Assembly: GCF_000375425.1 (NCBI RefSeq)
Contig: NZ_AQXG01000003.1
Location: 360,854-424,853, forward strand
From: Gracilimonas tropica DSM 19535
GTDB lineage: Bacteria > Bacteroidota > Rhodothermia > Balneolales > Balneolaceae
Length of the DNA: 64,000 bases
Direction: 5' to 3'
Positions 1 through 64,000 of this stretch are shown here, piece after piece. The translations under genes were made by a program, and so were the position numbers. The notes under the pieces were generated by a model that did not search any database, was not told where the DNA came from, and worked only from the letters and a program-made list of their open reading frames with translations. Every line of letters begins with the position of its first letter. Positions within the stretch are counted from its first letter, which is position 1.

Positions 1-690
1 GAATTGGCCAAACCGATGGAATACGGGCAAAACATCCCAAAAGAAAAATTGAACACGGCTCTCGGATTCTTCGAGCAATTGATGAAGCTGCTGCATCCTT
101 TCATGCCGTTTATCAGCGAAGAGATCTGGCAGCATATTCAAGAGCGTACTGAAGAAGAAGCCTTGCTGGTTTCAGAATGGCCGGAAATGGATGGTTCGAA
201 AATGGATGAAGCCGATTTAAAACTGTTTGATACACTCCAACAAATGGTTTCTTCCCTTCGAAATATTCGGGCTGAAGTACAGGTTTCTCCGAAAGAAGAG
301 CTTGATGTGCTCATTCAAACCAAAGATCAAAAAACAGCAGATGCTATTTTGTCTAACCGCATCGTTTTGGAGAAACTGGAAAGCATTAAATCGCTTGAAG
401 TCGGTCCGGATGTCGAAAAACCCAGTGTTTACTCCTCCTCTATTGTAGATGGAAACGAGATATATGTACCACTGGAAGGATTGGTAGATTTCGAAAAAGA
501 ACGCGAGCGAATCCAAAAAGAGATCGATCGTTTGGAAGGGTTTCTGAAAGGCATCAACGGCAAGCTTTCAAATGAGGGTTTTGTGAATAATGCTCCCGAG
601 ACCGTCGTTGAAAAGGAAAAGAAAAAGAAAGCGGACACCGAAGAAAGCCTGGCGAAACTCCGCGAGCAACTCAAAGATTTTGAAGATTAA
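1..690 (+). CDS. valS: Valyl-tRNA synthetase, C-terminal part (partial)
   Basis: The reading frame is open from the first base and ends at TAA 688-690; the 5' part lies outside the window, so no start is called. The visible 229 residues hold the end of the anticodon-binding domain (MKLLHPFMPFISEEIWQ, typical of class I Val/Ile/Leu synthetases) and a C-terminal Lys/Glu-rich coiled coil (about residues 165-229) found on ValRS, which clamps tRNA. The enzyme charges tRNA-Val in the cytosol. The stop codon sits in the left arm of a palindromic repeat that fills the gap to the next gene. ValRS is well supported by the PFISEE motif combined with the C-terminal arm. Confidence 0.93.
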   Translation, partial: ELAKPMEYGQNIPKEKLNTALGFFEQLMKLLHPFMPFISEEIWQHIQERTEEEALLVSEWPEMDGSKMDEADLKLFDTLQQMVSSLRNIRAEVQVSPKEELDVLIQTKDQKTADAILSNRIVLEKLESIKSLEVGPDVEKPSVYSSSIVDGNEIYVPLEGLVDFEKERERIQKEIDRLEGFLKGINGKLSNEGFVNNAPETVVEKEKKKKADTEESLAKLREQLKDFED

Positions 691-767
691 CCACCGAGTT
701 CACTGAGGAACACAGAGAAAAGATTATCATACGAAACTCTCCAAATCTCTGTGCCCTTCGTGGTTAA
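687..767. repeat. Imperfect palindromic intergenic element
   Basis: Two nested perfect inverted pairs are visible: TTAACCAC (687-694) with GTGGTTAA (760-767), and CACAGAGA (711-718) with TCTCTGTG (746-753). The element fills nearly the whole valS-uvrD gap and includes the valS stop codon. The TTAACCAC/CACAGAG wording resembles dispersed non-coding repeats seen in many bacterial genomes; dispersal here is inferred, since no second copy is in the window. It lacks a U-tract right after the stem, so it is not a classical terminator. Confidence 0.6.
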
Positions 768-776
768 AAAGTATTT

Positions 777-3062
777 ATGAAAACATTTTCACTTCCATCT
801 GAAGAACCCAAAGGCCGGCCGGACTTTCTGTCGGGATTGAACAAACAGCAGAAACAAGCTGTCACGCATACCGATGGTCCCCTACTGATTGTAGCCGGTG
901 CCGGTTCGGGAAAAACACGCGTACTCACGTACCGAATCGCTTACTTACTGCAACAATACAAAGCGGCACCTGAACAAATTCTTGCTCTTACGTTTACCAA
1001 TAAGGCCGCACGTGAAATGAAAGAGCGAATCCGCAATCTCATTGGTGATAAAGCCGGCAAACTCTGGATGGGAACCTTCCACTCTATTTTTTCGAAGATC
1101 TTGCGGTTTGAGGCGGAAAAGATCGGCTTTGGATCCGACTTTACCATTTATGATACCAACGATTCCCAAACCGTGGTGAAGCAGATTCTGCAGGAATTGA
1201 ATTTTGATCCTAAAGAGATCAAACCAAAGACTATCCATAATAAAATCAGCGATTCCAAGAATCAGTTGATCACGGCGGATACCTTCCAGGAGAAATTCAT
1301 CAGCAGCACGCTGGACGATATTACAGCAAGAGTGTATTCAATCTATAACAAGCGGCTTAAGCAAAGTAATGCCATGGATTTTGACGATCTGTTGGTAAAG
1401 CCGATCGAATTGTTTCAGAAGCACCCTGAAATTCTGGAAAAGTACCAGGACCGGTTCAAATATATCCTCATTGACGAGTATCAGGATACCAACCATGCCC
1501 AATACAAAGTAACCAAAATGTTGGCCGACAAATATGAGAATATCTGTGTGGTGGGCGATGATGCCCAAAGTATATATTCTTTCCGCGGAGCCGATATTTC
1601 CAACATCCTGAACTTTAAGGAAGATTACGAAAATGCCACGCAGGTGCCATTGGAACAGAATTATCGCTCAACCAAAGCCATTTTGCAGTGCGCCGATTCC
1701 ATCATCAAACAAAATACCAAGCAGCTTGACAAAACACTTTGGACCGAGCAGGACTATGGTGAACGCATCACCTTGCTGGAGAATTTTGACGAGCGGGATG
1801 AAGCCAATCGCGTAGCCAGTCATATTCAGAACCTGAAAATGAAGCACGGTTACAAGAATAATAATTTTGCCATTTTATACCGCACAAACTACCAGTCGCG
1901 GGTGTTTGAAGAGGCTCTTCGCCGCAAAGACCTCACCTACCAGTTGGTTGGAGGGCTTTCCTTCTATCAGAGAAAAGAGATCAAGGATGTGTTGGCGTAT
2001 TTGACGCTGTTGGTAAACCCGCATGATGAGACCAATTTACTCCGCATCATCAACGAGCCAAGCCGTGGAATCGGAAATAAATCCATCCAGGATATCTTGA
2101 AGAAAGCCCGTGAAGAAGGTCGTTCAGTGTGGAGCATCATTCAGCATGTGGAAAGTCTGGATGTGTACAAACCTGCGAAAGCCCGTGTTCGGGAATTTGT
2201 GGATATGATCGACCGGCTCCATAACAACCTGGAAAATGGAGAAAGTTTGACCGATACCGTGAAAGCAGTATTGGAACAATCCGGTTATATGCGGGCACTG
2301 GTTGAGGAAAATTCTCACGAGTCTATGATGCGCCGCGATAACATCATCGAGCTTCAAAATGCGATCTCCTATTTTGAAAAAGGGAAATCGAATGCTTCGC
2401 TGAGTGCCTTTTTACAGGAAATTAGCCTGATCACCGATCAGGATAAGTTTGATGAAGATAAGCCGGCCATCACGTTAATGACGGTTCACGCCTCTAAAGG
2501 ATTGGAATTTCCTGTGGTGTTTATTGTAGGTCTGGAAGAAAACCTCTTCCCCATGGGTGCCCGTAATAATTTTGATGTGGATATTGAGGAAGAGCGAAGG
2601 TTATTCTACGTGGCCATTACCCGCGCTGAAGAACGGCTGTTCTTTAGTCATTGTCGCAGCCGATTTAAATTCGGCGAAGAAACTCGTCAGGCTCGATCCC
2701 GTTTTCTGGAAGAAGTAGATTCAGGCGTGGTTCAAACCGAAACCGGGGCAACTATCGCTCAGAAAAAAGATCGGTTCAGCAATAACGATTCCGGAAGTTC
2801 TAACCATGAAGTGGAATACGACTGGAAGCAAAATCCCACCAAGAAAACCTACAAATCGCCTTCTGCTACCATTCATTACGACTATCAGGATGGCGAAGAT
2901 CCCTTTCAGGTTGGGGTTAAAGTAATTCACAAAAAATTCGGCCCCGGCAAGATCATATCAAGAGATGGCTCGGGCTCGGACTCCAGGGTGGTGGTATTCT
3001 TCAAGAACCGTGGACAAAAAAAATTAATGTTGCGCGCAGCACCATTACAAGTGATCGATTAA
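777..3062 (+). CDS. uvrD: UvrD/PcrA-family superfamily 1 DNA helicase
   Basis: A 761-residue ATP-dependent 3'-5' helicase of the UvrD/PcrA/Rep family, acting in nucleotide excision repair, mismatch repair and clearing of stalled complexes. Visible motifs: Q motif LNKQQKQAV (about 21-29), Walker A AGAGSGKT (40-47), motif Ia TFTNKAAREM, motif II DEYQDTN, motif III GDDAQSIYSFRGA, motif IV QNYRST, motif V TVHASKGLEF and motif VI VAITRAEERL. The C-terminal 50 residues (VIHKKFGPGKII and onward) match the small Tudor-like domain of PcrA/UvrD that contacts RNA polymerase. Length is normal for the family. The ATG start is clean. Whether it should be named uvrD or pcrA cannot be decided from sequence alone. 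Confidence 0.95.
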   Translation: MKTFSLPSEEPKGRPDFLSGLNKQQKQAVTHTDGPLLIVAGAGSGKTRVLTYRIAYLLQQYKAAPEQILALTFTNKAAREMKERIRNLIGDKAGKLWMGTFHSIFSKILRFEAEKIGFGSDFTIYDTNDSQTVVKQILQELNFDPKEIKPKTIHNKISDSKNQLITADTFQEKFISSTLDDITARVYSIYNKRLKQSNAMDFDDLLVKPIELFQKHPEILEKYQDRFKYILIDEYQDTNHAQYKVTKMLADKYENICVVGDDAQSIYSFRGADISNILNFKEDYENATQVPLEQNYRSTKAILQCADSIIKQNTKQLDKTLWTEQDYGERITLLENFDERDEANRVASHIQNLKMKHGYKNNNFAILYRTNYQSRVFEEALRRKDLTYQLVGGLSFYQRKEIKDVLAYLTLLVNPHDETNLLRIINEPSRGIGNKSIQDILKKAREEGRSVWSIIQHVESLDVYKPAKARVREFVDMIDRLHNNLENGESLTDTVKAVLEQSGYMRALVEENSHESMMRRDNIIELQNAISYFEKGKSNASLSAFLQEISLITDQDKFDEDKPAITLMTVHASKGLEFPVVFIVGLEENLFPMGARNNFDVDIEEERRLFYVAITRAEERLFFSHCRSRFKFGEETRQARSRFLEEVDSGVVQTETGATIAQKKDRFSNNDSGSSNHEVEYDWKQNPTKKTYKSPSATIHYDYQDGEDPFQVGVKVIHKKFGPGKIISRDGSGSDSRVVVFFKNRGQKKLMLRAAPLQVID

Positions 3063-3103
3063 GGTCTTATATTGTTAGTTAGGCTAGTTTAGGAAGGAAG
3101 TAT

Positions 3104-4612
3104 ATGAGGCAGGCACTATTTACGCTGCTTTTTTTATGTGTCTCCGGAATTCATCTACAGGCACAACCGGTTTTTACTCCAAGAAATATGGCGCTTGGTG
3201 GTGGCGGAAGTACGTACCTGACGGATTACCACACTAATTTTTATAATCCTGCCAACCTGATGATACAGGATCGGGAAGGTTCTTTTTCCTTTGGTATCGG
3301 TACCGGCAGTTTTCTTCTTGGGGGAATGCGTAACTACAGCAACTTAAATGATCAGATTCAAAATGCACGGGACTATACAAGTACTTATAACCCCACCGCC
3401 GCAGCCATAGACAATGCTCAAAGGGAAGAATTCCTGGAGAAAAATTATCCCGGAAATACCCTGATATCTGATAAGAGATCTCGTTATGAGGCCACAGTAC
3501 TTGGTATGAAGTGGCAACGAAATGACAAGGCATTTTCGATCGCTGTACGAACTAGAACAGCCTCCAATTACGGAGCCGGGAAGGGATGGTATGCAAACCA
3601 ATTTGAAAATATTGAGGGCCGCCCCCCCACTTACGAGCGCTCCCTGGTTCACCGGTTCCAAAGATTGCATGAAATATCATTAGGTTATGCAGAATCGTTT
3701 CAGTTTTTAACCAACTTGACGCCACGACTTGATAACTTTGTGATCGGCATCGCTCCAAAATTCGTGATCGGAGGAAGCTACCTGAATGCTAATTGGACAA
3801 ATTTCTATGAAAACAATAATGGAAACCTGGAATACATAGAGTCATTCTCTTACGATGCCAGTGGTGAGTTTGGAGCTTCTACAGCTGCATATTCTTTCGG
3901 TTCTACTGCCGATGCTGCCAATGCAGAGTTTACCTCAAACGACTATTTTGATGTAAATGGGTTTGGAGCAGGGCTTGATATCGGAATTACTTATTTATTG
4001 ACCTTAGGAAACGACCTCTCAGCGGTTCGACCCAACCAGCAGCCCACACAAAAATCGCTTAGGCTTTCCTTCTCTATGACTGATATCGGTTTCGTCTCTT
4101 ACAATACGGATGAGATCTCCTATTCCATTAAAAAAGATACTACTGTTGTTTCGTCAGTTCCCGGAAATCTTGCAGATGAATATTTTATTGGTTCTCAAGG
4201 TCAATACCTCCATTTTGTACAAGAATTTGCGAGTGTAAATCCCTTTTTGGGAACAACTCCGGAACGGGGAGGCTTCTCTACCCTGCTACCAATGGCCATT
4301 CACGGCGGGGCTTTACTGGAGATCAATCGTCTTAAGCTAATGGGTGATCTAAGTATAGGCCTAACCAACAGTGCTTTCAATTCTCCTAAGGCCATCAGTT
4401 CGGCAGGTATTGAAATACGCCCATTTACTTTTCTTCCCTTAAGGGGAGGAATTCAATTCAAAGCTCAGCGCCCTGAATTCATTAGTCTGGGAATGGCCAT
4501 TGAAACCCGATATTGGGATCTCTCGTTAGCGGCACAATTTACTCCAGACTCCTTTTCATCGGCACCTGTAGTAACCGGAGTATCTGCCGCCACCCTTCAG
4601 TTTCATTTTTAA
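3104..4612 (+). CDS. DUF5723-like outer membrane protein
   Basis: A 502-residue secreted protein with an N-terminal signal peptide (hydrophobic residues 5-17, cleavage near LQAQ at about 21). The rest has alternating hydrophobic strands and ends in TLQFHF, with a terminal Phe as in outer-membrane beta-barrels. It shares with the protein at 56680-58188 the opening pattern of a mature N-terminus, then MALGGGG/MAMGSGG, then NFYNPANLM/NFVNPANLM, so the two are paralogs. These resemble the Bacteroidota DUF5723 family, whose role is not settled. A purine-rich ribosome site (ggaagg) sits just before ATG 3104. It is not clearly in an operon with uvrD (41-base gap). Confidence 0.7.
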   Translation: MRQALFTLLFLCVSGIHLQAQPVFTPRNMALGGGGSTYLTDYHTNFYNPANLMIQDREGSFSFGIGTGSFLLGGMRNYSNLNDQIQNARDYTSTYNPTAAAIDNAQREEFLEKNYPGNTLISDKRSRYEATVLGMKWQRNDKAFSIAVRTRTASNYGAGKGWYANQFENIEGRPPTYERSLVHRFQRLHEISLGYAESFQFLTNLTPRLDNFVIGIAPKFVIGGSYLNANWTNFYENNNGNLEYIESFSYDASGEFGASTAAYSFGSTADAANAEFTSNDYFDVNGFGAGLDIGITYLLTLGNDLSAVRPNQQPTQKSLRLSFSMTDIGFVSYNTDEISYSIKKDTTVVSSVPGNLADEYFIGSQGQYLHFVQEFASVNPFLGTTPERGGFSTLLPMAIHGGALLEINRLKLMGDLSIGLTNSAFNSPKAISSAGIEIRPFTFLPLRGGIQFKAQRPEFISLGMAIETRYWDLSLAAQFTPDSFSSAPVVTGVSAATLQFHF

Positions 4613-4739
4613 ACCTGACACTTTGCCCTACTTTACTGACAGGCAGCGGGTGAAACTGACGGTTTGTTTACAGTGAATGTTATGGCTTCGTATTTGCCTT
4701 ATAAAGAGAAAGTAAAAAATTTTTAGTTTATTAATCCCT

Positions 4740-7280
4740 ATGAAGAATCATTTCGATCTATTTCAAAAGCTGGATGAGTCTGACGATAATTTTGAAGATT
4801 TTGAGCAGGCAATTCCTTTAATGTCTGAAGAGGAAGAGAAAGAACTTACCGAGGCTGAGATCCCGGACTCGCTTCCAATTCTGCCTTTGAAGAATACCGT
4901 ATTATTTCCGGGTGTGGTAGTTCCCATCACTGTTGGGCGAGATCGCTCACTAAAGTTAGTTAAGGAAGCTTATGAGGGTGACAAAATTATTGGTGTAGTC
5001 ACCCAAAAGAATGAAGATATTGAAGAACCTGAGTATAAAGACCTGCATACCATTGGTACAGTAGCTCAGATCCTGAAACTCATCAAGATGCCGGATGGCA
5101 GCAAAAGTATCGTGATTCAGGGTAAATCTAATTTCAAAGTTAAAAAATTTACGCAAGATCAGCCCTACTTCAGAGCAGAAGTAGAGCCCTACCAAAAAGA
5201 GATGGATATTGAAGGCGTAGAACTGGATGCTTCGGTGCGAAACATCAAGGAAACAGCGACCAAGATTATCAATATGTCGCCAAATATACCTTCTGAGGCT
5301 TCCATTGCTGTTAATAATATCAACAGCCCTACTTTTTTGTTGAACTTCATCTCTTCGAATTTGAACGTTTCTGTATCAGATAAACAGGAATTGCTGGAAA
5401 TCAGGAAATTCTCTGAAAATCTCGATAAAGTCATGGAGTTCCTGGAAAAAGAGATACAGGTGCTGGACATGAGCGAGAAGATCCGAACCAAAGTGAAATC
5501 GGATATTGACGACCAACAGCGCGAGTTTTATTTGCGCCAGCAAATGAAAGCCATTCAGGAAGAGTTGGGAGAAGATGCCGAACAGCAAGATATTGAAAAG
5601 CTTCGGGAACGACTGGCGAAGAAAAAGCTTCCAAAAGAAGTAAAGGAAACAGCAGAGAAGGAACTTCAGCGACTCGAAATGACGCCAAGTGCTTCCCCTA
5701 ATTACGGCATCATCTACAGTTATGTAGAATGGATCCTGGATTTGCCATGGAACGAATATTCGAAGGATAAGCTGGATCTTGAATTTGCTCAGAAAGTACT
5801 GGATGAAGATCACTACGGCCTCGAAAAAGTGAAAAAACGTATTATTGAGTACTTGGCTGTTCTTAAGCTGAAGAAAGATATGAAAGCGCCCATCCTTTGT
5901 TTTTACGGACCTCCGGGCGTGGGTAAAACTTCTCTCGGTAAATCCATAGCACGAGCATTAAATCGTGAATTTGAACGATTTAGTTTGGGTGGCATCCGAG
6001 ATGAAGCCGAAGTGCGCGGCCACCGAAGAACATATATTGGTGCGCTACCGGGACGTATTATTCGTTCGATGAAAAAAGCCGGAAAAGGAAATCCAGTCAT
6101 TATGCTGGATGAGATCGACAAAGTGGGTGCTGACTATCGAGGTGATCCCACCTCTGCCCTGCTTGAAGTACTTGATCCCGAGCAGAACGATACTTTCACC
6201 GATAATTACCTGGAATTGGAGTATGACCTTTCCAAGGTCATGTTTATTGCTACGGCCAACTCTCTGGATACTATTCCTGCTCCGTTGAAAGACCGGATGG
6301 AGATCATCAACATCAGCGGATATACGCTGGAAGAGAAAACACAGATCGCCAAGAAATACCTCATTCCAAAACAAATTGAAGAAAATGGACTGAAGGAAGA
6401 ACAGATCACTTTTACGGACGAAGCTATAGAACGGCTCATCGATCAATATACACGTGAGTCCGGCGTACGTAATCTTGAGCGTCAAATTGCCGGCTGTTGC
6501 CGTGGTGTAGCCGCCAAGATCGCTTCCAATAAGATCGAGAAATTTGATGTGGAAGCCGATGATGTAGAAGAGTTTCTCGGTAAACGTAAGTTCTTCAGTG
6601 ATGCTGCCGAACGAACCACCGTTCCCGGCGTTGCAACCGGAATGGCATGGACCCCTTACGGTGGCGATATCCTCTTTATTGAAGCAAGTGTTTCTAAAGG
6701 TTCCGGCAAACTAAATATAACCGGTCAGCTTGGCGATGTGATGAAAGAATCGGCAATGTTGGCGGTTTCCTACCTGAAAGCACATTCTGATGCTATTGGA
6801 ATCCCCGAGGAAGCTTTCAAATACTGGGATCTGCATGTGCACGTTCCGGCTGGAGCGGTTCCCAAAGACGGTCCTTCTGCTGGGGTTTCGCTGATGTCAG
6901 CCATTGCCTCCATCTTCACTCAGCGTAAAGTGAAAGGCACCATCGCTATGACAGGTGAAATTACCCTTCGCGGATTGGTACTTCCTGTTGGCGGGATCAA
7001 GGAAAAAGTATTGGCAGCCAAACGAGCCGGTATCAAGAAAGTACTACTTCCGAAGAAAAATGAGAAAGATGTAGCCGAGATCGAGGAGGATGTACTTGGT
7101 GATCTTGAGGTTGAATACCTGGAGCGTATGGATCCATTGTTGGATCTTGTTCTGGACGAAGAACCTGAAATAGATCCCAAAAAATTCTTCAAGGTCAGTG
7201 ATGCACATAAAGCAGCGGTTTCCGGCAACAATGGTAAACTTCCTGATGATGTGGAAGTGGCCACGCGAGACGACGACTAA
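4740..7280 (+). CDS. lon: ATP-dependent Lon protease
   Basis: An 846-residue cytosolic AAA+ serine protease that degrades misfolded and regulatory proteins. The N-terminal LON substrate-binding domain starts near residue 43 ([14 protein letters not shown]). Walker A GPPGVGKT lies near 390, and Walker [11 protein letters not shown] follows. The protease domain carries the catalytic Ser713 (DGPSAG) and Lys754 (GGIKEK) dyad. The extra acidic N-terminus before the LON domain (about 40 residues, rich in Asp and Glu) is common in Bacteroidota Lon. The gene stands alone between a 127-base leader, in which I could not identify a heat-shock promoter with confidence, and a hairpin terminator at 7301. 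Confidence 0.97.
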
Positions 7281-7300
7281 TCTTGAAATCCAAAATAATG

Positions 7301-7329
7301 AAAGGCGGGCATCAAGCTCGCCTTTTTTT
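7301..7329 (+). terminator. Rho-independent terminator of lon
   Basis: A GGCGGGC/GCTCGCC stem with one G-U pair and an ATCAA loop is followed by seven T, 20 bases after the lon stop codon. Confidence 0.85.
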
Positions 7330-7421
7330 GTGTTATCAATTTAGTCCAAAATAATTCTGAGATTAAATTGAATTGAACCTGAAAAGGTGCCTATATTTGG
7401 AATCTTCAAATACCTGGATGC

Positions 7422-7495
7422 GCGTTCTTAGCTCAGTTGGTTAGAGCGCTACGTTGACATCGTAGAGGTCGGCAGTTCGAATCTGCCAGAACGCA
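7422..7495 (+). tRNA. tRNA-Val (anticodon GAC)
   Basis: A 74-base cloverleaf. The acceptor stem pairs GCGTTCT (7422-7428) with AGAACGC (7488-7494) and has discriminator A at 7495. The D arm is GCTC-AGTTGGTTA-GAGC. The anticodon stem CTACG/CGTAG closes a TTGACAT loop, so the anticodon is GAC (valine codons GUC/GUU). The T arm GGCAG-TTCGAAT-CTGCC is standard. The 3' CCA is not encoded and must be added by the CCA enzyme. It lies between the lon terminator and its own terminator, so it is probably transcribed alone. Confidence 0.95.
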
Positions 7496-7500
7496 CTTTT

Positions 7501-7537
7501 AAGCCTGTGTAAGTAATATATTTACACAGGCTTTTTT
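7501..7537. terminator. Bidirectional hairpin terminator between tRNA-Val and the histidine kinase
   Basis: Perfect 12-base arms AAGCCTGTGTAA (7501-7512) and TTACACAGGCTT (7522-7533) enclose an 8-base loop and are followed by T-rich sequence on the plus strand. It starts five bases after the tRNA and overlaps the 3' end of the convergent kinase gene. Confidence 0.85.
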
Positions 7538-9653
7538 ATTTTTTATCTAAAACCGTCTTCTTAAAAATAAATTCGAATACAGTACCTCCGTTACTGTGGT
7601 ATTCAAAATCAGAATCAAGCTGTTTGGCGAGCGTTTTGATAAGTGTCATTCCCATTGATTCATTGATATCCAATGTAGAATGTTCGGGGAGGCCGACCCC
7701 ATCATCTTCTACCTTCAGCTTAAGTTTGTTCTCTTTCCGGATCAGATCAACTCTTATACTTCCATATTTTCTGCCGTCAAAAGCATGTTTGAAGCTGTTT
7801 GTAATGATCTCATTAAGCAGAAGTCCACAGGGAATGGCTTGCGTGATCGGTAATTTTATAGCATCGATATTGAGTTTAATATCAACTTCTACAGAAGAAT
7901 TACGCATGGTTCTGTGTATGACATCCGTCAGTTCCCCAAAATACTGTTGGATATCCACTTCAGAAAAATCATCACTTTTATAAAGTTTCTCATGAACCAT
8001 GGCAATGGAATTCACCCTCATCTGGCTGGCCTTCAAAATTCGACGTGCACTTTCATTATCAGCAGAAAAGGATTGCAGTTCCAGCAAGCCGGTGATGACG
8101 GCCAGATTATTTTTGACCCGGTGATGGACTTCCGCCAACAGCATTTCTTTTTCTTTTAGGGATTTCCGAACCTGTTCTTCCGCTTTCTTGCGATCGGTTA
8201 TATCTACATAAATACCATAAATGCCAACCACTTGTTTTTCTACCACAACGGGTACAGCATAAATAATAACATCAATGATCTTTCCATCCTTGCGGATCCT
8301 TTTTTCGGTCACCTCTTTTACACGGTCACTCTGAGAAAGCATTTGAGCCTGCTGATGACGTTTTTCCGGTACAATCAGCTTATCCAGTTCCAGTCCTTTG
8401 AGCTCAATCTCCCGGTAACCGAAAAGCTGTTCAAAACCGTCATTAACCATTTCCACTTCACGATGTTCATTCAGAAGGGCTATGCCAATTGGAGATGAAT
8501 TGAACAATCTGCTGAATAATCCCTCCCGCTGTTTCAGGGCTTCTTCTGATTCCCTCCGGTCAGAGATATCGCGCTCAATCACGATCAAGACTTCCTCACC
8601 AAAATAAGTACCGGTATTGATCAAAAATTCGGTCGGTATGATCTCACCGTTCTTCTTACGGCCCCATCCCTCATATTTTCCAGGCTTTCCATCTCTCGCT
8701 TTTTCAATGATCTCCTTGATGCGTTCTTCATCATATTTTCCGGGTGCGGCCATGATCTTGTTGTGCTTACCAATAACGTCACGGCGCCGATATCCAAACG
8801 TTTTTTCGAGCCCTTCATTGGCTTCAATAATGATCCCGTCTTTATCCAATAAATAGATCGCATCACTTATCGAATTGAACAAATCCTGATAGCTCATCAT
8901 GCTTCGCTTAGCATTGTCAAGAGCTTCTTCCCTGGCTGAGACATCATGAGTTAAAGAATAGATAGCGACCAGATTGCCTTCTTCATCGTACATTATGGAG
9001 TTGTACCATTCACAATAAATAACTTGCCCGTCTTTGGTGATATTTCGGTTGATGTGAGATATATTTCGTTCCTTGTTCGAAACGGTCTCCCGGATCTTAT
9101 CACGAACAAGTTCAATATCATCAGGGTGTATAAACGACTTTAACAAGTTGTCTGAAGAAATCACTTCTTGCTGGGTGTACCCAAAAATTTCCTCGGCTTT
9201 TTCAGACCATCGTATAATGTTAAGATCTTTGTCCCATTCAATTTCAGCCAGTGGATAATTTCCCAAATCAAGCTGAGTGGAAAGAAGTTTTTTATTTCCG
9301 GTTCTCCCCTTTATAGCTTTGGTTACATTATGTGCGATCACCAATTTTGCGGGCTTTGCCTTATAGGTGATCAGGTGAGCGGAAAGTTGAAAATAAAGTT
9401 CCTTTCCGGCTTTTGATAGAAATAACCAAACCTTGTCAGCAAAATTTCCATCACGGTAATCCAGTTTAACATTCAGTTCACAAAGTGATTTTTCAGTCCC
9501 AAAGTCGATCACCCTTTTCTTTAAGAATTGTTTCTTTGGGAAGCCCAGAATATGTATTGCGGCAGCGTTTACATCCAATATTCTTAGCGTACTCTGCTCG
9601 CATACGAACATAGGTTGTGCATCGAAGAAGCTTTCTTCGGGGGTAAATTTCAT
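7536..9653 (-). CDS. Soluble multi-PAS sensor histidine kinase (HisKA_2 type)
   Basis: A 705-residue kinase without signal peptide or membrane segments, so cytosolic. Four PAS domains are visible in order: residues about 5-115, 128-240, 250-365 and 375-490, several ending in the IxRDISDRR / VDITDRKKAEEQ linker pattern. The phosphoacceptor region EVHHRVKNNLAVITGLLELQS is the HisKA_2 form (His in VHHRVKNN). The HATPase domain shows LLLNEIITNSFKHAF, DDGVGLP and GMTLIKTLAKQL. HisKA_2 kinases usually sense small molecules or redox and light cues through PAS and phosphorylate stand-alone receivers; no response regulator lies next to it, so the partner is unknown. It is divergent from thrS across 160 bases. 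Confidence 0.88.
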   Translation of the reverse strand: MKFTPEESFFDAQPMFVCEQSTLRILDVNAAAIHILGFPKKQFLKKRVIDFGTEKSLCELNVKLDYRDGNFADKVWLFLSKAGKELYFQLSAHLITYKAKPAKLVIAHNVTKAIKGRTGNKKLLSTQLDLGNYPLAEIEWDKDLNIIRWSEKAEEIFGYTQQEVISSDNLLKSFIHPDDIELVRDKIRETVSNKERNISHINRNITKDGQVIYCEWYNSIMYDEEGNLVAIYSLTHDVSAREEALDNAKRSMMSYQDLFNSISDAIYLLDKDGIIIEANEGLEKTFGYRRRDVIGKHNKIMAAPGKYDEERIKEIIEKARDGKPGKYEGWGRKKNGEIIPTEFLINTGTYFGEEVLIVIERDISDRRESEEALKQREGLFSRLFNSSPIGIALLNEHREVEMVNDGFEQLFGYREIELKGLELDKLIVPEKRHQQAQMLSQSDRVKEVTEKRIRKDGKIIDVIIYAVPVVVEKQVVGIYGIYVDITDRKKAEEQVRKSLKEKEMLLAEVHHRVKNNLAVITGLLELQSFSADNESARRILKASQMRVNSIAMVHEKLYKSDDFSEVDIQQYFGELTDVIHRTMRNSSVEVDIKLNIDAIKLPITQAIPCGLLLNEIITNSFKHAFDGRKYGSIRVDLIRKENKLKLKVEDDGVGLPEHSTLDINESMGMTLIKTLAKQLDSDFEYHSNGGTVFEFIFKKTVLDKK

Positions 9654-9813
9654 GTAGTACCGTAGATGTTAATTACGTTAGCGTCCGAATATGCCATTTC
9701 TGATCCAGCAAATCCAATGTTATTTTAGTGTGATTATAGGCAGAATTGATCTGTGCGTACGTACTATTTTTTTTATCTTCCATGATCATCAAAATTTTGA
9801 GAATTAATACTGA

Positions 9814-11760
9814 ATGTCAAACCAAAAAATAACGCTCACTTTACCCGACGGATCACAACGCGAATATTCATCAGGAGTCACCGGACTTGAAGTTGCACAA
9901 TCTATAGCAGCCGGCTTAGCCCGTGCTGCCCTTAGCATTACGGTGAATGATGAAATTATAGATTTAGATCGCCCCATTACCGAAGATGCTGATATTGCCA
10001 TCAACACCTGGGACAGTGAAGACGGGAAATATACCTTTTGGCATTCATCGGCTCACTTACTTGCAGAGGCTATTCAGGAACTGTATCCTGAAGCTAAGTT
10101 TGCTATTGGCCCGCCCATCGAAAATGGCTTCTATTATGATATCGATTTTGGAGGACAGCAGATCAGCCAGGAAGACCTACCAAAGATCGAACAGAAGATG
10201 ATTGAGATGGCCCGGAAGAAATCCGAATTCGAGCGCAGGAATGTTTCTAAAGAAGAAGCACTCTCCTTCTACAAAGAAAGAGGAAATGAATATAAAGTTG
10301 AGCTGATCAAAGATCTGGAAGACGGTAATATCACTTTTTATACCCAAGGTGATTTTACCGATCTGTGTCGAGGTCCGCATATACCCAATACCGGTGATGT
10401 GAAAGCAGTGAAGCTTACCAGCCTGGCAGGAGCCTATTGGCGCGGTGATTCTGACAAACAGCAACTGACACGTATTTACGGCATCAGCTTTCCAAAGCAG
10501 AAGATGCTTGAGGAACACTTACACCGCATCGAAGAAGCCAAAAAGCGGGATCACCGAAAGCTTGGGAAAGAACTTGGCATTTACATGATCGACAATATGG
10601 TAGGCAGTGGCCTGCCTATGTGGCTCCCTAATGGAACCATTTTACGAAGAACACTGGAGGCTTTTCTTCGGGATGAACAGAAAAAGCGTGGTTATAAAGA
10701 AGTTATCACCCCACATATAGCAAATATTGAGCTGTACAAAACTTCCGGACATTATCCGTATTACAAAGACTCGCAATTCAATCCTATGGAAGTGGATGAT
10801 GAGGAATACATGCTCAAACCCATGAATTGCCCACATCATCATCGGATCTATTCCAATGAACTCAGAAGTTATCGGGATCTTCCGTTGCGATTGGCTGAAT
10901 TTGGTTCGGTTTACAGATATGAGCAATCCGGAGAACTAAGTGGACTTTCCCGCGTTCGGGGCTTTACTCAAGATGATGCCCATATTTATTGTACGCATGA
11001 TCAGCTGAAGCAAGAGATCAAAAACACCATTGAATTGACCCAACTTGTATTCAGCACGTTTGGCATGCCGGTGGATATTCGCCTCTCCTACCGTGATGAA
11101 AATGAAAAGAAATATGGTGGAAACACCGATTATTGGGATCGCGCTCAAAAAGAAATTAAAGAAGTGGCCGATGAGATGGAGCTGGATTATACTATCGCTC
11201 CGGGTGAAGCCAGTTTTTACGGCCCAAAAATTGACTTTATTATTCGGGATGCCATCGGACGAAAATGGCAGCTCGGAACCGTACAGGTTGATTATGTTAT
11301 GCCCGAGCGGTTTGATCTTACCTATATAGGTTCAGACAATGAGAAACACCGTCCGGTTATTATTCACCGTGCACCGTTTGGATCCATGGAGCGTTTCACC
11401 AGTATTTTGATTGAGCATTTTGCCGGTGATTTTCCACTTTGGCTATCACCTGAGCAAGTACGCATTCTTCCTATTTCAGATGAACAGAATGCATATGCAG
11501 AATACTGTTATGAGAAATTGAAAGAACTTGGAGTTCGTGTAGAACTTGACTCCCGAAGCGAACAAATCGGCGGAAAGATCCGTGATGCTGAAACGAGCAA
11601 GATCCCTTATATGTTGATTGTAGGTGCGAAAGAAGTCGAAAATGAAACCGTTTCAGTTCGCCGTCATAAAAAAGGCGATATTGGAACTTTCAAATTTTCT
11701 GATTTTCTTTCAGATGTAAACGAAGAAATTCAAACAAAAGCTTTACCAAATAAAGACTAA
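9814..11760 (+). CDS. thrS: Threonyl-tRNA synthetase
   Basis: A 648-residue class II synthetase that charges tRNA-Thr and edits mis-charged Ser-tRNA. Domains in order: TGS (about 1-65), N2 editing domain with the HSSAHLLAEAI metal-binding motif (about 75) and the CRGPHIPNTGDV segment, catalytic core with MNCPHHH and RVRGFTQDDAHIY, and a C-terminal anticodon-binding domain (QVRILPISDEQNAYA). Length is normal. The infC coding frame begins 18 bases after its stop, so thrS, infC, rpmI and rplT probably share a transcript, as is classical. No T-box or other leader structure is evident in the 160-base upstream region. Confidence 0.97.
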   Translation: MSNQKITLTLPDGSQREYSSGVTGLEVAQSIAAGLARAALSITVNDEIIDLDRPITEDADIAINTWDSEDGKYTFWHSSAHLLAEAIQELYPEAKFAIGPPIENGFYYDIDFGGQQISQEDLPKIEQKMIEMARKKSEFERRNVSKEEALSFYKERGNEYKVELIKDLEDGNITFYTQGDFTDLCRGPHIPNTGDVKAVKLTSLAGAYWRGDSDKQQLTRIYGISFPKQKMLEEHLHRIEEAKKRDHRKLGKELGIYMIDNMVGSGLPMWLPNGTILRRTLEAFLRDEQKKRGYKEVITPHIANIELYKTSGHYPYYKDSQFNPMEVDDEEYMLKPMNCPHHHRIYSNELRSYRDLPLRLAEFGSVYRYEQSGELSGLSRVRGFTQDDAHIYCTHDQLKQEIKNTIELTQLVFSTFGMPVDIRLSYRDENEKKYGGNTDYWDRAQKEIKEVADEMELDYTIAPGEASFYGPKIDFIIRDAIGRKWQLGTVQVDYVMPERFDLTYIGSDNEKHRPVIIHRAPFGSMERFTSILIEHFAGDFPLWLSPEQVRILPISDEQNAYAEYCYEKLKELGVRVELDSRSEQIGGKIRDAETSKIPYMLIVGAKEVENETVSVRRHKKGDIGTFKFSDFLSDVNEEIQTKALPNKD

Positions 11761-11778
11761 CTAAACAACGAGGTTACT

Positions 11779-12324
11779 ATCGCAAGAAGAAGTTACTCGC
11801 GGCGACCACCCAAAAATGAGGATCGCCCAAGAATTAATGAAGAAATCAGAGCCGATAAAGTACGGGTAATTAAACCCGATGAAGAACACGAGATCACATC
11901 CGTGGATCGTGCCATTAAAATTGCTGAATCGTACAATCTGGATCTGGTTGAAGTTGCTCCTAAAGCAAACCCTCCCGTTTGCAAGGTGATCGACTTCGGT
12001 AAGTACATGTACGAAAAGAAAAAGAAAGAGAAAGAAGCCAAAAAGAAACAGCATACTGTTTCTGTGAAAGAATTGCGCTTCCGGCCTAATACGGACGATC
12101 ATGATCTTGAATTTAAAACCCGCCACGCCCGCGAATTTTTGGAAAGCGGAGATAAGGTAAAAGCAACCGTTCAGTTTCGTGGACGTGATATGCTTTATAC
12201 AGAAAAAGGCGAATTATTGCTTTTGCAACTCGCTAAAGATCTTTCTGATGTGGGTAAAATTGAATCAAAGCCAAATATGGAAGGCCGTAGAATGATCATG
12301 ATGTTAACCCCTTCCAAAAGTTAA
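11779..12324 (+). CDS. infC: Translation initiation factor IF-3 with ATC start codon
   Basis: IF-3 binds the 30S subunit, blocks premature subunit joining and proofreads start codons. The first in-frame ATG/GTG (GTG 11902) would cut off the conserved N-domain. The frame is open upstream to the thrS stop and encodes RPRINEEIRADKVRVI, the universal IF-3 N-terminus, preceded by ARRSYSRRPP. The best start is ATC at 11779, six bases after a GAGG ribosome site (11770-11773), giving 181 residues. IF-3 genes classically use AUU/AUC starts so that IF-3 represses its own translation; this fits that pattern. The C-domain shows KELRFRP and DLEFKTRHA. The exact start is inferred. Confidence 0.9.
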   Translation: MARRSYSRRPPKNEDRPRINEEIRADKVRVIKPDEEHEITSVDRAIKIAESYNLDLVEVAPKANPPVCKVIDFGKYMYEKKKKEKEAKKKQHTVSVKELRFRPNTDDHDLEFKTRHAREFLESGDKVKATVQFRGRDMLYTEKGELLLLQLAKDLSDVGKIESKPNMEGRRMIMMLTPSKS

Positions 12325-12399
12325 TTCCTTCGTTGCACAGGGATATAATTCTCCCTATTTTATAAGTCTTTAAATTTTCACAAAAGTTGGTGGATTTCC

Positions 12400-12600
12400 A
12401 TGCCAAAAATGAAAAGCAACAGTGGTGCCAAAAAGCGGTTTAAAGTTACCGGATCCGGTAAAATTAAACGTAAAAAAGCTTTTAAGCGTCACATTTTGAC
12501 CAAAAAAAGTAGTAAAACTAAGAGACAGCTTGGAAAAGACACATTGGTGGACAAAGCCGATGAAAAGTCTATCAAAAAGCAGATCCCTTATAAATTTTAA
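12400..12600 (+). CDS. rpmI: Ribosomal protein bL35
   Basis: A 66-residue, very basic protein with the bL35 pattern [20 protein letters not shown] and [11 protein letters not shown]. It is part of the 50S subunit. It sits between infC and rplT in the standard order, with 75 bases to infC and 19 to rplT. The start ATG has little Shine-Dalgarno sequence. Confidence 0.97.
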
Positions 12601-12619
12601 TCACTAAACACACGACAAA

Positions 12620-12967
12620 ATGCCACGTTCATTAAATTTGGTGGCTTCCCGTCGCCGTCGCAAGAAGATTATCAATCAAGCGAAAGGTTACTGGGGCAAG
12701 CGTAAAAACGTTTATACGATTTCTAAAAATGCGGTTGAGAAAGGTCTTCTATACCAATATCGCGACCGCAAGAATCGTAAACGTAATTTCCGTCGTCTAT
12801 GGATTACCCGCATCAATGCGGCTGCTCGACTGAACGGTACTACTTATTCTAAGCTCATCCACGGGATGAAGCAGAAGGATATGCAGATCAACCGTAAAGT
12901 ACTTGCAGATTTAGCCGTACACGATGCAGACACGTTTGCTGCTATTGTTCAGGAAGCCACTGCTTAA
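12620..12967 (+). CDS. rplT: Ribosomal protein bL20
   Basis: A 115-residue 50S assembly protein with the bL20 motifs [29 protein letters not shown] and [20 protein letters not shown]. In E. coli L20 also represses the rpmI-rplT mRNA; no matching leader structure was established here. A strong terminator follows at 12985. Confidence 0.97.
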
Positions 12968-12984
12968 TTGCATATATTTTTACT

Positions 12985-13030
12985 AAAACCGGTAGATCTT
13001 TTTCATAAGGTTTACCGGTTTTTTTATTTT
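12985..13030 (+). terminator. Terminator after rplT
   Basis: The arms AAAACCGGTA and TACCGGTTTT enclose a loop of about 18 bases and are followed by a T-rich run, 18 bases after the rplT stop. It separates the infC operon from pheST. Confidence 0.8.
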
Positions 13031-13107
13031 TGGGAATTGTGTTTTGGTTCCAATTAAGAGCTTATTGACACAGTCACAATAATATACCTTATAACATACT
13101 TCGTTCT

Positions 13108-13133
13108 CGTTCCACACGCTCCGCGTTGGAACG
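13108..13133. repeat. Small palindromic (REP-like) element in the pheS leader
   Basis: The arms CGTTCCA (13108-13114) and TGGAACG (13127-13133) flank a CG-rich core that pairs further (CGC/GCG). The wording (CGTTCCA...CTCCGCG...TGGAACG) resembles common extragenic palindromes in other bacteria. It is AT-poor compared with its surroundings. No U-tract follows. Confidence 0.55.
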
Positions 13134-13161
13134 CACATACTCACAATTAGATAAAGCATCT

Positions 13162-14169
13162 ATGCTTGATGACATCAAAGTCTTAGAACAAGAAATTCAA
13201 CAATTCAAGATCACTAACCAGGATCAGCTTGAGGAATTCCGGTTGGAATTCCTCTCCCGAAATGGGAAAGTTCAGTCTATGTTCAAAAACATGGGCAAAG
13301 TTCCAAAACAAGATCGAGCTGAGGTGGGAAAGGCCATGAATCTGGTAAAAGTATTGGCTGAATCAAAATTTGAAGATGCCAAACTGGCGCTTGAACAAGA
13401 CCAAACCAAAGACCTGAGTGCCCGTGATGATATCACGCTCACTCCACCTTCCTGGCCTCTGGGTTCGTTGCATCCGCTCACCCAAACGCTTGAAGAGATG
13501 AAATCTATTTTCTACCGGCTGGGTTTTACCATTGCAGATGGTCCGGAGATCGAAGATGATTTTCACAACTTCACCGCGCTGAACTTCCCTCCCAATCACC
13601 CCGCCCGAGATGAGCAGGACACCTTTTTCATCCGGAAAAGTGACGATCCTGATATGCAGGATTTAGTGCTTAGAACACATACTTCCCCGGTTCAAATCAG
13701 ATTGATGGAAAATACGAAACCGCCCATTCGTGCTATTATGCCAGGACGTGTATATCGGAATGAAGCGGTATCCCCGAAATCGTATTTCCTGTTTCACCAG
13801 GTTGAAGCGCTTTACGTGGATGAAAATGTCAGCGTAGCCGATTTAAAGGAAACGCTTATCACTTTTGCCAAACTTATGTTTGGAACGGATGTAAAATACC
13901 GGTTACGTCCCGGTTTCTTCCCTTTCACCGAACCCAGTTTAGAGATGGATGTTTGGTGGGGATCTGAAAAAGATGGAAAGTGGCTGGAAATTCTGGGCTC
14001 CGGAATGGTAGATCCCAATGTATTCAAACATGCCGGCGTAGATCCTGAAAAATACACCGGATTTGCCTGGGGTATGGGTGTGGAACGCATTGCGATTCTG
14101 CGTCACGGAATTGATGACATCCGTACCTTTTACGAAAACGACGTACGCTTTTTAGAACAGTTTAATTAA
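13162..14169 (+). CDS. pheS: Phenylalanyl-tRNA synthetase alpha subunit
   Basis: The catalytic class II subunit of the alpha2-beta2 PheRS. I chose ATG 13162 (MLDDIKVLEQEI, 335 residues) rather than the upstream in-frame TTG 13126, because PheS proteins start at this coiled-coil helix and the extension would be read from the palindromic element. The N-terminal helical arm contains the FLSRNGKVQSMFKNMGKVP motif region. The catalytic core has HPLTQTLEEM, DGPEIEDDFHNF, LRTHTSPVQ, RVYRNEAVSP and GMGVERIAILRHGIDDIR. pheT follows after 18 bases. Confidence 0.96.
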   Translation: MLDDIKVLEQEIQQFKITNQDQLEEFRLEFLSRNGKVQSMFKNMGKVPKQDRAEVGKAMNLVKVLAESKFEDAKLALEQDQTKDLSARDDITLTPPSWPLGSLHPLTQTLEEMKSIFYRLGFTIADGPEIEDDFHNFTALNFPPNHPARDEQDTFFIRKSDDPDMQDLVLRTHTSPVQIRLMENTKPPIRAIMPGRVYRNEAVSPKSYFLFHQVEALYVDENVSVADLKETLITFAKLMFGTDVKYRLRPGFFPFTEPSLEMDVWWGSEKDGKWLEILGSGMVDPNVFKHAGVDPEKYTGFAWGMGVERIAILRHGIDDIRTFYENDVRFLEQFN

Positions 14170-14187
14170 ACACCGCTCTCTCTTTAA

Positions 14188-16596
14188 ATGAAAGTATCCT
14201 ACAACTGGCTTAACGAATTTATTGACCTTCCGCTTTCACCGGAAGAAACCGCAGAAAAATTAACGCTCATTGGACTTGAAGTCGAAGAGATCGAAGAATA
14301 CGGCAGCTCGCTGGACGGCGTGATAGTCGGCGAAGTACTCGAAGTTCGGGAACATCCCAATGCCGACAGGCTTCAAGTTTGCGATGTAAACCTGGGCGAT
14401 TCCAAAACGCAGATCGTATGTGGAGCAAAAAATGTGGCAGCCGGACAAAAAGTACCCGTAGCAACCGTGGGCTCTACCCTGCCAATCAAACTGGATGACG
14501 GCTCATTCCTGAAGATCAAGAAAGCCAAATTACGCGGGGAAGTTTCTGAAGGGATGATCTGTGCGGAAGACGAATTGGGCCTTGGCACCGACCATTCCGG
14601 CATCATGGTTTTAGAAGGAAATCCAAAAGTGGGAACCCCTATATCTGAGATCTTCGATCTTTATCAGGATACGATTATTGATATCGCCATCACACCAAAC
14701 CGGCCGGATGCCACTTGTCATTTGGGAGTTGCGCGGGATTTATCTGCAGCATTGAATCTGGAACTGAAAAAGCCTGAAATTCCATCCGGGAAAGTCGTTG
14801 AGGATTCGGATGACATCACCATAAAAATTAAGAATACAGATAAGTGTCACCGCTATGTAGGTAAAATGGTGAAAGGTGTGGAAATCAAAGAATCGCCCCG
14901 CTGGCTGCAAAATAAGCTAAAGGCAATCGGAGTGCGGCCGGTGAATAATGTGGTCGATGTAACCAATTTTGTGATGCTGGAACTGGGTCAGCCCCTGCAT
15001 GCTTTTGATTATACTACGATCCGCGGAAAAGAAATCGTTGTTAAAGATTTTGACAACGAAATTGAATTTGAAACGCTGGACCATGTAAAACGAAAATGTT
15101 CTCCGGGCACGTTGTTCATTTGTGATGGAGAAGGTCCCGTTGCTATTGCCGGCGTTATGGGTGGAGTGGATTCTGAAGTCAACGATGACACCACCGACAT
15201 CCTCATCGAAAGCGCGTATTTCGATCCGGGTTCTATCCGCAGAACGGCAAAAGAGCAATCGCTTCAAACTGATGCCTCCTATCGTTTTGAGCGCGGAATT
15301 GACCCTAATTTACAAGCCATTGCTGCGGAACGAGCCGCTCAGTTGATTGCAGAATTGGCTGGTGGAACAATCTCAGATGAAACCATCGACATTCATCCCA
15401 CCAAAACAGAAACGCATGAACTCACGCTTCGCAAAAGTTATGTAAATCGATTGCTGGGTACTGATTTCGAGATCGAAACGATTGCTAACATTTTGGATGG
15501 CCTGGAGCTGAATGAAGTTTCCAGAGATGAAGACACCATCACCTATGAGATCCCAACCTTCCGCCCTGATCTTGAGCGAGAAGTGGACCTGATCGAGGAA
15601 GTTGGGCGATTGTTTGATTACAACAAAATTCCTTATCCCGGACATGGAATTTTTGTTTCATCTGAGCCCATCAATGAGTGGGAGAAATTGAATCAGAAAA
15701 TTCGTGAGACGGCTCAACAGCTTGGACTTCGGGAAATTTATTCCAACTCGCTGATCTCAGAAAAAGACGCAGCCCTTTACGGAGACCTTGACGATATGAT
15801 CCCTGCATTAAATCCACTCAATAAAGATAACAGCACACTCCGTCCTTCCCTTTTGCATGGTTTTATGAAATCAGCGTCCTATAATTTCAACCGAAAAACA
15901 GCCGGAATTCGCTTTTTTGAATTGGGACATGTGTTCAATAAAGACGAAAAAGGAAGCTACTATAAGGGCATCAAAGAAGAAGTGCATGTACTTTTTGGGT
16001 TGGCTGGGTTAAAAAACAAGGATACCTGGTCTAAAGAGGCTGAATCTTATTCCGTATTTGACCTTAAAGCGCTCGTTAATGCTTTTTTCACCAAACTGAA
16101 TTTGATCGATCATATTTCCGCAAAAGCTGAAAACGAGACTACCCTTACCTATTACTGGGGAGATGTTGAGATCGGTTCGTTGTTTGTTCCGGGCGATGAC
16201 CTCAAGAAAGCCTACGATTTTGATCAGGAAGCCTTTGTAGCGGAGCTGTCAGTTTCTGACATTGCTGAAGCGCTTAAAGTGATTCCGCCTCACACCTTCC
16301 AGTCGGTGCCCAAATTCCCGGCTTTTGAATTCGATTTTGCAGTGATTGTCCCTCAGCAGGTGTCCGCCGGAGAGCTGATGGAAGTGATCAAAGACAAAGC
16401 CGGCGACCAACTGCAAGACATTGATATATTTGATGTTTTTGAAGGTGAATCAATCGGTGAAGGGAACAAAAGTCTGGCCTTCAGGCTACAATTTCTTGAT
16501 CGCAACAAAACCTTGAATATCAAACAAGTAGAACCTATTATTCAGCGTATAGTTAAATCCCTTGAAAAGGAATTTTCAGCTAAACTCAGAGGGTAA
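14188..16596 (+). CDS. pheT: Phenylalanyl-tRNA synthetase beta subunit
   Basis: An 802-residue non-catalytic subunit of PheRS that binds tRNA-Phe and edits mis-charged Tyr. Visible: start MKVSYNWLNEFIDLPL, tRNA-binding (EMAP-like) domain (VGEVLEVREHPNADRLQVCDV, about 46-66), B3/4 editing domain (GVARDLSAAL, GVRPVNNVVDVTNFVMLELGQPLHAFD), B5 domain with TDASYRFERGIDP, the catalytic-like core, and a C-terminal ferredoxin-like anticodon domain (FPAFEFDFAVIVP). Full length. It ends 16 bases before the next small gene, so it is probably co-transcribed with the cell-division genes. Confidence 0.96.
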   Translation: MKVSYNWLNEFIDLPLSPEETAEKLTLIGLEVEEIEEYGSSLDGVIVGEVLEVREHPNADRLQVCDVNLGDSKTQIVCGAKNVAAGQKVPVATVGSTLPIKLDDGSFLKIKKAKLRGEVSEGMICAEDELGLGTDHSGIMVLEGNPKVGTPISEIFDLYQDTIIDIAITPNRPDATCHLGVARDLSAALNLELKKPEIPSGKVVEDSDDITIKIKNTDKCHRYVGKMVKGVEIKESPRWLQNKLKAIGVRPVNNVVDVTNFVMLELGQPLHAFDYTTIRGKEIVVKDFDNEIEFETLDHVKRKCSPGTLFICDGEGPVAIAGVMGGVDSEVNDDTTDILIESAYFDPGSIRRTAKEQSLQTDASYRFERGIDPNLQAIAAERAAQLIAELAGGTISDETIDIHPTKTETHELTLRKSYVNRLLGTDFEIETIANILDGLELNEVSRDEDTITYEIPTFRPDLEREVDLIEEVGRLFDYNKIPYPGHGIFVSSEPINEWEKLNQKIRETAQQLGLREIYSNSLISEKDAALYGDLDDMIPALNPLNKDNSTLRPSLLHGFMKSASYNFNRKTAGIRFFELGHVFNKDEKGSYYKGIKEEVHVLFGLAGLKNKDTWSKEAESYSVFDLKALVNAFFTKLNLIDHISAKAENETTLTYYWGDVEIGSLFVPGDDLKKAYDFDQEAFVAELSVSDIAEALKVIPPHTFQSVPKFPAFEFDFAVIVPQQVSAGELMEVIKDKAGDQLQDIDIFDVFEGESIGEGNKSLAFRLQFLDRNKTLNIKQVEPIIQRIVKSLEKEFSAKLRG

Positions 16597-16612
16597 TTAA
16601 TCTCGATAACGT

Positions 16613-16867
16613 ATGAATAAACTTGCACAACAAAGTGATAAGTTCAGGCGGCTGCTGGATGAAGTTGGCACCGAGGTTGAACAACTTAAACAGGAAATTC
16701 GTGAGCTCAAACGAGACAACGCCAAATTAAAGGCTAAGCTCGAAGAAGAGCACGAAAAGCAAACCGATATTTTTTCTGCTATAAGTGAAAGCGAGCGTTT
16801 GGCTTTACGGCAGCATGTGCAAGGACTCATTCAAAAGATCGATCATCACCTGGGAGTTGACTCATGA
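16613..16867 (+). CDS. Small coiled-coil protein upstream of zapA
   Basis: An 84-residue, charged, soluble protein. Residues about 8-60 form a continuous predicted coiled coil (heptad pattern in VEQLKQEIRELKRDNAKLKA). It overlaps the zapA start by four bases (ATGA), so translation is probably coupled. I recognise no named family. Its position directly before zapA and its size and coil resemble ZapB, the partner of ZapA at the FtsZ ring; this functional analogy is inference. A phosphatase or translation role is not suggested by anything visible. Confidence 0.75.
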   Translation: MNKLAQQSDKFRRLLDEVGTEVEQLKQEIRELKRDNAKLKAKLEEEHEKQTDIFSAISESERLALRQHVQGLIQKIDHHLGVDS

Positions 16868-17157
16868 AATCTATTAAAGTTTCCATTTTAGGAAAACAAT
16901 ACCCGCTGAAAGTAGAAGATCATGAAGAAGAAGCGATGCTGCGCATTTGCAAGTTCGTGGATGAGCGGTTCAAAACTTATCGTCAACAGTTGGTGAAACA
17001 ACCTGAGTCTACGGTAATGGTATTAGCTGCCCTCAGTATAGCTGAAGAGTTATTCGAAGCACGAAATGCCAAGAGTGAGCTTGAGAACAGTGAAGAAGTC
17101 CTCATGGAACGGGTAAATCACAGCCTTGAACGGTTACTTTCAGAAATTAAAGAATAA
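16864..17157 (+). CDS. zapA: Cell division protein ZapA
   Basis: A 97-residue FtsZ-associated protein that bundles FtsZ protofilaments at mid-cell. The ZapA pattern is visible: N-terminal beta region MKSIKVSILGKQYPLKVEDHEE, then KFVDERFKTYR, a long helix with VMVLAALSIAEELFEA, and a C-terminal coiled coil. It is coupled to the preceding coiled-coil gene by an ATGA overlap and followed 27 bases later by ymdB, a familiar Bacteroidota arrangement in which rny is often also present; rny is absent here. Confidence 0.9.
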   Translation: MKSIKVSILGKQYPLKVEDHEEEAMLRICKFVDERFKTYRQQLVKQPESTVMVLAALSIAEELFEARNAKSELENSEEVLMERVNHSLERLLSEIKE

Positions 17158-17184
17158 AGCACTTATAAATAGCAGGAGTCCATT

Positions 17185-18000
17185 TTGGCTGATACAATCA
17201 GCATTTTTTTTGTAGGAGATATTGTTGGCGACCCCGGTATCGAAATGGTAAATACATTTCTTCCCAGTCTGATCAAGAAATATGATGCCGACTTTGTGAT
17301 CGCTAATGCAGAAAACTCCCATGAAGGTTTTGGAACGAATCGGCACATCATAAAAAACTTGTTAGAACTTGGGGTCAGTGTTGTAACCGGAGGCGACCAT
17401 TCCTTTGATAAATGGAAAGTGTTCGACTACATGCGTGAGCACGATCACATCCTCCGCCCCCTTAATTATCCAAAAGGTAATGCAGGACTTGGATTCAGTG
17501 TTTTCCCGGTTCCCAATAAAGAGCGCCTCAAAGTAGGCGTGCTGAATTTACAGGGAAGAACGTTTATGAACGCCATAGATGATCCATTCTCTGCGGCCGA
17601 ATGGGCTTTGGAAAAGATCAGAGAAGAGACCAATATCATTTTTGTGGATTTCCATGCCGAAGCTACCGCCGAAAAACAATCCATGGGCTGGCATATTGAT
17701 GGCAAAGCTTCCGTGATGGTTGGAACGCACACACACGTGCAAACCAACGATGCGCGAATTCTACCGCAGGGAACCGGCTACCTGACCGATGCCGGCATGA
17801 CCGGCTCATTCAATTCTGTGATTGGGATGGACAAAAAAGTAGCCATCAAGCGGCTAATGACCGGCGTTCACCAAAAATATCAGGCCGCCAAAGGAGATAA
17901 CCAGCTTTGTGGAGCATTTGCAAAAGTGGATGTAGAAACCGGCCGGTGCGTTCATATTGAACCTGTGACCTATCCGGGACTAGAATCCTCAAGGAATTAA
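17185..18000 (+). CDS. ymdB: YmdB-family metallophosphoesterase
   Basis: A 271-residue member of the TIGR00282/YmdB family, dinuclear-metal phosphodiesterases shown in Bacillus to act on 2',3'-cyclic nucleotides. The metal ligands are visible: FVGDIVGDPG (Asp), ANAENS (Glu-Asn), GGDHSFD, VDFHAEATAEKQ (His, Glu) and GTHTHVQTND. The start is TTG 17185, supported by a clear AGGAG ribosome site at 17174-17178 and by the conserved N-terminus. It is followed by lolD after three bases, so it probably shares a transcript with zapA and lolD. Confidence 0.92.
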   Translation: MADTISIFFVGDIVGDPGIEMVNTFLPSLIKKYDADFVIANAENSHEGFGTNRHIIKNLLELGVSVVTGGDHSFDKWKVFDYMREHDHILRPLNYPKGNAGLGFSVFPVPNKERLKVGVLNLQGRTFMNAIDDPFSAAEWALEKIREETNIIFVDFHAEATAEKQSMGWHIDGKASVMVGTHTHVQTNDARILPQGTGYLTDAGMTGSFNSVIGMDKKVAIKRLMTGVHQKYQAAKGDNQLCGAFAKVDVETGRCVHIEPVTYPGLESSRN

Positions 18001-18003
18001 ATA

Positions 18004-18696
18004 ATGGCTGAGAAAAAGATTGTTTTAGAGGCCAAAGACCTTTACAAAAGTTTTCCTGCCGGACAAGGCAAAGATGAATTGCATGTGTTGCAGGGATTAA
18101 ATCTTGAGATCGAGGAAGGCAGTATCACCTCTATTGTAGGATCCAGCGGAAGTGGTAAAAGCACCTTACTTCACATTCTTGGAGGATTGGATACCGCAGA
18201 CCGTGGAGATGTATTCTGGGGTGGAAAGAATATCACAGAATATAAATCAGATGACCTTGCGGAATTCCGAAACCGGTACATAGGTTTCGTGTTTCAGTTT
18301 CATCACCTGTTACCGGAATTTACTGCTTTAGAAAATGTGGCTATGCCCGCTCTTATTGCAGGAACTTCCAACAAAGAAGCTTTTGCAAGAGCCCAGGAAT
18401 TATTGAACCTTTTTGGTATTGAAGGTAGAAAAAATCACCGACCGACCGAACTTTCAGGGGGAGAACAACAACGAGTTTCCATGGCCCGGGCGCTTATGAA
18501 TCATCCCAAGATCATTCTTGCTGACGAACCCACTGGAAACCTGGACCAAGATAATACCAATATAATTCTTGACCAGTTATTTGAGCTTAGGGATGCTGTT
18601 GGGGTTTCGGTGCTGCTCATTACCCATGAAAAGGAAATAGCAGAACGTTCTGACCGTATCCTGAATCTTAAAAAAGGTATCCTGAAACCACTTTAA
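18004..18696 (+). CDS. lolD: LolD-type ABC transporter ATPase
   Basis: A 230-residue ATPase of the MacB/LolD class, likely powering release of lipoproteins from the inner membrane. Walker A is VGSSGSGKST (about residue 43), the Q-loop FVFQFHHLLPEFTALENV is the LolD-type form, the signature is LSGGEQQR, Walker B is IILADEPTGNLD, and the H-loop is LLITHE. No permease is adjacent; the LolC/E-like permease at 62626 in the same window is a plausible partner, which is inference. Confidence 0.87.
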   Translation: MAEKKIVLEAKDLYKSFPAGQGKDELHVLQGLNLEIEEGSITSIVGSSGSGKSTLLHILGGLDTADRGDVFWGGKNITEYKSDDLAEFRNRYIGFVFQFHHLLPEFTALENVAMPALIAGTSNKEAFARAQELLNLFGIEGRKNHRPTELSGGEQQRVSMARALMNHPKIILADEPTGNLDQDNTNIILDQLFELRDAVGVSVLLITHEKEIAERSDRILNLKKGILKPL

Positions 18697-18767
18697 CGTT
18701 TTGGGAAGTCCGAAAACAGTCCTATTTTTACAGCCTTAAAAAATCACAGCTATATCAATTAAAAATT

Positions 18768-19451
18768 ATGTCTAAACGGCTTTCAAAAGAAGAATTAGAA
18801 TCAGATCCGCTGATTGAGAATTTCAATCGCTTAAATGCTTTTTATAATGAGAACAAGACCACTGTAATAGCAACCTTGGTTGCGTTCGTTGTAATTGTTG
18901 GAGGGTTCTTTGGCTGGCAAGCCTATTCATCTTCTCAGGAGACTCAGGCTCAGGAATATCTTGCCATTGCTGAGAATTATTACACCAATGCAGAGTACGA
19001 AAATGCCCTTTACGGAGACGATGCAGCCCTCACATATGGCTTTGATCAGATCGCTGATGAATTCCCCATGACAAAAGCCGGAAACATGGCCAACTATTAC
19101 GCCGCTGTTTCAAGTTTTGAACTGGGTGATGTTGAAACTGCGTTGACATACATCGAAGAATTTGAAATACCTGAAGGCATCCTGGGTGTAGGCCCCCTTA
19201 CTTTCCATGGGAAATTGTTACTTGCCAACGGGAGCTATGAAGCAGCTGCTCAAAAATTCCTTGAAGCTGCCGAGTGGTCGGAAAATAATGTAACCACCCC
19301 TTCTAATTTATTTGAGGCCTCACAAGCTTATTATGAAGCTGGTAATTTTGAAAAAGCCGGTCAATTGGCTGATCAAATTATCGAAGAATACCCTGAAAGC
19401 AGTCAATTTGTGAAAGCTCAAAAGATGAAAGGAATGTTGGCAGCTAATTGA
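18768..19451 (+). CDS. Membrane-anchored TPR-like protein (YfgM-like)
   Basis: A 227-residue protein with a short cytosolic N-terminus, one membrane segment at about residues 33-54 (VIATLVAFVVIVGGFFGW), and a periplasmic helical-repeat domain with TPR-like units (MANYYAAVSSFELGDVETAL, GSYEAAAQKFLEAAEW, ASQAYYEAGNFEKAGQLADQII). The layout matches YfgM/tetratricopeptide proteins that associate with the Sec translocon and envelope chaperones; the exact role here is not known. A 71-base leader separates it from lolD and a terminator follows. Confidence 0.8.
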   Translation: MSKRLSKEELESDPLIENFNRLNAFYNENKTTVIATLVAFVVIVGGFFGWQAYSSSQETQAQEYLAIAENYYTNAEYENALYGDDAALTYGFDQIADEFPMTKAGNMANYYAAVSSFELGDVETALTYIEEFEIPEGILGVGPLTFHGKLLLANGSYEAAAQKFLEAAEWSENNVTTPSNLFEASQAYYEAGNFEKAGQLADQIIEEYPESSQFVKAQKMKGMLAAN

Positions 19452-19473
19452 TCAGCATTGCCTGAAATTTTCT

Positions 19474-19511
19474 AAAGGCCTTGTTATGATTATAACGAGG
19501 CTTTTTTTTTG
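19474..19511 (+). terminator. Terminator after the TPR-like gene
   Basis: A ten-base stem (GCCTTGTTAT with ATAACGAGGC, one G-U pair) is followed by nine or more T. It lies between convergent genes, the minus-strand gene beginning at 19539. Confidence 0.85.
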
Positions 19512-19538
19512 CTACTGCTCTCTGTACTTCTTCATTTT

Positions 19539-22241
19539 TTATGATTCAATAGAATTCAAATAACTGTGCAAATCTTTGTCTGTTTCGATATCCAGTTTCT
19601 TTCTGAGTCGAGAACGACTTATGTACACACTCGAAGGTTTAATATTTAATAAATCTGCGATCTCTTTTGAATCGAAACCAATTTTGATATATGCACAAAG
19701 CCGTAAGTCATATCTCGTAAGATCGGGAAAATCGTGCCTTAAGGAATCAAAAAAGTCCTGATGAAGTTCATCAATCTGAATTTCAAAAGTATCGTCTTCT
19801 TTGGAATCCAGATTCTCATCAATAATATGCTTTATTTCAACCGCTCTTCGTTTTAATGACGCCGGGTTTTCCTGAATTTTCTCAAATTTATCCTTAATCT
19901 TTTTCAGAACTTTGTTTTTTTCGTCATTTTCTTTCGCTTTGGTTGCCAATTCGATAGTCTTATTTTTTAGCTCTGCTTTCAAATTTTTGTATTCTGCTCT
20001 GAGCTTTTCCTCCTCCACCCTCTTCAAACGTTGCTGAAAATGCTCCTGCTGTTTCTTAAGGGTTTTTCTCTGAGTTTCCAACATCCGTTTTTTCTGTTTA
20101 TCAAGAGATAATCCAAACCAGGAATAAAATAGATATACGGCGACTAAAACCAATCCTAAATAACTCAAATAAGCATACCAAGAATGGTACCAGGGAGGCA
20201 TCACCTTAAAATTAAATGTTGCGATGTTTGATGTCATTCCATCTACCAGCGCCCGCGCCCTTATTGTATGTTCCCCAAACGATAATCCTATAATTTCCAA
20301 CGTATTGTTAGTACTTAGATTGGACCACTCTCCCGTTTTATCTGACCAAAACTGATATGTTACATGAGCCTGATTTGGGACTATGGCCTTTACTCTTAGA
20401 TTGTTGAACTTATAAGAAACCTCATCTTTTCCTGATAGTTTTTTTCTTTGATCATTGTTAAAAGCCCAGGCATTTCTGAAGATCAAATTAAAGGTGGAAT
20501 CCGATTCTTTTTCCTTAATGGACAGATCTTTTAACGCAAACCCATTATAAACCGGGTAGAATTGATACTGCTCGTTTAGGGGCGTTGGGGCACCATTTGG
20601 GAAGAGCAAATCACTGATACTACTTTTTGAATTTTCTTTGGGATATGCCTTAAACTTTTTTTCATCCGGCAAATATTCATATCGATATTGATCAGTTATT
20701 AGCGCAATTCCATTCTCATTTTTTTCCAGGTAATGATCCATACCTTCAAATTGGCTCACCTCAAAAATATCTCTGCTCCCGGGATAAAGATTCTGGTTAA
20801 GATCTGCTCTGATCACTCCATAGTTGGGAATATTTATCCACAAAACTCCATTTTGATTTACAAAAATCTGATCAACGGATCCTGCAATCAGCTCCATTTG
20901 TCTCAAGAACTGCCAGTTCTCTCCGGATCTTTCATAAATCAAAATACCATTGTAAGTTCCTGCTAATAAATAGTCACCATAGGGCTTTAAGGTTAAAATT
21001 CCCCGTTTTTCACCCACTCTTTCAAGTTCAGAATTCTTCACAACAAACAATCCCCGGTCGTGAGCAACCCAAACTTGATCATCAACAATATTCAAACTCC
21101 AAACCTGCCCCTCTGAACCATCAATGAGATCAAAATCATAAAACTCATTGCTGTTATTTAATCCCTCCCATTTTGATGTGTACAAACCCTGATTGGTGCC
21201 CAGATAAAACATATCATCTTTAAGCAAAGCATCGTGAGCCGTCCCAAAGGTTCCTAAATTGTCTAATACTACGGTGTAATTATCGCTTAGATCTATCGCC
21301 GAAATTCCATAATCCATTCCCAACCATAATTTATTGTTAGAACTGTAATGGATGCTCAAAATGGTATTATTTTGGAGCCCTTTACTTTTGTTGATGTGAT
21401 GAATTAAGTTTCCTTCTAAATCAGTAATATAAAGTCCATTTAAAATGGTGCCAAAAGCCAGGTACGCATCACTTATCTGTTCAAAACTGAATACATTTGC
21501 GGTTTTCAGATCGTCTGTTATTTCAATTTCGAAGGGATTGAGTTGCCCATTTTCCAACCTCAACAATCCTTTGTTTTGAGATACAAAAATTAACTCATCT
21601 TCATATTTATAAATGCCCACGAATTCAACATCGAACTCTTCACCAAAAGTATTTTTTTTTCGGGGAGACAGGTTTTCTAATTGAAATAAACCATCAGCTT
21701 CATCTATGATAAAAACCTGGTCTTTATACTGAAAACTTTGCGCGATTCTGGTTGGCGCAGGTATCTTAGTAAGATTTTGTTCTTTATAGATATAAATATT
21801 GTATTCGGATATAAATAAAGGCGTTTCGTCCAGGTAGTGAACATTCCAGAATTCTTCACTTATATCGGTAAGATCTTCTTTAAATGGATACAGTGAGGTG
21901 TATTCAAATTCATTAAACCGATTTCTTTTCCATATCCCAAAGTCGCGGTCTGACCCGGTAAATAGTATGGAATCGTTTACTGCCACCACAGAACGAATGA
22001 TGCCCTCACTGCCGTTATAATTTTTCCAGGTTTCCCCATCATATTCCAGCAATCCTTTATTCGCTGCCATATAAACTATTCCGTTGGGTGCCGTATCGAT
22101 GTCCCAGATTTTGCCCATATGGTCAAATTCATCCGGTGTGAATCCTTTAAGCAGCGGCACACCTTTTTGTGGAATTTGCTGCGCATAAAGTGAACTGAAA
22201 CTGCAAATCAGAATAAATAAATATCTAACAACTAACTTCAA
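19539..22241 (-). CDS. Transmembrane one-component regulator (propeller, Y_Y_Y, LuxR-like HTH)
   Basis: A 900-residue protein. A signal peptide (MKLVVRYLFILICSFSSLYA) is followed by a large periplasmic sensor built of two-component-regulator propeller repeats (for example WDIDTAPNGIVYMAANKGLLEYDG, split over the first repeat), a Y_Y_Y-like domain (about 600-685, ending FNFKVMPPWYHSWYAYL), one membrane segment (about 690-710), a cytosolic coiled coil (about 720-810) and a C-terminal LuxR/GerE-type HTH (about 840-895: LRLCAYIKIGFDSKEIADLL, then SSVYISRSRLRKKL). There is no kinase or receiver domain, so it should pass a periplasmic glycan signal directly to DNA. It is the first gene after the beta-glucan operon terminator, so it probably regulates that operon. 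Confidence 0.85.
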   Translation of the reverse strand: MKLVVRYLFILICSFSSLYAQQIPQKGVPLLKGFTPDEFDHMGKIWDIDTAPNGIVYMAANKGLLEYDGETWKNYNGSEGIIRSVVAVNDSILFTGSDRDFGIWKRNRFNEFEYTSLYPFKEDLTDISEEFWNVHYLDETPLFISEYNIYIYKEQNLTKIPAPTRIAQSFQYKDQVFIIDEADGLFQLENLSPRKKNTFGEEFDVEFVGIYKYEDELIFVSQNKGLLRLENGQLNPFEIEITDDLKTANVFSFEQISDAYLAFGTILNGLYITDLEGNLIHHINKSKGLQNNTILSIHYSSNNKLWLGMDYGISAIDLSDNYTVVLDNLGTFGTAHDALLKDDMFYLGTNQGLYTSKWEGLNNSNEFYDFDLIDGSEGQVWSLNIVDDQVWVAHDRGLFVVKNSELERVGEKRGILTLKPYGDYLLAGTYNGILIYERSGENWQFLRQMELIAGSVDQIFVNQNGVLWINIPNYGVIRADLNQNLYPGSRDIFEVSQFEGMDHYLEKNENGIALITDQYRYEYLPDEKKFKAYPKENSKSSISDLLFPNGAPTPLNEQYQFYPVYNGFALKDLSIKEKESDSTFNLIFRNAWAFNNDQRKKLSGKDEVSYKFNNLRVKAIVPNQAHVTYQFWSDKTGEWSNLSTNNTLEIIGLSFGEHTIRARALVDGMTSNIATFNFKVMPPWYHSWYAYLSYLGLVLVAVYLFYSWFGLSLDKQKKRMLETQRKTLKKQQEHFQQRLKRVEEEKLRAEYKNLKAELKNKTIELATKAKENDEKNKVLKKIKDKFEKIQENPASLKRRAVEIKHIIDENLDSKEDDTFEIQIDELHQDFFDSLRHDFPDLTRYDLRLCAYIKIGFDSKEIADLLNIKPSSVYISRSRLRKKLDIETDKDLHSYLNSIES

Positions 22242-22406
22242 AGTAAGCGGATGTTTAAATGACTAATAGATCCTGTTGAAAAGTACTAATGATTGGTATG
22301 CTTCCTAAATGACAATTTGAATATTTACATTCCCACCCGAATATAATCAACACATTCTCTATTACAAGAAAGCAATCTTAAGTTGTAGAAGGAATCTTTC
22401 GGGTAT

Positions 22407-22439
22407 AAAAAAACCGGTTCTGAAACAGAACCGGTTTTT
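22407..22439. terminator. Terminator at the end of the beta-glucan operon
   Basis: Nearly perfect arms AAAAAACCGGTTCTG and CAGAACCGGTTTTT close an AAA loop. It has A- and T-runs on both sides, so it can work in both directions. For the minus-strand operon it lies 29 bases past the 22468 stop. Confidence 0.88.
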
Positions 22440-22467
22440 AAGCATTCTTAATAATGAATGGAGATTT

Positions 22468-24690
22468 TTATTTAATCAACATCATTTTACGAGTTGCTGA
22501 GAATGTTCCGGCTTCAATGCGGTAAATATACATTCCGCTTGAAAGATTTGAAGCATCGAAAGTTATAGTATAGGAACCCGGAGCTTGCCGGCCTTCATTT
22601 ATTCTGGCAATCTCTCTACCTGTGATGTCAAACACAGCGAGTGTTACATTTGCAGCATTTGGTATCTGATAAGAGATATTGGTAGTTGGGTTGAACGGAT
22701 TCGGATAGTTTTGATCGAGAGAAAAGCTGTTTGGCAGTTCATTATTCTCGATAGATGTACTCATATTACGGGTCAACGTAATGGTATAAACTTCATCAGC
22801 AAACCGAACGCTGTCGCCGGCCATTGCAGTTACTGTCCAGTCCAGAGTAATGGATGCGCCTTCTTCAACACCAAGATCGGCAAGGGTAGCGTCAAGAGCT
22901 CCATAAGTGAGTGTAAGAACTGTGTCCTGTCCTTCTACGTCAGATGGGATGCTTACCAGGGGATTGGCAAAACTGCTTCCAACAGTATCTGCATGCCAGG
23001 TATAGGTAACATCGGTATTAGATGCTGCCTGACTCCATTCAATTGCTACTTCAGTGGCTTGATCTCCATTTAGGCTTAATGAAGTATTATCGGGAGGTGA
23101 AAGCAGAGAGAACGCTTCGATGGTAGCCGGTTCTGCAGAACCTTCTCGGTACAGGTAAATGTTATCTACATAAGCCAAATCTACATTAGATGTGATCAAG
23201 AACTGGGCAAATGCACTTCTGTCGTCACCATTTATAATATTGGCTTCTGACAACGGAACATCCAATGAAACCCACTGACCTGATTCATCTCCTGTAAATG
23301 CATAATTTATTTCATAAGCATTAGTTTCGCCTGAACCACCTTCATGATTCGACCATTTTGAGTTGAATACTTTTCCAGTCAGATCTGTATCGGGTACCCA
23401 AAAGTCGATGTGGAAGTGCGTCATTGCAGAAGCATCAAATGGGCTTGAGGCAAAATCTACTCCCAAGAAGTTCACGAAAGAGACTTTCTTAGTATCGTTT
23501 CCATCAATAACTACATCTTCTATATCGGCTTGATCCCATTCTGCTGACCAGGAATCTACGGTGATATTGTCGTAGGAATTGCTGAATAATGAAATTACAT
23601 CGCCTGCATTTCTTGCAGGAGGTGCGGGAGCTGCAACTTCAGGCTCAGGGATTACCACTTCGGAAGTATCAACAACGAGCGATACGTTATCGATCACAAT
23701 TACGCCTGTTTCAGCACCCATATCAAACAGAACACGGCTGTTTGCGGAACCAAATCCGGTAGCTGTTAGCGGAAGCTCAAATGTTTGTGTTTGATCGGTT
23801 AAGTTAATGGTTTCAGTCACTGATGTGTACGGTGCTTCATTTAAACCAATTCCAGCGATCATAGTTCTGGTATTACCGGCTCCTGTTGAAGCGTCAAAGG
23901 AAAGAATGTATCGCTCGCCTTGAGTGATTTCTACCACTTGGCTCAGATTAACATTATAAGGTTCTGTAGCTGTTTCAACATTTGCAAAGAAATAGCTGTT
24001 TCCACCCTCTGTTCTGATCTCTCCGGCCGTTTCGGTCCAGGGAGCTCGTCCATCTTCAAAATCTCCGTTTACTAACAGCTCATCTCCTGGAGTTACTCCG
24101 CCATCTCCACCACTGCCTGATGAAGTGACTTTGATGCTATCTACTAAAATAGTACCGCCTTGGTCCTGGGCAGCACCGGCGGCTAAATTTAACTGAAGTT
24201 TTAAAGAGTTTGCAGAAGCTGAAATAGCCTCATGATCAAAAGTAAATGTGGTATATTCAGTATCACTGAGTTCGGCTATAATTCCATCATTTCGCTGTAC
24301 AATGGAACCGCCAATATCGGTAAGAACGAATACGTTGGTACCAACTAAAGCTTCGGTTTTTATAGAAACTGACACCGTAACGGCTGTTTCACCGCCAAAG
24401 TCGATATCCGTAAATACTTTTTCCAGGATATAAGCTCTGCCGCCTTCACCATCAGCATTTACTCCCCCAAATCTCATAGCTCCGGTTCCATCTATACCTG
24501 CTGTTTCAGCCCATTCCAGGGTAACTTCATCAGGCTTGCTTGCCGCATCTCCGGCCGCGGTCCACCCATCAACAGATGTGGCTGCATCAAAGGATTCTAT
24601 GGATAAATCCAAATTGTCCTGTGCAAATGCCAAATTCGACATCGCCAGCAGGGCAAATGTTAGTATTGTTGTTAATATTGATTTTTTCAT
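22468..24690 (-). CDS. Type IX secreted multi-domain glycan-binding protein
   Basis: A 740-residue secreted protein without an obvious catalytic domain. In order: signal peptide (LTFALLAMSNLAFAQ), a first beta-sandwich (about 30-190), a CBM4/9-like module beginning LLVNGDFEDGRAPW (about 200-340), a module beginning DVISLFSNSYDN and ending YVDNIYLYREG (about 365-520) that is also found in the lipoprotein at 36160, a SusE-like domain (SLLSPPDNTSLSL, WHADTVGSSFANP; about 525-645) and a type IX sorting domain (QNYPNPFNPTTNISY to the C-terminal KMMLIK). It is the last gene of the operon and probably holds beta-glucan at the cell surface. Type IX secretion genes themselves are not in the window. 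Confidence 0.85.
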   Translation of the reverse strand: MKKSILTTILTFALLAMSNLAFAQDNLDLSIESFDAATSVDGWTAAGDAASKPDEVTLEWAETAGIDGTGAMRFGGVNADGEGGRAYILEKVFTDIDFGGETAVTVSVSIKTEALVGTNVFVLTDIGGSIVQRNDGIIAELSDTEYTTFTFDHEAISASANSLKLQLNLAAGAAQDQGGTILVDSIKVTSSGSGGDGGVTPGDELLVNGDFEDGRAPWTETAGEIRTEGGNSYFFANVETATEPYNVNLSQVVEITQGERYILSFDASTGAGNTRTMIAGIGLNEAPYTSVTETINLTDQTQTFELPLTATGFGSANSRVLFDMGAETGVIVIDNVSLVVDTSEVVIPEPEVAAPAPPARNAGDVISLFSNSYDNITVDSWSAEWDQADIEDVVIDGNDTKKVSFVNFLGVDFASSPFDASAMTHFHIDFWVPDTDLTGKVFNSKWSNHEGGSGETNAYEINYAFTGDESGQWVSLDVPLSEANIINGDDRSAFAQFLITSNVDLAYVDNIYLYREGSAEPATIEAFSLLSPPDNTSLSLNGDQATEVAIEWSQAASNTDVTYTWHADTVGSSFANPLVSIPSDVEGQDTVLTLTYGALDATLADLGVEEGASITLDWTVTAMAGDSVRFADEVYTITLTRNMSTSIENNELPNSFSLDQNYPNPFNPTTNISYQIPNAANVTLAVFDITGREIARINEGRQAPGSYTITFDASNLSSGMYIYRIEAGTFSATRKMMLIK

Positions 24691-24748
24691 AATTCTAAAT
24701 TTATATGATTGTAATTTGTAGCTTTGGTTATGTTGATTTCGTATTTAT

Positions 24749-25726
24749 TTATGAAAGTATGTGTTCTTTTTTATCAGTGGATGTACCCACTAATTTCTTT
24801 GAATACATAGACCGTATAGCCATTTTAGGCGTTCTGTCTATGTAGAATAATCCCCAGTGTTTTTCGGGCTCCAGAGGCTCGGATGATCCTTTCCAGTCTT
24901 CATCAAAGGCCTCGAAGAAAAAGGTTAAAATGCCTTCCTCATCCGTCCATTTCATTAAATGCTCGAAGTATATTTTCTGGTAACTTTCGCTTACATGAGC
25001 CGGATTTATGCCATTTCCATTAGACTTTGTAGCCCATCCTGCTTCGGCAATTACCACCGGCGAATCGGGATATTTTTCAGCCACGGAGTAGTAATTTTCT
25101 TTGGTGTAGTCGATGGCCTCATTAATGTGCTTGTATTCCCAAACGGGATACGTGTGGACGCAAATGAAATCCAGAGCCTCAGCTAATATCTCGAGCTTAT
25201 GTAGCCACGGCACGTAATTTTCGCAAAACGTAACGGGTTGAACCGCTGTTGACTTCAACATATTTACATACTCCAGCACTTTATCCTCATGCACATAATG
25301 ATCGGTCCAGTCCACGCAAGCTTCATTTCCTACTGATAATGAGAAAATTACGTCGGAGTATTTGTCAGCAAATCCCGCAAGTTTTTGGATCTTTTCTTTG
25401 TTTTGAGACGCATTTAATTCAAGCTCTTCTTCAGAATAGACTCCTCCGCCCCACGGACAATTAAAGTTGTTCATTTCCGCTTCGATGTAGGCACCAAGCA
25501 TCACTTTAAAATCCAGGTTTTCCTTTTCGATCACATCTAAAACAGTCTGAGAATGATCGTCACAATTATAGAGGCGCAAATATTTCCAGTATCCTTCAAG
25601 AAGCAGAAGATCTTCCTTTACCTCCTCGTAGCATGGGATGGTATGTCCCGGCCTCTGACCTTTCCTGTAACCTGAATAACAGATGGCTCTTCCTGGCTCA
25701 ATTCCTATGTTGCTGAAGCTGTTCAT
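24749..25726 (-). CDS. Cytosolic GH17-like beta-1,3-glucosidase or glucanase
   Basis: A 325-residue TIM-barrel glycosidase without a signal peptide. ATG 25726 (MNSFSNIGIEPGRAICYSGYR) is chosen over the upstream in-frame ATG 25768, because it lies two bases after the TGA of the preceding gene and removes an unconserved extension. GH17 signatures are acid/base Glu135 in SVGNEACVDW and nucleophile Glu228 in VIAEAGWATKS, where the usual ETGWP is EAGWA. Its SGYR N-terminal motif links it to the GH17 lipoprotein at 30518 rather than to its direct neighbour. It probably trims imported beta-1,3-gluco-oligosaccharides. Exact activity (endo, exo or transglycosylase) is unknown. Confidence 0.85.
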   Translation of the reverse strand: MNSFSNIGIEPGRAICYSGYRKGQRPGHTIPCYEEVKEDLLLLEGYWKYLRLYNCDDHSQTVLDVIEKENLDFKVMLGAYIEAEMNNFNCPWGGGVYSEEELELNASQNKEKIQKLAGFADKYSDVIFSLSVGNEACVDWTDHYVHEDKVLEYVNMLKSTAVQPVTFCENYVPWLHKLEILAEALDFICVHTYPVWEYKHINEAIDYTKENYYSVAEKYPDSPVVIAEAGWATKSNGNGINPAHVSESYQKIYFEHLMKWTDEEGILTFFFEAFDEDWKGSSEPLEPEKHWGLFYIDRTPKMAIRSMYSKKLVGTSTDKKEHILS

Positions 25727-25728
25727 GC

Positions 25729-26637
25729 TCAATATTTGAGGTTTCCGTCTTTGTCCCAGATGCCCCAAAAAGCACCTACATCTCCTTCAGAACCTACTTT
25801 CCAGGATTCATCAAAGGAGGCGAAATAGAATACTTCAATGTCATCATCCTGCGACCACAAATTGGTGTTGATGAAATACTTCATCGCATTTTCATCAGAT
25901 GGAATGGCCCCGCCCAAACTTTTGCCTTTACTCGGCCAGCCGGTTTCGGTGATGATGACACGTTTTCCTTTTCCGGCTTCCTTCGCCTGATAGTACATTT
26001 GGCGCATATGCTGGAAGGAATCTTCAAAACTCGTACCCTCCCAGAATGGATAGCAGTTACAAAGAATCACGTCACAGGCTTCGGTAATCTCAGGTCTTTG
26101 AACGAACTCGTAATAAGCATCTACATAGCCAACCGGAATGTGTTTAGGCAAACGACTTTTAACATCTTTGATGTAATCCAATAGTTCTTTCTCTTCCAGA
26201 TCTTCGCGATACAGCACCTCATTCCCAACTACAGCGATATCTACTAAGCCTTTGTTGGCCAGTTCGATAAGGCTTTCAGTTTCCTCCTCGTTTTTCTCCT
26301 GATCATCTCCCAGCCAGGCACCAACCAGTGTTTTCAGTCCAAGTTCTTTGGCTACTTTTGGGATGTGCTCGTTGCCTTCAATACAGGAAAAGGATCGAAC
26401 CCACTTCGTATGTGGTTTGATAATTTCCATGCGACGACGAATTTGCTCTTCCGAAATCACATCACCGGGCTTCTGTCCTTCTTCATACAAACTGAAGCAA
26501 AGTCCATGTATTCCACTTTCCAACACTTCCCGAAATAAGCAGTCCACTTCTTTTTCTGACAGCTCTTCCAGATAGTTGATCTTGGAAACCTTATCAGACT
26601 CTTTATAACTCAGATATTGTTCTTTTCTAAACGACAT
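25729..26637 (-). CDS. Cytosolic GH17-family beta-1,3-glucanase
   Basis: A 302-residue TIM-barrel enzyme without a signal peptide. Acid/base Glu140 lies in VVGNEVLYRE and nucleophile Glu231 in VIITETGWPSKG, the textbook GH17 motif. It closely matches the C-terminal domain of the upstream permease fusion; shared segments include SGIHGLCFS, PHTKW-RSFSC, GLKTLVGAW and VFYF-SFDESWK. The pair therefore looks like a gene duplication in which one copy is joined to the transporter. The start ATG is one base after the permease-fusion stop, so translation is coupled. The expected role is cytosolic cleavage of laminari-oligosaccharides. Confidence 0.88.
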   Translation of the reverse strand: MSFRKEQYLSYKESDKVSKINYLEELSEKEVDCLFREVLESGIHGLCFSLYEEGQKPGDVISEEQIRRRMEIIKPHTKWVRSFSCIEGNEHIPKVAKELGLKTLVGAWLGDDQEKNEEETESLIELANKGLVDIAVVGNEVLYREDLEEKELLDYIKDVKSRLPKHIPVGYVDAYYEFVQRPEITEACDVILCNCYPFWEGTSFEDSFQHMRQMYYQAKEAGKGKRVIITETGWPSKGKSLGGAIPSDENAMKYFINTNLWSQDDDIEVFYFASFDESWKVGSEGDVGAFWGIWDKDGNLKY

Positions 26638-26638
26638 T

Positions 26639-28990
26639 TTAGTTTACTTTTAACTGTTCATTTTTATTCCAAAGACCCCATCTCGCTCCGACATCTCCTT
26701 CGTGGCGAGCTTTCCAGGATTCGTCGAAGGAGGAAAAGTAAAACACTTCTACTTCCTCCTTTTCACTCCATTTCTTTAAGCGAATGAAATACTTCATCAT
26801 ATTTTCGATGGATGGTTCCGCTTGGTCCACGCTTTTTCCGTAAGTCGGCCAACCAGTTTCTGCGATGATGACTTTTTTACCCGCAGCTACTTCTTTAATG
26901 ACTTCATGCATCTTGGTCAAATACACCGAGGCATGGTCTGCATCATAGCCTTCCCAGAATGGATAGCAGTTCACAAGTATCACATCACAGGCTTCAATTA
27001 CTTTCGGGCTTTGGTGAAGTTGATAGTAAGTATCCACATAGCTCACCATCACTCCGGGCAGCGCCTCTTTCACCTGATTGATGTATGCCACAATCTCATC
27101 TTCACTTAATTCTTCGCGCAATAAACATTCGTTACCAACAGCAACGATATCAGCTTGACCGGCTTTAGCAACCTTGATCAAATTCTCGATTTCCGTTTCA
27201 TTCTCTTCCAGCTCATCATTAATCCAGGCGCCAACCAAGGTCTTTAATCCCATTTCTTTAGCCACTTCAGGAATAAGCTCATTGCCATCGGTACAAGAGA
27301 ACGAGCGGATCCATTTGGTATGCGGAGCCACTACTTTCATTCTTTTCTCTATTTGTGTTCTTGAGAGCTTATCACCCAAATTCTGACCTTCCAAATATGG
27401 ACTGAAACAAAGTCCATGAATACCGCTATTCAACGATTCTTTGAACTCTTTTCTCAATTTCTTGATGCTGAGATTGTTGATTTCGGCGTCGATGGCTTCT
27501 GCGTCGGGGTCGATAGAAATCATGGACAAAAGGCGGTCTTTTTGGTAGAAATAAGGTGCGGGAGCCGTTTCCTTTTCCGCTTTACGAGCATCCAGTATTT
27601 CGCGGACCTCATTCGCTTTTTCTTCGGTTACGTCATAGTCGCGCATCACCCAAAGAGCCACCAGAGTTCCAAACATGGGTAAAGCCGAAAAGAATAATCG
27701 CAGTCCAGTGATTGCTCCTTCAGGTTGAGTATCCAGGTTGCCATCAAATCCAACTACAGATAAAATGACACCGCTTAAACCACCTGCTATGGCAAAACCA
27801 AATTTCACCATGTACCAGTAGATGGCACCGAAAATTCCTTCTCTGCGTTTGCCATATTTGAGTTCATCCAGATCTATAACATCCGCCGTCATCGACATCA
27901 TCAAAACAAACAAACTTCCGATCCCGAAAGAGTGGAAAGGTAAGGCCAGCAGGAACATCCATGGTTTTCCGGGAACAAATAAGAACCACAGACTCGCATA
28001 CCCAATTAATGCAATTGTTTGGGCTATCATAAATGCATTCTTCTTACCCAATTTTTTGGACATTCGAGCGACAATGGGAATCACCAGAAAGGTGGTAACC
28101 AAGGCTCCGGCACTTCCAAAAAGTGGAGTCCAGATTCCCGCTTCACCGGCATCCCCGCTAAACAAGTACCAGACAATAATGAAGAACGAAAATCCTGCTA
28201 CGGTGTTAAATGCATTGAAAATGAAAAAAGTGGAAATACAGAGTTTTCGGAATGGAACGGATGTAAATGCTTCTTTAAATCCCCTTAGGATCTCTTTCAA
28301 GCTTCGACTCACATTTTGCAGGGTCAACGGCTCGTAATCCTCATTTACGGTAGATTTACTGGGAATGAAAATACCCGGAATCATCGCACATATGGCAAAA
28401 GTGATTCCTACCCAAATAGCCAGTTCTCGTGTAGCAACTTCTGCAGTTGGAAACCAAGCTGGATCATACATAATAACCCAAAACCACGGTGCAATCACCC
28501 AGGCCCACTGACCAATCCATTGAGCAATCGCCATAATTTCGGTTCGCTCATGAAAGTCGTCACTCATTTCGTAGCCGATAGCTACATAAGGCACGCTAAA
28601 AATGGTTAAGCCAATGTAGAAGGCGAACGACCAAAACAAGAAATAGCCAAAATTATAGTTGACCGAGTTTTCCCCATAAAGCTGCCACATGATGGTAAAA
28701 GCAATACCCATAATAACGGCACCGGTGATTACATACTGCCTTCTTCGCCCCCATTTTGAGCGGGTGTTATCCGAAATAAATCCCATAATAGGATCGGTAA
28801 CGGCATCCAGAATGCGCGGCAGAAAGTACACAATTCCCCACATCCAGCCGGGAAACCCGAGATTCTGCACCAGCACCACCATGAAGATCCCCAACGTAGC
28901 AGGAAACATCTGATTGGCCAACATACCCATCCCGAAGGCAATTTTATGCCGATAGGGCACTTTCTTTTTTAAAGCTTTAGGCTGCGACAT
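26639..28990 (-). CDS. GPH/MFS sugar permease fused to a cytosolic GH17 domain
   Basis: A 783-residue single frame. Residues about 1-460 form a 12-helix transporter of the glycoside-pentoside-hexuronide (GPH) type: MLANQMFPATLGIFMVVLVQ, the family-typical DAVTDPIMGFISDNTRSKWGRR between helices 2 and 3, and GKRREGIFGAIYWYMVKFGF later. A charged linker (about 460-505) leads to a complete GH17 domain (about 506-783) with acid/base Glu621 (VGNECLLRE) and nucleophile Glu711 (IIAETGWPTYG). GPH carriers have both ends in the cytosol, so the enzyme domain should hang on the inner face and cut oligosaccharide as it arrives. No stop or frameshift separates the two parts. Transport substrate (laminari-oligosaccharides) is inferred. 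Confidence 0.9.
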   Translation of the reverse strand: MSQPKALKKKVPYRHKIAFGMGMLANQMFPATLGIFMVVLVQNLGFPGWMWGIVYFLPRILDAVTDPIMGFISDNTRSKWGRRRQYVITGAVIMGIAFTIMWQLYGENSVNYNFGYFLFWSFAFYIGLTIFSVPYVAIGYEMSDDFHERTEIMAIAQWIGQWAWVIAPWFWVIMYDPAWFPTAEVATRELAIWVGITFAICAMIPGIFIPSKSTVNEDYEPLTLQNVSRSLKEILRGFKEAFTSVPFRKLCISTFFIFNAFNTVAGFSFFIIVWYLFSGDAGEAGIWTPLFGSAGALVTTFLVIPIVARMSKKLGKKNAFMIAQTIALIGYASLWFLFVPGKPWMFLLALPFHSFGIGSLFVLMMSMTADVIDLDELKYGKRREGIFGAIYWYMVKFGFAIAGGLSGVILSVVGFDGNLDTQPEGAITGLRLFFSALPMFGTLVALWVMRDYDVTEEKANEVREILDARKAEKETAPAPYFYQKDRLLSMISIDPDAEAIDAEINNLSIKKLRKEFKESLNSGIHGLCFSPYLEGQNLGDKLSRTQIEKRMKVVAPHTKWIRSFSCTDGNELIPEVAKEMGLKTLVGAWINDELEENETEIENLIKVAKAGQADIVAVGNECLLREELSEDEIVAYINQVKEALPGVMVSYVDTYYQLHQSPKVIEACDVILVNCYPFWEGYDADHASVYLTKMHEVIKEVAAGKKVIIAETGWPTYGKSVDQAEPSIENMMKYFIRLKKWSEKEEVEVFYFSSFDESWKARHEGDVGARWGLWNKNEQLKVN

Positions 28991-29008
28991 CTTTTTGTTT
29001 TTTTAGAT

Positions 29009-30514
29009 TTATGACGGATCACGAACAGGTATTACGACCGTTTGAATGGCTTTCCCTGCTATTTGGATGGGGACAGACTTATCTCCCAGCTTTAATTTGT
29101 ATTCCTTCGCTTGCGCTTCTTCATTCAGGAGCACCACTGCAATATTTCCGTCGGGATTTTGAACGGCTGTAAGCTGTAATCCCTCTTCGGTTTGACTGTG
29201 ACCAATTCTTACCGCACCGGGTCGAATCCACCGGCTAAAATGACTCATTGTGTAGTACAACGGGGTGAAGTACACTTCATCAGCTTCCTCATCCACAATA
29301 ACCGGAGCCACACACCAGTTTTGTGCCCAATTCGGTCCACCCTTTCGGTTCAGCACCATATTCCAGTCTACCCAGCCATCAACCCAATTGTTAAGCGTAC
29401 CGATGATATCCCGCGCATAGCGAAATACCGGCACATATTTGGGGTGAAGATGTTTGCGATCTTCAGGCGCCCAATCCCAGCCCCAGTCGGTGGCTTCTTT
29501 AGACCAATACCAGGCGTCATCCTTCCATGCTGGAATGTCCGCATCTATCGTAGCCTCGGTTTGAATTAGATGCTTTTTTGGAGCTTTTTTATGCGCATAC
29601 TGAAGTTCATCGGCAAAAATCTTGTACGTACTCGCATACCAGTGCACCGCCGTTCCATCGTAATATTGAGCGGCTTCTTCGTCGTCATACATCGCATCCA
29701 CCCACTCTATGAGCTCTTCGTGGCGATTTTGATCGTAACCTAAAAGAACAACATCCGCGTACCCATCCTGCTCCAATCGTGGACCCAGATGATTTTTTAC
29801 AAACTCGTTCTGTTCTTCCGGGGTGAAATGCATACTCTCCCAGTTGCTGTCGTTTCCAAGCGGCTCATTTTCCACTGTAATGCCCCAAATGTCGATGCCT
29901 TCTTCTTTGTAGGCAGTCAGATATTTTGAGAAAAACAGTGCCCAAGTATCGTAATATTCGGGAAGCAGCTTTCCGCCTTTCCAGTCGTTGTTGTTTTTCA
30001 TCCAGGGGGGCGAAGTCCATGGAGAGGACATAATCTTGAAGCCATCCTGAGAAATAGCCATCGCATCTTTGATCATCGGAATGATGTCATTCCGGTCTTC
30101 TTCAATCGAGAAGTGCTCAAGGTCGCGATCACCTGGAACCGGAGCATAGGAATAATTCCCCAGCGAAAAATCACTGGAGTTCATGTGCGTACGAGTGAGT
30201 GAATATCGCGCACCGGATTCCCCAAAATAGGCTTCAAGGATTTCCTTTCTGTTTTCTTCACTTAATTTATTCAACAAATACGCACTTGCCTCGGTAAAGG
30301 AACCGCCTATTCCGGTAATTTTCTGGAAGGTTTCCACCGGGTTGATGGTCACCTGAACTGGATTTTCAGCCTCGGAAAGCGCTTCTATTTGCGTCAATTT
30401 ATTTCCACTTTCGGAGGTTTCGTAGATCTCCACATCCAATGAATCCGAATTTGTGCAGCACGCCATAAAGACGATCATGATTAAAATAGTAAGTAGTTCT
30501 ATGTGCGGAATCAT
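29009..30514 (-). CDS. GH30-family lipoprotein, likely beta-1,6-glucanase
   Basis: A 501-residue enzyme with a hydrophobic signal ending in a lipobox-like FMACC near residue 20, so probably a lipoprotein. The GH30 core opens with ITGIGGSFTEASAYLLNKL and shows acid/base Glu217 in TVENEPLG and nucleophile Glu320 in LIQTEATI; the C-terminal beta-sandwich follows. GH30 includes beta-1,6-glucanases and glucosylceramidases; beside GH16 and GH17 genes, removal of the beta-1,6 branches of laminarin is most likely. It starts three bases after the 30518 stop, and the permease fusion follows after 18 bases. Confidence 0.87.
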   Translation of the reverse strand: MIPHIELLTILIMIVFMACCTNSDSLDVEIYETSESGNKLTQIEALSEAENPVQVTINPVETFQKITGIGGSFTEASAYLLNKLSEENRKEILEAYFGESGARYSLTRTHMNSSDFSLGNYSYAPVPGDRDLEHFSIEEDRNDIIPMIKDAMAISQDGFKIMSSPWTSPPWMKNNNDWKGGKLLPEYYDTWALFFSKYLTAYKEEGIDIWGITVENEPLGNDSNWESMHFTPEEQNEFVKNHLGPRLEQDGYADVVLLGYDQNRHEELIEWVDAMYDDEEAAQYYDGTAVHWYASTYKIFADELQYAHKKAPKKHLIQTEATIDADIPAWKDDAWYWSKEATDWGWDWAPEDRKHLHPKYVPVFRYARDIIGTLNNWVDGWVDWNMVLNRKGGPNWAQNWCVAPVIVDEEADEVYFTPLYYTMSHFSRWIRPGAVRIGHSQTEEGLQLTAVQNPDGNIAVVLLNEEAQAKEYKLKLGDKSVPIQIAGKAIQTVVIPVRDPS

Positions 30515-30517
30515 CGT

Positions 30518-31813
30518 CTATAGCTCCTGTTTTGACTGAATTTCTGTATCCGTTGGTGGTACTTTCACCGTTTCCATCAGTGCATCCAGGTCCCCGTTAA
30601 ATGTTTTGGTGATGGGTTTTCCATCTCTTGTCAGTCCGTCGAAAACTCCCGTATCTACTTCATCCCAAAGCATATATTTTGCCTCTGATTGCAGGTTGAT
30701 CAGCCCAAAATGATTTTCCGAGCCTTGTTGATTATCCGCATCTTTCCACTTCTCATCAAAGGCTTCGAAGTAGAACACAGACACGCCGTTCTCCTCCGAC
30801 CACTCCCTAATTAATTCATAGTAGCGGGCCGATTTAAACTCATCCGTCGCCCGAGAACCTTCATTACCGTAATAACCATTGGAAACGGTAGCCCAGCCGG
30901 TTTCCCCAATATGAACTTGCTTATCCACGCCCAGACTTTTCATATAATCCACCACGCTTTGGTATTGCGAAACCGAATATTCCAGTGATCGCTGCATGGC
31001 GGCTTCGATCTTTTCTTCATCGCTGAAATCGGTTTCATTTTCCCGAACACCCCAGAAATTGGGATTGTAATGCGTATCGTGCATGGGATAGGTGTGCATG
31101 GAAATGTAATCCACGGCCTGGATGAGTTTGTTCAAATCTTCTTTGTGATATTCACTTCCTCCTCCACCCCAGGATGCAAAATTGTCCGAGCTGGTGATCC
31201 ATAAAGTTTCAGAAAGTTCGCCTTGTTTTTTCAAATCCTGCAGATGATTCACCCACCGCAAAATAATTCCCGGCTCCACCCAATATTCGGTTTGCCAGTG
31301 CACCATAGCTTCATTCCCCACTGCAATCACTTTCACGATATCGGGATATTCTTTAGCTAAATTTGCAGCCCGCTCAATTTCCTTTGCGTTACGCGGACTG
31401 TCTTCATCCCGAATGCGTTCCGGTTCATCAGTCCAGGCATTTTTGGCATCAATCCACGCGCCCATCATCACATACATCTCGAATTCAGGATCTGCTTCTT
31501 TCATCTCCCGAATGGCTTGCAGCAATCTTGGGACGGCTTCTAAATACACGTTGTAGGTCCGCACAATCTTGATGCCCATCGCTGACAGAATTCGCATGTC
31601 TTCTTTTAGTTCCGGAATAGATGGGACGCTGTCGCGGGTAATTTCCCGGTATCCGCTGTATGATATTGCGGGATATTTAATAGGATCGGCCAGGATTTTT
31701 TCGGCCGTAATCGTCTGCTCATTCATAGGATTTCCGGCTCGATCACCACAGCCCACAAACAGCACGGAGGCTATCAGGATGGTATATATGAAAGGTTTGT
31801 GCATGGTGATCAA
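30518..31813 (-). CDS. GH17-family lipoprotein
   Basis: A 431-residue lipoprotein (signal TILIASVLFVGC, lipid-bearing Cys near residue 22; an alternative start is ATG 31804). The barrel carries acid/base Glu168 (VGNEAMVHW) and nucleophile Glu304 (HIGETGWATVSNG), both as in GH17. It shares SYSGYR and a GHW/WATxSNG pattern with the shorter enzyme at 24749 and an insertion relative to the other two GH17 copies. It is expected in the periplasm or at the outer membrane, acting on beta-1,3-glucan chains before import. It begins nine bases after the phosphorylase stop. Confidence 0.87.
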   Translation of the reverse strand: MITMHKPFIYTILIASVLFVGCGDRAGNPMNEQTITAEKILADPIKYPAISYSGYREITRDSVPSIPELKEDMRILSAMGIKIVRTYNVYLEAVPRLLQAIREMKEADPEFEMYVMMGAWIDAKNAWTDEPERIRDEDSPRNAKEIERAANLAKEYPDIVKVIAVGNEAMVHWQTEYWVEPGIILRWVNHLQDLKKQGELSETLWITSSDNFASWGGGGSEYHKEDLNKLIQAVDYISMHTYPMHDTHYNPNFWGVRENETDFSDEEKIEAAMQRSLEYSVSQYQSVVDYMKSLGVDKQVHIGETGWATVSNGYYGNEGSRATDEFKSARYYELIREWSEENGVSVFYFEAFDEKWKDADNQQGSENHFGLINLQSEAKYMLWDEVDTGVFDGLTRDGKPITKTFNGDLDALMETVKVPPTDTEIQSKQEL

Positions 31814-31822
31814 GGTTTTGAG

Positions 31823-34800
31823 TTATAGGAGATGTTCCGGTTTTAGCGATACTGTAATTTGTTTGATGTGGCCGCTCCGCTTGAAGATTTGTTGGGATAT
31901 CTCTTTGTCGAGTTTTGTATGCTGAAATTTTCCGGTTGAACCGTCGCTCATTTCAACTTCCAGTGCGTCGGAATCAGAAATACGATAGACCACCGGCACC
32001 TGACAATAGGTAAATGCAAGCGCTTGTTCGGGGACTTCAATTCGATAATTTTCCTGCTGTATTGAGATCAGTTCTACATCACGGGTTTCCTTCGTGAATT
32101 CCTCTTTTTTCAGCAGAAATGGATTGAATTCCACTTGTCCGGCTTCCACACGAATGCCCAATTCCCCGATTCTGGCAATGATATCTTCCTTCACCTGACC
32201 GGTCATTCCGGGCTGCTGAGCTCCCTTGTGATTCGGTGTATGCGAATATGGATCCGTTGGGAAAGCACCATACACATCCGGTGATTTATGGATACCAATT
32301 CCTTCACCGATCTCTTCGAAATGGCGGGCTAATTTTTGTTGAACCGATTTATCGGCATTGCTGCGATAGGCTTCTTCACAAACCTCATACACCGCGAGAT
32401 ACAGCTTCGAAACCATGTGCCAGTAGATAGAGCCCAATCCTTCATACGCAAAAAATGTCCCCGAACGACCCGTAAATGCTTTGTGATTGAAAACCTCTTC
32501 AAAGATCTGTAAGATCAGTTTTTCTTCTTTTTTAGCCAGATCAGCGTACTGGGTTGTGCTTAATTCGTTGAGTGCTTCTTTCAAATCCCGGGCATTTTTG
32601 AAATTTCCGCTGAAATGATAGCCACCGTTCACATCCTTCTGGATAATTTGACGATGTCCGTTTTCCAGCAACTGCGGCAAAAGTTCAGATTGCTCTACCA
32701 ATTTTTTGGGGATGTTATTCCGCTCCAAAAACCCAGGTAATTCCTTATTTGGATACAGGATATAGCTCTGCTGATCTTTGCGATAAAGCGAACTTTGGCG
32801 AAGGGCATCCAGCATCTTCACTGATTCTTCCGGCGTTAAATATCCGGAGCTTAAAGCGGCAACCTGACCTTCCAGCATTTCCTGGAGGTACGAAATGGAA
32901 ATCCCATCTTCCTCAAAACTCATGATGTTATAGGCGTGATAAAGCTCGTCGTCCCGTTTGTTTGCTTCAATGGAATGCTCCAGGTAATCGAGTGCCGTGG
33001 AAATGAAATCAGCAATATCGCTGATTGAAATCGTTGTTCTCTCCCCGGAAAACCCGTTTTCGTAGATTTTATTTCTAAACGTACTTCCGGCTTTTCCAAG
33101 AGCTTCGGTGATCGCCTCACGATCTTGGTTGCCGATGCTTCCATCCAGCAGATCCGAATGATCGCTGAGTACAGTGTGAATTCCCTCAAAAAACGTCTTC
33201 ATTTCTACGGAAACAGATACCTCATCCTGCTCAACATGGTCCATAAGCGGCTCAAAAAACTTCAGAAATCTGCGCAGGTAATACAGCGTCACCATAGACA
33301 CGCCATTCCCGACCAGTGCGTTGTTGGCATCGTTCCATTCGGGGCGTTGCGTGTTCATCCAAATTCCGGCTTCAGGAATGAAATTCGACACTTTAGCCAG
33401 CACCGTTGCCAGCGTTTTTTCCATAAAATTGACGCGGTGAATATCGTCTTTTTGGCTACCTCTCAAAGCGCCATCGGCTCCCAATTTTTCAACTTTATCG
33501 CGAATTTCGGCATCGGCCACATCATCAAATTCGATGGTATCTTTGGGATCGTTGGCAATGTCTTCGTAGCCCTTAATTCGGTACGGAACGTTGGCATATA
33601 CGAACACTTCTTTATCAAAAAGTTGGGTAAGTGCTTCCGGCTCGTGCGACTGATAAAACTCCAGGAACTTGAGCAGGTAAATGATCTGATGATCACCCCA
33701 GTATCCGATGTACGACCACGGATCATCCGCATCGGCAATTTCCCAGTCAAAGCCGTCTTTAGTCACACGGTATGGGTTGTATCCATCAAAAGTAGAAGCA
33801 TTCAGAAACTTGAAGATCATTCCTTCAATAAACTTGGGATAGGAATGCGCCAGTGCTTCCCAATTCTGGAAAATATCGCGCCAGTTGCCTTCATAATCCA
33901 GAATTTTGGAACCGTCTACTTCATTGTGGGTGTTGATGGAAAATATATTCCATGGCCGACTTGGATCTCCATGGCGACGACTGAATTTTAGCGGCAAATA
34001 TTCTTTTCCAAGCCTGAGTAAATCCGGATCATCGGATTCCGCTAATTTTTTATTCAACGTGAATTTGTCGAAAGTTTCTTCCAGTCCGCTAATGAACGAA
34101 CCGTTTTTCTCCACCACCACTTTGCTGGCGTTTTTCAGGTACGCAACAAAATCCCCTTTCTCAATTCGGTAGTTATGATCAAAAGTCCCGCCGCGCATAA
34201 TATTGAACAGCGTATTCGAGAAATGGCGGGCATTTTTAAGCTGATCCGAACTTCGCTGAATGCCATCGGCACCGGCTACCAGCTGCTTCAGCTTTTCGGT
34301 GCCCCGCTCGATGTCGTCCTCAACTTTAGCCTCCAGATTCTTGTCTTCTTTCAGGGCTTTATTCAACTCAATCACGTTGGCGTGATTCTGATTTACGTTT
34401 GCCGCCATCATCCATTTTTGGGTTGAACCGGATGAAAGCTCCAGGTCAGAAACTAAAAAGTAGGCCCCTTTTTCGGCTTTGATGTCTTCTTCCTGCTCAA
34501 GCGGTTCCTGTTTTCTGAACCGATTTAACTGAAGCGAAGAAAGTAAATAGGTTGGATTTTGGAGTCCTTTGGACCACGCCACGTTTGCTTTCAGAGCTTC
34601 ACTTGGCTCCGCTTTATCTACGATGATAGCGCTGAGGGCATATATTCCCAATCCAGTTTCGGAAACCAGTTCGCTGCGTTTGTAGGCATCTACCAGGTTG
34701 CTGGAGCGATTTTGGAGATCGCTGCTTACGCCGTACGGCATAATGTTTTGCATCCCATCCAGCACGCGAACTTTTCGGTTTTCATCCGAATGGTTAGTCA

Positions 34801-35236
34801 GCTCGGACTTCCGCACAAAACCATACAAATTGCTGGAATTCCACTGGTATCTAAAGGTTAGCCCGAGATCGTGGTTGATCTCTTCAAATAAGATCTTATT
34901 GCCATGCCAGCTTTTGTACACGTTTCGGCTGGTTTTAAAGCGAAATTCACCCCGTTCTGAAAATGGTTCCCAAACCAGTGTTTTCCCATTTAGCTGAACT
35001 TGAAAAATGGTTTTACTGCCCGTGGTGTGCGCCAGTTCTGTGATCTTGTCATCCGTGTAATAGGGAAAAAGTGCGTACTCGGCATTTTTTCTTCCTGCAG
35101 TAAGTCCGCCATTGCTTGAGATAAACATCCAATGATTGGAATCACTGACTACGCTCATAAAAAATGGACGTTGCTTGTCAGAGTCAGATATTTTGAACCA
35201 GGTTTCGCCTTTAATTTCTTGAACAGTGATAGACAC
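31823..35236 (-). CDS. Beta-1,3-glucan phosphorylase, GH149/GH161 type
   Basis: A 1137-residue protein with no signal peptide. The size and order (N-terminal beta-sandwich about 1-290, helical linker, then an (alpha/alpha)6-barrel) fit the large GH94-related phosphorylases. Visible barrel motifs are YEGNWRDIFQNWEALAHSYP, DPWSYIGYWGDHQIIYLLKF and MNTQRPEWNDANNALVG, where Asp636 is at the general-acid position of the family. GH149 and GH161 enzymes split beta-1,3-oligoglucans with phosphate, giving glucose 1-phosphate. The locus context strongly favours this substrate over cellobiose (GH94). Which of the two families it belongs to needs a database comparison. It sits between the GH16 and GH17 lipoprotein genes. 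Confidence 0.8.
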   Translation of the reverse strand: MSITVQEIKGETWFKISDSDKQRPFFMSVVSDSNHWMFISSNGGLTAGRKNAEYALFPYYTDDKITELAHTTGSKTIFQVQLNGKTLVWEPFSERGEFRFKTSRNVYKSWHGNKILFEEINHDLGLTFRYQWNSSNLYGFVRKSELTNHSDENRKVRVLDGMQNIMPYGVSSDLQNRSSNLVDAYKRSELVSETGLGIYALSAIIVDKAEPSEALKANVAWSKGLQNPTYLLSSLQLNRFRKQEPLEQEEDIKAEKGAYFLVSDLELSSGSTQKWMMAANVNQNHANVIELNKALKEDKNLEAKVEDDIERGTEKLKQLVAGADGIQRSSDQLKNARHFSNTLFNIMRGGTFDHNYRIEKGDFVAYLKNASKVVVEKNGSFISGLEETFDKFTLNKKLAESDDPDLLRLGKEYLPLKFSRRHGDPSRPWNIFSINTHNEVDGSKILDYEGNWRDIFQNWEALAHSYPKFIEGMIFKFLNASTFDGYNPYRVTKDGFDWEIADADDPWSYIGYWGDHQIIYLLKFLEFYQSHEPEALTQLFDKEVFVYANVPYRIKGYEDIANDPKDTIEFDDVADAEIRDKVEKLGADGALRGSQKDDIHRVNFMEKTLATVLAKVSNFIPEAGIWMNTQRPEWNDANNALVGNGVSMVTLYYLRRFLKFFEPLMDHVEQDEVSVSVEMKTFFEGIHTVLSDHSDLLDGSIGNQDREAITEALGKAGSTFRNKIYENGFSGERTTISISDIADFISTALDYLEHSIEANKRDDELYHAYNIMSFEEDGISISYLQEMLEGQVAALSSGYLTPEESVKMLDALRQSSLYRKDQQSYILYPNKELPGFLERNNIPKKLVEQSELLPQLLENGHRQIIQKDVNGGYHFSGNFKNARDLKEALNELSTTQYADLAKKEEKLILQIFEEVFNHKAFTGRSGTFFAYEGLGSIYWHMVSKLYLAVYEVCEEAYRSNADKSVQQKLARHFEEIGEGIGIHKSPDVYGAFPTDPYSHTPNHKGAQQPGMTGQVKEDIIARIGELGIRVEAGQVEFNPFLLKKEEFTKETRDVELISIQQENYRIEVPEQALAFTYCQVPVVYRISDSDALEVEMSDGSTGKFQHTKLDKEISQQIFKRSGHIKQITVSLKPEHLL

Positions 35237-35287
35237 GCTATATTCTATTATTTAATTAATTTTTTTGATTTACTTCTTGAAGAGTTC

Positions 35288-36115
35288 TTACTGTTTATAG
35301 ACTCTTATATAATCCACTAACATGGTTTGTGGAAATCGGGTTGAGCTGTTTGGCGGGCCGACAAAGGATCCTCCCACAGCCACGTTCAAAATGATGTAGA
35401 AAGAGTTATCATTGAATACCCACTCACCATTTACATCTTCAGGAGTGATCTCGTTGTAGAGCACATCATCCACATAATATTTGATGGAATTCGGCTCCCA
35501 CTCTATCGCAAATACATGAAACTCCGTATCAAATCGTCCGGTGGTGAGTTCATACCGGTCGGTGACCGCATTTCCAGCAGAATAGCCCGGTCCGTGCACG
35601 CTTCCGTTAATCACCGTGGGCTCCTGTCCGCGATATTCCATGATGTCGATCTCCCCGATTTGTGGCCAGCTTACCGTTCCATCGGAATCATCTCCCAGCA
35701 GCCAGAATGCAGGCCAAATTCCTTGTCCCCACGGCAGTTGAATTCGGGCTTCAAATCGACCGTAGGTGGTTTGGAATAGATCGCGCGTCAGGATTCGGGC
35801 TGAAGTGTAGTTAGAGTTTTGGAAGGATTCATTCCGTGCTGTGATCTCCAGCATTCCGTCTCGAATCTCCACATTTTCGGGGCGATCCGTATAATACTGA
35901 AGTTCATTATTTCCCCAGCCGGGCTGGCCGAAGATCTCCTCTCCGGTTCCGATATCGAAGGTCCAGTTTTCGGAATTGACGCTTCCATCAGCATCGAATT
36001 CATCTTGCCAGACGATTTCAGTGTAGGTTTCTTCGGGTTCATTGCTTTCGCAGCCCGTAATGATGAATGCAATAACTGCAAATGGAAATAATGATACTCT
36101 ATTTAAAAATGTCAT
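35288..36115 (-). CDS. GH16 laminarinase lipoprotein
   Basis: A 275-residue endo-beta-1,3-glucanase of the GH16 family. The signal peptide ends in the lipobox FIITGC (Cys about 22), so it is anchored to a membrane, probably the outer one. The concanavalin-like sandwich shows WGNNELQYYT, GRFEARIQLPWGQGIWPAFW and the catalytic GEIDIMEYRG with nucleophile Glu155, assisting Asp157 and acid/base Glu160. This motif with the Met bulge is typical of laminarinases and lichenases. It has no type IX sorting domain. It is the main candidate for initial chain cutting. Confidence 0.93.
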   Translation of the reverse strand: MTFLNRVSLFPFAVIAFIITGCESNEPEETYTEIVWQDEFDADGSVNSENWTFDIGTGEEIFGQPGWGNNELQYYTDRPENVEIRDGMLEITARNESFQNSNYTSARILTRDLFQTTYGRFEARIQLPWGQGIWPAFWLLGDDSDGTVSWPQIGEIDIMEYRGQEPTVINGSVHGPGYSAGNAVTDRYELTTGRFDTEFHVFAIEWEPNSIKYYVDDVLYNEITPEDVNGEWVFNDNSFYIILNVAVGGSFVGPPNSSTRFPQTMLVDYIRVYKQ

Positions 36116-36159
36116 GTACAGAATCCTAATTTTGACTGACTGATTTTCTGCTTTAATGT

Positions 36160-37578
36160 CTATCGGTACAGGTAAATATTATCCACATAAATGGTTGCAC
36201 CTTGCAATGCAGTACCGCTATCTGAATCAAATACGATCTGTCCCAGATTCGCTTTTCTTGCCATTCCCGAAATATCAAGATTGATGGTAATCCACTCTCC
36301 TGAAGTTAATTGAGGCGGAGTGATATTGATTCTTGCTTGTGTATCATCACTGCCCCCAAAAGCATCATCTGGGCCAAAGTCTCTGATATTTACCGCAAAA
36401 GCAGAGCCAACGGGCACTTCATTAGGCAAGAAAATATCAACGGAAAGATTGGTCATTTCACTTCCATCAATAGTTGGTACGTTTTGGTTGAACTCTATAC
36501 CCACAAAGTTGAAGTTTTCGTAGCCTAGCACATTGTTTCCATTTACAACAAAATCATTGGAAGTGGTCGTCTGATATGGTGCATAAAATCCGTTGTAGAA
36601 ATCGACCGGTACGTTTTCGTAGGAATCACTGAAGATCGAGATTACATCCTCAGGACTTTGCGTTGGCGTTGGTGCAGGGGTAAACTCTCCTAAAGATTCA
36701 ACGGTTAGCATTCCATCCGAAGGTTCGCCATTCATGCTTGCGGTAATTTCAGCGGTGCCGGTCCCTACTACCGAAACCTGTCCGTTTGCATTCACCGTAG
36801 CTACATCCGTATCGTTTGAGTTGAATGTGAAATAAGCAGGTGCAGGTACCACCGTCAAGTCCTGACCATTTGCCTGATTTATTGTAAAATTCAACCCGGA
36901 AAGCTGGATATTTGAGCCGATGAAACTGGTTTGGGTTTCATTCTCTCCACCAAGAATAGCAGAGCGAGGTTGAGCGATATCAGTCAGGTTCTCATACTTA
37001 AGCTCATCAATCCAAAAAGAGTAGCCATCACCGTCTTCAGGTCCTTCAGAATACCAGAACATTCCCTGAGTGCGGGTTAACACTGACGCATTTGGAATGG
37101 GAATGATGTATTTACGCCAGTAGGTGGTCAGTTTCATATTATTGAGTGCAACGGCATATTCATTTCCCATGAAATCCTGCCCAAAACCGATCTCGTTTAC
37201 CGTTCCGGCGGTGGTTCCTTTGGCATAAAAAGTGAGTGCATTGTAGGAGGATAAATCACGTCCTCCGTTATCATCACGAAATATGGCACCGGCATAAGCT
37301 CCTTCCGGATCGCCGACATTGGGAACATCGAGTCGCATAGCGGCCGATGAATTGTCGTAGGTTTCATCATTATCTACCGTAAATGCATTCAGTTTTGAAC
37401 CCTCGAACGGATAATATTCCAGTCCGGAACTAAAACCATCAATAAAAACTTCAGGATTTTCAGTGAACCCGGGTTCTTCCAATCCATCTACTGAGCGCTC
37501 ACAGCCCTGAGCAATGAACATGAGCAGCAGACCTGCCATTAGTGTACGTGTGGTGTTTTTTAAGACCATTTTTTTCAT
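36160..37578 (-). CDS. Surface glycan-binding lipoprotein
   Basis: A 472-residue lipoprotein (lipobox FIAQGC near residue 26) without catalytic motifs. In order: a jelly-roll domain (about 40-195, FIDGFSSGLEYYPF, DGYSFWIDELKYE), a BIG2-like bacterial Ig domain (about 205-295, STxxVATVNANGQVSVVGTGTAEITA pattern), a Pro/Thr linker, then a second jelly-roll (about 311-472) that starts DVISIFSDSYEN and ends YVDNIYLYR. The last module is the same type as in the secreted protein at 22468. It is probably a SGBP-like carbohydrate-binding protein at the cell surface. It sits between the barrel-glycosidase and GH16 genes. Confidence 0.82.
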   Translation of the reverse strand: MKKMVLKNTTRTLMAGLLLMFIAQGCERSVDGLEEPGFTENPEVFIDGFSSGLEYYPFEGSKLNAFTVDNDETYDNSSAAMRLDVPNVGDPEGAYAGAIFRDDNGGRDLSSYNALTFYAKGTTAGTVNEIGFGQDFMGNEYAVALNNMKLTTYWRKYIIPIPNASVLTRTQGMFWYSEGPEDGDGYSFWIDELKYENLTDIAQPRSAILGGENETQTSFIGSNIQLSGLNFTINQANGQDLTVVPAPAYFTFNSNDTDVATVNANGQVSVVGTGTAEITASMNGEPSDGMLTVESLGEFTPAPTPTQSPEDVISIFSDSYENVPVDFYNGFYAPYQTTTSNDFVVNGNNVLGYENFNFVGIEFNQNVPTIDGSEMTNLSVDIFLPNEVPVGSAFAVNIRDFGPDDAFGGSDDTQARINITPPQLTSGEWITINLDISGMARKANLGQIVFDSDSGTALQGATIYVDNIYLYR

Positions 37579-37593
37579 GTTTCTTGCCTCTTA

Positions 37594-40500
37594 TTAATTC
37601 GTAATATCAATTTGAATGTATGTTCGGAACTCCCACTCGCTTCCATTTCCGAAACCGGGAGCCGTTGGATCTGGAACAATTTGACCGCTTGGGTCTGTGG
37701 TGTACGCCGGAGCATAGCGCGGAGAATATTGATCCAGTGTTCGATAGGTTCCTCTCACACCAATTCGGGTGGATGGCAAATCGAACCAGGTTGGGCTGCC
37801 CAGATTAGTAGAAAAGTCAGCCATCAACTGAAGCGGGAACGTTAGGTTGAAATCGCGGTGATAATCGTATGGGCCCCAGTCGTTCACTTTTGCAAATGCG
37901 CTGATTTTTGCTTTTTTGTAAATGGCTCGCACATCTCCGCCAAAGTGGGTAATTAGCCGTGGATCACTTCCTCGGGCTTGAGCATCTCCACCATAGAGAT
38001 TTGCTATAATTCCAAGATCACGATTCACTTTAGAAACCACGCGAGCATTAATCTCCCAAAGGTCTTCGGCCGGCGGTGCTCCGGGGAATGGGAAAAAGGT
38101 TCGTCCATCAGGCAAAATACCTATGGCGGCATCCCGTGTGGTTGGCAAATGGCGGAATACAAAGCCCAGGCTCATGGCTAAAGGAGCATCCTCAGCCATG
38201 TCATTATTCCATTCGTACATGTAAGTTCCGGGCGTGGGATCGTAGGTCAGTAATAACTCACCAGCAATTTGTTCACGGTTTCCATCATGAACGGTGAATG
38301 GATCATCCAGAATATTTCGGGGTCGGCCTGGTGCCTGTACATCGGTAGAAATGGGGCCTTCAATAGGTTTTTGCCATAAGAAATTCGGGGCAATCTGCAG
38401 ATTTCCAATATTGTAGGTAAAACCGGTTAAAGCATTGTATTGGTTTCCACTTCCGCTGCCTTTCAATCTCCAGCCGGTGAAGGTCATGGTTTGATCGGCT
38501 CCGCCATTGGCAACCAATCCCATTACTGCCGATTGCGCATACCAGTTGAAAAGTCCTTTCGTGTACGTAAATTTGATTTTTCCACCCCAGTTATCTTCGG
38601 GTTTGATCTCATCTACATACACATTGTAACTGCCATCGGGCTGCTCTCGCACCAACTGAAATTCACGCCCATTTAGAGGCTGACCGGCCCAGATTCCGCC
38701 AATTTCAACGCCAAAGTTTCCAAAATCACGTGCGACATGAACGGCAAGTCTTCTGGTTTTGGGCTCAGGAATAGCGAAGGAACTTCCGGTCAGTCCTTGT
38801 CGCTCAATATCTTCATGGTATATGGCCGTTAGATCGGTTTGAGCTACATTGGTTGAATATTTCAGCAGTACAGCCGGGTTGGCTCCCCACCACAACTGTG
38901 GGCCAAAAGCCAGCTTAAAGCCGTCAAACATTTTCTTTCCTTCGGCTTCAAATCCAAAAGGGGCATCGCCATTATAGATATCGATCTGCTCACCATAGTT
39001 AGCTTCCGGGTACAATCCGAAGAAATCGCCTTCATAGCCCCAGTGATAGTGTCCGGTTCGGTAAAATCCATCCAGGTTGAAATATTCCTGGTTCCAGGAA
39101 TAGCTGGCGCTGTAAATATCAACGGTATTAAGAGCTGTAGTAACCACTTCTCCGTTTTGGTTTACCAGGTCTCGGGTGCGGCCACGGTTTTCATAAAAGA
39201 TCTCGTCAATCGGATTTTCGGCTACATTGCCCAAAATGTTGGTAACCACTTCTGCCCGCATGTTGGGAGAAGGATTTGCCTCTACCCCAATAAAATAGGA
39301 TTGCATGTGGTCAAAACCCTGCTCATCGGGATAGGTGTTTTCGGTGGGATCTGCATCTTGTGGAGTGGTGATAAGATCGCCACCGGTGTTAAATGTCTCA
39401 AATGTGGCTGAAAAACGGCTTAGTGAAATTTTCTGAGCACCACTTTCAACCTGACCGCCTCCTGCTCTTGATCTCAGTTCAGCATCTACCACAGAAATGT
39501 TCGCAAAGTACGATTCCAGTGTAGAATTATTCGCATTAGGTGCATAAGGATCGAATTGGTGTATTTCCTTCAACACATAATAAGCCGCCCTTGGGTAAAG
39601 CTCGTAAAATCCTTTGAGGTCGGTTGGGCCTTTAGCCATAATTCCAAACCATTCCTCGTTCATGTTGTTCTCGCCTTCAACAAAATCAAACTGATAGCCG
39701 CCGTTGGACCAGGATGCATGGGTATCGTGCGTGTTTAGTCCCTCAGTTTGGCCGAATTTCCACCAGCCATCACTAAACTGAAAAGTAAATCCACCGATGG
39801 AGTTATCATTTCCTCCTAAACCGGCTGCATTTTTGTAGATCTCCTTCCAGTTGCTGAAGAGATATTGAGCTTGTGCTCCCTGTGCTTCCTGAAGCGTTCT
39901 TGCGTTAAAAGCATCTGAGCCAAATTCAGTTAGTAAAACCGGTTTTCCATATTCATCTTTCACGCGATCGTAAAGATCGGTGAAGGTCATTCCGCGATAG
40001 GTGTTGGTTCCAAAAATATCGATATCGGGAGCCAGCTCCGTGATCAGTTCCATGAACAGCAGGTCACCGTTGGCGATAGCGATTGGTCGGTCTGTGGAAA
40101 TCTCTTTCATTGCAACCGCTGCATCGTTAAAAAGCTCATACATGGCACGTGCGCGGATCGTGGATTTTCGGTCTTCGATGGGAATGTCTTCCGTCTCGGC
40201 TCCACCCCAGAAAAGGCCATAGTTATTTTCATTTCCTAATAAATAGAGTAGCAAACCCGGAGTACCCTTGTATTCTTCAACCAGCTGGGTGACTTCACTC
40301 AGCAATAATTCACGAACTCTTGGATCGGAGTATTCTGTGTTGGCCATCCACGCACCATCGATGGTAAGACCGTAACGACCAAATGAATGATTCAACATCG
40401 TGTAGATGCCGTGATTCTCATATATATAGGTGATCCATCGTTTGGGAATTCCGGTATAAACTCGAATGGCATTCACACCCATATTTTTCAGCAACGACAT

Positions 40501-40734
40501 TTCATAGTCGAGGGCTTGTTGAATGAATTCGGGAGATTGGTTCCACAAGCTGTACGAGTAGTTGGTTCCTCTTGGGAAGTAATCCCAGTTCATCCCGTTA
40601 ACGATGAGAGGCTCACCGTCAACCAGCAGCTTCCATCCTTCCTGAGTTTGTTCAACTTTAACCTGTTCCGACTGCCCCATACCAGTCATTGAAAAGCTGA
40701 AAATTGTGATGATGAGTATGGCGATTCTTTTCAT
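37594..40734 (-). CDS. Clan-A glycosidase fused to a putative outer-membrane beta-barrel
   Basis: A 1046-residue protein. ATG 40734 is used because it gives a proper signal peptide (MKRIAILIITIFSFSMTGMG); the frame is open upstream to 40866 but the extra 44 residues mask the signal. Residues about 25-440 form a TIM-barrel hydrolase: DGEPLIVNGMNWDYFPRG, NAIRVYTG, acid/base candidate Glu169 (LLGNENNYG) and nucleophile candidate Glu270 (LLTEFGSD), the clan GH-A layout. From about 470 to the end the protein becomes alternating amphipathic strands with many Trp, Tyr and Gly (HYHWGYEGDFFGLYPEANYG, GGIWAGQPLNGREFQLV), as in porins. The C-terminus (EFRTYIQIDITN) lacks a final Phe. Exact GH family not identified. 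Confidence 0.72.
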   Translation of the reverse strand: MKRIAILIITIFSFSMTGMGQSEQVKVEQTQEGWKLLVDGEPLIVNGMNWDYFPRGTNYSYSLWNQSPEFIQQALDYEMSLLKNMGVNAIRVYTGIPKRWITYIYENHGIYTMLNHSFGRYGLTIDGAWMANTEYSDPRVRELLLSEVTQLVEEYKGTPGLLLYLLGNENNYGLFWGGAETEDIPIEDRKSTIRARAMYELFNDAAVAMKEISTDRPIAIANGDLLFMELITELAPDIDIFGTNTYRGMTFTDLYDRVKDEYGKPVLLTEFGSDAFNARTLQEAQGAQAQYLFSNWKEIYKNAAGLGGNDNSIGGFTFQFSDGWWKFGQTEGLNTHDTHASWSNGGYQFDFVEGENNMNEEWFGIMAKGPTDLKGFYELYPRAAYYVLKEIHQFDPYAPNANNSTLESYFANISVVDAELRSRAGGGQVESGAQKISLSRFSATFETFNTGGDLITTPQDADPTENTYPDEQGFDHMQSYFIGVEANPSPNMRAEVVTNILGNVAENPIDEIFYENRGRTRDLVNQNGEVVTTALNTVDIYSASYSWNQEYFNLDGFYRTGHYHWGYEGDFFGLYPEANYGEQIDIYNGDAPFGFEAEGKKMFDGFKLAFGPQLWWGANPAVLLKYSTNVAQTDLTAIYHEDIERQGLTGSSFAIPEPKTRRLAVHVARDFGNFGVEIGGIWAGQPLNGREFQLVREQPDGSYNVYVDEIKPEDNWGGKIKFTYTKGLFNWYAQSAVMGLVANGGADQTMTFTGWRLKGSGSGNQYNALTGFTYNIGNLQIAPNFLWQKPIEGPISTDVQAPGRPRNILDDPFTVHDGNREQIAGELLLTYDPTPGTYMYEWNNDMAEDAPLAMSLGFVFRHLPTTRDAAIGILPDGRTFFPFPGAPPAEDLWEINARVVSKVNRDLGIIANLYGGDAQARGSDPRLITHFGGDVRAIYKKAKISAFAKVNDWGPYDYHRDFNLTFPLQLMADFSTNLGSPTWFDLPSTRIGVRGTYRTLDQYSPRYAPAYTTDPSGQIVPDPTAPGFGNGSEWEFRTYIQIDITN

Positions 40735-40851
40735 ATGTATTCCGTTTTTTATTCCTGTAATGAAATTTTGGACGCTGCCGAAATATTCACTTTTCCAATC
40801 GTGAACTGTCCGACAATAATTCCGGAGAAGCGAAATGGCAATATTTACAAC

Positions 40852-40975
40852 GTATATACAATTCAATAAGAAAGCGCTTTTTTAGATCATAAATGCTGTT
40901 TATGCATTTAAAGAAAGCCTTTTCATGGCTTCACACTTTCCACAACAGAATCCAAAAAAATTCTGTTGTATATAC
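40852..40975. promoter_or_regulatory. Cluster of operator-like palindromes upstream of the beta-glucan operon
   Basis: Four symmetric elements lie within 124 bases. GTATATACAA (40852-40861) pairs with TTGTATATAC (40966-40975), a 10-base inverted repeat 104 bases apart. AAAGCGCTTT (40871-40880) is a perfect palindrome with the CG centre typical of LacI-family operators. TAAATGC (40890-40896) pairs with GCATTTA (40904-40910). CAACAGAAT (40943-40951) pairs perfectly with ATTCTGTTG (40960-40968). The distances suit operators rather than a terminator. Which regulator binds is unknown; the window has no LacI-type gene. Confidence 0.5.
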
Positions 40976-41128
40976 TTTATAAAGGCAATTAGTAACATTT
41001 TCTTAATTCAATGGTAATCCAGAGGACTTAATTCGAGCTGAAATGAACAGGATTTATTATAGACACCTTTACTGCCAAGAGTATTTAGTTCTGCTTAAGA
41101 AAAGCCTCATCTATACAAGCATTTTTGG

Positions 41129-41238
41129 GTTGAGATGTTAGCAACTCAACTATCTTTCAATATTGATATTGTTAACTCATCTGAGCTTGTATTACATTAG
41201 ATCCCAATATTTTCCCCGATAGCATCTCAAGTTGAGAT
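41129..41238. promoter_or_regulatory. TTGAGAT palindromes upstream of the FucP-type symporter
   Basis: ATCTCAA-G-TTGAGAT (41224-41238) is a perfect 15-base inverted repeat ending 39 bases before the start codon. A related pair, GTTGAG (41129-41134) with CTCAAC (41145-41150), lies about 90 bases further up and shares the TTGAGAT half-site. CAATAT-TG-ATATTG (41158-41171) is a third palindrome. A repeated half-site close to a start codon suggests an operator for the symporter. Confidence 0.4.
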
Positions 41239-41277
41239 CATGAAATAAGTTAATAAGTACCAACTTTACTTTATACA

Positions 41278-42609
41278 ATGGCTGATCAAAACAAAACGTA
41301 CCGCTCTGCTTTCATCGTCGTAACTGTTTTATTTTTTATGTGGGGATTTATCACCGTATTAGTAGATGCGCTCATTCCCCGCCTTCGTGATGTTTTTGAG
41401 CTTTCTTATTTTGAGGCCGGTTTGGTGCAATTTTCCTTTTTTACTGCTTATTTCGTGTTTTCTATCCCCGGTGGTGGTTTGATCTCTAAGATCGGCTATA
41501 AAAAAGGAGTGGTTGTGGGATTAATCACAATGGGAATTGGCTGTTTACTTTTTTATCCCGCAGCATCCTTCCGAATATTCCCGATATTTTTACTGGCAAT
41601 GTTTGTGCTGGCGGGAGGAATCACCATCTTACAAGTGGCTGCCAATCCTTATGTAGCTGCACTCGGGCCGGAAGAAACCTCTTCGAGCCGCCTTAATTTA
41701 TCGCAAGCTTTCAACTCTCTTGGAACTACCATAGCGCCCCTGGTAAGTGCCGCTTTTATCCTGAGTTCTACCGTAATGAGTTCAGCCGACGTAGCCACAC
41801 TCCCCGATGCCCAACAAATGGCTTATTATCAGGCGGAAGCAGCAGCCGTACAGGGCCCCTTTTTGGTTTTGGCAATGGTTCTAATTGTTTTAGCCATTGC
41901 CTTCGGGTTATTTAATCTTCCCAAAATTCTGGAGAGCCGGGAGAATAAAAGTGGAAGCTATGCGGCGGCTCTCCAGATCAAACACCTAATGTTTGGGGCA
42001 GTCGGTATTTTTGTTTATGTGGGAGCTGAAGTTTCAATTGGCAGCTACTTGGTCAACTACTTCCTGCACCTGGATATAGAATCTTTGGTTGAAGGAAGCC
42101 CGGCAATGGCTGCTATTGCTTCCGGCCTTTCCACCATTTTTTCGGATACGAATCTCAATGATATGAATGCTTCTCAACTGGCCGGGACTTATGTGTTCTT
42201 TTATTGGGGAGGAGCAATGGTTGGCCGTTTTATCGGGTCAGGACTTTTGCAACGGTTTAAAGCCGGCAGTATGCTGGCCATCTATTCCGGATGTAACATC
42301 TTCTTACTTTTCATTAGCATGAATACCGGGGGACTTATTGCTTTCTGGGCAATCTTGAGTGTCGGCCTTTTTAATTCTATTATGTTTCCCACCATTTTTA
42401 CACTCGCCATCAAAGGCATTAAGGAGAATACGGCCCAAGGTTCGGGAATTTTATGTACCGCCATAGTTGGCGGTGCCATTATACCTCCACTCTATGGAGC
42501 TATGGCCGATCAATTTGGGCTTCAGTTGGCTTTAATGGTGCCAGTGATGTGCTATTTATACATTCTTTGGTACGGAAAGGCAGGCTCTCAAGTTGATCTT
42601 AAGGCATAA
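41278..42609 (+). CDS. FucP-family sugar:proton symporter (MFS)
   Basis: A 443-residue, 12-helix major facilitator of the FHS/FucP-GluP group. Family marks: start AFIVVTVLFFMWGFITVLVD, FFTAYFVFSIPGG and KIGYKKGVVVGL in the first loop, ANPYVAALGPEETSSSRLNLSQAFNSLGTTIAP, and YWGGAMVGRFIGS in the second half. Bacteroidota members of this group often carry glucose, galactose, fucose or N-acetylglucosamine. Being divergent from the beta-glucan operon, it may bring in glucose released outside the cytosol; that is inference. Confidence 0.88.
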   Translation: MADQNKTYRSAFIVVTVLFFMWGFITVLVDALIPRLRDVFELSYFEAGLVQFSFFTAYFVFSIPGGGLISKIGYKKGVVVGLITMGIGCLLFYPAASFRIFPIFLLAMFVLAGGITILQVAANPYVAALGPEETSSSRLNLSQAFNSLGTTIAPLVSAAFILSSTVMSSADVATLPDAQQMAYYQAEAAAVQGPFLVLAMVLIVLAIAFGLFNLPKILESRENKSGSYAAALQIKHLMFGAVGIFVYVGAEVSIGSYLVNYFLHLDIESLVEGSPAMAAIASGLSTIFSDTNLNDMNASQLAGTYVFFYWGGAMVGRFIGSGLLQRFKAGSMLAIYSGCNIFLLFISMNTGGLIAFWAILSVGLFNSIMFPTIFTLAIKGIKENTAQGSGILCTAIVGGAIIPPLYGAMADQFGLQLALMVPVMCYLYILWYGKAGSQVDLKA

Positions 42610-42630
42610 AAAAATGCCGGATTTCATAAA

Positions 42631-43470
42631 TCAGTTATTCTGATACAATGCAATGATCCCGGGATAACTAAGCCCGTCCAGCATATCTCTGCGGTATAAT
42701 TCTTGAAGAAATTCCTCGGTTACTCCATTACTGTACAGTGCTATGATCCCGGAATATGAGATTTCATCGAGGTAGTCGATGCGGTTCAGCGTTTGGATAT
42801 ATTCAAGTGGAACCCCGTTGGAGTAAAGAGCGATAGCTCCGGTATAGTCGATTTCATCCAGGTAATCCAATCGGTTCAAGCCAACCAGATAATCAGCATC
42901 TACACCGTTTGCACTCAAAGCAATAACAGCGGAATAAGAGAGGTCATCCAAAAAATCGATACGACTCAAAGTTTCTATGTATTCAACAGGTACACCATTC
43001 GCTTTCAGGCCAATCACTGCCGTGTAATCCAGCTCATCAAGGTATCCTAACCTACTCAGGCTTTGCAGGTAGTCAAGCGAAACGCCATTTTGGTACATTG
43101 CATTGATCTCATCAGCATTGGGTGATCCGTTAAGATCAAGCTGTTCCACGCCTTCCATAAAATCCAAAAATGCGAAGCTGGCTCCCTCTTGTTGTATGAC
43201 CTCTTCCGCCTGTGTGCTATCTCCCACAAAACCGATGTTTTGGAAGGGCTGCCAGTTGAAATACCAAAAAAAGGCGATCACCATAAACACAGCGATCACT
43301 ATAGCATCTCTTTTTCTGGTAGAATGCTGTTTCGGTTCAAACTGTCCTGACCTGATATCATATGTACCGGTGTCAGCACCTTTGACCTCAAGATCAGGTT
43401 CCTGTTCCGGATCATTGTTATGGAGATGATTTTTTATCCCCTTTCGGTATTTATCTTTTGATGATGACAT
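42631..43470 (-). CDS. Membrane protein with five 30-residue repeats
   Basis: A 279-residue protein. A basic cytosolic N-terminus (about 1-52) precedes one membrane segment (about 53-70, DAIVIAVFMVIAFFWYF). From about residue 127 to the end come five consecutive 30-residue repeats, each of the form GVxxEYIxxLxRxDYLDxxxYxxxIALYxN, with half a unit before them. The exact period, with no insertions, suggests a short solenoid or super-helix, predicted outside the cytosol. Similar GVxxEYI repeats occur in Bacteroidota envelope proteins and after BlaR1-type peptidase domains, but no peptidase is present here. Function unknown. Confidence 0.78.
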   Translation of the reverse strand: MSSSKDKYRKGIKNHLHNNDPEQEPDLEVKGADTGTYDIRSGQFEPKQHSTRKRDAIVIAVFMVIAFFWYFNWQPFQNIGFVGDSTQAEEVIQQEGASFAFLDFMEGVEQLDLNGSPNADEINAMYQNGVSLDYLQSLSRLGYLDELDYTAVIGLKANGVPVEYIETLSRIDFLDDLSYSAVIALSANGVDADYLVGLNRLDYLDEIDYTGAIALYSNGVPLEYIQTLNRIDYLDEISYSGIIALYSNGVTEEFLQELYRRDMLDGLSYPGIIALYQNN

Positions 43471-43538
43471 AAGTTAAAGGTATTAAAAACGGCAACCTTC
43501 TGATCACTTTTTTAACGAATAAAATGCACGGCCGATAT

Positions 43539-44339
43539 TTAATCTGAAGTCACCGGCTCTTTTTCTCTTTTTTGATCGAACAGCCAGGAGATCATGTGTT
43601 GGTCTGCATAAGCTCTCACCCAGGAACCATGTGTGACATCCGGATATTCTGTGTAGCCGGGTTTACCTCCTTCAGCACGCAGTGCATCTATCATTTCCCT
43701 TGAAAATTCAGGCTCTACCACATCATCCAAAGCCCCGTGAAAAGCCCAAATTGGAATTTCTGATATGCGATTTGCTTTGCTGAGATCTCCCCCGCCACAA
43801 ACCGGAACTGCCGCTGCCACTTTTTCCGGGAAACGCTGAATATATTCCCACGTGCCAAAACCACCCATCGATAATCCCGTCACATAAAACCTTGAGGTAT
43901 CGACAGGGAGCTCTTGCATCAGCGAATTCACCAGAAGGTCTGTTTGATTAAGTACAGAGGTCATGGAATCACTCCATGTTTGATCTAAGCTTCCATCCCA
44001 CCGAATCACTGACCAGCGTTCTTCGGCTCCTGCTTGCGGAGCCACAATAAAGGCCGGATATTTTTCCAGGATATCATCCCGCACAAAATTCCATATTCCA
44101 TTCGTCAACTGTCGCTCGTTGTCATCACCACGCTCCCCGGCTCCGTGCAGGAACAGAATTAATGGATACTTTTCCCCTTCTTTCAAATCCGGTGAAAAGA
44201 GCCGGTAATTCAATGTATCGCCGCCTTGCTGAAAGGTGTGATATTCAAATTTATGCCGAAGTGATGATTCATTTTGCGCCATAAGCGTAGCTGTGAATAA
44301 GATCCAAAAAAATGGAGTGGTTAAGGCTGATAGTTTCAT
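43539..44339 (-). CDS. Secreted alpha/beta hydrolase (esterase/PHB depolymerase-like)
   Basis: A 266-residue protein starting at ATG 44339 (MKLSALTTPFFWILFTATLMAQ, a signal peptide); the upstream ATG 44363 would bury the signal. Fold marks: oxyanion motif LILFLHGAGERGDD, nucleophile Ser in VTGLSMGGFGTWEY, Asp in AFHGALDDVV and His in YPDVTHGSW. This is the arrangement of Bacteroidota prolyl-oligopeptidase/phospholipase-like and CE1-type esterases. The natural substrate cannot be told; polysaccharide deacetylation or ferulate-type ester removal is possible, given the nearby glycan locus. Confidence 0.82.
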   Translation of the reverse strand: MKLSALTTPFFWILFTATLMAQNESSLRHKFEYHTFQQGGDTLNYRLFSPDLKEGEKYPLILFLHGAGERGDDNERQLTNGIWNFVRDDILEKYPAFIVAPQAGAEERWSVIRWDGSLDQTWSDSMTSVLNQTDLLVNSLMQELPVDTSRFYVTGLSMGGFGTWEYIQRFPEKVAAAVPVCGGGDLSKANRISEIPIWAFHGALDDVVEPEFSREMIDALRAEGGKPGYTEYPDVTHGSWVRAYADQHMISWLFDQKREKEPVTSD

Positions 44340-44747
44340 GCGGAGAATATAGCCAATTCCCAAGGATCTTTTAAGTCATACAGCAAGTCAAATTAGGACA
44401 GTTTTTAAATCGATCATTGGAAGTTGTAGTATCCAAATCGTATTACGAAGCCGGACGTTAGGAGGAATAAAAGTCCTGGAAGGACGACCGAAGGTAGCTC
44501 CTGAATTTATTCAGGGGTAAAAAATTGAAGATCAATAATCCCGCAGGGATGGCCCGACCTTAAATCCATTGGATCATCCCTGCGGGATTCACATCCTTGG
44601 GGGCGATTTCCACCACGGATTGAAATCCGCGGTTACATTCTTCCATCCCTTCGGGATTCACGAGAAGCTTCGTTAAAGAAATGAATTGGTTACTCGAAAT
44701 TTCATCCATCGATCTATCAAAAATCCAAAAATCTGCTTAATCCGCGA
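44340..44747. other. Gene-free stretch with repeat cluster
   Basis: No convincing open frame lies in this 408-base gap. Its middle (44473-44657) is packed with hairpin-forming repeats, described separately. The outer parts show nothing beyond ordinary AT-rich spacer and should include the promoter of the esterase gene. Confidence 0.6.
44473..44657. repeat. Cluster of at least five hairpins (REP-like)
   Basis: In order: GTCCT/AGGAC (44473-44485), CCTGAA/TTCAGG (44500-44515), a perfect 15-base inverted repeat AATCCCGCAGGGATG (44537-44551) with its complement at 44575-44589, CCACGGAT/ATCCGCGG (44613-44632, one mismatch) and ATCCC/GGGAT (44645-44657). The GC-rich wording (CCCGCAGGGATG, CCACGGATTGAAATCCG) differs from the flanks and resembles dispersed extragenic palindromes common in Bacteroidota and relatives. 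No transposase of the REP-associated type is in the window. Confidence 0.65.
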
Positions 44748-47700
44748 TCACATACTGCGGCGGTATTGCCCACCTACCTCATATAGCGCATGTGAAATTT
44801 GCCCAAGCGAAGCCACTTTCACCGTTTCCATGAGCTCCTCAAATAAATTGCCGTTGTTGCGGGCTACTTCTTTGAGTCGCTGAATGGCTTTATCTGCATC
44901 TTTCTCATTGCGTTTCCAAAAAGACTCCAAATTCTCGATCTGCTGTCGTTTTTCTTCTTCCGTTGAACGGATGAGGTCGATCTCTTTCTCTTCTTCCTCT
45001 CCTCCATTTTCTTTCTGGAAGGTATTCACACCAATAATGGGCAGTTCGCCGGAATGCTTTTTGGATTCGTAGTACAACGATTCATCCTGAATCTTCCCGC
45101 GCTGATACATATTCTCCATCGCACCCAACACGCCGCCACGCTCGGTGATGCGATCGAACTCGGTGAGGATCGCTTCTTCCACCAGATCCGTTAGCTCTTC
45201 GATGAAATAGGAACCCTGATTGATGTTCTCATTCTTGGCCGTTCCCAGCTCTTTATTGATGATCATCTGAATGGCCAGTGCACGTCGAACTGATTCCTCC
45301 GTTGGCGTTGTGATTGCTTCATCATAAGCATTGGTGTGCAGCGAGTTACAGTTATCATAGATCGCCAATAACGCCTGTAAAGTGGTGCGGATATCATTGA
45401 ACTGGATTTCCTGCGCGTGCAGCGACCGACCACTGGTTTGAATATGGTATTTCAGCTTCTGAGATCGGGAATTGGCTTCGTATTTGTTCTTCATAGCCAC
45501 CGCCCAGATTCGTCGTGCTACCCGACCGATCACCGCATATTCGGGATCCAATCCATTACTGAAGAAGAAAGACAGGTTATGGGCAAAGTCATCCACATCC
45601 AGTCCGCGGGCGAGGTAATATTCCACAAAAGTAAATCCGTTGGCCAGCGTGAAAGCCGCCTGGGTTATTGGATTGGCTCCGGCTTCCGCAATATGATATC
45701 CGGAAATAGAAACCGAATAATAGTTTCGAACCTTGTTTTCAGTGAAATAAGTTTGAATGTCACCCATCATCTTCAGGGCAAATTCGGTAGAGAAAATACA
45801 GGTATTCTGAGCCTGATCTTCTTTCAAAATATCGGCCTGAACGGTTCCACGAACTACTTTCAGCGTGTCTGATTTGATCTCCTCGTAGGTTTCCCGATCC
45901 ACCAAATTATCTCCGGTGATGCCCAGCAGTCCCAATCCAAATTCATCATTTCCTTCAGGAATCTCATTGCTGTATTCAGGTTGAGAAACACCGCGTTCTT
46001 TGAAATAGGCTTTGATCTTTTTCTGAGCCGCTTCCCACTTGCCGTTTTCTTTTAGATAACGCTCTACTTCCTGATCTATGGCTGTATTCATAAACATCGC
46101 CAGGATCATCGGCGCCGGACCGTTGATGGTCATCGAAACCGAAGTTTTTGGAGACGTGAGTTCAAAACCGGAATACAATTTCTTCATGTCATCCAGCGTA
46201 CAAATGCTCACTCCGGAGTTCCCGATCTTGCCATAAATATCAGGTCGGTAACCGGGATCTTCGCCGTAAAGGGTCACGGAGTCAAAAGCGGTAGAAAGTC
46301 GAGCTGCTGGCATCCCTTCACTCACGTAGTGAAATCGTTTATTGGTCCGCTCGGGCGTTCCTTCACCGGCAAACATTCGGGTTGGGTCTTCTCCCTCCCG
46401 CTTGAATGGAAACACGCCGGCCGTGTATGGGAAATATCCGGGCAGATTTTCCTTCAGGGCAAACTTGAGCTGATCCCCTTTGTTCTTGGTTTTTGGAAGT
46501 GAAACGCGCGGGATCTGCAATCCACTTAAAGATTCGCGATATAACTTATTTTTGAAGGTCTTATCGCGGATCTGTACTTCAAAAAATTCCTGCTGATATT
46601 TTTCGAAAAGCTCATTCCACCCTTCTAAAATTTTCTTTGGAAGTGAATCGAGTTTCGATAGCCAGTGCTCTCTCATTTTGGAGAGATTATCCTGCATCAC
46701 GGCTTTCTCGTCGGGATTCCAATTCTCAAGCTGTTCAATAGTTCCGGAGACCTGATCGAGCTTAGAAGCCACTTCGGTTTGTTCTTCTACCCACTCGTGA
46801 TAATCCCGAACGGTGTCAGATATCTCAGATAGATACCGAACGCGTTTTCCAGGAATGATCGCTTGCGCCTGAATGTCTTCCGCCGGCTTTGAATTGGTGT
46901 AGATCTTGGTTTCCCACCCAATTTCATAACGAGCATTAATGCGATCTACCATCGCTTTGAATAACCGGTTCACACCTTCATCATTGAACTGCGCGGCGAT
47001 GGTTGGAAAGACGGGCATGTCTTCCTGCTTGGCGTGCCACTGTCCGGTATTTCGGATCATCTGCTTTCGGATATCTCGCAGCGCATCCAGCGAACCTTTT
47101 TTCTCAAATTTGTTCAGCACCACTAATTCGGCAAGATCCAGCATGTTGATCTTTTCCAGTTGGGTGGCGGCTCCGTATTCACTGGTCATGACGTAGATTG
47201 GAATGTCGGTGTATTCCACGATCTCGGTTCCGCTCTGACCGATACCGGAAGTTTCCACGATGATCAGATCAAATCCGGCGGCTTTGTATAACTCAATCGC
47301 TCCCAATAATCCTTTACTCGTAGCACGATTGGAGGCGCGGGTGGCCATACTGCGCATAAAAACGCGCTCGGTATCGATGCTGTTCATGCGAATTCGGTCG
47401 CCCAACAACGCTCCACCGGTTTTTATTTTGGAAGGATCTACGGAGATGATACCGATGGTCAGATCTTCAAATTCAGTCAGAAATCGTCGTACTAATTCGT
47501 CAGTCAGCGAGCTCTTTCCGGCTCCACCGGTTCCTGTAATTCCAATCAGTGGAATGGTCTTATCACTGATCTCGATCTCTTTCTGATCCCCATCCAGCAG
47601 TTTACCATCTTTGTAAGAAAGCACCTCACTTTGTTCATTCTCGATGGCCGTGAGTGCCCGGGCCAGCTGACCATTTTCCCGTTTGGCTAATTTCTTTAAA

Positions 47701-48224
47701 TCCGGTTTTGAAACGGAGATCGGGTCAAAATCACATTCTTCAAGCATGAAGTTGATCATGCCCTGAAGACCCATTTTACTTCCATCTTCTACGGAAAAAA
47801 TGCGGGTTACGCCCGCTTTGTGGAGTTCTTTGATCTCATCGTCCACGATCACGCCGCCACCGCCGCCAAATACTTTGATGTGTCCGGCTCCATTTTCTTC
47901 CAGCAGCTCGATCATATATTTGAAATATTCTACGTGTCCGCCTTGATACGAACTGATCGCAATGCCCTGTGCATCTTCCTGAATGGCACAGTTCACAATT
48001 TCGTGTACGGAGCGATTATGCCCAAGGTGAATAACTTCAGCCCCACTGCTCTGCAGGATCCGACGCATGATATTGATACTGGCATCATGGCCATCAAACA
48101 GGCTGGCAGCTGTCACAAAGCGAATCTTATGCTCTGCTTGATAGGGTTCCTGCACGGCATTCTTTTTATCTGATTGCGCTGCAGCTTTTTTAGTTGGAGA
48201 TGTTGATGGTGTTTCTACCGACAT
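44748..48224 (-). CDS. icmF: Fused acyl-CoA mutase (IcmF type)
   Basis: A 1158-residue, adenosylcobalamin-dependent carbon-skeleton mutase with its own G-protein chaperone. Order: B12-binding domain (about 35-165; [15 protein letters not shown] with the cobalt-ligand His, [20 protein letters not shown]), MeaB-like GTPase (about 225-440; Walker [32 protein letters not shown]) and the substrate barrel (about 580-1130; [29 protein letters not shown] over the entry, [35 protein letters not shown]). This domain order defines IcmF, which converts isobutyryl-CoA to n-butyryl-CoA; related fusions prefer isovaleryl- or other acyl-CoA. Substrate is undecided. It stands alone, without an operon. Confidence 0.93.
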
Positions 48225-48323
48225 AGTTTAATTTCTTGATGTTTGGAAGCGGTTCCACAAGATACAAATTTGAATAAGGATTTTCGATGGTATTATTCAG
48301 TCCATCATTAACAAAACAGATTT

Positions 48324-49940
48324 TCATTCAAAAGAAATCCGTACGCCTGAGGTAAATCCTTCGCTTACTTTCAAACTTCTTTGTACGTAATAAGGTTCTG
48401 GGGCTTTATATGGAACAACGGTTCCTTTGTCCCATTGGCGGTTATCATTTTCATCCCTGAAGATAACGAGTGTGTACGTGAAGGGTGGTAAATTTTCAAT
48501 GATTCCGGAGTTTCTCATCTCCCGGGATGCCATTAGGTTTTGATCTTCATCATAAAGATGAACGATATGTGTAGCCGTAGTATCTGTATTTTCAAGGGTA
48601 AGTTCGATCTCACCATATTCCGTGCTGTCCCAGACCTGGGGTTCAAATAATGTTCTTCGCTGTGATTGGGGATTCCACACCAAAAACTGATACTCCACCC
48701 CTTCGATCCATTCTCCCTGCGGTTTAATGAGGAGCGTATTTTGTTCTACTTCCATAGCCGGCCAGTCTTCAAAATCCACATCTCCTTCTATGACCACCGT
48801 TGAATCAAGGATCTCCGGTTGTTCGATCGGTTCAGCAAAGGTGACCCTGAAATCATCCTTTTGCAAAAGCCCCTGTTCCCCATTCGTCCTTATGATACGT
48901 TGTTGAGTCGTGTCTTCCTGAGCCGTACCTGTGAAAGCAAAATCCCGGGTTGATACCGAATTTCCTGCAAGATCCGTAAATCCGGCGGTATTAAGCCGGT
49001 AGTCCGTATTTTCTTGCAATGGCTCTTCCGTTTGGGCAAAAATAACAAATGGCTCTTTAGGTGATACATATAGCGGATAGGCTGTCGTATAACGATTGCC
49101 TAAAGAATCAGTAATAATGACTTCCGCATCCATTCCGGTCTTCATATCCTCACTATATCGTAGGCGCATCCTGTTCTGTGAAAACAATCCAACTCCCTGC
49201 AAATTCGGAGCAATGGAATCTGTTCGGGAGATATACAGTACATCCATTGTATCTTTGCCTGCTTTCTCCAGTTCCACAAACTCACGATTGAAAGGAAAAG
49301 CCGCTTCTATTTCCCGCTCCCATTGTTTATTCCGGTTTCGGTCATCTGCTGCAATAACTTTATATCGTCCTTCTGCCAGGTAAGAGAATTCAAATTCACC
49401 TGCCGTATCTGTTTGGGCATAGTAATTGGCACGTTTGGAGAAATCAGCCGGGGAGCGATAGAGCAGTACCGACTGCCCTTCGGCAGAACGTCCGTCATTT
49501 GCATTACGAATCTTTCCTTGTAGAGTCCCGCTGTCGATCTCACTACCGGTAGAAACGGCTAAAGTGACCGGACGGCCTAAATTGTTACCATGTGTATCAG
49601 AAATTTCGGTTCCCAATTTGATAAGGATCGTAGTGGAATCGGGAAGCTCTTCTTCAAAATTAATATTCATTGTTTTGCGATCCCACGAAATGGAGTATTC
49701 AATTCCAAAATCAGGTTCTACGGTAAGAGCGTTTCGAACTCCGGCCCTGTCTATAAATTCATCGAAATGAAAGCGAAACGTTCTTCTATCAAAGTTTATA
49801 GTTCCGGTTTCAGGTTCCGTACTCAGCACACGCGGGCCGGTCGTGTCGCCGGGGCCCCCGGTGGGTGGTTTGGGAGTAGCACACGAAGTTAAGATAGCTG
49901 CCAAAATGCTTAAGAATAGAACGAAGTTTCTGATGTTCAA
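48324..49940 (-). CDS. Ig-like domain lipoprotein
   Basis: A 538-residue lipoprotein (signal LFLSILAAILTSC, Cys about 21; then PPTGGPGDTTGPRV, a typical Bacteroidota lead-in). A Big_5/SbsA-type Ig domain follows (STEPETGTINFD, FHFDEFIDR, STTILIKLGTEISDTHGN), then a carboxypeptidase-regulatory-like domain (SGTLQGKIRNANDGRSAEGQ, with SYLAEGRYKVIAADDRNRNKQW) and further beta domains, including FRDENDNRQWDKG. Many Bacteroidota carry one copy; the function is not known, perhaps an envelope scaffold. No enzymatic motif is seen. It is divergent from the lipoprotein trio across 188 bases. Confidence 0.82.
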   Translation of the reverse strand: MNIRNFVLFLSILAAILTSCATPKPPTGGPGDTTGPRVLSTEPETGTINFDRRTFRFHFDEFIDRAGVRNALTVEPDFGIEYSISWDRKTMNINFEEELPDSTTILIKLGTEISDTHGNNLGRPVTLAVSTGSEIDSGTLQGKIRNANDGRSAEGQSVLLYRSPADFSKRANYYAQTDTAGEFEFSYLAEGRYKVIAADDRNRNKQWEREIEAAFPFNREFVELEKAGKDTMDVLYISRTDSIAPNLQGVGLFSQNRMRLRYSEDMKTGMDAEVIITDSLGNRYTTAYPLYVSPKEPFVIFAQTEEPLQENTDYRLNTAGFTDLAGNSVSTRDFAFTGTAQEDTTQQRIIRTNGEQGLLQKDDFRVTFAEPIEQPEILDSTVVIEGDVDFEDWPAMEVEQNTLLIKPQGEWIEGVEYQFLVWNPQSQRRTLFEPQVWDSTEYGEIELTLENTDTTATHIVHLYDEDQNLMASREMRNSGIIENLPPFTYTLVIFRDENDNRQWDKGTVVPYKAPEPYYVQRSLKVSEGFTSGVRISFE

Positions 49941-50128
49941 TCCGCTGTAATTAATTTTTATCGAAAATATAGAAAATCTGACTGCTTAGCACATTTTCAA
50001 CTTTAGTATGATGTAAAGTTTAGGCTCCAACGAATTGTAAAGAGATAAAAAAATTCCTATTTATACTTTATTGATTCGCGGTACAGCTATTTTTCAAAAA
50101 GAGTCTAACTTTTGAACCATTTTTCAGC

Positions 50129-51436
50129 ATGAAGCAACTGACGGGGGCCATCGTTTTCCTCTTTCTTTTATCAGGATGTGCAGCCTACAAACTTGACAGT
50201 GCACAAACACAATTGCGCAATTCCTTTGCTTCGGGAGACTATGAGTCTACGGCAGAGCTGATCGAGACGCTCGACCAAAATGAGATCTACAAAAGTAAAG
50301 ATCAGGTATTAGTAAATCTCGAACATGGGCTTGTCAATCATTTTGCCGGTAATTATGAGAGCAGCAGTCAATACTTCACGGAAGCCGAAAACGAGATCGA
50401 TGATCTTTTTACCAAAAGTGTAACCCGTGCCATTCAATCATTTGCCGTAAACGATAATGCCCTTGCCTACGACGGAGAAGATTACGAGGATATTTACCTG
50501 AACGTATTTAAGGGATTGAACTACATCCATAGGGACGAACTGGAAAGCGCCCTGGTCGAAATTCGGAGGGTATCCTATAAACTCGGACAGCTTGACCAAA
50601 AATACAATGGATTGATAGAAGCCTTATCTAAAGCGGATACCACCTCCACCGACAAAGATAAATGGAAAACGGGTCAGACTAACGTGCAGAACAGTGCCAT
50701 GGGCAGGTATCTTTCCACCATCTTGTATGCCAAAACCGGCAAACCCGATGATGCCCGCATTGAGCTTGAAAACCTTTATAAAGCCTATCGGGAGCAGCCA
50801 TCCGTATATTCATTCAAAATGCCCGGCGATGGAGAATTAAGAACACTCACCGAGCCCGATTCATACAATATTCTTATCCAGGCTTTTGCCGGACGTGCCC
50901 CCATCAAAAAGCAAAACGATATCCGCTTTTATTTTGATGAAACCGATACCTACCTGAAATTTTCCCTTCCAACGCTGCACACTTATCATTCAAGAGTTCG
51001 TAACATTCGGGTGAAAGTAAATAATAATCCTCCAAAAGAACTGTATTTGGTGGAGGAGATGGATCAGGTTGCCAAAGAGGTATATAAAGTTAAAGAACCC
51101 ATTATTTATGCTAGATCGCTGGTCCGTGCAGTCCTAAAAGCAGGAGCCGCCGAAGGCCTCAAAAATAGAGCAGCAAAAGAAAGTGATGCACTTGGCATCG
51201 CTGCAAATATTCTTGGCAAGATCGCTCAGGAGACTACCGAAAAAGCGGATCTGCGAAGCTGGCAGACTATGCCCGGGAAAGCCTACTCAACAGTACTTAA
51301 CCTCCCCCCTGGAACGCATCAGGTAGAAGTACAATATCTGGATGCATCCGGACGGATCATCAACCGAAGTGCTGAGGAGGTGCATATCGATGAAAACACG
51401 AAACTGGAACTTGTGGAATCAATTTTTTGGAATTAA
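50129..51436 (+). CDS. COG3014-like lipoprotein
   Basis: A 435-residue lipoprotein (signal IVFLFLLSGC, Cys 18). The N-terminal half is helical, TPR-like (FASGDYESTAELIETL, HFAGNYESSSQYFTEAENEI, GLNYIHRDELESALVEIRRV). The C-terminal half is a beta-rich domain with YSTVLNLPPGTHQVEVQYLD. The same combination is seen in the COG3014 lipoproteins that accompany LPP20- and LpoB-like genes in other Gram-negative bacteria. It is the first of three lipoprotein genes with almost no spacing. Role uncertain; peptidoglycan-synthesis control is suggested by the LpoB neighbour. Confidence 0.8.
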   Translation: MKQLTGAIVFLFLLSGCAAYKLDSAQTQLRNSFASGDYESTAELIETLDQNEIYKSKDQVLVNLEHGLVNHFAGNYESSSQYFTEAENEIDDLFTKSVTRAIQSFAVNDNALAYDGEDYEDIYLNVFKGLNYIHRDELESALVEIRRVSYKLGQLDQKYNGLIEALSKADTTSTDKDKWKTGQTNVQNSAMGRYLSTILYAKTGKPDDARIELENLYKAYREQPSVYSFKMPGDGELRTLTEPDSYNILIQAFAGRAPIKKQNDIRFYFDETDTYLKFSLPTLHTYHSRVRNIRVKVNNNPPKELYLVEEMDQVAKEVYKVKEPIIYARSLVRAVLKAGAAEGLKNRAAKESDALGIAANILGKIAQETTEKADLRSWQTMPGKAYSTVLNLPPGTHQVEVQYLDASGRIINRSAEEVHIDENTKLELVESIFWN

Positions 51437-51447
51437 GAATACGACCT

Positions 51448-52491
51448 ATGAAAGCAATTAAATCATTCATACCCTTATTTGCGGTGAGCCTCTCTTTTTT
51501 ATTTGGAGGATGTTCATCTTCTAAAAATGCATCCGGGAACCGTTTACCGGATTGGGTTCTGAATCCCTCCCGTGAATACAACGAACAACAGTACCTGATG
51601 GCCGTAGGATCAGGCAACACCTTAAATGATGCCCGTTCTGATGCTTTTGCCAACCTATCCCAGATCTTTCAGGTTGAAGTGGATGCGGAACAAAATCTAT
51701 ACACGGAAGTCATTGATCAGGATATCAATAACCGCATTTACTCTGAAAGCACATCGGAATTATTGAATAACGTCCGGCTGGGGACAAACCAGGAATTGAT
51801 GAACACCACGATCCTTGACTCCGAGATCGATGCCAATGGAACCTATTATGCCCTGGCAGCCATGGACCGTTCCGAAACTTCCCGAATCTACAGCCAGGAA
51901 ATATCCAATAATGAGATGCGCATCAACCGCATCGAAACAAATGCAGGGGAGGAAACCAACATCCTGCAAAAACTAATGCTACTGACCCAGGCACGCTCGC
52001 TGGCAGCAGCCAATGTGGTGTTGACAAAACAGCTCAATATTATCCGTGGTGGTGCAGGAACCGGAGATTTTGCCACACGGACTCATGCCCGTCTCCAGGA
52101 AAAAGTCAGAACGGTTCAGCAATCAGCCGGGGTCACAATAAATTCCCGAAATGCTACAGAAACGGTTCGATCGGCGGTAGCTTCGGTGTTACAGGATGCA
52201 GGCTTCAACATCACCGGCAGCAACGGTGATGCGATCTTATCGGCAGCAGTAAACTTTCAGAGGCAACGGGCAGAACTAAACCGCGATGATGCTGAATTTG
52301 TGAAATGGGAACTGGTCATAACCCTGCAGGATCTCGAAAGCGACCGTTCCTTTCAAACTTTTATGGCCGAAGGACGCGATGGTGCCCCCTCTTATTCCGA
52401 TGCATTGAAAAGGGCTGATTTTTCGGCAAGGAACAAAATCGAAAAGGATTTTTATACTTTCTTAAACAATGAATTAATGAAAAATGAATAA
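51448..52491 (+). CDS. LPP20-like lipoprotein
   Basis: A 347-residue lipoprotein read from ATG 51448 (MKAIKSFIPLFAVSLSFLFGGC, lipobox FGGC). The in-frame start at 51427 would add seven residues overlapping the previous gene and is less likely. The LPP20-type domain shows PDWVLNPSREYNEQQYLMAVGSG and NDARSDAFANLSQIFQVEV; a second part (ATETVRSAVASVLQDAGF) resembles the LpoB-like fold. Middle gene of the lipoprotein trio; its last eight bases overlap the next gene. Confidence 0.82.
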   Translation: MKAIKSFIPLFAVSLSFLFGGCSSSKNASGNRLPDWVLNPSREYNEQQYLMAVGSGNTLNDARSDAFANLSQIFQVEVDAEQNLYTEVIDQDINNRIYSESTSELLNNVRLGTNQELMNTTILDSEIDANGTYYALAAMDRSETSRIYSQEISNNEMRINRIETNAGEETNILQKLMLLTQARSLAAANVVLTKQLNIIRGGAGTGDFATRTHARLQEKVRTVQQSAGVTINSRNATETVRSAVASVLQDAGFNITGSNGDAILSAAVNFQRQRAELNRDDAEFVKWELVITLQDLESDRSFQTFMAEGRDGAPSYSDALKRADFSARNKIEKDFYTFLNNELMKNE

Positions 52492-53107
52492 ACCCAGACT
52501 CATGAAATACTCTATATCCAGTTTCCTTATTGTTGTATTCCTCCTAACCGGATGTGGCCCCTCTCAACAGGTAAGCCGTGTTTCATCCGACACCCAAACC
52601 GACCTTTCCGGCCGCTGGAATGATACGGATGCACGATTAGTGGCCGAAGATATGATCAGTGGAGCCGTATCCAGTGCCTGGCTTGATAATTATAATCAGC
52701 AAAATGATGAACCTCCTGTGGTGATCGTAGGCAGGGTTCGGAACGAAACCATGGAACACATCGATACGGATGTGATCACCAAGGAGATGGAGCGGGCCTT
52801 CATCAACAGTGGAAAAGTACAGGTTGTTGCCAGCCAAAGTGAACGGGAACAACTGCGTGAGGAACGACAAGACCAGCAAAGTTTTTCTTCCTATGAGTCC
52901 GCCAAGGCCCTTGCCCAGGAACTCGGGGCTGATTTCATGTTGATCGGAAATATTTCTTCCATTATGGATGAATCCATCGACGGCAAGGAAGCCGCCATCT
53001 TTTACGATGTAAACCTGGAGCTGATAGATGTAGAAACAAACCGGAAGGTTTGGATCGATAATAAAGAGATCAAGAAACTGATCGAACGTCGTCGACTTCG
53101 CGGATAA
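52484..53107 (+). CDS. LpoB-like penicillin-binding-protein activator lipoprotein
   Basis: A 207-residue lipoprotein (signal SSFLIVVFLLTGC; an alternative start is ATG 52502). Family marks of the LpoB/FlgT-like group: DLSGRWNDTDARLVAEDMI, PVVIVGRVRNETMEHIDTDVI, AFINSGKVQVVASQSERE, LAQELGADFMLIGNI and DVETNRKVW. In E. coli, LpoB activates PBP1b from the outer membrane; whether it does so here is inferred. The start ATG lies inside the end of the LPP20-like gene (ATGAATAA), so translation is coupled. A terminator follows. Confidence 0.85.
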   Translation: MNKPRLMKYSISSFLIVVFLLTGCGPSQQVSRVSSDTQTDLSGRWNDTDARLVAEDMISGAVSSAWLDNYNQQNDEPPVVIVGRVRNETMEHIDTDVITKEMERAFINSGKVQVVASQSEREQLREERQDQQSFSSYESAKALAQELGADFMLIGNISSIMDESIDGKEAAIFYDVNLELIDVETNRKVWIDNKEIKKLIERRRLRG

Positions 53108-53141
53108 TTTGTGTACCTGATCCGATCTTTGAATTTTCACC

Positions 53142-53178
53142 AAAAGGCTTTCTCACTTTAAGGAAGCCTTTTTTATTT
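53142..53178 (+). terminator. Terminator of the lipoprotein trio
   Basis: The arms AAAAGGCTTTC (53142-53152) and GGAAGCCTTTT (from 53162) close a loop of nine bases and are followed by a T-rich run, 34 bases after the stop. It ends eight bases before pncB. Confidence 0.82.
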
Positions 53179-53185
53179 TCCCGAT

Positions 53186-54610
53186 ATGATTTTACAACAT
53201 CCTGCACTTTATACCGATCTTTATGAGTTAACCATGGCTCAGGGCTATTTTCTGTCCGGAAAACACGAACAACAAGCCAATTTTGATTATTTCTTTCGAA
53301 AGCTGCCCTTTTCGGGTGGTTATGTGATCTTTGCAGGCCTGTCGGATCTGCTTGAGTTGATCGAGAGCTATTCATTCACGGACGATGAACTGCATTATCT
53401 GCGGGAACAAGGTTTCAGAGAAGATTTTCTGGAATATCTCAAAACCTTCAAATTTCAGGGATCTATTTATTCCGTTAAAGAAGGCGAAGTGGTGTTTGCC
53501 AACGAGCCGATCGTACGGGTAGAAGGCAATATCCTGGAAACTCAGCTTCTTGAAACTATTTTACTAAACACGCTGAATTTTGAGTCGCTGATAGCCACAA
53601 AAGCCTCCAGAATTGTTCAGGCCTGCAATGGCCGGCCGGTACTTGATTTTGGCTTGCGCAGGGCACAAGGCCTTGGCGGTCTTCAGGCTTCCAAAGCTGC
53701 TGTTATAGGAGGAGCTAAAGGAACCTCGAATGTGATGGCAGGCCATCTTTATGGAACTCCCGTCAGCGGGACGATGGCTCACTCCTGGATACAGTCTTTT
53801 GAGGACGAACTTACTGCGTTCCGTACATACGCCCGTTTTTATCCGGATAACTCCATTTTACTGGTTGATACTTACGATACCCTGAACAGCGGACTTCCCA
53901 ATGCTATAAAAGTGGCTAAAGAATTGGAATCCGAGGGACATAAATTGAAAGCTATACGCCTTGATAGCGGCGACCTCGCCTACCTTGCACGTAAAAGCAG
54001 AAATATGTTAGACCAGGCCGGACTCGATTATGTGCAGATCGCCGCATCCAACCAGCTGGATGAACATGTGATCAAGAGTCTTATGGATCAAAATGCTCCC
54101 ATAGATCTATTTGGCGTTGGAACGAAACTGGTTACTGCTTATGATGATCCTGCCCTTGATGGGGTATATAAACTCAGTTCCGTCAATGAAAAACCTTCAA
54201 TAAAGATCTCAGACAATGAAGAAAAGATCACACTTCCCGGCTCAAAGAAGATCATTCGTTTTCATAATGAAGACGGATCATTTAACAGCGACGGTATTTT
54301 GTTGGATGATGAATCAAATGTAGACGAGATCTTCCACCCCTATATCTCTCACCAATCCCGAAAAGTCAAAGAGTTTGAAGCCCGGGAACTTCTTCACAAA
54401 GTAGTTGATGGAGGAAAAATATCTGCCAACATACCCGCTGCTGAAGAAAGTGCGGAATATGCTCAAAAACGTCTTTCTGAACTAAATCAGGAACATAAAC
54501 GCTTTGATAATCCACATATTTATAAAGTGGGCCTAAGCAAGCAATTACTGAAACTGAAAGAACAACTCATCGAAAATCACCGATCCAATGAAAGCTTTAT
54601 TAATCGTTGA
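53186..54610 (+). CDS. pncB: Nicotinate phosphoribosyltransferase
   Basis: A 474-residue enzyme that joins nicotinate to PRPP, giving nicotinate mononucleotide in the Preiss-Handler NAD salvage path. Family marks: LYTDLYELTMAQGYF at the N-terminus, YFFRKLPFSGGYVIFAGL, the LDFGLRRAQG motif, GTPVSGTMAHSWI (active-site region with the autophosphorylated His), TYDTLNSGLPNA and AIRLDSGDLAYLARK. Length fits the long (archaeal/Gram-positive-like) group. The next gene, a nicotinamidase, begins inside its 3' end, so the two steps of nicotinamide salvage are coupled. Confidence 0.95.
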   Translation: MILQHPALYTDLYELTMAQGYFLSGKHEQQANFDYFFRKLPFSGGYVIFAGLSDLLELIESYSFTDDELHYLREQGFREDFLEYLKTFKFQGSIYSVKEGEVVFANEPIVRVEGNILETQLLETILLNTLNFESLIATKASRIVQACNGRPVLDFGLRRAQGLGGLQASKAAVIGGAKGTSNVMAGHLYGTPVSGTMAHSWIQSFEDELTAFRTYARFYPDNSILLVDTYDTLNSGLPNAIKVAKELESEGHKLKAIRLDSGDLAYLARKSRNMLDQAGLDYVQIAASNQLDEHVIKSLMDQNAPIDLFGVGTKLVTAYDDPALDGVYKLSSVNEKPSIKISDNEEKITLPGSKKIIRFHNEDGSFNSDGILLDDESNVDEIFHPYISHQSRKVKEFEARELLHKVVDGGKISANIPAAEESAEYAQKRLSELNQEHKRFDNPHIYKVGLSKQLLKLKEQLIENHRSNESFINR

Positions 54611-55202
54611 TATTCAAAATGATTTCTGTCCGGGCGGAGCACTTGCCGTTCCCCATGGAGATGAAGTCATTGAGCCAACCAATGCACTTCTGTCAGAATT
54701 TGACTGTGTGGTACAAACGCAGGACTGGCATCCCTCCGATCACCTTTCCTTTGCTTCAAATCATACAGAAAAGGAACCTTATGAGACCATAGAAATGGAG
54801 TACGGAGAACAGGTACTTTGGCCCGATCATTGTGTTCAAGGCACAACCGGTGCTGACTTTCATCCAGATCTGAAGACGATTCCCTCCCAGCTTATTATTA
54901 GAAAAGGATTTAGAAAGCATATCGATTCTTATTCTGCCTTCTTTGAGAATGATCATAAAACTGTTACAGGACTGCATGGTTACCTGCAAGCAAGGAATGT
55001 TAATGAGATCTACATCACCGGATTAGCGACCGATTTTTGCGTGAAATGGACTGCGCTTGATGCCCGAAAACTAGGTTACGCCGTTCATGTTGTAGAAGAT
55101 GCTGTCAGAGGAATTAATATGAATGGGTCTGTTGATGCGGCTTTCGATGAAATGAAAACCTCCGGTGTAAATATCGTTCAGTCAAAACAGTTGAGAGGAT
55201 AA
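54588..55202 (+). CDS. pncA: Nicotinamidase
   Basis: A 204-residue isochorismatase-fold hydrolase that converts nicotinamide to nicotinate. The catalytic triad is visible: Asp8 (LLIVDIQNDFCPGG), Lys106 (IRKGFRKH) and Cys151 (ATDFCVKWTALDA). The metal-site region QTQDWHPSDHLSFASNH and LWPDHCVQGT match PncA. It overlaps pncB by 23 bases and supplies its substrate. Full length. Confidence 0.95.
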   Translation: MKALLIVDIQNDFCPGGALAVPHGDEVIEPTNALLSEFDCVVQTQDWHPSDHLSFASNHTEKEPYETIEMEYGEQVLWPDHCVQGTTGADFHPDLKTIPSQLIIRKGFRKHIDSYSAFFENDHKTVTGLHGYLQARNVNEIYITGLATDFCVKWTALDARKLGYAVHVVEDAVRGINMNGSVDAAFDEMKTSGVNIVQSKQLRG

Positions 55203-55203
55203 T

Positions 55204-56295
55204 TTGAGTTTTAACCACATTTTTGATCATGTCGTACTTGGCGCCGGTGTTGCGGGGCTTGCAATCGCCAAAGCTTTGCAGGAAAAAGGCCGATCTGTTT
55301 GCCTTATTGACACACGGGATATTGCCGCCGGAGCTTCCGGAACTCCTCTTGGATTGATCAATCCCGCAACCGGACGTTATGGAACTAAGGTTTGGGGAGC
55401 CAAAGAGTGCCTGAATGCCGTAACCAAAGATCTGGAAGAAATACAGGAGAAATCCCCCACTCCGTTTTTCAAAAATACCGGGATCCTGCGTCCGGCTCAG
55501 GACAAGGAAATGGCGGAACGTATGCATGAAAACGTGCATAAATACAATTGGCCTGAAGGCTGGTGCGAATGGCTTGACCTTGAAAAAGTTCAGGAGATCA
55601 ATCCCAACATCCATTGTGTTGATGGAGCCATGTGGCTTCCAAAAGGACTTACAGTTAACGTAGAAGCATACCTGAAAGCAAAGACCAGGGTTTTGGAATC
55701 AAGAGGATTAAAGGTCAAAACCGGAAAATCCTATCATATCGAGACCGGACAAAAAACGACAGTATTGAAGTTTGAAGATGGAACAGAGATTGAGGCGCTT
55801 TCCCTGATCTTTACATCCGGCCATGAAACATCAGATTCGAAATTTTGGGATTTTTTACCTCTTCACCCCATAAAAGGACAAGTGGCAACCTTTGAATCTC
55901 CCGAAGCCGACCGTTTTGATTATTCACTCTCAGCCCTTGGGTATATAGCTTCCATCTCGAACTCCAGATTTGTGGCCGGCAGTACGTATGAACATCATTT
56001 TGAGGATATTGAACCTGACGAAGATGGATTGAATTACCTCAAAGAAAGACTGGGAGGAGTCTACCCTGCTCTGTTCAAGAATGCAGCCACAGTCGCCCAA
56101 TGGGCAGGTGTCAGGGCGTCCACTCCCAACCGTAAACCTTTTGTTGGGAGACATCCTGAAATCGATAATTTTTACGTTTTCACGGGTTTGGGATCAAAAG
56201 GGCTGATGTACAGTGTTTATATGGCGGAGATCCTGTCTGACCATATTTTGAATGCGTCTGCATTGCCCAAAGAAATATCAGTCGGTCGTATATAA
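55204..56295 (+). CDS. FAD-dependent oxidoreductase (DAO family)
   Basis: A 363-residue D-amino-acid-oxidase-fold flavoprotein. The dinucleotide motif HVVLGAGVAGLAIAKALQEKG is at residues about 9-29. Further marks: GLINPATGRYGTKVW, HPIKGQVATFE and a C-terminal VTGLGSKGLMY-like segment (FVFTGLGSKGLM). It resembles the oxidase half of MnmC and glycine-oxidase-like proteins. The start is TTG 55204, supported by GAGAGG just upstream and by the FAD motif close behind. It follows pncA after one base, so it is probably in the NAD salvage transcript; the functional link is unclear. Substrate unknown. Confidence 0.82.
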   Translation: MSFNHIFDHVVLGAGVAGLAIAKALQEKGRSVCLIDTRDIAAGASGTPLGLINPATGRYGTKVWGAKECLNAVTKDLEEIQEKSPTPFFKNTGILRPAQDKEMAERMHENVHKYNWPEGWCEWLDLEKVQEINPNIHCVDGAMWLPKGLTVNVEAYLKAKTRVLESRGLKVKTGKSYHIETGQKTTVLKFEDGTEIEALSLIFTSGHETSDSKFWDFLPLHPIKGQVATFESPEADRFDYSLSALGYIASISNSRFVAGSTYEHHFEDIEPDEDGLNYLKERLGGVYPALFKNAATVAQWAGVRASTPNRKPFVGRHPEIDNFYVFTGLGSKGLMYSVYMAEILSDHILNASALPKEISVGRI

Positions 56296-56634
56296 TTCAT
56301 CGCTGGCCCGGTATTCCCCTTGTTCATTCACAAAAGCATTACTCTTTATTTTATGCTTTTCAAGCTGTTTGATGCGATAGCGAATGTATTTCTTTTTCTG
56401 AGGTGCTTTTTTATCCCTAAAAAGTAAGTTTATTTTGAGCCAGGCATTCAGTTCATCTTCCTCTTCCCCATTCCAAACGGCTGAAACCAAACGATCCACT
56501 TCTGTTTTATAATTATTTGAAGAGAATCTTTTCACCAGATAAGCCATCCCATAGCTTAAGGGAATAGCAAAGATGAAAGCGAATATCTCATAAATAGCAA
56601 AGCTCGTCATAGCATCTGATCTTTCAAATGCCAT
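56278..56634 (-). CDS. Small single-pass membrane protein
   Basis: A 118-residue protein of unknown family. One membrane segment near the N-terminus (about 12-33, FAIYEIFAFIFAIPLSYGMAYL, split here as FAIYEIFAFIFA and onward) is followed by a basic helical domain (KKAPQKKKYIRYRIKQLEKH). An alternative start is ATG 56610. Its 3' end overlaps the convergent oxidoreductase gene by 18 bases. Length, charge pattern and lack of a better frame support it as real. No function can be assigned. Confidence 0.6.
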   Translation of the reverse strand: MAFERSDAMTSFAIYEIFAFIFAIPLSYGMAYLVKRFSSNNYKTEVDRLVSAVWNGEEEDELNAWLKINLLFRDKKAPQKKKYIRYRIKQLEKHKIKSNAFVNEQGEYRASDELYTTD

Positions 56635-56679
56635 AACGAGCTTTTAAGTTCAAAAATTCAGTATACCTGAATTATTTTA

Positions 56680-58188
56680 TCAGAACCGAATGACCAATCC
56701 ACTCCAGGCAGCTCCGATCGAGGCACCTCTTTTCTCTGAATTAGACACCGATGAAGCTCCCACAGTGAGCTCAAAGTTATTGAAATCGAGCCCAATACCG
56801 GCTGAATATGTAGTGGAAGAATATCCTCCAACTCTTGTTCCAACCCGAAGAGGAATGAAACCAAGAACTTTATATTGAGCACCTAAGCTAAGCGTACTTC
56901 GGTCTGAATTGAGACCGTTGGTATTGAATCCAACACCATAATCAATGGCAACCAATAAATTCCCAATTTCAAGAGAAGTCCCAAAGTTGAACATGGATGG
57001 CAGGCTGTATTCGATTCCGCTAATGCCCTGAGAATTGAATTGTCCATATACATCATTCTGAAGGCTATCCGACAGATTATCGAAGTATGAATCAACGGTT
57101 TCATCCTCACCTATTCCTTCATAAGTGAAGGTTCCGTCAGCATACACGTCAGATGCATCTTTGTTGAAATTCAAGCTACCAAGATCAGTAAATGACATGG
57201 AAACCCGCAGCTTCTTGTCTTTTTTCATGAACAACGGAACAGGCAGTGAAGAAATATCCAGTTCTGCGGTCAGGCCGAAATCAAGTCCAAAGCCCGTAGC
57301 TTGAGCACCGGCCAGATCATCACCAAGGTCGCCCGCATCCACATAGTCGCCTAACTCGGCATCACTGTTCTGATTGTAAGCCGCTTCGAATTCCTGAAGC
57401 TGACGAGACAGTACACCAATGGTTTGCAGGTTGTAGTTAAACTCATGCGTGATGTTATACTGACTGCCATACTGAGGGTCGTTCATCGTCAAAAATGAAT
57501 TGAACTGAAGATTGGCAGTATAAATACCATGCAAATACTTTGGCGCAACACCGGCAAAGATCTTGACATCGTCAACAAACGGCAGTTTTGGAATAGGAAT
57601 GAAATCAAGTTCCCGTGCATAGCCAAAAGAAACTTCGGCAAAAGCAATGGTATTTGAGCCGAAGTTGATGGGTGTGCGTGTTGAGAACTTGTCCGAATCC
57701 AAACCATAGGTCAGCAATTCTGCCATCCCTTTGTTGATCGTGAAGTCTTCCGTAATTCTCATACGAGAAGCCACACTGAATGCCTGTTTGGTTCCGCGGT
57801 ATGAAACTCCGACCGGAGACATGCTAAAAGTTGTGGAAAGATTTCGGGTATTCTCCGGATTATCCCCAAACCACTCAGCGAGCATGTTGGTACGGGTATC
57901 ACCAGCTATCAATTGCCCGGTTGTCAGGTACTTATTGTACACTGCAACATTGGCTAAGTCGCCACCTGTCTTGAGCCCAAAATTGAGCAGTCCAACTTCT
58001 ACATTGGCACGATGCATTTCCAGCATCAGGTTTGCAGGGTTTACGAAATTGGCATTGAAACCACTCATATAGGCAGTTCCCCCACTCCCCATAGCAATGG
58101 ATTGCGAGGTATAATGACGTGACTGCGAATAGGCCGTTACTGATGTCACTCCAAATATGAGTAACAGAAGTAAAAGATTCTTTTTCAT
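56680..58188 (-). CDS. DUF5723-like outer membrane protein, second copy
   Basis: A 502-residue protein starting at ATG 58188 (MKKNLLLLLLIFGVTSVTAYSQ, a signal peptide); the in-frame ATG 58212 would add eight residues. Mature N-terminus SIAMGSGGTAYMSGFNANFVNPANLML matches the protein at 3104. The remainder is beta-rich and ends IGAAWSGLVIRF with terminal Phe, as in outer-membrane barrels. It lies 25 bases after the stop of the large lipoprotein gene upstream, so the two form a likely two-gene operon, unlike the lone copy at 3104. Confidence 0.72.
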   Translation of the reverse strand: MKKNLLLLLLIFGVTSVTAYSQSRHYTSQSIAMGSGGTAYMSGFNANFVNPANLMLEMHRANVEVGLLNFGLKTGGDLANVAVYNKYLTTGQLIAGDTRTNMLAEWFGDNPENTRNLSTTFSMSPVGVSYRGTKQAFSVASRMRITEDFTINKGMAELLTYGLDSDKFSTRTPINFGSNTIAFAEVSFGYARELDFIPIPKLPFVDDVKIFAGVAPKYLHGIYTANLQFNSFLTMNDPQYGSQYNITHEFNYNLQTIGVLSRQLQEFEAAYNQNSDAELGDYVDAGDLGDDLAGAQATGFGLDFGLTAELDISSLPVPLFMKKDKKLRVSMSFTDLGSLNFNKDASDVYADGTFTYEGIGEDETVDSYFDNLSDSLQNDVYGQFNSQGISGIEYSLPSMFNFGTSLEIGNLLVAIDYGVGFNTNGLNSDRSTLSLGAQYKVLGFIPLRVGTRVGGYSSTTYSAGIGLDFNNFELTVGASSVSNSEKRGASIGAAWSGLVIRF

Positions 58189-58213
58189 TTGTTTTAAAGC
58201 CGAGTAATTCATT

Positions 58214-60502
58214 TTAGTTTACCTCCGATTCAATGGTTAATTCTGCTCGAACCGACAGTTGGATTGAGTCGGTGGTACGCAACCTCACTTCTTCACCATC
58301 TTTGGTGTTCAGGGCTGCTGATATTTTCATATATCTTGTTTTGTAAAGCTGATCCAATTGAGAAGCTTCCAAAGCGATCACGGTTGAACCAGAGGTGGCA
58401 GCAGATGAAAAACCTGATCCGTCAACTTCTGCAGCCATCAAGCCAACATCTTCAATGCTGACCGGTGTTGGCGAAAGCGGATTATAGTTTTCATCCAAAA
58501 ACATGATATCCAGGTTAAAACCAAGTGGTAAACCGTTTTCATATTCAATTACGATTCGCCCTTCAGAAATGCCGGAAGTACCTTCCTGGGTAGACGGCAG
58601 ATCGGCCAGGTCTTGTGCAACCGTGTCGGTGTAGGTTGCAGCTTCAGGAGTAGAGAAAGCCAGAGGAATATCGATACTGATCTTAGGATCAAAATTAAGC
58701 GGATCGATGATCGTTGCTTCTTGCTCATCTTCGTTGATCACTGCTTTCCCGATAAAACGAATATCGGATGGCAGGTTATTCAGGAAATCATCGATGTTGG
58801 TGCCGTCCTTGTCGAATAAAATGGAACTTGTGATGTTATCTCCATTCGGATTCTCAGCCAGTGAAAACTTGATCATTTGTTCAGGATTCAGCGGCTCTCC
58901 GGGCCTGATATTCAACCCATTAATTGGATCGGTGCTGCTGACCGTAAAATCACCGGCTGTTCCTCTTAAGAATACCTGCTCACCATTGCCATTGGTTCCG
59001 ACAAAAGCTCCATATATAGTAGTAGGAACACTTACATTCGTTGTGTAGTTAATGGAAAGGGTTGGGTTGGTAAAGTTCAGATTCTCAAGTTGACGGGAGA
59101 GCTCATCCAATCCGTCGATCTCTGTGATCTCTGCTTCATTATCATTGAAAAGAGATAGAACTTCATCGCTACCTTCGTCATCATTCAACAGTACAACTTG
59201 CTGCTTCACAATACCTGTTGCGCGATCGATCGTCAGGTTAGAGATTTCCACAGAAGAAGTAATGGACTGGTTTTCATTGATCACACGAATTCTTTCACCT
59301 GCGGGTGCATTCTTGGTATTCTCAGTCGATGAATTGATCTCATAAGATACCTCATTACCATTGGCACGAATCTCACAACCGGAAAGGTCAATGATTGCTT
59401 CGTCGGTTGAACTTGCCCTTTCAATTCGATTGTTGCCGGTGTAGCTGATGACCAACGGATCGGCACTGCTTACAAAAGGATTGCTTGAGGCTGCACTTGC
59501 CGGACAAGACTGAATATCTGTAAAGGTGATCACGAGATCGATATCAAATTCCAGCTGATTTTCGATGGGCGCGATGATGACCTCACCCGATTTTAACCGT
59601 ACAAAATGGTTTGGATCATTAAACACGAATTCTTCATCGCTGAATGTTGCCGTACTGGTGGTAGAGAAATCTTGCTCATCCAGAGCGGCCTGTACCTGAG
59701 AGGCTACCAATCCATTTCCTACCACTGAGTTAACGGTAAGAGCGCCCGGATTGCTTGGGAAATTAAATGCATCCCAGGAAATCACGATCTCAACTCCTAA
59801 ATTAACTAACCGGTCACCTTCTGTAAAAGCGATGGAGGCCGTTTGAGTTGCACCATCCACCAACTGATTGCCGTTCGCAGCGCTGAAGGTTGCAGATGCC
59901 CCGATCGCACTGTTTGTAACGGTGTCGATCACTTGTATTTCAGCTGTTTGGAAATCAAATCCTAAGGAGTTTTGAACTTCAATTTCCAGCACCCCGTCTT
60001 TGATGGTGGCACTTCGGAAGAAATCCGTATTGGCACCGATCGAAAGTCTTACCGGATTTGCGTTGTTATTACCGGCCGGGATAGGTGTTCCTGCAGGCAC
60101 GAGGTTTGGATCCTGTCCGGTTACTTCCTGAATGTTCGCTTCACCCAAAGCTCCATCAGAAGAGGAAAAGTCGGTGATTTCAATTTCACCAACTTGCGAC
60201 TCAAAAGAGGTTGGATCTACATTAATGGTTGGTATAGCATCATTTAAGTCTCCAAAGTCGAAATCTTCTTCTTTAGAAATAATGATAGAATTATCACTTT
60301 CTATGGTAAACAGGGAGTCCAAGTCAGAGCTGGTCGTATCGATCAAAGCTGTTGAATCTCCCATAAACTGAAAGCTCTTATTGTACATAAGTGGTGCTTC
60401 AACTTTATGGGAGGTCTTGAAATCGGGCTGTTTGGGAATTTCACATCCCACAAAAACCATAGTTAGTACTATCAGATATAGAAAGGGTTTCTGTATTTGC
60501 AT
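58214..60502 (-). CDS. Large beta-rich lipoprotein
   Basis: A 762-residue lipoprotein. ATG 60502 (MQIQKPFLYLIVLTMVFVGC) gives a clean lipobox signal; the open frame up to 60559 adds 19 residues that spoil it. The rest is Asp-, Ser- and Thr-rich with many short beta strands (for example DGVLEIEVQNSLGFDFQTAE) and no recognised catalytic motif. It is translated just before the outer-membrane protein at 56680, so an outer-membrane partnership is likely. Its size and composition suggest an extended surface or periplasmic fibre-like protein. Family not recognised. Confidence 0.75.
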   Translation of the reverse strand: MQIQKPFLYLIVLTMVFVGCEIPKQPDFKTSHKVEAPLMYNKSFQFMGDSTALIDTTSSDLDSLFTIESDNSIIISKEEDFDFGDLNDAIPTINVDPTSFESQVGEIEITDFSSSDGALGEANIQEVTGQDPNLVPAGTPIPAGNNNANPVRLSIGANTDFFRSATIKDGVLEIEVQNSLGFDFQTAEIQVIDTVTNSAIGASATFSAANGNQLVDGATQTASIAFTEGDRLVNLGVEIVISWDAFNFPSNPGALTVNSVVGNGLVASQVQAALDEQDFSTTSTATFSDEEFVFNDPNHFVRLKSGEVIIAPIENQLEFDIDLVITFTDIQSCPASAASSNPFVSSADPLVISYTGNNRIERASSTDEAIIDLSGCEIRANGNEVSYEINSSTENTKNAPAGERIRVINENQSITSSVEISNLTIDRATGIVKQQVVLLNDDEGSDEVLSLFNDNEAEITEIDGLDELSRQLENLNFTNPTLSINYTTNVSVPTTIYGAFVGTNGNGEQVFLRGTAGDFTVSSTDPINGLNIRPGEPLNPEQMIKFSLAENPNGDNITSSILFDKDGTNIDDFLNNLPSDIRFIGKAVINEDEQEATIIDPLNFDPKISIDIPLAFSTPEAATYTDTVAQDLADLPSTQEGTSGISEGRIVIEYENGLPLGFNLDIMFLDENYNPLSPTPVSIEDVGLMAAEVDGSGFSSAATSGSTVIALEASQLDQLYKTRYMKISAALNTKDGEEVRLRTTDSIQLSVRAELTIESEVN

Positions 60503-60944
60503 TGCCGAGTAGTTAAATTTTATTGTTGAATTTGCTCCCGAATTAAAACCTAAAGTCAATTGAGGAAGTCGCTCAAATTATGAAGGATTCTTAACGAAAT
60601 TAAATTAAAAATGATTTACACTTTAAAAACGCCTGATTATGCAGTGTTTTTTAAAACAGAGTTTCGAATCACCCTAACTTTCAGGGAGCACTTTGCAACG
60701 TTGTATTTTGGTGGCGAATGGTAATGAATTGCGCGAAGACATTCGTGAGAAACTATTCTCACTTCCCATGGGTACTTGTACCTATGGATAAGGTAAATTG
60801 TCTTCTTTCTATTTTCGGGTTTCTTTTAGTGAATGATCTGATAAGAGTCCGCCTCACTTTTTTTCGCATTCACTCACAATTCTCGGGGTAATTCGGTATT
60901 TTTAGGGCTTATCAGAATTTTGAACTTAATATTTATAACCATAC
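60503..60944. other. Gene-free divergent region before lysS
   Basis: No gene is seen in this 442-base region between the large lipoprotein and lysS, which diverge. It must hold promoters for both. A 22-base inverted repeat, CCATGGGTAC-TT-GTACCTATGG (60766-60787, one G-T mismatch), lies near the middle; nothing else stands out. Confidence 0.5.
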
Positions 60945-62492
60945 ATGTCTGACCAGGAATTATCTCTTTCGGAACAGGAAGCCATCCGTAGAGAAAAGCT
61001 TGAGCAACTACAGGAATTAGGAGTCAACCCTTACCCTTACTCGTACGAAGTCACTCACACGTCCAAAGATATTCTTAATAATGAAGAAAAACTTCTGAGA
61101 GACGAAGAGACAAACCCTGAATCGGAAGTCGTTAGCATTGCCGGACGAGTGATGGCCCGGCGTATCATGGGGAAAGCTTCGTTTTTTAACCTGCAGGATG
61201 CCGAAGGAACCATCCAGGTGTACATCAGCCGGGACGATGTAAAAACGGATGAACTTGGGACAGACAATTATAATAAGGTGTTCAAGAAACTCACCGATAT
61301 CGGTGATTTTGTAGGTATCAAAGGATTTGTATTTAAAACCCGGACGGGAGAAACTACGGTTCACGCCCAGGAATTTGAACTGCTTTCCAAAACCATCCGG
61401 CCTATTCCTACCCCCAAAGAAGAAAAAACCGAAGATGGCGAAACCATCGTCCACGATGCCTTCACCGATAAGGAACAGCGCTATCGTATGCGCTATGTGG
61501 ATCTGATCGTAAACCCGGAAGTGCGGGAAACCTTCCGCCGGCGTACGCACATGGTGCAGGTGATGCGCAACGTCATGAATGAGAAAGGCTACCTCGAAGT
61601 AGAAACTCCGATCCTGCAACCCGTTTACGGTGGAGCCGCAGCCAAGCCTTTCGTTACGCATCACAATGCGCTGGATATGGACCTGTATCTTCGGATCGCC
61701 AACGAGTTGTATTTAAAGCGTCTCATTGTAGGTGGATATGAAGGCGTATATGAGTTTTCCAAAGATTTTCGGAATGAAGGCCTCTCCCGCTTTCACAATC
61801 CTGAGTTTACCCAGGTTGAGTTGTATGTAGCATACAAAGATTACGACTGGATGATGGCATTCACCGAAAACATGCTGGAGAAAGTAGCATTGGAACTCCA
61901 CGGTTCAACCAAAGTGAAGGTAGGAGAACATGAGATCGATTTTAAAGCTCCATGGAAACGAATTCCTTTGTTTGAGGCGATTGAAAAAGAAACCGGGCAT
62001 GACTTATATGGAAAAGATCTGGATGAACTGAAGGCAGCTGCAAAAGAATTACATATAGAGATTGATGAGTCTTTTGGCGCTGGTAAGATCATTGATGAGA
62101 TCTTTGGTGAGTATGTAGAACCAAAACTCATTCAGCCTACTTTTATCACCGATTATCCTATCGAAATGAGTCCGCTTACCAAAAAGCATCGCTCTAAAGA
62201 AGGATTGGTAGAACGTTTTGAAGCCATTTGTAACGGTAAGGAAATCGCCAATGCCTACACAGAGCTCAATGATCCTATCGATCAGCGAGAGCGGCTGGAA
62301 GAGCAAGCCAAATTGAGGGCAGGTGGCGATGAAGAAGCCATGACTATCGACGAAGATTTCATTCGGGCGCTGGAATACGGAATGCCTCCTACAGCAGGAA
62401 TTGGAATTGGCATCGACCGGTTAGCGATGATCATGACAAACTCTGAATCCATTCGTGACGTACTGTTCTTCCCACAAATGAAGCCGGAATAA
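60945..62492 (+). CDS. lysS: Lysyl-tRNA synthetase, class II
   Basis: A 515-residue synthetase that charges tRNA-Lys. The N-terminal OB-fold anticodon-binding domain ([23 protein letters not shown]) is followed by the class II core: motif 1 region [26 protein letters not shown], motif 2 [21 protein letters not shown] and motif 3 [24 protein letters not shown]. The LysRS-specific [23 protein letters not shown] is present. Length normal. The 133-base gap to the next gene holds an inverted-repeat element. Confidence 0.96.
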
Positions 62493-62496
62493 TGTT

Positions 62497-62619
62497 AAAC
62501 ACCCAATTCCAAACTCCAATGACCCATTATGCGATCTAACACAGATTATATATTTGTCATGGTAATGGGATTTCTGATGGTGATTAAATCTGGAATTAGG
62601 TGTTTGCAATTTGGAGTTT
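62497..62619. repeat. Inverted-repeat element between lysS and the permease gene
   Basis: AAACACCCAATTCCA (62497-62511) matches the complement of TGGAATTAGGTGTTT (62591-62605) at 14 of 15 positions. Also AAACTCCAA (62511-62519) is the complement of TTGGAGTTT (62611-62619), and CCCATTA pairs with TAATGGG in between. The pairs are not fully nested, so it is a set of inverted repeats rather than one simple hairpin. It may act as a weak terminator or be a dispersed element. Confidence 0.5.
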
Positions 62620-62625
62620 CATCCT

Positions 62626-63852
62626 ATGAAATTTGAATGGTATCTGGCGCTTCGGTATTTCAAGGGAGTTCGTAAGAGTTCGGGCTTTCTCTCCTTCATA
62701 AAATATATGTCGATTGCCGGAATAGCGGTGGGTTCAGCCGGGTTACTGATCGCTCTCTCCATCGTACATGGCTTTAAATCTACCATAAACGGCAAGATCA
62801 TGGATTTTGCCCCACACATCACAGTAACTACGTTTTCAGAGCGGCCTATTCAACGTGTGGATACGGTTTTATCTCATTTAGACAAATATCCTGAGATCAC
62901 CAATAAGCAAGTCATCATCCAGGGAGAAGTGATGATACAGACCAAAGATCAGGTGACCGGTACACGGCTTAAAGGGGTTGATTTAGCAGAGCCCCGATTT
63001 GGTATCAGCCGGTATCTTTCTAAAGGCACTTATGATCTTTCTGAAGATTCAACGGGACTGCCCGGTGTGGTGTTGGGTGCTCAACTGGCTCAGGAAATTT
63101 CTGCTGAAATAGGATCGGTCATTACCGTATACACCATTGGGGGAATTCCATCGATCATCAACTCTCCGGAGATCAAGCAATTCAGGCTCACCGGTATTTA
63201 TGAGACCGGGATCGAGCAGTTTGATAATGTATTCGCCCTGGTTGGCCGCGAACATGCCCGCGAGCTTTTCGGATATCGGCAAAACCAAGCCGATGCCATT
63301 GAGTTGAGGCTCCAGGAAGGCATTGACATCTTTACTTTCAAAGAAGACCTCAGCCGTAAGCTCACCTTCCCCTATTACAATGAAACTATATATACCGTTT
63401 TTGGAAATATTTTTGCCTGGGTAGAACTTCAGGAAAATATGATCCCATTGGTGATTAGCGGGATGATCATTGTAGCTGCATTCAATCTCATCGGAGCTAT
63501 TTTGATGATGGTACTTGAACGCACACGCGATATTGGGATCCTGAAGACGATTGGAAGTAAATCCAGGATCATCCGGCGTATTTTTATGATGGAAGGACTT
63601 CTGGTTGCAGGAGTGGGCTTGAGCATCGGCATCGCTATTTCTCTGCTATTCTATGTTCTGCAGGTCAACTTTCAGATCATACCGCTTTCACAGGAAAATT
63701 ATTTCATGAAATATGCGCCGGTAGAACCTCACCTCATCGATTTCTTTTTAGTGACTGCCATAACATTTATTCTCTCCGCCATTGCATCCTGGTTTCCCGC
63801 CCGAATTGCCGCCAATACAGATCCTGTTAAAGTCATTTCTTTCGGAAGATAA
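62626..63852 (+). CDS. LolC/LolE-type ABC transporter permease
   Basis: A 408-residue FtsX-family permease starting at ATG 62626 (MKFEWYLALRYFKGVRKSSGF); the upstream TTG 62611 is less likely. Layout: N-terminal helix (about 25-45), a large periplasmic MacB-like domain (about 48-265), then three helices (about 270-300, 315-350, 370-400) including FNLIGAILMMVLERTRDIGILKTIGSKSRIIRRIF, quoted as the FtsX core. It matches lipoprotein-release permeases. No ATPase is adjacent; lolD at 18004 is a candidate partner. Confidence 0.85.
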   Translation: MKFEWYLALRYFKGVRKSSGFLSFIKYMSIAGIAVGSAGLLIALSIVHGFKSTINGKIMDFAPHITVTTFSERPIQRVDTVLSHLDKYPEITNKQVIIQGEVMIQTKDQVTGTRLKGVDLAEPRFGISRYLSKGTYDLSEDSTGLPGVVLGAQLAQEISAEIGSVITVYTIGGIPSIINSPEIKQFRLTGIYETGIEQFDNVFALVGREHARELFGYRQNQADAIELRLQEGIDIFTFKEDLSRKLTFPYYNETIYTVFGNIFAWVELQENMIPLVISGMIIVAAFNLIGAILMMVLERTRDIGILKTIGSKSRIIRRIFMMEGLLVAGVGLSIGIAISLLFYVLQVNFQIIPLSQENYFMKYAPVEPHLIDFFLVTAITFILSAIASWFPARIAANTDPVKVISFGR

Positions 63853-63863
63853 ATTCTACGAAT

Positions 63864-63926
63864 GTCCATCATTCCGTTTCCCCGACAGGACTTTCTGTTT
63901 TATCTCAGAGAAACGGGGTGATGGAC
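63864..63926. repeat. Long hairpin after the permease gene
   Basis: GTCCATCATTCCGTTTC (63864-63880) and GAAACGGGGTGATGGAC (63910-63926) pair over 17 bases with two T-G positions, around a 29-base loop. It starts 12 bases after the permease stop. It lacks a run of T directly after the stem, so it may be a repeat or a Rho-type stabiliser rather than a simple terminator. Confidence 0.5.
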
Positions 63927-63980
63927 TTGAGCAAAGAGTACGTTCGTTTTCAACCCTTCTATTCTTTTATACCTATATAC

Positions 63981-64000
63981 ATGCCGGACTTAAATTTCAC
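63981..64000 (+). CDS. Possible start of a further gene (cut off)
   Basis: An ATG at 63981 opens a frame that runs off the window after six codons (MPDLNF). Only its position after a spacer and in the same direction as the permease suggests a gene. Nothing can be said about the product. Confidence 0.25.

Follow-up and report, generated by a model that had tools for sequence, protein, structure and literature searches.

The gene at 37594..40734 of the window (the whole stretch of 64,000 nucleotides that was analysed) joins a signal peptide, a GH158-like glucanase domain and a predicted outer-membrane-type barrel in one chain of 1046 aa. We propose, with a probability of roughly 0.55, that this fusion lets glucan in through the outer membrane on behalf of a SusC/D-free operon for laminarin (beta-1,3/1,6-glucan). 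Glycan uptake in Bacteroidota is interpreted mainly via SusC/SusD, and the fusion may represent an undescribed way of glucan entry in these bacteria, its operon being widely conserved and usually free of SusC/SusD. If it is the entry route, surveys that infer glycan use from SusC/D overlook a widespread pathway, and a testable function is gained for a barrel family that has no convincing Pfam or PDB relative. In an excerpt of PMC11345257 the laminarin carbon pool is put at more than 10% of the carbon dioxide fixed yearly.

A predicted glucanase and a predicted barrel in one frame

The open reading frame lies on the minus strand, as do all features described below, and runs from an ATG at 40734 to a stop at 37594; the plus strand over this interval contains many stops. 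The coordinates are those of the initial annotation, and it is no chance frame: in a genome scan with one genome per species, both halves occurred in a single frame in all 80 loci kept (61-85% identity; two truncated at the start by contig ends). When the barrel alone served as query, 36 of 395 genomes matched, and 33 of these have the barrel within a frame of at least 1028 aa. Of the remaining three, G235 has a fragment and G119 a relic, and the hit in G302 is a weak local one to a different outer-membrane protein. A barrel profile run over 198 genomes gave 24 hits, 23 of them fused and the last a 55-aa relic adjoining a barrel-less enzyme. Save one fragment and one relic, the barrel is known only in fused form in the genomes searched.

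Residues 1 to about 21 (MKRIAILIITIFSFSMTGMGQ, 40672..40734) were recognised by eye as a signal peptide; the AlphaFold2 model has a helix at residues 2-18, and residues 1-20 are weakly conserved (mean 0.35). The following residues up to 425 (22-425, 39460..40671) form a catalytic domain of clan GH-A, whose closest solved structures are GH158 endo-beta-1,3-glucanases. The secreted clan-A hydrolase of the initial annotation, with Glu169 and Glu270 as candidate residues, is well founded. The numbering is right, neither residue varies among the 81 sequences (80 loci and the window), and N168-E169 and E270 align with N136-E137 and E220 of BuGH158. Glu169 is assigned as the acid/base and Glu270 as the nucleophile, in line with GH158 and clan GH-A at large, where the two catalytic Glu follow beta4 and beta7 and the acid/base is preceded by Asn. 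R91, Y246, W324 and W325 are equally without variation in the 81 sequences, as is N168. As in BuGH158 (PDB 6pal) and GH158(Pro) (PDB 9oro), the domain is of the clan GH-A type with aligned NE and TEFG/TEWG motifs, and it stands in a beta-1,3-glucan locus with GH16. Unlike these enzymes, it is joined to a membrane barrel, lacks the C-terminal Ig-like domain of the BuGH158 type (the model runs from a TIM-type domain through helices into the barrel) and matches them directly only weakly (hmmsearch E 6.9e-5 to 6pal and 2.2e-3 to 9oro). A single-sequence phmmer search returned only beta-galactosidases (best E 0.019). By hhalign, the domain matched a group of eight proteins (A5) with 99% probability and 24% identity, and the one member tested, L176, belongs to GH158 (match to 9oro at 2.9e-87). 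Judged by sequence, the enzyme half probably cuts beta-glucan. Glucan synthesis, suggested by a weak GH72 match (E 0.0021), was dropped because GH158 is preferred in the profile search and because the operon, in which no synthase could be recognised, encodes a GH149 phosphorylase together with an inner-membrane transporter.

A linker (residues 426-435, 39430..39459) of low model confidence (pLDDT below 50 at 425-434) leads into the predicted outer-membrane barrel (residues 436-1046, 37597..39429). AlphaFold2 modelled these C-terminal 610 residues as long beta-hairpins; the model of the whole protein is of moderate confidence, with a mean pLDDT of 77.6 (about 79 in the barrel) and a pTM of 0.55. 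Soluble beta-sandwich domains, named in the initial annotation as a finding that would refute its reading, were not seen in the secondary structure of the model. The barrel half appears to have 22 strands rather than the 16-18 expected at first, a number that we counted on the DSSP string of this single model. Our selection of strands was guided in part by the wish for long connections to alternate with short ones; it omits an 8-residue strand (606-613) and others of 3-7 residues but retains 552-558, which has 7 residues. On this count there are 11 outer loops with a mean of 27 residues, and inner turns with a mean of 5, eight of the ten having 2-3 residues. In the model, the protein thus combines a signal peptide, an even number of long amphipathic strands, tight turns where the two termini lie and long loops opposite, as outer-membrane barrels do. 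The last strand does not finish with the usual aromatic residue, as had been pointed out: the protein ends in ..EWEFRTYIQIDITN, and the family consensus (..RTYIxINI) likewise has no final Phe.

An excess of amphipathic strands over shuffled sequences also points to an outer-membrane-type barrel (z 3.1 for the C-terminal half versus -0.5 for the protein's own N-terminal half). Two SusC barrels reached 2.5 and 5.2, two OMP-like proteins of the window 1.4 and 3.5, the neighbouring lipoprotein 1.4, and three soluble enzymes -0.6 to -1.1; the score separates weakly, as one OMP-like protein equals the lipoprotein. Mean conservation is 0.76 in the outer loops and 0.77 in the catalytic domain (23% invariant positions each) versus 0.74 in the strands (16%), and it rises to 0.87 in the 62-residue loop 559-620. 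Outer loops conserved as well as a catalytic domain are unlike what is expected of a mere anchor.

The barrel half has no convincing PDB relative by sequence. A Pfam scan of 40 barrels gave nothing better than E 0.017, to a DUF, and matched no porin family; the fusion protein itself has no Plug (PF07715) match. In hhalign, the barrel reached a probability of 0.4% against seven SusC proteins, and a soluble control 0.2%. The local match in G302 (E 9.5e-4 at 27% identity; 25% over 126 residues) is weak and concerns a protein with an OMP_b-brl_3 domain; we do not claim kinship, because the comparison with SusC was empty and the barrel profile gave no such hits in 198 genomes.

The operon and the SusC/SusD question

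The fusion was annotated as the first gene of a beta-glucan operon, and so it is, the next gene upstream lying on the opposite strand. Directly behind it follows a lipoprotein with a Big_2 domain (36160..37578), otherwise without Pfam match, in which a CBM-like part and a lipobox were seen by eye. It occupies this place in 79 of 81 loci (the other two are one contig end and one exception) and is likely to be a glycan-binding partner. The second gene, a GH16 lipoprotein (35288..36115, lipobox by eye), is likely to be a surface endo-glucanase; in 72 of 81 loci the second place after the barrel belongs to GH16, and the other nine contain no second downstream ORF. Then come a GH149 1,3-beta-glucan phosphorylase (31823..35236), cytoplasmic in that no signal peptide was seen by eye, a GH17-type lipoprotein (30518..31813; 27.6 bits, slightly below the Pfam cut-off of 28.2), a GH30 (beta-1,6-glucanase-like) lipoprotein (29009..30514) and a fusion of an inner-membrane transporter with a C-terminal GH17-like domain (26639..28990, both parts by eye). 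Two further genes (25729-26637 and 24749-25768, together 24749..26637) have no signal peptide by eye and owe their GH17 label to clustering with the protein at 30518-31813. The cluster closes with a secreted CBM-like protein (22468..24690, by eye), whose C-terminal tail we take to be T9SS-like, and a propeller/HTH-type regulator (19539..22241, by eye) with homologues in the loci of 35 of 80 relatives. Across the 81 loci, where genes were called as greedy longest ORFs, GH17 was found in 56, GH149 in 55, MFS in 49 and GH30 in 42. GH149 occurs in 33 of 34 barrel genomes, the fragment included, versus 70 of 395 genomes overall.

No SusC/SusD genes had been seen in the operon, and this observation was borne out for the whole contig of the window; the three SusD (PF07980) and 24 Plug matches of the genome all lie on other contigs. 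Two home-made profiles (seeded with seven SusD and two SusC sequences) found neither protein in the 81 loci, with E-values inflated by the addition of the profiles' own hits. Around the 81 barrel loci there are 201 unassigned ORFs with a length of at least 300 aa, and 96 of them were scanned with Pfam. Since the 25 families listed in each Pfam table include all those with at least two members, SusD or Plug can have been overlooked at most once per table.

Of the 33 barrel genomes besides that of the window, 30 were also surveyed for SusD (short contigs or a fragment led to the exclusion of G204, G235 and G305), by PF07980 alone, which misses other SusD-like families, and with contig breaks that conceal neighbours. 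Four genomes had no PF07980 match, and in 22 SusD was at least 26.9 kb away or on another contig. In the other four, SusC/D share the operon with the fusion, SusD lying 2.0-5.5 kb upstream; the SusC of L183-L186 was identified by the home-made profile. The idea of a SusC/D substitute therefore fits largely, with no PF07980 match nearby in 26 of 30 genomes and the barrel in the position held by SusC/SusD in some related loci, but not strictly, and the four co-occurrences rule out a strict either/or. Nor is there a general either/or rule among regions that lack the barrel, as SusC/D went unseen in most of the 38 regions that have GH149 but no full barrel (SusD in four, SusC-like genes in six). 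Among eight close relatives of the enzyme without a barrel, five (L149, L151, L153, L156 and L170) have no SusC/D within the region examined. L181 combines SusC/D with a barrel-less enzyme, and L145 has SusD, the enzyme without a barrel and the end of a SusC, the last detected solely by the home-made profile (Pfam gave no match). In a midpoint-rooted tree of 44 of 98 fused rows with all eight solo and two distant rows, L145 is sister to L183, which carries SusC/D and the fusion (support 100/98), and the strongly supported branches require at least three changes of barrel state. Most simply, the barrel-less relatives would have arisen by repeated loss of the barrel; repeated gains are compatible with the tree as well.

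Orientation, proposed route and alternatives

In the model the strand number is even and both termini lie where the tight turns are, so that the N-terminal enzyme is expected in the periplasm. This topology of the 22-strand model disfavours the suggestion that the fusion cuts glucan at the cell surface, and the neighbouring GH16 lipoprotein is the more likely surface cutter. The initial annotation was sound in what it observed, and its interpretation is supported for the fusion, the operon and the lack of SusC/D in it, corrected for the apparent strand number and disfavoured for the place of cutting.

The route that we infer would begin at the surface, where GH16 and the glycan-binding lipoprotein would hold and cut the glucan. 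Conserved outer loops of a large, probably 22-stranded barrel would bind it and narrow the pore; oligosaccharides would traverse the barrel and be cut at its inner mouth, where the GH158-like endo-beta-1,3-glucanase, sitting on the periplasmic side at about the position of the plug in a TonB-dependent transporter, would trim the incoming chain. GH17 and GH30 would complete the breakdown in the periplasm, MFS(-GH17) would move short sugars inward, and cytoplasmic GH17 and GH149 phosphorylase would yield glucose and glucose-1-phosphate. An unplugged 22-strand pore must somehow stay closed, which we count against import. More tentatively, and with more doubt than assurance, we suggest that the fusion might stand for a new class of importers common in Bacteroidota and Balneolota, a plug-less 22-stranded channel that its own glycosidase would gate and serve as a "catalytic plug", and that would replace SusC/SusD in the uptake of beta-1,3-glucan.

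In type V secretion, the classical order is an N-terminal passenger enzyme followed by a C-terminal barrel, and EstA-type (type Va) autotransporters have a 12-stranded barrel with a helix in the pore. The fusion has the same arrangement, and in the model helix 415-425 with the 10-residue linker before strand 1 could thread the pore; the barrel would then bring the glucanase to the cell surface and hold it there to cut glucan, and sugars would enter via other channels. However, about 22 strands by our count and 610 residues do not fit 12 strands, and a segment similar to the terminal helix and linker also ends barrel-less enzymes, so that it is probably part of the enzyme. By eye, some solo relatives, L181 and L156 among them, resemble lipoproteins and could be surface enzymes, as is predicted for BuGH158 in PMC7157763. 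Display of the fusion itself is unlikely in view of its conserved outer loops, a further difference from EstA-type proteins, and of the lack of another outer-membrane importer in most of these operons.

Another possibility is a barrel that is closed by its own loops, transports nothing and does no more than tether the glucanase to the periplasmic face of the outer membrane. The enzyme of close relatives works without a barrel, given that they carry none after at least three changes of state, most simply losses, and the conserved loop 559-620 could fill the lumen. Nevertheless, we consider this decidedly improbable, as a lipid anchor would cost the cell far less and is already used by neighbouring genes, the outer loops are conserved, and the operon would be left without its own importer in most genomes.

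Finally, the glucanase might have taken the place of the plug in a diverged TonB-dependent transporter whose uptake is still energised. Family 1.B.14 is the TonB-dependent one. Within superfamily I of a pore-family survey, 22 strands, the number counted in our model, are given for 1.B.14 only (PMC4827864). Together with the single weak match to an OMP_b-brl_3 protein, this leaves such an origin very unlikely against the missing Plug match, the empty Pfam and SusC comparisons given above and the lack of a TonB box clear by eye.

Relation to known systems

The 1,3GUL of B. uniformis comprises SusC, SusD, SGBP-B, GH16, GH158 and GH3, as listed in part of PMC7157763. The fusion heads a similar order of binding lipoprotein, GH16 and other enzymes, with about 22 predicted strands. 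Unlike SusC/SusD importers, it is one chain without Plug or SusD, and its barrel has no sequence similarity to theirs. Among the open-licence papers listed, we found no account of a glycosidase-barrel fusion. GH149 "CAZyme clusters" without susCD-like pairs exist in Bacteroidetes and contain GH149 together with GH16 or GH17 or both, and with GH3 or GH30 or both, according to passages of PMC5827456. These are probably, in part, the same clusters as the fusion operons; the passages name no outer-membrane protein in the role of SusC/D, for which the fusion is proposed here.

Coupling of enzyme and transporter also has a precedent at the inner membrane. In part of PMC6246565, Formosa FORMB_24740 is described as an MFS-GH17 fusion in a laminarin locus, and the protein at 26639-28990 of the fusion operon looks similar, its chain likewise joining a transporter to a GH17-like domain. 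The glucanase-barrel differs in that it would couple the two at the outer membrane and with another enzyme family. The operon would thus contain parallel enzyme-transporter couplings at both membranes, the glucanase-barrel at the outer and MFS-GH17 at the inner one.

Two familiar halves in one chain

A single minus-strand ORF, starting with an ATG at 40734 and ending with its stop at 37594, encodes the fusion of 1046 amino acids. Its halves each work like something already known, a GH158 glucanase and a large outer-membrane barrel. Among the matches listed in the open-licence literature there was no account of a glycosidase-barrel fusion. According to a survey covering 76 families of outer-membrane pores, fusions with other domains are rare; its main text contains neither 'hydrolase' nor 'enzyme' nor 'glycosid' (PMC4827864). 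The architecture is real and widespread and apparently undescribed so far. The combination of the two halves and their place in the operon make the fusion a plausible single-chain alternative to SusC/D.

In Pfam, the enzyme domain (residues 22-425) produced only sub-threshold matches (GH2 TIM barrel, GH72). Searched as a single sequence against the PDB, it matched beta-galactosidases only, at E values of 0.019 and above. With a profile of 81 homologues, GH158 came first (6pal, E 6.9e-5; 9oro, E 2.2e-3). The code 6PAL occurs once in a paper on BuGH158 of B. uniformis, in which mutation of N136, E137 and E220 to alanine abolished activity (PMC7157763). These residues align with N168, E169 and E270 of the fusion, which, like R91, Y246, W324 and W325, do not vary in any of the 81 sequences. 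Such residues are hallmarks of the clan. A group of eight proteins adjoining GH149 in other loci (A5) aligned with the enzyme domain with a probability of 99% and with 24% of residues identical, and the sole member tested, L176, matched 9oro at 2.9e-87. GH158-type enzymes adjoin GH149 at L164 and L172-L177, loci in genomes without the barrel (L176 alone is confirmed); some of these loci contain Clp-like genes, assigned by eye, and no recognisable PUL.

When 40 barrels were scanned against Pfam, three families matched weakly (best E 0.017, at most two members each), and the barrel profile found a single chance-level match in the PDB, to a soluble regulator (E 1.3). The AlphaFold2 model of the fusion, built from 81 sequences, has a mean pLDDT of 77.6 and a pTM of 0.55. 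From its secondary structure we assigned to the barrel (residues 436-1046) 22 strands, 11 outer loops of 27 residues on average and 10 turns, eight of which comprise 2-3 residues. As we chose the strands ourselves and counted ten further ones of 3-8 residues as loop elements, the neat alternation of long and short connections is partly due to this choice, although both the long strands and the tight turns can be read directly from the model output. The termini and tight turns of the barrel are predicted to lie on the same side, corresponding to the periplasm in outer-membrane proteins. Amphipathic strands, counted against shuffled sequences, gave a z of 3.1 for the barrel, 2.5 and 5.2 for two SusC barrels, 1.4 and 3.5 for two OMP-like window proteins, 1.4 for the neighbouring lipoprotein and values below 0 for three soluble enzymes. 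Given these controls, the lipoprotein included, the count supports a barrel without proving it. The two OMP-like proteins, encoded at 3104-4612 (plus strand) and 56680-58212 (minus strand), have about 500 amino acids each and N-termini that look alike by eye.

Mean conservation amounts to 0.76 in the outer loops, 0.77 in the catalytic domain and 0.74 in the barrel strands, and invariant positions make up 68 of 297 in the outer loops versus 43 of 263 in the strands. As such loops are the variable part of ordinary porins, their conservation suggests that they probably bind something specific.

Distribution and operon context

A scan of one genome per species found at least 579 stretches encoding a relative of the fusion. 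The best 80 of these, kept for locus comparison, come from Balneolota and from numerous families of Bacteroidota, with one MAG each under the labels Thermoanaerobaculia and KSB1. Both halves are present in all 80, two of which lose the start at contig ends. Among 395 genomes of the phylum, 36 matched the barrel query: 34 with a barrel (a fragment in G235 included), one with a relic and one with a weak local match. GH149 occurs in 33 of the 34 barrel genomes versus 70 of all 395.

Downstream of the fusion, mostly separated by short gaps, the window operon encodes a Big_2 lipoprotein, GH16, GH149, GH17, GH30, MFS-GH17, two GH17, a secreted CBM-like protein and a regulator, the labels from MFS-GH17 onwards coming from clustering or inspection by eye. 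Also by eye, lipoprotein signals were seen in the Big_2 protein, GH16, the first GH17 and GH30, and no signal peptide in GH149 and the last two GH17. The Big_2 lipoprotein (36160-37578, minus strand), for the most part without a Pfam match, may partner the barrel in the manner of a SusD. It directly follows the barrel on the same strand in 79 of 81 loci (80 relatives and the window); of the two exceptions, L079 ends at that point and L105 has another ORF. GH16 is second behind the barrel in 72 loci, the remaining nine having no second ORF there. GH17 was present in 56 of the 81 loci, GH149 in 55, MFS in 49, GH30 in 42 and a regulator homologue in 36, counts that are lowered by contig ends. The commonest order is barrel, lipoprotein, GH16, GH149, GH17, GH30, MFS.

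With its MFS/GPH-type transporter fused to a C-terminal GH17-like domain (26639-28990, minus strand; assigned by eye), the operon would couple enzyme and transporter at both membranes. A fusion of the same kind as this transporter has been described in Formosa (PMC6246565). Near the operon end lies the secreted CBM-like protein of 740 amino acids (22468-24690, minus strand), with a T9SS-like C-terminal tail by appearance.

Relation to SusC/SusD and to barrel-less enzymes

The genome of the window has three matches to SusD and 24 to Plug, all of them on contigs other than that of the window. Of the 33 other fusion genomes, 30 were searched with PF07980. Four of these (G051, G066, G144, G255) gave no match, although Plug matches number 16-37 per genome; the Plug match closest to the fusion lies about 20 kb away in G255 and about 27 kb away in G051, and in G066 and G144 the fusion's contig has none. 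SusD lies at least 26.9 kb away or on other contigs in 22 of the 30, and in four (G053, G103, G226, G355; one family) 2.0-5.5 kb upstream of the fusion, with SusC in the same operon. Based on these distances, the fusion is normally without SusC/D nearby, yet both can coexist. In this family's operons (L183-L186 in G103, G053, G226 and G355) SusC and SusD stand upstream of the fusion. In L184-L186, SusC, SusD, a lipoprotein and GH16 come first; behind them stands the fusion, accompanied by a lipoprotein, GH16 and GH149 of its own, which would make two import modules side by side.

Eight close relatives lack the barrel (L145, L149, L151, L153, L156, L170, L181, L200; 56-71% identity over the enzyme domain). 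A tree with 54 enzyme domains, for which 44 of the 98 fused rows were used, intersperses them with fused ones, and its starred branches force at least three changes. The simplest reading of the tree would be repeated loss of the barrel, since the fused form is so widespread; repeated gain would be the less simple alternative. Loss is the case in L151 (G119, 2025-3629), perhaps recently: a 55-aa relic of the barrel start lies directly behind the barrel-less enzyme, with neither lipoprotein nor GH16 ahead of GH149. In L145, sister in the tree to L183 with its SusC/D and fusion, SusD was identified by Pfam, whereas the end of a SusC was recognised by a home-made profile only. L181 has SusC/D, homologues of which in L154 were confirmed by Pfam, and in the genome of L200 the L154 SusC/D adjoin GH149 at a distance of about 12 kb from L200, with which they share a contig. 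No SusC/D was seen within the stretch fetched for L149, L151, L153, L156 and L170, some of which are short contigs. Such a pattern would be expected if the presence of SusC/D allows the barrel to be dispensed with, and falls short of proof.

Possible working and earlier reports

Orientation and transport are the least certain steps in reading the fusion as an outer-membrane entry point. The enzyme might trim incoming glucan chains at the inner mouth of the barrel. A pore of 22 strands needs a plug; the enzyme itself could fill that role, or else the conserved loop of 62 residues at 559-620.

A paper of 2018 noted GH149 clusters that lack susCD (PMC5827456). A bloom study, which defined PULs via susC or susCD, lists laminarin PULs written GH149-GH0-GH16_3 and the like (PMC10108472). 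Our guess is that the unclassified GH0 is kin of the fusion's enzyme, perhaps in barrel-less form. In one MAG of that study, GH0 and GH16_3 genes were within the top 10% of expression (PMC10108472).
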